28,332 nucleotides of DNA from a virus: positions 1 to 28,332 of the IMG/VR virus record IMGVR_UViG_3300000228_000020, one strand, 5' to 3'. Shown here one piece after another: positions 1 through 28,332 of the stretch. Below the pieces are notes generated by a model. It ran no database searches. It had not been told where the DNA came from and saw only the letters and a program-made list of their open reading frames with translations. Both the position numbers and the translations under genes were made by a program. Every line of letters starts with the position of its first letter. Within the stretch, counting starts at the first letter, position 1.

Positions 1-68
1 AGGTAAAAGATGTAAAAACAATTTTACATACTATTGTTTTCTATGATGAAATTATTGGTGTAGAATAA
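1..68 (+). CDS. C-terminal end of an upstream gene (partial)
   Basis: From base 3 a frame stays open to a TAA at 66-68 and reads VKDVKTILHTIVFYDEIIGVE. The other two forward frames hit stops early (bases 4-6 and 44-46). The gene begins outside the window and only 21 residues are visible, so no function can be given. Its stop lies 12 bases before the ATG of the MazG-like gene, which suggests both are in one transcript. The call depends on frame openness and spacing alone. Confidence 0.5.
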   Translation, partial: VKDVKTILHTIVFYDEIIGVE

Positions 69-80
69 TAAAAATTTAAA

Positions 81-659
81 ATGGAAAAAATTAAAAGTAT
101 TGCTGAATATCAGCAATTAGCAAGTAGAACCTGTGTTGATTTACAAACTGATGAAAAAAATCAGAATCACATGTGGTTAGGAATTACTACAGAAGTTGGA
201 GAAATACTTGATGTATGTAAAAAGAATTTAGCTTATTCAAAACTTGTTGATGTAGTTAATGTTGGAGAAGAAATTGCAGATAAGATGTGGTATATTGCTA
301 ATATGGCAAATTTTGAAAAAATTGTTTTATTAGATGATGTTACAGAAAAAGATGAAACTTTATGGATGAAGCTTTGTAATCTGTATGATGATTTTATATC
401 AATTCCTGAAAGAACAGTTGAAGTAAAAATAACTTTTACAATTCAATTTTATAAAGATTTCTTTGGTAATTATGATGAACTTAATGTTTATGAATTATTT
501 ACTGTAACTAAATTCTTTTCTGATTTTTGGCAATTTGATTTTTATCAATTACTTACTAATAATATCAATAAATTACAAGTAAGATACCCTGATTCCTTTT
601 CTATTGATAAAGCTTTTAACCGAGATTTAGAAAAAGAAAGAGTGGAGTTAGAAAAATAA
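81..659 (+). CDS. MazG-like nucleotide pyrophosphohydrolase
   Basis: 192 residues. The N-terminal half carries the all-alpha NTP pyrophosphatase signature: E38 and E41 in TEVGEILD, then E64 and D67 in GEEIADKMWY. This matches the MazG pattern ExxE, a 12-28 residue spacer, then ExxD, whose acidic residues bind magnesium in the family. Such enzymes split nucleoside triphosphates to monophosphate and pyrophosphate; phage versions are proposed to clean or rebalance nucleotide pools or to lower host (p)ppGpp signalling. The substrate here is unknown. Residues from about 90 to 192 are rich in F, Y and D and are not recognised; they may be a second degenerate helical domain. The ATG at 81 follows an A-rich leader, and the gene is followed by a hairpin at 665-690. 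Confidence 0.75.
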   Translation: MEKIKSIAEYQQLASRTCVDLQTDEKNQNHMWLGITTEVGEILDVCKKNLAYSKLVDVVNVGEEIADKMWYIANMANFEKIVLLDDVTEKDETLWMKLCNLYDDFISIPERTVEVKITFTIQFYKDFFGNYDELNVYELFTVTKFFSDFWQFDFYQLLTNNINKLQVRYPDSFSIDKAFNRDLEKERVELEK

Positions 660-664
660 TCTTG

Positions 665-690
665 AAAGGGAAATAGAAATATTTCCCTTT
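665..690 (+). terminator. Inverted repeat between two genes, weak terminator or processing hairpin
   Basis: A perfect 10-base inverted repeat (AAAGGGAAAT at 665-674, ATTTCCCTTT at 681-690) encloses a 6-base loop. It lies 5 bases after the stop of the MazG-like gene and 15 bases before the next ATG. The stem has only three G:C pairs and the T run (TTTT) is partly in the stem, so a strong intrinsic terminator is unlikely. A weak terminator, mRNA end stabiliser or RNase processing site would all fit. It is the only hairpin found in the gaps of the + strand gene block before its end. Confidence 0.45.
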
Positions 691-705
691 TATAAATATT
701 ATATT

Positions 706-1023
706 ATGATAAAAGAATTGAAAGAAGAAGCTCAAGAATTATTAGATTTTGGGGATTCAAGAGAAAAAGCTCAAGGTTATGGTATGATGAAAGTTATTGA
801 ATTAATTGAAAATCATTATTATCCAAAATCTTGTAGTATATCTTGGTCTGTAGAAGATTTAAAATATCAAGCTGAACAATTAAAAAGTTTTAATCCTGCT
901 TTAGATTTTGATGAAAGTAAATTCCAAGAAACATTGGAAATAATTATTTATAAACATGATGCAGAAATAGGTATTAACTGGGATGTAATACAAATTTATT
1001 TAATGAAACATTGTAAAAAATAA
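706..1023 (+). CDS. Hypothetical protein, 105 residues
   Basis: Not recognised. The protein is acidic and probably mostly helical at its ends (MIKELKEEAQELLDFG at the N-terminus, IYLMKHCKK at the C-terminus). It has no signal peptide, membrane segment or metal-binding cluster; the two cysteines are isolated. The ATG at 706 is the first in frame after the 665-690 hairpin and sits in a very A/T-rich leader. It ends 5 bases before the next ATG, so it is likely cotranscribed with the membrane protein that follows. Coding status is supported by length, the tight operon spacing and Bacteroidota-phage-like codon use, not by homology. Confidence 0.7.
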   Translation: MIKELKEEAQELLDFGDSREKAQGYGMMKVIELIENHYYPKSCSISWSVEDLKYQAEQLKSFNPALDFDESKFQETLEIIIYKHDAEIGINWDVIQIYLMKHCKK

Positions 1024-1028
1024 AACTT

Positions 1029-1811
1029 ATGACAGAAGAAGAATTAAAAGAGTTTAATATTACTCTGAAAAAAGTAAAAATATGGACATTGGTATCAGTA
1101 GTGTTACTTATTTTATTACTATTAAGTATAAATCAATGTAGTAATAGTGCAAAAAATAGTTGGGATACTACCAATTTAAATGATAATCAAAAAACATTTA
1201 AAGATGCAGATAGTTTAAATCATACTACAAATACTGTTATTGAAAGTAATACTAAAGAATTTATTAATTTGAAAATTAAAGATGAGCAAATTAAATCTTT
1301 ACAAGAATTAGTTAAAAAATATAAAAAACAATTGGCTAGTAAAGGTAGTGTTACTCACTTTGAATCTGAAACTAAAATTAATCATTCTTTTCCTCGTGTT
1401 GATACAGTATATGTTGAAATTGTTTATGAAAATGACCAAACTGATATTACTAGACCAACACATGCTTATTATTATCCAATAAAATTAAAAGATGAAAAAG
1501 GTAAAGTATGGGTAGATGGGTCAGCTTTTGCTAATGAACAAAGTTTAGACTTAAAGTTAAGAAGTATAAATGAATATTCAGTAGTTATAGGAGAAGAATC
1601 ACAGGGTTGGTTTAAACCTAAAAAACCTTTTGTAGAAGTAACTAATTTGAATCCTTATTCAGAAACAACTAAATTGAAAACTTATCAAGTTGAAACTAAA
1701 CCAGTTAAAAAAATAGCTATAGGACCAGGGGTTTATTACGGAATTGGGAGTGATTTTAAACCACAAGTATTTATAGGTATGGGTGTAACTTGGAAATTAA
1801 TTGCTTTTTAA
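1029..1811 (+). CDS. Membrane-anchored coiled-coil protein, possible spanin-like protein
   Basis: 260 residues. A cytoplasmic N-terminus of about 17 residues precedes one hydrophobic segment (about 18-34, IWTLVSVVLLILLLLS). A polar stretch and a helical, coiled-coil-like region follow (about 82-105, LKIKDEQIKSLQELVKKYKK), then a beta-rich part. The C-terminus (about 229-260) has alternating glycine and hydrophobic residues (GPGVYYGIGSDF, VFIGMGVTW) and ends in F. This plan, inner-membrane anchor, periplasmic coiled coil and a C-terminal part that could engage the outer membrane, resembles spanins and a type of small membrane protein seen in Bacteroides phages. The cysteine after the hydrophobic stretch (C37, preceded by INQ) does not fit a lipobox, so it is probably a signal anchor. 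No holin or endolysin is visible nearby, so the lysis role is inference. Its stop is one base before the next ATG. Confidence 0.6.
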   Translation: MTEEELKEFNITLKKVKIWTLVSVVLLILLLLSINQCSNSAKNSWDTTNLNDNQKTFKDADSLNHTTNTVIESNTKEFINLKIKDEQIKSLQELVKKYKKQLASKGSVTHFESETKINHSFPRVDTVYVEIVYENDQTDITRPTHAYYYPIKLKDEKGKVWVDGSAFANEQSLDLKLRSINEYSVVIGEESQGWFKPKKPFVEVTNLNPYSETTKLKTYQVETKPVKKIAIGPGVYYGIGSDFKPQVFIGMGVTWKLIAF

Positions 1812-1812
1812 A

Positions 1813-2013
1813 ATGAGTTTGCATGAAACAGTTTGTAATAAAGAAAGACCTTGTTACAAATGTATTGAATCAATTAACATTATGGTAGATTCTTATGGTA
1901 TGCAACAATTGAGAGATAAGTTTAATATAGGTTGGGAATACTCTATTGATTATGTAGAATCCAGAATTAAAAATCCAATTGAAATTAAAAAACATTTTAT
2001 ACTTTTAAAATAA
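1813..2013 (+). CDS. Small cysteine-containing protein, 66 residues
   Basis: The ATG at 1813 is chosen over an in-frame TTG at 1801, which lies inside the preceding gene; the ATG follows that gene's TAA by one base. The N-terminus holds H4, C8, C14 and C17 (HETVCNKERPCYKC), a possible single zinc site. The rest is short and probably helical (YGMQQLRDKF, then a basic C-terminal end). No family is recognised. The stop codon overlaps the next start as TAATG, indicating translational coupling. A DNA- or protein-binding accessory role is possible but not shown. Confidence 0.65.
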   Translation: MSLHETVCNKERPCYKCIESINIMVDSYGMQQLRDKFNIGWEYSIDYVESRIKNPIEIKKHFILLK

Positions 2014-2333
2014 TGGAAGAAATTATTTGGTGCTGGTCTTTAAAAGACCCTGATAATGTAATCTTTATTTTTAGAGGTTTATTTCAAAAAGAAATTGAAA
2101 TAGATTTAAGAGATATTTCAATTTCTATTGCTGAAAAAGGTATTAAACTAAATATCAATGAATATTTATTATTAAAATCCTTATTAACAGATTATAGTCA
2201 AACTTATAAATGTAAAACTTGTAAATATCTATTAAAAACTCAACCAAATAAAAGAATTATGCATAAATGTGCTGTAACAGGAAGAGATGTTACTTTAGCT
2301 ATGAAAGCGTGTGAAGAATTTAAAAACAATTGA
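2013..2333 (+). CDS. Small protein with C-terminal four-cysteine cluster, 106 residues
   Basis: The ATG shares its A with the stop of the preceding gene (TAATG at 2011-2015). Residues 1-60 alternate hydrophobic and charged residues and look like a small mixed alpha/beta domain (VIFIFRGLFQKEIEIDL). Residues 67-100 carry C67-x2-C70, then C86 and C100, with H84 nearby, the layout of a small zinc-binding module. The family and role are not recognised. It is the only gene in the window ending in TGA; the next ATG follows after two bases. Confidence 0.7.
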   Translation: MEEIIWCWSLKDPDNVIFIFRGLFQKEIEIDLRDISISIAEKGIKLNINEYLLLKSLLTDYSQTYKCKTCKYLLKTQPNKRIMHKCAVTGRDVTLAMKACEEFKNN

Positions 2334-2335
2334 TT

Positions 2336-2524
2336 ATGGAACAGAAACTTATTGGAAAAGTTGTATTAACTGAAAAAGAAGTTGATATTGCTATTACTTA
2401 TTTATTTGAACAAAATGAAAATTTTAAATATTTTTCTCATCAAGAAAAAGAAGAAAAGATTAGTGATTACTGGTTAGAAAATGGTAAGAAAGATTGCTCA
2501 TTTTTAAATTTAATACAAGGATAA
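2336..2524 (+). CDS. Hypothetical protein, 62 residues
   Basis: The ATG at 2336 is preferred over an in-frame TTG at 2330, which overlaps the preceding stop. The product is acidic and has a helical, charged middle (TEKEVDIAITYLFEQ, then HQEKEEKISDYWLENG). There is no membrane segment or cysteine cluster; one cysteine lies near the end. No function is recognised. It is accepted as a gene because it fills the space between two others with gaps of 2 and 1 bases and shares their codon use. Confidence 0.6.
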   Translation: MEQKLIGKVVLTEKEVDIAITYLFEQNENFKYFSHQEKEEKISDYWLENGKKDCSFLNLIQG

Positions 2525-2525
2525 A

Positions 2526-2711
2526 ATGAATACAGTAGAAAATAGAAAGTCAGATTATGTTTGTTTTGAATGTGGTGTACCATATTTAACAGAAAAGCAA
2601 AAAGAAGAAGGAGGTTGTAGTACATTTCATAAAGCAGTTTGTGATATATGTGAAGAAGAAAAATCTGTTACTCATATAAGAACTTACAACTATTTACAAA
2701 AAAAGAATTAA
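2526..2711 (+). CDS. Small zinc-ribbon-like protein, 61 residues
   Basis: Two CxxC knuckles are present: C13-x2-C16 (CFEC) and C39-x2-C42 (CDIC), about 22 residues apart. C31 and H35 (CSTFH) lie between them. This is the layout of a zinc ribbon or related treble-clef finger. Such small phage fingers bind nucleic acid or host proteins in known families, but no target can be named. The gene is the last of the + strand block; its TAA lies 9 bases before the strong hairpin at 2721-2770. Confidence 0.7.
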   Translation: MNTVENRKSDYVCFECGVPYLTEKQKEEGGCSTFHKAVCDICEEEKSVTHIRTYNYLQKKN

Positions 2712-2720
2712 ATTTAAAAT

Positions 2721-2777
2721 AAATGCACACATTTTCCGAAAATGTAATAAAACGGAAAATGTGTGCATTTTTTATTT
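2721..2777. terminator. Bidirectional intrinsic terminator between convergent gene blocks
   Basis: A perfect 18-bp stem (2721-2738 with 2753-2770) encloses a 14-base loop. On the + strand the 3' arm runs into a T-rich tail (ATTTTTTATTT). On the - strand the complement of the A-rich bases before 2721 also gives a T-rich tail. It sits between the last + strand gene (stop at 2711) and the last - strand gene (stop at 2796), exactly where terminators for two converging transcripts are expected. The stretch 2712-2795 holds nothing else recognisable. The loop contains a second copy of GAAAATGT, so a smaller competing hairpin can form. Confidence 0.85.
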
Positions 2778-2795
2778 CCTCACTTCTACTTTTTT

Positions 2796-5700
2796 TTATT
2801 CTTCATCTACAGATTTATTTTGCTCTTTATCATAATTTTCTCTGTCTATTTTAAATTCATCTCCAAGTTCTTCTTTAATTTCTTTATCAATCACATCTTG
2901 TTCTACTTCTGGTAATTCATCATATTCTACATTATTTTCTGTTTCATATTCATCAAGAAGTTCTTGTATTTTAACCTGTTTAGCTTCTTTTAATTCTTTT
3001 TTATCAACTTTAAAATCAGAGTTAAATATACCATCCAAACCTTCTGTTTTATCCCATTCAGTAAGCATAGAGTTTTCAAAACCAAATCTGTATGTACTAT
3101 CATAATGAATAGCATCTCTAAACAATGCAGGTATAAACATTGCTGCTGCTGCATTATATAATTTATTTTGTCCTTGTCTTGGTCCTTTTTGTATTTCTGC
3201 TGTAGGAGTTCTTAAAGCAATACCTAACTTTATTATACTTTTTAATTGTCCTTCTATACCACCTTCTGAACCAGCTTTCCATATAGCAGCAGGGTCTGTA
3301 CCAAATGAAGATTCATTGAAAGTACCAGTAATCATATTTTCAAGAAAATTATAGGTATGATTTCCTTCTGCTCTTCTTAATTTTTGTGCTTCATATTTAG
3401 CTCTTTGCTCTGTTCCTTCTTCTCCTTTAGGTTCATCATCTTCATTATCTTTTAAAAATGCTTGAATACCTATCTTAACTAACATTAATATTGCTAAATG
3501 TTGCATATTTCTACCCATTGCTCTCAAATCTTTCTTTTCTTGTTCAGTAAGATTTAATTCTGATTTAAACTCAACAGGTTTAATTAATTCTTTACCAAAT
3601 ATGGTATTTATTGGCATTTCAGCTAAAGCCACAGGATTAATCATTTTTAACCAATACATAGCTTGTTGTACCATAGCAATAGGTTCAGTATTATCTACTA
3701 AAGTTGTATTTCTATTTTTATGTGCTATATATTTAGTATAACCAAATCCAAATCCTAATGAAGCAACAAAACCAGCAATCAAAATAGGAGAAGCTGTTAC
3801 CATTCCTAATGCTCCTGTAGTAGCTAACATTAAACCAGCAGCAACAGAAGTTTTCTTATTTAATAAACTTGATAACATAAAACCTGTTTCTACCTCACCA
3901 GTAAGAACATTTTTTTGTTGGTATTTCCATCTTGCTCCTATATATTCTGGAATCCAAGTTTTGTAAGTCATTAATGGTTTTGTAAATAAACTACCTTTAA
4001 TCCTTGTAACACCTTCTTTAGTATAATCACCAATCATACTATTATTCATAGCTCTAACATTCAATTTCCAATCAGAAATATCTTTAGAGGTCATAGTAAT
4101 CAAATGTTCTCTATTTGTTGGTGTATCAAATTCAGGTTTTAATTCTAAAACTCCATTATTGTTTATATAAGGTATAAAATCACTTCCATTAAATAAAGGA
4201 TATTTAGCTGGAGTACCATCAGGATTTTTTTCTGTAGCATGTTCTATTTCAACATCCATAGCCATAGCTAATATACCTTTTGCTTGATTTCGATATTCTA
4301 CTTTTTCAGTAATGAACATTGGTTGCATCCAACCTGCTCTATTTTTTATTTCAGCTTCTGCTTTTTGTAATTCATTAGTTCCTGTTTCTACAATACTTAA
4401 TTTTTCTATAAATAATTTAGCTGTTTCCCATTTTTGTTTATAAGTAGGATTTACATGTCTTATTATACCTAAATCAACAAAATGCTGAACAGGGTAAATA
4501 TTACCTCTTTGCCAAAATATACCATCTCTATTTAATGTAGTAATAAAACCTTGTTTATAGTTATTTACTCCAGCAAGTAAATTATATCCTAAACCAACTT
4601 TTACTCTTAATTTATTAACTATATTATCAAATAAAGCACTAATCATATAGTCTTTACCTAATAATTCTATTCTTTGATGTAATGCCGCTTTTTCAATATT
4701 TAATTGTTCAACTTTTTTAGGTGAAGTAGTTTGTGCAATTTCATTTTCAAGTTGTTTTATTCTCTCAATTGCTGAATCATATATTACTTTTTCTTCTTTG
4801 TTGAAATTTTTATAAAATATTTTACCTACAACAGGAGCATTGAAATGTTCTTTATTTAAAGATTTTCTCAATATATTACTTATGTTATTTACTCCTCCTG
4901 GATGGTCTTTTTGATTTTTATTTAAAATAACTTTTTCATAAAAGAAGTCTTGTCTTTTTATTTCACTTTCTCTTACTTCATCTTTTTTCTGATGCCAACC
5001 ATTTTCTTTTGTTAAAATGTCAGCACTTTTCATTCTATAAATGTTTGTTTCATTTTTAGATGCTGTTCTTGCTTTATGGTCTGCTGATAACTCTAATAAT
5101 CCTTTTATTACTGCTGGTAAGTTCAAAGATTGTTGCTCCATATTCTTTATTTTAGAGAATATTTTCAAATCTCCTGCTCCAAATATACCATTAGTAGAAT
5201 CTAAATTATCTAAAAACTCAACTGAATCTTTCATTCCTGTTACTGCAAGTATCTTATCTTGTTGTTCTAAAGATAAAGAGTTCCAATGAATAACTGTATT
5301 ATCCATTAAAGTCTTACCTATTATATTAGATACATCAGTTTTAAGTAATGCAAAATCTTTACCTACCTCACTTTCTATTGTTTTTATTTGATGTGCAAGT
5401 TGTACATATTCTGATTCATTATGTTTATAATTCTTTGCACTAAATACCTCTTTAACAATATTATCATTTAATGCTCTTAATAATGATTTTAATCCAAACC
5501 AATTTTCTTGACTGAATGCATTTTTTAATATTTTTTTATAGGAAGCATTCATTACTTGTTCAGTAATCCCTTCTTTAAAACTCAAAATAGAATTATATTT
5601 TACTTTCAAGTCAGAATCAATAAGATTTTCATTTATCAATTCTACACCAGATTTCATTCTTTTCCAGAAATCATACATTATAGGATTGTTTTCAATATCT

Positions 5701-7622
5701 TTAAAATTTTCATCAAAGAAACCTGTATTTAATCCTAAATTATTTTGTGCTTTTGGTATAAAACCATTGAATTTAATATAAGAAGGTTTCTCATCTTTTT
5801 GAGTACCATAATTAAGTTCTACCATACCAGAATTACCAGCATAGAAAGAATCAAGGAAAGCCAATGGACTAATTCTTTGAAGGGAATTTTCTATACTATC
5901 TTTTGCAGCACCAGATAATTGAGCTTCATCAGTTACATTTTCATCATCTAATTTTGCTTGTATAATTAATCCTGCTTCATTTAAGTATTTATCTAATAGA
6001 TTTCTTTGATTTTCAATAGCTTTATCATACTCTTCTTGCCCAATTTTAGCAATTATTTCTTGCTTATAATTATCAGCTTCTTGAGTAGTTCCTCTTTTAA
6101 AACTATCATAAATAGGGTCATCAAATATATCATGTAATAAAGTAAAATTTAAAAATTCTACCTTATCATTCAAATCATTAAATTTATTCTTTAATAACCT
6201 TTCTACTTCTGCCCAATCTTTTTGACTTCTTGCTTGATATAAATCTTCTTGATATTTCTTTTGAAGATTGTATATAGTATTTTCATAAGTTTTTGAAAAC
6301 TTACTAATTAATTCTGGTTCAGCAACCTTATCTTTTCTATATAACCAATTATAATCAAATACTGTTTTCTTTCTGAATGTAAAGAATTTACCAAGTCTTT
6401 TTAATTCTTCTTCAATAGCAGGAAGACCATTATTGATACTTTCAATTATAGGTTGAATTTTATTATTCTGAAATTGTTTTTCTCTCTTATATTCCAATAT
6501 AATTAACTGGTCAATAATGTTATTTTCTGATAATAAATTAGTACCTTGAGTAAAAAAGTAAGATTCAATTTTATTTATATCCTGTAATTTCTTTAATAGT
6601 TCTTCTTTAATTTCTTCTAATGTCAATCCTGGATATAATTTAGATAAGTTATCTTCATTTTTTTCCAATAGTTGAAGAAAGATGTCATCTACAGTTTCAT
6701 TTATTCTATTTTTAGTTTTCTCTAAATGTTTCTCTATATAATCAATTATATCTTGAACTTCTTTTTCAAACTCTTGTTTACTATTTAAAGCAAAAATATC
6801 AGTATCTTTTGCTTCTGATTTTTTAGTTCTTTCTAAATAATCAAACATTGTTTTTGCTAAAAATACATTATCTAATGTAGGATTAGAAAGTAATTCATTT
6901 ATTGTTTGAATATCTTTTTCAAAAAAATCTCTAATCAATGATACTTTATCAATATTACTATTAAAGTCTTTAATATCTTTTTCTAAAGAATCTTTAATTA
7001 AATTGAATTTAGCTATTTTTTTAGTTATTTCAACTGAATCATGTAATCTTTTATCATTATATAATCTTGTAATAGTTTTATCTACATTGATAAGTAATTT
7101 TCTTTTATGTTCAAGAACATCATTGAAGTTAGGTTGTATAACAGTTTTTGATATAGGAGTATTTGTACTGTTACTTGGCATATATTCAAAATCATCCTCT
7201 GAAAATGTTGGAGGTAAATCTCTCATTTCATCATATTCATTCTGAATTTTTCTACCTTCATTTCTTGAATCTTTTTCAGCTTTTGCTCTTGCTTCATTAT
7301 AAGCATCTTGCTCATTTTGATTAGACATTGCTTTTGCCAATTTTATAGTAGGATGAATATTAAATTCTATCCCTTCCTTTGTTTGATTAAATGATACTAC
7401 TTCTCCATACAATTTAGAATTATATTGAGTATTATATTTATTTTTTTGATATTGTACTCTTCCAAACAAAGGATTTTTAGCAGTAGTAGGTGTATTACTA
7501 TCATAAGGTATAAAACCTGCTAATCTATCTTGAAATTTTGTAAATTTAATAGATTTAAAATCTTCCATTAATCCAAGTTTTATCTTTTCTTGAATATCTT
7601 GAATTTCTACTATACAAGCCAT
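2796..7622 (-). CDS. Giant virion-associated protein of the crAss-like RNA polymerase cluster, 1608 residues
   Basis: Last gene of the - strand operon. The protein is mostly helical and highly charged, with predicted coiled coils over about residues 150-500 (many EK-rich stretches). At about 1259-1299 a long hydrophobic, glycine/alanine-rich stretch (SVAAGLMLATTGALGMVTAS, then PILIAGFVASLGFGFGY) could form one or two membrane helices; a shorter hydrophobic stretch lies near 1385 (LAILMLVKIGIQAF). The C-terminus is very acidic. A conserved-looking block at about 1070-1240 contains VEYRNQ and WIPEYIGARW. Crassvirales genomes carry a set of two or three giant proteins beside the tail genes, several of them virion components that enter the host. 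By position and type this is a member of that set, perhaps helping translocation across the inner membrane. No catalytic motif is recognised. The ATG at 7622 follows an A/T-rich 29-base gap. Confidence 0.65.
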   Translation of the reverse strand: MACIVEIQDIQEKIKLGLMEDFKSIKFTKFQDRLAGFIPYDSNTPTTAKNPLFGRVQYQKNKYNTQYNSKLYGEVVSFNQTKEGIEFNIHPTIKLAKAMSNQNEQDAYNEARAKAEKDSRNEGRKIQNEYDEMRDLPPTFSEDDFEYMPSNSTNTPISKTVIQPNFNDVLEHKRKLLINVDKTITRLYNDKRLHDSVEITKKIAKFNLIKDSLEKDIKDFNSNIDKVSLIRDFFEKDIQTINELLSNPTLDNVFLAKTMFDYLERTKKSEAKDTDIFALNSKQEFEKEVQDIIDYIEKHLEKTKNRINETVDDIFLQLLEKNEDNLSKLYPGLTLEEIKEELLKKLQDINKIESYFFTQGTNLLSENNIIDQLIILEYKREKQFQNNKIQPIIESINNGLPAIEEELKRLGKFFTFRKKTVFDYNWLYRKDKVAEPELISKFSKTYENTIYNLQKKYQEDLYQARSQKDWAEVERLLKNKFNDLNDKVEFLNFTLLHDIFDDPIYDSFKRGTTQEADNYKQEIIAKIGQEEYDKAIENQRNLLDKYLNEAGLIIQAKLDDENVTDEAQLSGAAKDSIENSLQRISPLAFLDSFYAGNSGMVELNYGTQKDEKPSYIKFNGFIPKAQNNLGLNTGFFDENFKDIENNPIMYDFWKRMKSGVELINENLIDSDLKVKYNSILSFKEGITEQVMNASYKKILKNAFSQENWFGLKSLLRALNDNIVKEVFSAKNYKHNESEYVQLAHQIKTIESEVGKDFALLKTDVSNIIGKTLMDNTVIHWNSLSLEQQDKILAVTGMKDSVEFLDNLDSTNGIFGAGDLKIFSKIKNMEQQSLNLPAVIKGLLELSADHKARTASKNETNIYRMKSADILTKENGWHQKKDEVRESEIKRQDFFYEKVILNKNQKDHPGGVNNISNILRKSLNKEHFNAPVVGKIFYKNFNKEEKVIYDSAIERIKQLENEIAQTTSPKKVEQLNIEKAALHQRIELLGKDYMISALFDNIVNKLRVKVGLGYNLLAGVNNYKQGFITTLNRDGIFWQRGNIYPVQHFVDLGIIRHVNPTYKQKWETAKLFIEKLSIVETGTNELQKAEAEIKNRAGWMQPMFITEKVEYRNQAKGILAMAMDVEIEHATEKNPDGTPAKYPLFNGSDFIPYINNNGVLELKPEFDTPTNREHLITMTSKDISDWKLNVRAMNNSMIGDYTKEGVTRIKGSLFTKPLMTYKTWIPEYIGARWKYQQKNVLTGEVETGFMLSSLLNKKTSVAAGLMLATTGALGMVTASPILIAGFVASLGFGFGYTKYIAHKNRNTTLVDNTEPIAMVQQAMYWLKMINPVALAEMPINTIFGKELIKPVEFKSELNLTEQEKKDLRAMGRNMQHLAILMLVKIGIQAFLKDNEDDEPKGEEGTEQRAKYEAQKLRRAEGNHTYNFLENMITGTFNESSFGTDPAAIWKAGSEGGIEGQLKSIIKLGIALRTPTAEIQKGPRQGQNKLYNAAAAMFIPALFRDAIHYDSTYRFGFENSMLTEWDKTEGLDGIFNSDFKVDKKELKEAKQVKIQELLDEYETENNVEYDELPEVEQDVIDKEIKEELGDEFKIDRENYDKEQNKSVDEE

Positions 7623-7636
7623 AATTTTATTTTTTA

Positions 7637-7644
7637 CAAATGTA
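7637..7644 (-). promoter_or_regulatory. Possible Bacteroidota-type -7 box upstream of the 1608-residue gene
   Basis: On the - strand this reads TACATTTG, matching the Bacteroides primary sigma -7 consensus TAnnTTTG. It lies in the only gap of the - strand operon longer than 11 bases. Initiation a few bases downstream would leave a leader of about 8-10 bases before the ATG at 7622. A TTG lies upstream, but at 14 bases it is closer than the usual 19 or so for the -33 box, so support is weak. In such AT-rich DNA a match can be chance. Confidence 0.25.
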
Positions 7645-7651
7645 CTTAATA

Positions 7652-10600
7652 TTAGTTACAATTTTTTATTTCTGGTAATCTAAAATTATTTTCAATCATA
7701 TCATTTTCAGCAAAATCATTATCTCCTATTGTAAATTGAACTTGATTTTCATCAGATAATGGAGCATATTGAGTAGGAGTAGCTTGAGTTTTTTCCATCT
7801 CTAAATATACATCATTAGGTATATTATCTACACTTTCAACTTCTCTAAAATTGTTTTCCATTCTAATAAAATGCATTGAAGCCATGATAGATTCTTTTGC
7901 CATACTATTATTTATTAAACCTGGATATATAGAATCTAATAAATTTAAAATAGCATCAGATAATTTATCCCATAAAGATTTATCAGTAGCTTTATATTGT
8001 ATTTTATTCATCTCTTCTTGAAACATTGGAGATGTTAAAGCAACTGTGATAAACTCTTTAATATTAGTACCAGCATAAATTAAACCTAATTCTCTTTCTG
8101 TGTATCTTGCATCAGAAGGTAGTGTTTGACCAGTTTTTTTAGCATTATCAATAAGAGCTTTTTTCTCTATCAATGCTGTTATTTCTGGTTGTAATAACTT
8201 TCTAAATTCATTAAATACTACTACAAGATTTGTAACATGTTTAGGAGCATCAGCTTTAATATTACCACCTTTATCAAAATGTTTAGACAATTCATCAACT
8301 GTAACAGTATGAATAACTTCATGTAATAAAGTCATAGCTGCTTTATCATCTGATACATTTAATGTATGAGTAGGATTTAACATAACATTTTTACTTCCTT
8401 GTGTTGTTCTTCCTGCTGCATCTAAATTATAATCTAATATTAATTTATCATTTCCAATTATAGGTAATAACCATTTAGCAGCTTCTGTAATATGAGCATA
8501 TTCTGGTGTTAATTCAGTATTTGCTACTTGATTCAATAAGTCTTTTACAGAAGTATTTTCATTAACTTTAAATGTTTTTTTGCTTATATTAGCTACATTA
8601 TCATCTGTTGCAATGTTAGGTGTTACATTCTTTTTTAAATTTTTAATAGAAGAAACATTATCATTACCAAATTCATATTCACTAATACCCATATTACCTA
8701 ATGTATCAATTTTTTGATATAAACCATTACCAACATGTTCAAATAAAGAAACTGATACAGGCATATTTCTCTTGTTATCTTTTACAGATAACAAGGTAGG
8801 ATATTTTTTATCTTCTACATTATACTCAAAACTATTTTCTTTTTTATTCTTAACATTTTTAAAGTTTGCTTTCGGAGCTTTACTTGGATTATGTTGGAAA
8901 TATTGTTTAGTAAATGTACTCATAGAATCTTCTTTTGTACCTAAAACTTTACTGAATAAGTCAATAGAACTATTATGTTTAGTATTAAACATTTGCAATT
9001 TTTTATTTGCTACCATAAAAGTTTCTCCTTGATATTGACCCATACTTTCAAGCATTTCAATAGGAACAAATTTTGCAAATTCAGTTGCTTTTTGAATACC
9101 TCCTTGTAAGAGAGAATAAGCTACTAAATCTTCTGCTAAATTTACTGTAGAATAAGGTTGTCCATTTCTAAAAGGTAATTGTTTATTAGCCATAACCAAT
9201 TCAGGTATAGCATTATATAAATTTTCCTCATCTAAATTATCAGTAGCTGTGTTATTATATTTAATTAATGATAACTCATCTTCTCCTAATCCTGTTTCAT
9301 ATTGGAAACTTTTTAATAAAGCATTTTGAGATACTTCTTTTATTCCTTTTTTAAATTGTTTATCATCATTTTTTGATAAATCTTTTAAATATGTAGATAA
9401 TGAAGTATTGTTTTCATCATCAATGAATAATTCATATCTTTTAGCTTTAGGGTCAATGTTAAATACATTATTACCTTTTCTTGAATAGATTAATTTTTTA
9501 ATGTTTTCAACAATTTCTTCAAAGTTTTCAATAATAGCATTATCAGAAATATTTTCTTCTTTACCTTGTATTTTCAAAATTTCTTTTACAACATCATTTA
9601 TCGATTTGTCTTGATATGGAAAGAAATCTCTATATAAAGTATTACCTAAATGTAAACCATTTATAACAATTTGTCCTTGTGGTGTTCTTGGTGTAACATA
9701 ATAGTTTCCAATCATATAACCACCAGTTTGATTTTCAGATGTATCAGAATAATCTCCAATTAATAAATGAGCATTAGTAATAATTCCATTATCAGGAAGT
9801 TTTTTTAATCCTTCATATTTTAATTGAGATTCAATCATAGATTTACCAAGCATATTAGTATTGATTACTTTTTGAACTTTAGCAACTCTTTTAGCTTCTT
9901 CTTCTAATGTTAAATATGTCTGTAATGCAGCAAATTGAACTTCATTATCTTTACCATTATCTTTAATTCCAGCCAATAGATTATCTCCAGTAAGTTTATA
10001 TCCTCCTGGTTCAGTTAGCATATTACCAACTAAAGGGTCATTATTTACTTTATTTGTATAGAAATTACCTTCTTTGTAAAAGTTTTCTCCATTAGAATAT
10101 TTACTAACTAATTCATTAATTAACTCTTCATCTTTAATAAATTCTCCTAAAATACCTTTACTTTCTTTTCTTCTTTGATTTAATTCTTTAATAATTGGTT
10201 GAGATAACAATAAATAAGAAATAGAATTACCATTTTCATCTTTACCAAATCCTCTTAAAGCTGTATTAGCATCTACATTGATAGTAAATTCATCTACACC
10301 TACTCTACCAAGAACCTGTTCTTTTTCATTATCAGTACCTGTGTTAATTTTTTCATCAAATGCTTCTGAAATATTTCTTTGATGTTTTTCTCTCCATTCT
10401 TTCAATTTAGATTCAGATAAACCTATTGGTTCTATATGTTGTATAGCACCAAGTTTTCCATCACTAATGAAATGTCCAATTTGAATAGTTTTTGGATTAC
10501 CATCTTTATCTTGAATATAAATATCTTCTCCTTGATGCTGTTGCAATAAAGCATTGAATGTACTATAATTAGCATATACACCAATAGCAACCTTACCAAT

Positions 10601-13600
10601 AGCTCCTAAATTCATTTTACTTTTTTGGTAAGAATTTGTAAGCATTGTAAAGTTCAATTGGTCAGCTTCATACATTTCATTAGCTTTTAAATCAGATAAT
10701 GTGGCATCTTTAGCCATATATTCAGCAATCATTTTATTTCTGTAACCAGCTTCATTTAATTTTTCTAATTGTTCAGCTTGACTTTTTGCAAAATCAATTG
10801 ACAATACACTATTAATTTTGTTTTGAATATCTAAATTAGGGTTATTAAATATAGCCAAGTGAGATTTAATAAATTCATTTTCAGCCAATTTTCTCTTTAA
10901 TTGCAATTCTAATCTATTTATTTTTTCCACAATATCGACTTGAGGTAACAAAAGAGTTTCTAAAGATTCTTCATCTAATAAATTTCCTTTACCTGTAATG
11001 AAACTTCTAAATAACTCATTAGCAAAATTACTTTTTGCAGAAGCACTTGTATTTTCAAGATTAAATTCTTCTATTTTATTAGTTAAACTTCTTGTAATAT
11101 TCTCTATATCAGAATTTTCTAATACTTTAATTTTACCATCATTAGTCATAATATGATTTAATTGATAAGCAGATTCTTTATCAATATCATAATCAAGACC
11201 TTTTTGTTTAGTAAAGTTTTTAGGTACTATCATCAAATCTCCTACTTCTGGAGGTAATATACCAGCAATTTCAACAGATGAACCTGACTTATGAGAAGAT
11301 GTTGGTATTCTAAAACTAAAATTATTAAATAAAGCAGGGTCTATCATACCTTCTTTCAAGGTTAATGTACCATTTTCTCTTCTTGTTAAATATTTACCTT
11401 CTTTTCCATTAAATCCTTCAAATAAATCAATAAGTTCTTTCTTATCATTTTTAAATTTAGATGGTATAAATACTTGAGCTTTATGAAATACTATTCCATT
11501 TTCATCTGTTGAAGTATGAGTTCCTTGTAATTCTTTACCATTATATGAATCTAAATAGATTATTCTTGATTTATCTACACCTTCAAGATTTTCTTTCATT
11601 CTAAAACCACTTTCAGAACCAGCAACAAAACCATTACCAGGCATTTTATGCTTCATAATTTTATTAGTAATGATTGAATTTAATAATGATTCATATCTAT
11701 TACTATCAGATGATAACCACAAAGGAGTTTTAAATTCATAGTAAAATCCAGCAGCAGCAGCTAATTTTTCAATTTTCAATCCTGCTAATGATTTAACACT
11801 ATAACCTCTTGAAGTAGCTTCTTTTATCAATAAATCTTGTAAGTTTTTTACAAAGTTTTGTTCATTTTTAATTTGACCATTTGTATCTAAACCTAAATCT
11901 AAAAATAATTCTTGTTTTTTACTATCTACTATATCACTAAATGCTTTATTAAAATGTTGATATAACTCTTTACCAGTAAGTTCTTTACCATCTATAACAA
12001 AACCTTCTTTGTCAATTACACCATCACCAAATAACAATTTAAAGAATTGTGTACCCATAGAAACTTTATCATCTTGATGTTTATCAGATTTAAAAGGTAC
12101 ATCTTGTTGTATTCTAAAATTATCTCTGTTTAATACTAACATATTAGCATTTACATCATCAGCATTATAATCTTTTATAGTTGATAATGAATTTATATCA
12201 AATGGTTTTACAGTTTTTATTGTAGCACCTACCTTATTAGCTGTTTGAAAAGAAGCTCTGGTAAATCTACCTGTGTTAGTTTCTAACTCTTCCATTTTCA
12301 ATCTTAAAGCATCTAATTTAGTACCAGCAGTTAATTGTGGTATCAAAGGGAAAGCAGAAGATTTAATATAAACTACTCTATTAACATCCTGATTTACATT
12401 AGTATAAGTTCCTGTATGAACAGGTTTAATTGGTTGAAATACTAATTTCAATTCTTCTTTTGTTAAATAACCTTTTTCTCCTTCTGTTAATAACTTATTA
12501 GTAATTACTTTAAATTCTTCATCAGAAATTCTACCTATTCTATGTAAAATAGATATGTGTTCTGTTGCTGTTGAATATTCTTGAGCATCAGTAGATTCAA
12601 TATCAAAATAAGCATCTATAGCTGGAAATTTATTAGCTAAAGATTTTCTAATATCAGATAATGTTTTATTGATAGCACTATATCTAACAGGATTTAAACT
12701 TAAAATTCCTTGTTCATGTTTGTTTAGTAATTCAGCAGCTTTTTTATATTTATCTAATAAAGGTTGAGCTTCATCCAATCCTTTTTGACCATAGTAATTT
12801 TTAATTAAGTATTCTGAATTTTCACTAATATCAACAGAATCCTCAAGAAAAATTTGATTATATTTTTCTCCATAAGAATTAGCAATTTTACTACCAGGAG
12901 CAATAAGTAAAGCTAACCTTTTACCTAAATTCACACCAATTTCTTTATTAATAGAAACATAAGTTTTATCATCTTTTATATCAAAAGGATTAACTGACTT
13001 ACCTTCTTCTTTGTATAATTTATCTTTACTATAATTAGCAATATCTCCAGCAAATACTTTAAATACTTCTGAATTAGTAATCATATTATTTAATACAAAA
13101 TCATAAACAGCTAAATCATAATCAGTTGAAGGATTTTTACCTTCTTCTTTGAAATAATTGTTATCAAACATTTTAGAATATGAGTTTCCTTCTTTATTTA
13201 CTTCTAAATAATTACTCCACATATCTTTTTTATGTTCTACTTCTTTTTTAATAACACCTTCAATAGCATCTTCAAAAGTAGATTGATATTTTTCAATAGC
13301 TTCATCTATTGTAATACCAGTTAATGCTAACTTGTTTACAATATTTAATCCATCAGAATCTTTTAAAGTGTTCATTATAGGTAAGAAATGAAAAAGAGTT
13401 GCTCCTTTATCATAATCTTTTATATTTGTTGCTTTAACTTCTGTATGAAATTTAACTATTCTTTTTAGTTCTGGTAACACCAATTGATTAAATAATAAAG
13501 TTTTAACTGTTGGACCAATACCTTGAACTACACCTTCTTCTGATAAGTTAAACATACCATCTATTTTACCATCTTTCAAGAAATCAAAAATAGCAGTTGT

Positions 13601-16600
13601 CATATACATACCAGTAGTTTTATCTGACATAGTAGGAAATAACATATTAGCCATTCTCATTGATATACCTTCAAATTTAGTTCCTTTAGGTAATTTATCA
13701 ATCTTTCTATCTTGTAAACCAGTAATACCAGCCATATCATAATCAATATCACTTAAATCAGTAATACTTGCTCTATATGGTTGTTCTCCTTTTTCTTTAA
13801 ATGCTGTAATAGAAGTATGTGAAATTTCAAACATACTTTTAAAAGTAGGTTCATTTTTCAACATATCTAAAATTATAGAATTTTCAGATAATGATAATGA
13901 TAATAAGTCATCAACTAAATTGTTACCATCTTCTGATATACTTGTTTTTAAATTTTGAACCATATCAGTTACATATTTGGTAGGAACTAAAGTTGATATG
14001 TTCTTACCAGAATCTCTAAAAGAAAGAGTTATTAAAGTTGGGTTGTATTTTGCTTCTATTAAACTTAATGCTTTTGTAACACCAGCTAAATCATTAAAAA
14101 TACTTTTTTTACTATCAAAGCTGAAATCAGCAGGATTAGCTATTGCTTTCTCTAACCAATTTTTTAATGGAATAAATAGACCACCAGTATTTTGACTATA
14201 TAATACATTGAAAGAATTTTGTTTTCCAGCATTAAAAATACCTTCATTATAAATTTGATTCCATGATGTATCTTCAAAAGTATAACCTAATTTAGATAAC
14301 CATTTTCTCAAATCATTTTCTGGAACTTTTCTGTAATCTTGTCTATCCCATTTATTAAACTCATCTAATAATGATTGAGCATATTGAACATTTAAAGATT
14401 GATTTTTATTATATAAACCTGATGATTTATTCTCATTCTTCCAATTTTTAGCTATAATTCTTGTAGCTGCATTTGCATTAGTATTATATATTTTTAATGA
14501 AACACCATTGTTTTTAGTATTTTCATACATAGCAAATTTAGAAGACAAAGTATGTCTAACAAAATTATAAACCAATTCGTTTTTAATTTGTTGGTCAGCA
14601 CTTTCTAATTTAGCTAAAACACTTTTTACAAAAGCATTATTACTTTGTTTCATTTTAGCTATAATAGTATTGTAATCAGATTTAACTTCTGAACCAAGAG
14701 CCAATACTTTACTTAATTCATTATATACATCATTAAATGACATATATAAAGGAATGCCTAAATAACCTTTTTGAGCAACTCCTTTACTATCAAATACAGG
14801 AATTTCAGATAAGAATCTTCTTAATCTATAAGATGCTTTAGCTTTACCTGATTCTTCAATAGAATCTTTACTATAATCTTTAACACTCAATTCAACATCA
14901 TCTTGTTCAATATCATTCTCTTCTTTTTCATTTAGAGTAAGTTGAGTTTGTTTTTGAATATCAGTAAATGCTTTATTATATATACCTTCATAATTCTTTT
15001 TAATATCAGCAATATTCTTTAAAGTTTGATTATATGCTTCAACATAATGATTTAAAGCACCATTAGTATTATCTTGATTTTTTAGTTCAGATAACATTGA
15101 TAATACTTGTTTTTCTATCTTATTAAGATGTAAGTTTAATTCAGATTTAATATCATTTTGTATTGCTTCTTTTGATACTTTATTTTTATAACCAAAACTT
15201 ACTTTATTACCAATTTTATGGTATATAAATTGTCTTACATTTTTTTCTTGAGTTATAGATAAATCTCCACTAACATTGAAAATATTAGCTAATTTATCTG
15301 TATTAGCAATCATATCATTACTTACATCAAAATCATTAGGGTCAATACCTAAATCATTTAAAAATTCAGTATGTTTTTCTAAACTGAATGGTACAGATGT
15401 TTTAAGCTGTTCTACAATTACATTAGCAGCTTCTTGTCTTGCATCATTATTTTTAGTTGCTGGTTTCTCCACTTCCTTATAATCTACTGTGATAATTGGT
15501 TGTATCATAGTAACATAAGTAGGTTTTTTTCCAGTATCATCAATATCAAAAGATTTGATATTTGTAAGCAAATTATTTTTTAAATAAGTGTCATAAGTTT
15601 GATTTAAAGCAGTAACTCCTTCTCTTGTAATATGAACTATACTTTTTACATTTCTGTTATTTAAAAGTTTGTTATTGGTATGCTGTGAAACATTATTCAT
15701 AACATTCTCATCAAACAAACCTTTTTTATATTGACCTAAATTATCTCCAGCAATATTATCTTGAAAGAAAGTTTTTATAAATTGAACTATTTCATTTCCA
15801 TTTTCAATATCAAGACCCATTTGAGTATGAATATCTTTCTGAATAGATTTAGCTTTTTCATAAGTCATTTCATATATAGTACCTTTTAAATGTATTGTCC
15901 AAGTTGCATCTTTTTTAAGAGCAAGGTGTGCAGCCATAGCAAATCTTGTTGTTTCTATTTGTTCATCAGAAACAACTCTACCTACAGGATAAGCTCTATA
16001 TGTAGGTACTAATTCCCCTTTATCATTTAATATTGTACCTATTCTTCTTACTTCCCAAGTATGACCTACACTATTAAAATCAAACTTTCCTTCATTACCA
16101 GATTTATCTTTATTTATGAGTTTTCCAGCATTGAAAATTTGATTACCCATATATAAGTCTTCTCCTATTTGTACTGTTACAACAGTTTGAGGATTAGCTT
16201 CTTGAAGAGTAATTTTTGGTTCTGTCATAGGTATTTCATAAAATATACCATCAGAAGGTTTATTGATTGTAACTTCTGTTAAACCATTGTTTATACTATT
16301 TCTTAAATTTTGAACATTTAATTTACCTTCATTAATATGATTCACCCATTCTTGAGTAGGTAAATTAGGATTACTTGAATCTCCAAAAGGATTACCTATA
16401 TTGAATGTATTATACCAATCAGTATCTTGAACATAAGCTAATGCTTTACCTTCTTTATTAGTATAGAATACAGGAACTTTGTTTCTAAATTCTTGTGTAT
16501 TTCTGAAATCAGCATTTTGTTTTTCTTTTTCAGATAACCATTTATCAAAAGTAATAGTTTGTGCTGTTCCTTGTGCATTTCTACCATTGGAAACAGTAAT

Positions 16601-19600
16601 TTGAGACCATAATGATTCAGGAGCAATTTGTACTCCTACTTTACTTCCAGAAGGATGTTTATCAGGGTCTAATAATTCTCTAAAATCAATCAAATCTCCA
16701 AATTTGTGATTCAATTCATTACCTATTGATTTTCTAACTAAAATACCATTTTCTATTACTTCAACATAAGCAATAGAAGAAAATCCTAATTTAGGAGTAA
16801 TTGTCAAAGTTCTTTTAGATTCAATTTCATTTACTGCTGTTTTTTGAATAGGAATGTTTTCTTCATCATAACCAACAGTAGTAACTTCTCTTTGAGCAAC
16901 TTCTTTTTTTATTTCTTCTACTTTTTCTTCTAATTCTACAAATGTATTGACTTCTTCAATAGGAACTTGTTGTTCAAACATTTGAGCCATTAATGAAGCA
17001 TTAGTACCTAATGAAGCCAATGGATTAAATAAATCCATATAAACTTGATTATAGTCATCTGCTTCAAGTCCATTTTGTTTCCAACCTTCTACATAACCAT
17101 CAAATAATTTTTTTAATTGTTCTTTATTATTTACAATTTCATCCAAATGAGACATATATTCTCTAAAGCTAATATTTCTGTTTAATAGATTTTTAACTTT
17201 AGTTACATCTTCTGATACAATCTTTTTAGCAACATTACTTTGTTGAGGTGTAAAAGATGATGTATTTCCAATCATATCATTGAAATCATCTGCTATAAAT
17301 ACAGGGTCATTGTTTATAGTTGTGGAATTGTCATCTAATGAAAAAACAGTTTCCATAGTTTGTAAATTACCAGCAACAGAAGAAGTGTGTTCTTCTTTAC
17401 CATCTTCATCTACAATTGTAATATATGGCTCATTTTCAGGAACAACTTCTCCAGCATCTATTTTTTCTTGTCTTTGAGCTGACAAGTCTTTTATAGATTT
17501 AGCTATTTTTTCTTTATGAACTTGCTCTTGTTTTACTTTAAGTTCTTGTAATTTTTGTTCTTTTAAATCATTAATAAAATCTTTATTTTCTCCAGTAATA
17601 TCTTTTTGTTTAAGTTTTTCAACTACACTTTCAATTAAAGCAGGAGTTTCTTGTAATTCATTTTGATAATTAAATTCTGCATTTTCAGAACCTTCTTGTT
17701 TTATTTGTTCTACAATAGAATTATAATCCTGTAAAATAGCTTTTTTTTCCTCCATTTTCTTTTGATATAGAGGATGAACTTGGTCATTATAATTTTTTAA
17801 TAATATACTTTGATTACTATTCAAAGTATCTTTTAACATTGTAGCATTTTTATGATTCTCTACAGCTAATAAGTTTTCTTTTTCTAATCTATCTAAAAAT
17901 GAATTGTATTTTTGTTGGTTTTCTTCATTTTCAAATTGTCTATCCAATAAAGTATCAATAGAATAATCTATTTTAATACCTTCTCTTGTTACAAAAGCAT
18001 CTATTTCTTCTTTAGCATCTTGCTTATTTTCAGCAATATGTTTATCTAATTCTTCAATAGTTTGCTTATTTGCTAATTTCTTTTCAGCTAAATTAAATAT
18101 TGTTCCAAAATTTTGTTTTTCTGAATGTGCATCATAAACTTGTTTTAATTCATCTATTCTCTTTTTAGCAAGTTGTATGTTCAATTTAGTTTCAGCAGAT
18201 ATTTCAGTATCAGGTTTCAATAACACTTTATCTAATGTTTCTTGAAAATTAGTTATTGTTCCTGTTCTTATAGCATGAGCAGCTAATCTTTCAAATTTTG
18301 TTTTTTCTAATTTATTAGCTTGTTCAGTTTTACCACTATCTCTTAATTTAGTTATCATAGCATCATATTCTAATGGGCTATATAAACTACCAGAAGTATT
18401 CATATTAATATGAGCAGCTAAATCTTCATCTGTTATTGATTTATCAATATTTTTATAGATTTGAGTAATTGCTTTCTTATCTAATCTATAACCATTTGCT
18501 CTCATTCCTACTCCTACACTACCCATAGCTCCTTTCATTATAAGAGTTTGAGCAATAATTCCTTCATAAAAATCATAAGCCTGGCTATCTTTAAAATCTA
18601 CTTCATTACCATGAGAATCATGTGAGAAATCTATCATTTGATTTAATTGTTTCTCATAACTTTGTCCATAAGTAGGTATAGCTGCTACAAACATTTCTTC
18701 TAAAACTTCTCCTCCTAAACCATCAAGCATTTTCATTTTAGGAGTATGGGCAATTCTTTGTATAGATAATTTTCCTAATGCTACATTATTTATAGCATTT
18801 GTACCTCCTTTATATATTTTATTTAGATTTGTTATACCTTTTCCTAATTTAGAAGCATCCATGAAATTATCTACTTTAGATAAACCTTTACTTACAAATT
18901 TATTAGATTTAGCTAATTTACCTAATGGTCCAAGTGCTTCTCCAACAAATCTTTCAGCAAATGCTTCTTTTAAATATTCTGAATAACCAAATAAAGCTGA
19001 TTCAACTTTACTATGTGGTTGTATTAAAGATAATTCATCAGCTAAAGAATCTTTCATTCCTTGTAATCCTTCTATTTTAGCTAAATTTTCTTTTGTTTTA
19101 TTTTTAGATAATTTATTTATTTGACTATCTATTTGAATATTCTTTAAATCAAAATCTTTTTTATATTTGTTATAGATTGCTTGACTTGTTAAATAAATTT
19201 CTTTACCATTTTCATCATGTGATATTTCTACATTACCAATTTGGTCTTTTGCATAATTTGCATAGGTCATAGGATTAATAGTTCCTTGTACAGCTAAACT
19301 TGCTGTACCTCCTGCTAATTCTCCTCCTATCATTTTTAAAGCCATTTTTTTACCACCTGTTTTCAAAGCAGTTTGTAATGATAAATTTATAGCTTCTCTT
19401 CCTACAAATTTACCAACTGATGTAGATATAGGACCTCCTATTGGAGCAGTAGCTAAAAATTGTTCCACCATAACAGCAGATGTAGCAATACCTTTACCTG
19501 TTTCATAACCATCACCTTTACTTAATTCTCTTGCTTCTATATTTTGTTTATGTCCAATAGATGCTATAACAGCTTCTTCGCTATCAGTAAGTGTTTCAGA

Positions 19601-20635
19601 AGGAACATAACCTTTTTTTACATTACCATTTTTATCCGTATTCTTTGTTATTTCATTTACTATTCTATTTTGTTTTTCAATAATAGGTACACTCATAATG
19701 TCTTTAGCTATACTATGTAAACCTAAACTATATAAATCCTTTCTTTGTGTACTAAAACCTGCTATAAAATTGTTAAATACTCCTTCATCTCCTTCTCTAT
19801 AATTTTTTAAAGTTTCAATAGTTTCTTCATAATTTTTTTTAGCAATATTATAATTTATCTCCTCTTGGTATGGAGTATAATTATCTTCTGATGTATTTTT
19901 TTGATAACCAGTAAGTCTATCTGGAACAGATGCTTTTGGACCAACACTTCCATCTTTATGATATACTATTTGTGCATCATCTTTTAATTTAGCATCTCTA
20001 TATTTTTTAGCTTTCTCTTCAATTAATTTTTGTTTAATTTCAAGGTCTTTTTCTATTTCAAATGTTATAGGTAACATTTTATTTTTTTTATAATTTTGTA
20101 AAGTGTTATATTCTGATTCCTCTTTGGCTGTCCAACCAGTTAAAGGTTTATTATTCAAATATAAACCAACCATAGATACTGATGCACCAGGCATCATAGA
20201 TGTTTCAAATACAGAAGATATTCCATTTTTTAATTTACTCCAAATAGTTTTGTTTTCTAAATTATGAATTTTTTCATCTACATCTAAAAATTCAATAGCT
20301 TTTTCTTCCCCTACTTTATTTTTTAAAGAAGCAAGAACACCATTATCATTAAGAGCATTTAATTTTTCTTCTCTTTTTAACTGTTCTTGTCTATGTTTTT
20401 CATCTTCTCTTAATTGAGAAGCAGTAGGGGTGTTAAGATTTTTAAAAAAATCTTGAACTGCTCCTTCATGTGCTTTTTTATTTTGTTCAGCATTACCTTC
20501 TCCTATTATAGAACCTGCTTTTTGTACAGCACTTTCTTTGTGTTGTACATTAGGATTTTCAACATTTTGAGCTTGTTTAAAAATATCAGCAAATGATTTA
20601 CTTGCTTGTTTTTTAATGTTTAATTCTCTTGACAT
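7652..20635 (-). CDS. Giant polyprotein with crAss-like virion RNA polymerase and zincin-like metallopeptidase domain, 4327 residues
   Basis: One unbroken frame of nearly 13 kb. Residues 1-330 are charged and helical; about 375-470 is a glycine/alanine-rich hydrophobic region that may meet membrane. Long coiled-coil-like stretches follow (about 780-1150). The polymerase lies at about 2300-3450. SFQTANKVGA is near 2795 and KHKMPGNGFVAGS near 2995. RIPTSSHKSG starts at 3109 and DYDID spans 3148-3152. The RxPT-to-DxDxD spacing of about 39 residues resembles cellular beta-prime (RAPT to DFDGD). The three aspartates would bind catalytic magnesium; DYDID corresponds to DFDID of the phi14:2 polymerase. 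Near the C-terminus, HEVIH (4105-4109) with E4194 (NIKEF) fits a gluzincin-like site. Known homologues are virion-packaged and transcribe early genes in the host. The length far exceeds the roughly 2200-residue phi14:2 enzyme, indicating fusion. It starts 4 bases after the 696-residue gene. Confidence 0.88.
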   Translation of the reverse strand: MSRELNIKKQASKSFADIFKQAQNVENPNVQHKESAVQKAGSIIGEGNAEQNKKAHEGAVQDFFKNLNTPTASQLREDEKHRQEQLKREEKLNALNDNGVLASLKNKVGEEKAIEFLDVDEKIHNLENKTIWSKLKNGISSVFETSMMPGASVSMVGLYLNNKPLTGWTAKEESEYNTLQNYKKNKMLPITFEIEKDLEIKQKLIEEKAKKYRDAKLKDDAQIVYHKDGSVGPKASVPDRLTGYQKNTSEDNYTPYQEEINYNIAKKNYEETIETLKNYREGDEGVFNNFIAGFSTQRKDLYSLGLHSIAKDIMSVPIIEKQNRIVNEITKNTDKNGNVKKGYVPSETLTDSEEAVIASIGHKQNIEARELSKGDGYETGKGIATSAVMVEQFLATAPIGGPISTSVGKFVGREAINLSLQTALKTGGKKMALKMIGGELAGGTASLAVQGTINPMTYANYAKDQIGNVEISHDENGKEIYLTSQAIYNKYKKDFDLKNIQIDSQINKLSKNKTKENLAKIEGLQGMKDSLADELSLIQPHSKVESALFGYSEYLKEAFAERFVGEALGPLGKLAKSNKFVSKGLSKVDNFMDASKLGKGITNLNKIYKGGTNAINNVALGKLSIQRIAHTPKMKMLDGLGGEVLEEMFVAAIPTYGQSYEKQLNQMIDFSHDSHGNEVDFKDSQAYDFYEGIIAQTLIMKGAMGSVGVGMRANGYRLDKKAITQIYKNIDKSITDEDLAAHINMNTSGSLYSPLEYDAMITKLRDSGKTEQANKLEKTKFERLAAHAIRTGTITNFQETLDKVLLKPDTEISAETKLNIQLAKKRIDELKQVYDAHSEKQNFGTIFNLAEKKLANKQTIEELDKHIAENKQDAKEEIDAFVTREGIKIDYSIDTLLDRQFENEENQQKYNSFLDRLEKENLLAVENHKNATMLKDTLNSNQSILLKNYNDQVHPLYQKKMEEKKAILQDYNSIVEQIKQEGSENAEFNYQNELQETPALIESVVEKLKQKDITGENKDFINDLKEQKLQELKVKQEQVHKEKIAKSIKDLSAQRQEKIDAGEVVPENEPYITIVDEDGKEEHTSSVAGNLQTMETVFSLDDNSTTINNDPVFIADDFNDMIGNTSSFTPQQSNVAKKIVSEDVTKVKNLLNRNISFREYMSHLDEIVNNKEQLKKLFDGYVEGWKQNGLEADDYNQVYMDLFNPLASLGTNASLMAQMFEQQVPIEEVNTFVELEEKVEEIKKEVAQREVTTVGYDEENIPIQKTAVNEIESKRTLTITPKLGFSSIAYVEVIENGILVRKSIGNELNHKFGDLIDFRELLDPDKHPSGSKVGVQIAPESLWSQITVSNGRNAQGTAQTITFDKWLSEKEKQNADFRNTQEFRNKVPVFYTNKEGKALAYVQDTDWYNTFNIGNPFGDSSNPNLPTQEWVNHINEGKLNVQNLRNSINNGLTEVTINKPSDGIFYEIPMTEPKITLQEANPQTVVTVQIGEDLYMGNQIFNAGKLINKDKSGNEGKFDFNSVGHTWEVRRIGTILNDKGELVPTYRAYPVGRVVSDEQIETTRFAMAAHLALKKDATWTIHLKGTIYEMTYEKAKSIQKDIHTQMGLDIENGNEIVQFIKTFFQDNIAGDNLGQYKKGLFDENVMNNVSQHTNNKLLNNRNVKSIVHITREGVTALNQTYDTYLKNNLLTNIKSFDIDDTGKKPTYVTMIQPIITVDYKEVEKPATKNNDARQEAANVIVEQLKTSVPFSLEKHTEFLNDLGIDPNDFDVSNDMIANTDKLANIFNVSGDLSITQEKNVRQFIYHKIGNKVSFGYKNKVSKEAIQNDIKSELNLHLNKIEKQVLSMLSELKNQDNTNGALNHYVEAYNQTLKNIADIKKNYEGIYNKAFTDIQKQTQLTLNEKEENDIEQDDVELSVKDYSKDSIEESGKAKASYRLRRFLSEIPVFDSKGVAQKGYLGIPLYMSFNDVYNELSKVLALGSEVKSDYNTIIAKMKQSNNAFVKSVLAKLESADQQIKNELVYNFVRHTLSSKFAMYENTKNNGVSLKIYNTNANAATRIIAKNWKNENKSSGLYNKNQSLNVQYAQSLLDEFNKWDRQDYRKVPENDLRKWLSKLGYTFEDTSWNQIYNEGIFNAGKQNSFNVLYSQNTGGLFIPLKNWLEKAIANPADFSFDSKKSIFNDLAGVTKALSLIEAKYNPTLITLSFRDSGKNISTLVPTKYVTDMVQNLKTSISEDGNNLVDDLLSLSLSENSIILDMLKNEPTFKSMFEISHTSITAFKEKGEQPYRASITDLSDIDYDMAGITGLQDRKIDKLPKGTKFEGISMRMANMLFPTMSDKTTGMYMTTAIFDFLKDGKIDGMFNLSEEGVVQGIGPTVKTLLFNQLVLPELKRIVKFHTEVKATNIKDYDKGATLFHFLPIMNTLKDSDGLNIVNKLALTGITIDEAIEKYQSTFEDAIEGVIKKEVEHKKDMWSNYLEVNKEGNSYSKMFDNNYFKEEGKNPSTDYDLAVYDFVLNNMITNSEVFKVFAGDIANYSKDKLYKEEGKSVNPFDIKDDKTYVSINKEIGVNLGKRLALLIAPGSKIANSYGEKYNQIFLEDSVDISENSEYLIKNYYGQKGLDEAQPLLDKYKKAAELLNKHEQGILSLNPVRYSAINKTLSDIRKSLANKFPAIDAYFDIESTDAQEYSTATEHISILHRIGRISDEEFKVITNKLLTEGEKGYLTKEELKLVFQPIKPVHTGTYTNVNQDVNRVVYIKSSAFPLIPQLTAGTKLDALRLKMEELETNTGRFTRASFQTANKVGATIKTVKPFDINSLSTIKDYNADDVNANMLVLNRDNFRIQQDVPFKSDKHQDDKVSMGTQFFKLLFGDGVIDKEGFVIDGKELTGKELYQHFNKAFSDIVDSKKQELFLDLGLDTNGQIKNEQNFVKNLQDLLIKEATSRGYSVKSLAGLKIEKLAAAAGFYYEFKTPLWLSSDSNRYESLLNSIITNKIMKHKMPGNGFVAGSESGFRMKENLEGVDKSRIIYLDSYNGKELQGTHTSTDENGIVFHKAQVFIPSKFKNDKKELIDLFEGFNGKEGKYLTRRENGTLTLKEGMIDPALFNNFSFRIPTSSHKSGSSVEIAGILPPEVGDLMIVPKNFTKQKGLDYDIDKESAYQLNHIMTNDGKIKVLENSDIENITRSLTNKIEEFNLENTSASAKSNFANELFRSFITGKGNLLDEESLETLLLPQVDIVEKINRLELQLKRKLAENEFIKSHLAIFNNPNLDIQNKINSVLSIDFAKSQAEQLEKLNEAGYRNKMIAEYMAKDATLSDLKANEMYEADQLNFTMLTNSYQKSKMNLGAIGKVAIGVYANYSTFNALLQQHQGEDIYIQDKDGNPKTIQIGHFISDGKLGAIQHIEPIGLSESKLKEWREKHQRNISEAFDEKINTGTDNEKEQVLGRVGVDEFTINVDANTALRGFGKDENGNSISYLLLSQPIIKELNQRRKESKGILGEFIKDEELINELVSKYSNGENFYKEGNFYTNKVNNDPLVGNMLTEPGGYKLTGDNLLAGIKDNGKDNEVQFAALQTYLTLEEEAKRVAKVQKVINTNMLGKSMIESQLKYEGLKKLPDNGIITNAHLLIGDYSDTSENQTGGYMIGNYYVTPRTPQGQIVINGLHLGNTLYRDFFPYQDKSINDVVKEILKIQGKEENISDNAIIENFEEIVENIKKLIYSRKGNNVFNIDPKAKRYELFIDDENNTSLSTYLKDLSKNDDKQFKKGIKEVSQNALLKSFQYETGLGEDELSLIKYNNTATDNLDEENLYNAIPELVMANKQLPFRNGQPYSTVNLAEDLVAYSLLQGGIQKATEFAKFVPIEMLESMGQYQGETFMVANKKLQMFNTKHNSSIDLFSKVLGTKEDSMSTFTKQYFQHNPSKAPKANFKNVKNKKENSFEYNVEDKKYPTLLSVKDNKRNMPVSVSLFEHVGNGLYQKIDTLGNMGISEYEFGNDNVSSIKNLKKNVTPNIATDDNVANISKKTFKVNENTSVKDLLNQVANTELTPEYAHITEAAKWLLPIIGNDKLILDYNLDAAGRTTQGSKNVMLNPTHTLNVSDDKAAMTLLHEVIHTVTVDELSKHFDKGGNIKADAPKHVTNLVVVFNEFRKLLQPEITALIEKKALIDNAKKTGQTLPSDARYTERELGLIYAGTNIKEFITVALTSPMFQEEMNKIQYKATDKSLWDKLSDAILNLLDSIYPGLINNSMAKESIMASMHFIRMENNFREVESVDNIPNDVYLEMEKTQATPTQYAPLSDENQVQFTIGDNDFAENDMIENNFRLPEIKNCN
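8771..8795 (-). other. Perfect 10-bp hairpin inside the giant gene
   Basis: CTTGTTATCT (8771-8780) and AGATAACAAG (8786-8795) form a perfect inverted repeat with a 5-base loop. It lies within codons for residues about 3947-3956, in a stretch of charged residues (SVKDNKRN) between the polymerase-containing part and the peptidase domain. It could affect translation speed or mRNA processing at a domain boundary, but in AT-rich DNA of this length a chance origin is possible. Confidence 0.3.
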
Positions 20636-20639
20636 AAGA

Positions 20640-22730
20640 TTATTGATTTAATAAATTACTTAATACATCTAAACCTTCTGGAGTATTAGCATTTGTTATT
20701 ATTTGTTGTCCATTATGATTTAATACTATTGTTCCTTTTGGATATCTTCTTCCAGCAGCATCAACATATTCTTTACCATAATATACAGCTTTTCCTTCTT
20801 TATTATTTACCAATTGCACATTTACTGCTGTTGTTCTATTTACAAATGATTTAGCTTTTAATTCTCCTGGATTATTTGCAGCATATTGCTCTACTTCTGG
20901 TATTTTTATATTATTAATTTTTACTTTAGAAGTATTACCATTTATAGTTATATCAGAATAATAATCTAATTTACCATCTGCTCCATATTGCCCAGTAGCT
21001 TTTATAGTTGTACCTAATTTATAATTCATAGTCTTACCATCAGCAGTTTTTATATCAAAACTTATATCATTATTTTCTTCATCTTTACTTCCAGTTTTAT
21101 AAGATTGAGATTTGTTTAATTCTGATGCTGTTATAATACCTAAATTATATAGTTCATTCGGAGTGTACTGTTTTTTAGATAAATTTAATAATTTTGGTTC
21201 TTTACCTGTTTTATCTAACTCATATTTAGGGTTTAAAATTTTTGTACCTTGTGGAAATTCAAAAGGTACTACATTTTGCATCATACTTTCTCTAAAATTT
21301 TTGTTATAACCATCAATTACTTTTTGGTCTGGTATAAATTGTCTCAAAGATAAATTATGTTCTGCTTCATTATTTATATTTTTGTCTCGCAAAAATACAT
21401 TATATTTTTGGGCTATACCGCTATAAACATTAATTTCTTTACCATTAACTACTTTTTTCTCTGTAGTCATAATGATATTTCCATATTTGTCAATAGCTTT
21501 TGCTCTTTCTGATGCAGGTAAACTGTTTAAAAATTCTTTTTCTGTAGCTTTTTGTACAGCAACATCTATTCTTGCATCTTTTATTCTCCTAATAGCATTA
21601 ATATTTTCTATAGTTTGTGGTACATTTCTAAAATCACCTGTTTCTATCTGTGCTTTAATTTTAGGGTCTTTTATTGTACTAAATAATATTTGTTTATTAT
21701 TTTTTATTTGTGTAAATGCCGTATTTTTATTCATTACAGCTTCCACAGCACTATTACCTACACTATTAGGTATAGTTTCCCCTTTAATTTCTTCTAATTC
21801 TGTAACAGGTGGTTTATCTCTATCATGTATTCTTTGTTCATTATTAAAACCTCTTTGCTGTAATTCATAAGGATTAGCTGTAAGATTATTTCCAGAATTA
21901 GTCTCTTTAAATTTATTTGTATCAACAAAAGATTCTATTCCTGTTTCTAATAATTTATTTGGGTCTTCATATCCTTCTACACCATATTGTTGTCTTTGCA
22001 CTAAAGCATTTTTTATACTTGGTGTAGCATCAATATAAGATATAGCAGCTTCTTTTAATTTTTCTGGTGAAATAGCTTTCCAACCACTACTTGTTTCTTC
22101 TAACCATTGTCCTGTATTTTTTTCAAATTTAGTTTGATTACCATCAGCTTTTATATATTTTCCTATATTTTCATTTAAAATATCAGGTAAATTTCCTAAA
22201 GCTAAAGCATCTTCTGTTTGAAATTCATTATATTTTCCAGTATCTTTATTATAACCAGTTTCTTTAAATTCTGCTAATTTTGCAGCTTTTAATTTAGCTA
22301 TTAAATCAGGAGTATATTCTCCTTTTTTATCATTTTTAATTTTATCATCTAAATCTGCTGACCAAGTATCATATTTTTTTTTATTTTCTATTATTTTAGC
22401 AGCAGGTCCTACTGTCCAATCTTGTAAAATATCTCTACCTATTTGTACTCTATCAGCTTCTGTTTTTTGATAGTTTAATGGATTTGATTTTATAGCATTA
22501 ATTTGTGTATCAATTCTATCTTGATATTCACTTATTAATTTTTTTACAGCAGGGTCATCTTGTTTTAAACCTTGTAATTTTAATTTATCAAGATTAGCTT
22601 TTAAACCATCTACTTCTGTATCAATTTCCTTATCTTTGTTTTGAAGTACCTGTGCCATTAGTTGATGAGGTGCTTCAAACATTTTGTTATCTACAAATTT
22701 AGCATCTGATGTTTGATAAAATCTTCCCAT
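20640..22730 (-). CDS. Putative virion (cargo or tail) protein of crAss-like phage, 696 residues
   Basis: No catalytic or binding motif is recognised. Residues 1-110 are helical and charged (HQLMAQVLQNKDKEIDTEVD, then LKANLDKLKLQGLKQDDPAV). The middle is mixed and lysine/asparagine-rich. The C-terminus (about 590-696) is predicted beta-rich (DGKLDYYSDITINGNTSKVK, then AVYYGKEYVDAAGRRYPKGT). There is no signal peptide or membrane segment. The gene lies between two other long - strand genes with gaps of 3 and 4 bases, directly before the RNA polymerase gene. In crAss-like genomes this place is taken by structural or packaged 'cargo' proteins, which is the basis for the call. An assembly chaperone or internal head protein would fit equally well. 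Confidence 0.55.
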   Translation of the reverse strand: MGRFYQTSDAKFVDNKMFEAPHQLMAQVLQNKDKEIDTEVDGLKANLDKLKLQGLKQDDPAVKKLISEYQDRIDTQINAIKSNPLNYQKTEADRVQIGRDILQDWTVGPAAKIIENKKKYDTWSADLDDKIKNDKKGEYTPDLIAKLKAAKLAEFKETGYNKDTGKYNEFQTEDALALGNLPDILNENIGKYIKADGNQTKFEKNTGQWLEETSSGWKAISPEKLKEAAISYIDATPSIKNALVQRQQYGVEGYEDPNKLLETGIESFVDTNKFKETNSGNNLTANPYELQQRGFNNEQRIHDRDKPPVTELEEIKGETIPNSVGNSAVEAVMNKNTAFTQIKNNKQILFSTIKDPKIKAQIETGDFRNVPQTIENINAIRRIKDARIDVAVQKATEKEFLNSLPASERAKAIDKYGNIIMTTEKKVVNGKEINVYSGIAQKYNVFLRDKNINNEAEHNLSLRQFIPDQKVIDGYNKNFRESMMQNVVPFEFPQGTKILNPKYELDKTGKEPKLLNLSKKQYTPNELYNLGIITASELNKSQSYKTGSKDEENNDISFDIKTADGKTMNYKLGTTIKATGQYGADGKLDYYSDITINGNTSKVKINNIKIPEVEQYAANNPGELKAKSFVNRTTAVNVQLVNNKEGKAVYYGKEYVDAAGRRYPKGTIVLNHNGQQIITNANTPEGLDVLSNLLNQ

Positions 22731-22733
22731 TTC

Positions 22734-25181
22734 TTATGTTGTTTTACTGTCTTTTATTTTAGAATATGCACCATCTTCACCTTTGATATAACCCATTTTA
22801 GCAAATTCTGCTTCTTCATTTTCTTCTTCTGTCATTTCATCTTGGGTTTTACCTTTGAAAGTAATTTCTCCTTCACTATTTGTAGATAAACCATGATGAG
22901 AAACACTTTTATTTATGAGATTTGTTTTCATATTATTTTGTTTCATAGCATTCAAATCTTTACCAATATTTTGAATCCCTTCCCCCATAGTAGCTTTATC
23001 TTTACCTAATTGTGTATAAAAATTATCTCTATCTTTTCTATCATTCAAATCTCTTTCTTGTTCTCCACTCATTACTACTTGGTCTTGTTGATTTTCCATG
23101 CCAGATTGTTGTCCAAGTATTCCCATCATTTGTTGAGCAAATGTATTATACATTTCATCTTTTTGATTATTAATACCAGCATCAGTAACTAAATTTAAAG
23201 CTCTTGTTGTATTTATACTTCTAGTTGAATTTTGATTTCTTTTTATAGAACTAGTTCTTGATAATTCTAAATCTTTTAATTTTTCATCTCTAATTTGATT
23301 TATATAGTTTTTAGTTTTATCTAAAGTATCTAATCCTTTTTTACCATAATCTTTAAAAGCATTTATATTAGGAGTATCTCCTGCTCTATTTTCTAAAGTG
23401 TTTTTCATTGGACTGAAAGCTGATATTGCATCACCAGCAATACTTGCAATATCCCCAGCAGCAGGCATTTCATAACCTGATTCATCTATAAATTTCCCAG
23501 CACTATCTATAAATCTACTTGCTACAGTTCCTGGTTTATCTTCACCTCTTTTTTCAGGTGCTAATTCAGGATTAGAATATTTATCATATTTACCACCTTC
23601 ATTTAAGGCTTCTTCATCTGTTAAAGATATAGTATAAGGTTCAGGATTAGAATATTTTTTTACAAGTTCATTTGTCCCATGATTCTTATTTACTGGTTTT
23701 GCAGTACTAACTACACCTGGACTAAACATTTGATTTTGAAATACATCTTTCATATCTGGAATACCAAATTCATTATAATCTGTTTCTTCTGGTTCTATAC
23801 TACCATATTTTTTTTTTATTCCTTTTTCATCTGTACCACCAGCAAATGTTTGTTCTTGTGAAGCAGACATAGCCTTAAACATTTCTTGTGTTTGTAAATC
23901 TTCTTCCTCTTGTGCATTAAGAGCTTCTGTACTTCTTTTATAAGCATTTCTTATAGCAACATCTCCTTTAGATGTTTCTAGTAATTTATTTAGATTGATT
24001 AATTTTTTTTCTCTATTCTTTTTTCTTTCAGCCATAGTCTCTCCAAACTTTTCTATTCTTTTTGAATAGATTTTAGTATTTTCTGGAAGACTAACAGGTA
24101 TTCCTCCTTGTTCATGGGAAGGTCCTTGAAAATCTAACATTTCACCATCAGGAGTTTCACCTACTTCTTCCCCTTCTACTTCCACAGGTACATTTGCTGT
24201 TCCTCCAAAAGCCATTCTATCAATAGGTCTAGTATAATTAATATTTTTATTTTTTACAACTGGTTTTTTATGTACTATGTTTTTTTTAACAGCAGTAGTT
24301 CTTCCTTTTTTTGCAATTGTAGGGTTGTATTCTTCCCCAAAATCATAACCATAATTAATAACTCCGTCATTAGTGCCTTCATGTACCCATCTTTCTTTTT
24401 TTGTAGGAGAAATTCTTGTATCAAATAGTGAATAAGGAACTGATGGATTAATAACACCTATATCAGTAGATTCTTGAGTTTTATATAAGTAAGGATTGTT
24501 GTCAATATTTTCTTCTCTGTAAACAAGAGATGGATATATCATAGGATTTCTATAACCATCTTTTATAACTTCTGTGGTTTTTCCTTCTCTCTCTTTTCTT
24601 CGCATAGCGTTATAATCTTTATACATAACAGCATGTGCATCATCATAACTCCCTACAGAATCATATTGTTTTGTATATCCTAATGCTCGTAATTGCTTTT
24701 CTCTATTGAGATAATGTTTTTGTACGTTTAGACTATCTCTTCTAGTAGCAGGAACATATTTGGATTTTGGTTTAGGATTCTCTTTTGAAATATTTCCACC
24801 AAAAGCAAAACCTGACACAGTACTGCCTGCAGGTGTAATAGTATTTACAGTATTTACTGGTTGTCTAGTTTGTCCTGTCATAGCTCCAGAAGCATCTCCC
24901 ATACCACCTGTACCACCTCCTGTAGCAGAACTTAATTGTCCAGCCATAGCAGTTACCATTTCAACACCTTGGATTAGTGTTTGCATGTCTTTATATCTAC
25001 TACTTTGCATAGCATCTATGTTTGCTAATCCTGCCATATTTTTAGTATCATTCATAGCTTGCTCATAAGTACCATTTGCACTAATTGTTCCTCCTATAGC
25101 AAATTTTTGCAAAGCATTGTATAATTTATTAATAATTTCTAAATTATTAACAGGTTGAGTACGAGTTTTATTTTTTTTCAT
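22734..25181 (-). CDS. Putative crAss-like virion structural protein with GPSHEQGG and FAxGG motifs, 815 residues
   Basis: Several parts can be seen. A short motif recurs: FAIGG (27-31), FAFGG (125-129), MAFGG (323-327) and FAGG (446-449). At about 330-395 there is EVEGEEVGE followed by GPSHEQGGIPVSLPENTKIY (353-372) and SKRI, a module I associate with Bacteroidota phage virion proteins. Another repeated phrase, YSNPE, occurs twice near 510-540. The C-terminal third is helical and rich in Q, N, D and E (NQQDQVVMSGEQERDL, DRKDRDNFYTQLGKDKATMG), which also looks typical of a conserved crAss-like structural protein. There is no membrane segment or enzyme motif. Its ATG follows the tail protein gene by 11 bases and its stop lies 3 bases before the next ATG. 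A role as a packaged or tail-associated protein is inferred from context. Confidence 0.55.
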   Translation of the reverse strand: MKKNKTRTQPVNNLEIINKLYNALQKFAIGGTISANGTYEQAMNDTKNMAGLANIDAMQSSRYKDMQTLIQGVEMVTAMAGQLSSATGGGTGGMGDASGAMTGQTRQPVNTVNTITPAGSTVSGFAFGGNISKENPKPKSKYVPATRRDSLNVQKHYLNREKQLRALGYTKQYDSVGSYDDAHAVMYKDYNAMRRKEREGKTTEVIKDGYRNPMIYPSLVYREENIDNNPYLYKTQESTDIGVINPSVPYSLFDTRISPTKKERWVHEGTNDGVINYGYDFGEEYNPTIAKKGRTTAVKKNIVHKKPVVKNKNINYTRPIDRMAFGGTANVPVEVEGEEVGETPDGEMLDFQGPSHEQGGIPVSLPENTKIYSKRIEKFGETMAERKKNREKKLINLNKLLETSKGDVAIRNAYKRSTEALNAQEEEDLQTQEMFKAMSASQEQTFAGGTDEKGIKKKYGSIEPEETDYNEFGIPDMKDVFQNQMFSPGVVSTAKPVNKNHGTNELVKKYSNPEPYTISLTDEEALNEGGKYDKYSNPELAPEKRGEDKPGTVASRFIDSAGKFIDESGYEMPAAGDIASIAGDAISAFSPMKNTLENRAGDTPNINAFKDYGKKGLDTLDKTKNYINQIRDEKLKDLELSRTSSIKRNQNSTRSINTTRALNLVTDAGINNQKDEMYNTFAQQMMGILGQQSGMENQQDQVVMSGEQERDLNDRKDRDNFYTQLGKDKATMGEGIQNIGKDLNAMKQNNMKTNLINKSVSHHGLSTNSEGEITFKGKTQDEMTEEENEEAEFAKMGYIKGEDGAYSKIKDSKTT
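23565..23657 (-). repeat. Short direct repeat (18 bp, two copies) inside the 815-residue gene
   Basis: The 18-base string TTCAGGATTAGAATATTT (+ strand reading) occurs at 23565-23582 and again at 23640-23657, exactly 75 bases apart. Both copies are in frame and encode the phrase YSNPE. The 75-base unit is a multiple of three, consistent with an old internal duplication or with selection on a short peptide motif. Confidence 0.7.
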
Positions 25182-25192
25182 TTTAGTATTAT

Positions 25193-28100
25193 TTATCTTA
25201 AAGAAATTGTTTCATTTTCATTTGAAAAATTCATTGTCATTTTTATTAATCCATTTTCAATATTTTCTTTTTCTGATATATTATCAAAAATCAATCTGAT
25301 TACTAAAAATTTATCTCTAAAATTTTCCATTTCTATCCAATCTTTATCATAATCAATTGTATTATTATTTATAATTTTATCAATATAATAATCAGATTGT
25401 AAAAGTTGTAAATCAGAAGTAAAAATAGATTCATCATATTTTATTCTAATATCTCTTAATTCATTTATAGACCAATTTTTTTCGTTTCTATCAACAATTA
25501 TTTCATTGTTAGTTAGGTTATCAACTTGTTCATATATATAATTTTCAGTAATAATTTTATTTTTTACTTTTATATTTAATAAACCTGAACATTGTCTTGA
25601 ATTATAAGCTATAAATTTATTAAAAAAAATATCATCTACATCTATAAATTCTTTTGAATTTTTATCAAATAATTTTACTACTGTTGAAAATACCAAATGT
25701 TCCCATATTTTTGTAGCTAAAGGATTTGACAAAGATACATATTCTAAAATAAAAGGATTTGTTTTATCATAAAAAGTTTGATAATGTCCTTTTTTATTAT
25801 GTTTCCATATATTGTCATTTCCATATACCCAAGAATAAAAGTTATTTGAAGTATTAATGTAGAAATTAGGTAAGTAAGAATGCCAAGAAATCCATTTATT
25901 CTCTTTTAATGAATAACTTATAGTCCAAGAATTATTAGCTTGAATAGGATTATCTAACAATTCTCCTTCAATATATTTATCTTCTGTAACTGAATATGGT
26001 ATATCTACAATAATAGTTTCTGTTGTATAATAACCAGGAACAGTTACAACTGATAGACACACTATATCTTCTGTTGTATAACTCCAACTTCCTTCTGTAT
26101 CAGTTTTAAAAATGAAACTATTTTTTTTAATACACTTATTTAATATGTATGTTTCAGTATCATATTCATTATCACTAATCAATGTTTTAAATTCTGTTGT
26201 ACCATCACAATTTATCCAATTTAATTTGCTGCTACAAATAACACTTAAACATTGTGTAACAAGTGTTATAGTATTAACAAATTCACATGTATCATCTACA
26301 GCCGTTATTGTTTTTTCAGGATTCCATATTTGTATCTCTCTAGGTTCTTTTTTAATTTTAATTACATTTTTACTAAATTTCATTCTACAATCCACTAATC
26401 CTTCATAACTCCAACCATTTAATAGTTCATTTTGGATAATTTGATTAAAAGTTTTAAAATAAATTACTTGTCCATTGCTAATACATAATTTGATACCTGG
26501 GTTATCTGTTACAATTGAGTTAGGTATAAAATCTTTTTTTGTAAAAATTATTCTTTCTTTTTTACTATCATAAGTAGATATAAAACCTGTCCCAAAAAGG
26601 TTTGAAGGATTATCTTGATTAAATATTTTATTCTTTATTTCTATATTGTTTCTAAAATAATTAGAGATGCCTGTATCACTAATAGGTTTCAATTGTGTTC
26701 CTTGAAATTGATAAATTTTATTTTCATTTTCACTTGGAAAAAATACGCCATGAGGAGTTTTAATTAATCCCCATTTATGATTACTCCCAGCACTACTCCC
26801 ATTATCATCATCTATTATTTTTCTTTCAGGTATTTCTCCAAAACTACCTGTACCGATAAAAGATACTAATTGGTCAGTAACTCTTTCTTGAAAATTTCTT
26901 GGTATTTGATAAAGAGCTTCTATAGTATGTATAAATAAATCATTATTTATTTTAAATATATTAGTAATTTCACCTGTTTCTCCAGTAATATCTTTATAAT
27001 TATTTGGTAGAAAAACTCTATAATTATCACTCAATTCTTCTTGGAAAGACGTTTCAGACCAATGCCATCTATGTGGGAAATTCTCTTGACAATCAGAACA
27101 ACAATCATAAGTTTGTGGTAGAGCATAATATTTAATAATACCTTTGTTTACATTATGGTCATTATTAAGCATAAATAAAACAGGAGTAGAAATTTTATTA
27201 TATAACCATCTAAAGTTTTCATATCTTAATATTTTTTTTGCGAAATAAGTTTCTTCTGGACTATCAAAAGGTATAGTATAATCTCTGTATCTATAAAAAG
27301 GTCCTACACCATCTAAATTTTCTTTAATTCTTTCTACAGCAAGTAAATATGGATATTTATCTGGTCTATTGTTAGTAAAAGGTTTTAAAGGTTTCAAGTA
27401 ATTTATAGTATTATCATTTATATTAACTCTTAAGGAAGCATTCAATGTTGTTTCAAACCAGAAGTCTCCTAATACTTCTGCATACCATTTATGAGTATCA
27501 TCAGCATAATATAATTGTTCTTTTGGTTTAAATAAATCAGGTTCGTAAAAACATTGTTGATAAGGTATATCAAACAGTGTAAAATTTAAACCTTTAGCCC
27601 ATCTATCTGTATATGCTTTAGCAAATTCTTCTATCTTAATGTGAGCAGCTTGAACATTTAATGCTACAGCAAAAGAAGCTCCGATAGCAGCTATAGAAGC
27701 AGCAACTAAAGCTAAAGCAGGAGCTGTTCCTGCTCCAAATGTATATATAGTAATTATTACAGCAACTATAATAGCTAGAGCTGCCCATACATAATCCATA
27801 AAAGATTGTTTCAATAATCTTCTTGCTTGTATTGAATATCCATAAACATGAGTACTGTGTCTTAATGGTACTATGTGGGTATCTCCATGATAAGATTCAT
27901 AGACAGAAGATGTGTACATAGCATTATCATAAGCATAATAAGGATTTGTTCTAAAGTTTGAATAAAAAAAATCGTTTTGTTTTTTTATATATACATAAGG
28001 ATATTTTACTTCAGTTTGTTTATAACTATTCAAATCAATAAGAGGGTCTTTTTTACTCAATACTAAACTTTTGTTATCATTGCTCAAATTAGTTATGATA

Positions 28101-28321
28101 CTGACTTCATTACTATGAGTTGCTGATGATACTGCATCTAAATCGAATAAATCAGAATCAACATTATCAACAAAAAATTTATTATCATCTGAAGGATGGT
28201 ATTCTACTTCAACACATTTTGTTAATTGTTTAAAAGTAAAACCATCATCATCTTTTGTATGATTACTTAATGTATCAGGTGCAGAATTAGCAGAACTTTC
28301 ATCATCTACATTTTCTACCAT
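25193..28321 (-). CDS. Tail hub / tail stabilization ('muzzle'-type) protein, 1042 residues
   Basis: The N-terminal 70 residues are acidic and serine/asparagine-rich. A hydrophobic stretch at about 179-224 (VWAALAIIVAVIITIYTFGA, then PALALVAASIAAIGASFAVA) could form two membrane helices. From about 430 to 640 the pattern of short beta strands and phrases such as KWGLIKTPHGVFFPSENENK, IYQFQG and FISTYDSKKERIIFTKKDF resembles the propeller-like tail stabilization/nozzle proteins of podophages and the 'stabilization protein' annotated in crAss-like phages. C407, C408, C411, H417 and H420 form a possible metal site. The last 400 residues are beta-rich and asparagine-rich. In known podoviral tails such proteins close the DNA channel and open on host contact. 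The gene is the first of the visible - strand operon; the ATG is 11 bases from the window edge, so the upstream gene is not seen. Confidence 0.6.
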   Translation of the reverse strand: MVENVDDESSANSAPDTLSNHTKDDDGFTFKQLTKCVEVEYHPSDDNKFFVDNVDSDLFDLDAVSSATHSNEVSIITNLSNDNKSLVLSKKDPLIDLNSYKQTEVKYPYVYIKKQNDFFYSNFRTNPYYAYDNAMYTSSVYESYHGDTHIVPLRHSTHVYGYSIQARRLLKQSFMDYVWAALAIIVAVIITIYTFGAGTAPALALVAASIAAIGASFAVALNVQAAHIKIEEFAKAYTDRWAKGLNFTLFDIPYQQCFYEPDLFKPKEQLYYADDTHKWYAEVLGDFWFETTLNASLRVNINDNTINYLKPLKPFTNNRPDKYPYLLAVERIKENLDGVGPFYRYRDYTIPFDSPEETYFAKKILRYENFRWLYNKISTPVLFMLNNDHNVNKGIIKYYALPQTYDCCSDCQENFPHRWHWSETSFQEELSDNYRVFLPNNYKDITGETGEITNIFKINNDLFIHTIEALYQIPRNFQERVTDQLVSFIGTGSFGEIPERKIIDDDNGSSAGSNHKWGLIKTPHGVFFPSENENKIYQFQGTQLKPISDTGISNYFRNNIEIKNKIFNQDNPSNLFGTGFISTYDSKKERIIFTKKDFIPNSIVTDNPGIKLCISNGQVIYFKTFNQIIQNELLNGWSYEGLVDCRMKFSKNVIKIKKEPREIQIWNPEKTITAVDDTCEFVNTITLVTQCLSVICSSKLNWINCDGTTEFKTLISDNEYDTETYILNKCIKKNSFIFKTDTEGSWSYTTEDIVCLSVVTVPGYYTTETIIVDIPYSVTEDKYIEGELLDNPIQANNSWTISYSLKENKWISWHSYLPNFYINTSNNFYSWVYGNDNIWKHNKKGHYQTFYDKTNPFILEYVSLSNPLATKIWEHLVFSTVVKLFDKNSKEFIDVDDIFFNKFIAYNSRQCSGLLNIKVKNKIITENYIYEQVDNLTNNEIIVDRNEKNWSINELRDIRIKYDESIFTSDLQLLQSDYYIDKIINNNTIDYDKDWIEMENFRDKFLVIRLIFDNISEKENIENGLIKMTMNFSNENETISLR

Positions 28322-28332
28322 ACAACCATTAA

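Follow-up and report, generated by a model that had tools for sequence, protein, structure and literature searches.

Giant polymerases of the kind described here are already known. Virion RNA polymerases (RNAPs) of up to ~6,000 aa with shifting protein boundaries have been reported for crAss-like phages, among whose relatives Fpv3 has already been counted (PMC10136315; PMC7886860). These two papers do not spell out the domain map, fusion joint, travelling zincin or repeated fusion described below, and it is the movable borders and the travelling zincin that we consider the interesting part. Fpv1, Fpv3 and Fpv20 (Fipvunavirus) carry the same gene as the locus analysed here, ~96% identical over the RNAP half and with the same neighbours. 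The N-terminal ~1,200 residues of their protein diverge more (38-98% per 200-residue block), and the 4,401-aa Fpv1 product (gp33) is annotated only as 'virion structural protein' (on an unstated basis), not as a polymerase.

In phi14:2, the homologous RNAP (gp66; PDB entry 6VR4) is a separate protein of 2,180 aa, close to the figure of about 2200 residues in the initial annotation of our sequence, and together with g067 and g065 it presents the same domain order over three adjacent genes, all three products of which were found by MS/MS proteomics according to database record notes. This arrangement differs from the fused one in that the three genes are separate and in the place of the zincin domain: the fused chain has it C-terminal to the RNAP, whereas phi14:2 and its relatives have it at the front of the gene downstream of the RNAP (g065 in phi14:2, at its N-end). 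Phage crAss001 likewise has a homologous RNAP (gp50), a gp49-like partner and a protein (gp47) related to the g067 family, although its genes are separate and convergent, and no zincin was detected after the RNAP. The crAss001 virion cargo includes gp47, gp49 and gp50, and is thought to be extruded partly unfolded (PMC10172136). The annotated expectation that other crAss-like phages split this content over several genes thus holds for both phi14:2 and crAss001.

Outside the crAss-like phages, the N4-type virion RNAP (Schitoviridae) similarly joins an N-terminal delivery part, an RNAP and a zincin-bearing C-terminal part in one ejected chain (PMC12633501, PMC5512222). This 3,500-aa protein is pictured as passing like beads on a string, with no known cutting (PMC12633501), and N4-like RNAPs were reported to be always fused to a zincin (PMC5512222). 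Its polymerase is nevertheless an unrelated single-subunit T7-type enzyme. The gp96 protein of P23-45 also combines a two-barrel RNAP and a metallopeptidase domain in one giant virion chain (PMC10770324), but its RNAP is at the N-end and fused to the tape measure protein of a long-tailed phage. It measures 5,002 aa and is full-size in virions, with no known cutting (PMC10770324).

The window analysed here (28,332 nucleotides, positions 1 to 28,332 of IMG/VR record IMGVR_UViG_3300000228_000020, itself 37,090 bases long) carries an RNAP, a g067-like part and a zincin-like domain in a single open reading frame (ORF). The features of this ORF and of its neighbours are as follows:

7652-20635, minus strand: giant ORF of 4,327 aa (fused N-half, virion RNA polymerase and zincin)
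15461-20635, minus strand: N-half, residues 1-1725, counterpart of phi14:2 g067 / crAss001 gp47 (cargo, RNAP-associated), by profile comparison
15476-17176, minus strand: N2 domain, residues 1154-1720, best-conserved piece of the N-half, by profiles and model
15392-15460, minus strand: linker at the fusion joint, residues 1726-1748, by low pLDDT and the gene border in split relatives
8636-15391, minus strand: crAss-like virion RNA polymerase, residues ~1749-4000 (C-terminal limit approximate), by homology and model
10286-13738, minus strand: modelled catalytic region, residues 2300-3450, by AlphaFold2 and Foldseek
11300-11311, minus strand: RIPT, residues 3109-3112, conserved stretch directly before the active-site motif, with invariant R and P
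11180-11194, minus strand: catalytic DYDID motif, residues 3148-3152, with invariant G-x-D-x-D-x-D columns
7865-8386, minus strand: zincin-like domain, residues 4084-4257, by motif and profiles
8309-8323, minus strand: HEVIH zinc motif, residues 4105-4109 (putative third ligand E4194 at 8054-8056)
2796-7622, minus strand: 1,608-aa RNAP-associated protein, homologue by profiles of crAss001 gp49 / phi14:2 g065 without the zincin of g065
20640-22730, minus strand: 696-aa protein in the cargo-2 position (phi14:2 g068 / crAss001 gp46), by weak homology (g068 20.8%, E 1e-3)
22734-25181, minus strand: 815-aa protein in the cargo-1 position (crAss001 gp45), by position only, with no profile match
25193-28321, minus strand: likely muzzle protein (phi14:2 g071 / crAss001 gp44; family 75.8% to g071), probably truncated on its 5′ side where the window stops

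The giant ORF runs from ATG to stop with no internal stop, exactly as annotated except that its strand had not been given, and the motifs start at the residues listed, RIPT and DYDID both at their previously noted positions. Probing with 4.5 kb via megablast retrieved 29 records of phages of the fish pathogen Flavobacterium psychrophilum, matching at 95-97% identity, and translated searches found the frame open in these 29 records, with both halves covered. Moreover, the protein matches PHROG 16227, which is its own family (9,300 bits, profile length 4,401). The frame is therefore real, and the fused ORF also recurs in about 40 further viral contigs (many from IMG/VR) with identities down to ~35-50%. 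A Pfam search of the giant protein gave no significant match.

Residues ~1749-4000 are, by sequence homology and modelling, a crAss-like virion RNA polymerase. With phmmer against all PDB chains, the giant protein matched 6VR4 (E 1.3e-20) and nothing else below 0.1, and a 38-row profile of the RNAP region reached 6VR4 at E 2.7e-204, in line with homology of the catalytic region to the phi14:2 gp66 family. HHalign placed residues 1932-2617 on g066 230-1018, residues 2667-3157 on 946-1370 (99%, 8e-18) and residues 3347-3625 on crAss001 gp50 1691-1950 (60%). An AlphaFold2 model of residues 2300-3450 (pLDDT 87, pTM 0.82) matched 6vr4_A in Foldseek at E 1.1e-33, and no PDB chain other than 6VR4 appeared at E<0.001. 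This agrees with the annotated two-barrel RNAP, in that the model supports a single-chain double-psi barrel fold around RIPT and DxDxD insofar as the 6VR4 match shows it, the barrels being judged through that match and not strand by strand. The T7-like single-subunit fold of N4-type polymerases found no structural counterpart in this core, and P23-45 gp96 was not among the Foldseek matches listed. The catalytic motif is retained in nearly all complete relatives, and the polymerase adjoins the gp49/g065-type gene in a cargo/transcription block, as in phi14:2.

The N-half, ahead of the polymerase, has its counterpart in g067, which is a gene of its own in phi14:2 (crAss001 gp47), as profile comparisons via intermediate relatives indicate. 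Taken by themselves, the N-halves of the window's close cluster gave only a weak 42% against g067, so the link goes through those intermediates. Direct hhalign of the giant's N-half as a small profile against g067/gp47 likewise gave no match, deeper profiles being needed. A profile of fused-ORF N-halves matched a g067-family profile that had been built without fused ORFs (99.1%, E 1e-18), the g067-family HMM recognized the N-ends of four fused relatives (L043, L046, L053 and L059) at 1e-24 to 1e-37, and the g067 family in turn matched crAss001 gp47 (97.8%). Within the N-half, the N2 domain is present in 46-47 ORFs, nearly all of them fused, and aligned with the C-end of the g067 family at 67%. 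Its model is confident for most of residues 1280-1720 (pLDDT ~90 across most of the domain). The N2 fold had no match in the PDB, and beyond the N2 family itself the matches in BFVD were all weak, one of them being a crAss-like phage protein.

The membrane-like N-terminus suggested initially did not hold up as a transmembrane helix: no 19-residue segment of the whole giant protein or of 12 fused relatives attained a Kyte-Doolittle mean of 1.6, ruling out such a helix at this threshold, and the N-terminal region appears amphipathic at most. As to the coiled-coil regions of the initial annotation, which remain putative, residues 800-1100 consist of ~50% EKQRDN, and the model contains long helices from residue 1131 onward.

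Between N2 and the RNAP, pLDDT drops below 50 at residues 1726-1748 (model residues 597-619), and this linker coincides with a gene border in L060, where N2 lies at the end of a frame of 1,554 codons, distinct from the RNAP gene and closing 5 nt ahead of it. The N and RNAP ORFs of L044 meet there too. They overlap by 20 nt (L044:7031-7050) and the profile is nearly gapless across them, so that L044 is doubtful as a split gene and is probably a fused gene with a sequencing error or frameshift.

The C-end of the giant protein carries a putative zincin metallopeptidase, its HExxH motif and downstream conserved Glu being those of a gluzincin/minigluzincin. The corresponding alignment columns (E346, H349 and E434) are invariant in 29 relatives. 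In the PDB, a profile of the region matched 9sfn_G, an internal virion protein, at 7.7e-6, 8vb2_A, a tetrameric ejection protein, at 2.6e-5, and projannalysin (4jix) at 0.005. The Pfam SprT-like family was matched by 12 of the 29 relatives (best 8e-5) and fell below gathering in the window. The peptidase-like C-terminal domain of the initial annotation thereby gains both a motif and profile matches. The domain was found in 58 ORFs, six of which do not have the full HExxH, including the fused L033, L068 and L079. Specifically, L033, L040 and L079 have the first zinc-binding His replaced (KExxH/EExxH), while the Glu, second His and downstream Glu are kept. Since some relatives have thus lost one zinc ligand, zincin catalysis would not be universal.

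Two relatives carry the zincin twice (L022:15895-21696 and L028:15745-21471), namely at the fused RNAP C-end and close to the start of the gene that follows. Because both copies are present, duplication and loss is a likely route of zincin movement, with these two loci as its likely intermediates. One member of the zincin-region alignment has a NADAR domain (Pfam E 1.6e-13). Judging by its odd sequence in that alignment, this member appears to be L050 (L050:13445-14968), in which the domain would sit between RNAP and zincin.

Among 61 non-redundant RNAPs, 44 are fused and 17 split, in a sample that was seeded from the giant protein and therefore favours fused forms. In the RNAP-core tree, the clade containing the window has 40 fused members out of 41, and another three fused forms (L083, L084 and L088) lie inside the phi14:2 clade. 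This implies at least two fused/split changes without the doubtful L044 and three with it, and a single fused clade was rejected (AU p 7e-11, on a quick tree with long branches and for a group picked after seeing the tree). As far as these sequences tell, fusion is the norm for one large clade, and a second clade acquired it separately. The annotated fusion into one protein is hence real, yet less singular than had been implied, being the usual state of a whole clade. The gp49-like part was inside the RNAP ORF in none of 65 matches and formed a separate ORF in all 65, so fusion does not reflect indiscriminate stop-codon loss. Throughout, the parts follow one another as N - RNAP - zincin - gp49-like, and only the gene borders shift. 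The fused ORFs of L083, L084 and L088 (3,891-4,398 aa) have an HEAxH near residue 1424-1542, close to the joint and placed as at the end of crAss001 gp47.

We consider it probable that the giant protein is one multidomain virion cargo chain that is threaded unfolded through the tail, refolds and transcribes early genes. Several copies would share the capsid with the gp49-like product of the adjacent gene, and at infection they would precede the DNA through portal and tail, partly unfolded and in beads-on-a-string fashion. Once refolded inside the cell, the two-barrel polymerase (with its DYDID motif) would transcribe early phage genes without host RNA polymerase. By analogy with crAss001, N4 and P23-45, we infer a delivered transcription machine, in which fusion would mainly fix the stoichiometry and joint delivery of parts already acting together. 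Gene borders could then move without harm, since the fused parts act together anyway. The zincin would probably act at entry, with envelope proteins, host proteins or the giant chain itself as its target. Polyvalent proteins (Iyer et al. 2017) unite several catalytic domains of unrelated kinds, often including a zincin, in a chain that is delivered; the giant protein has an RNAP and a putative zincin and may be of this type if it is indeed delivered.

Cleavage of this chain is possible but not needed, and the term 'polyprotein' is unproven. As a true polyprotein, the chain would be cut at the N2-RNAP and RNAP-zincin linkers by the zincin (in cis or from a neighbouring chain) or by another protease, during assembly or post-ejection, yielding separate proteins like those of phi14:2. 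We judge this unlikely, although a real chance must be allowed for it, given that the zincin sits in the same chain, that the linker at the joint is disordered, that split relatives produce the parts as separate proteins and that Iyer et al. propose zincin processing in N4-like RNAPs (PMC5512222). However, the joint linker is poorly conserved in sequence across relatives, and no conserved cleavage site was found at the N2-RNAP linker of the giant protein and its fused relatives. Moreover, the full zinc motif is missing from the six ORFs mentioned above, fused ones among them, phi14:2 keeps its zincin even though its parts are already separate, and P23-45 gp96 remains full size in virions (PMC10770324). 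We give little credence to the broader proposal that Crassvirales RNAP units are interchangeable between fused and split states because a travelling zincin processes the fused chain into the same mature parts. If zincin processing were true, this phage group would form a natural series, with separate genes at one end and a self-cleaving polyprotein for delivery at the other.

A free RNAP could also arise alongside the fused form from an internal translation start near residue 1775, where a Met lies just past the joint and recurs in 14 of the 44 fused relatives. The other 30 have no Met there, and no other conserved Met occurs near the joint, making such a start very improbable. That an assembly or sequencing error merely erased a stop codon between two genes might be imagined from the stop-start overlap of g067 and g066 in phi14:2, yet the recurrence of the fusion across the 29 phage records and dozens of divergent contigs excludes misassembly or sequencing error for the family and leaves this explanation virtually no probability.

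The dissection assigns known counterparts to the parts of a protein that ranks among the largest in phages, and places it among crAss-like phages in which the part order is kept while gene borders shift through at least two separate fused/split transitions. With N4 and P23-45, this makes a third virion polymerase lineage with a metallopeptidase in one chain, a recurrence that hints at a common requirement during delivery. Whether the chain is threaded whole or cut is directly testable, since closely related sister phages can be grown on cultured F. psychrophilum.

Finally, the order and relative strand of the surrounding block (cargo - giant - gp49-like) agree with phi14:2. The 1,608-aa gp49/g065 homologue (2796-7622) contains a hydrophobic segment at residues 1264-1282, with a similar placement in gp49 and g065, and this segment, rather than the giant protein, is the candidate for membrane contact. 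At the other side of this gene, positions 81-659 (plus strand) hold a gene that, from where it lies and how long it is, is presumed homologous to that for the MazG-like pyrophosphatase of Fpv1. It belongs to an oppositely oriented block of small genes.
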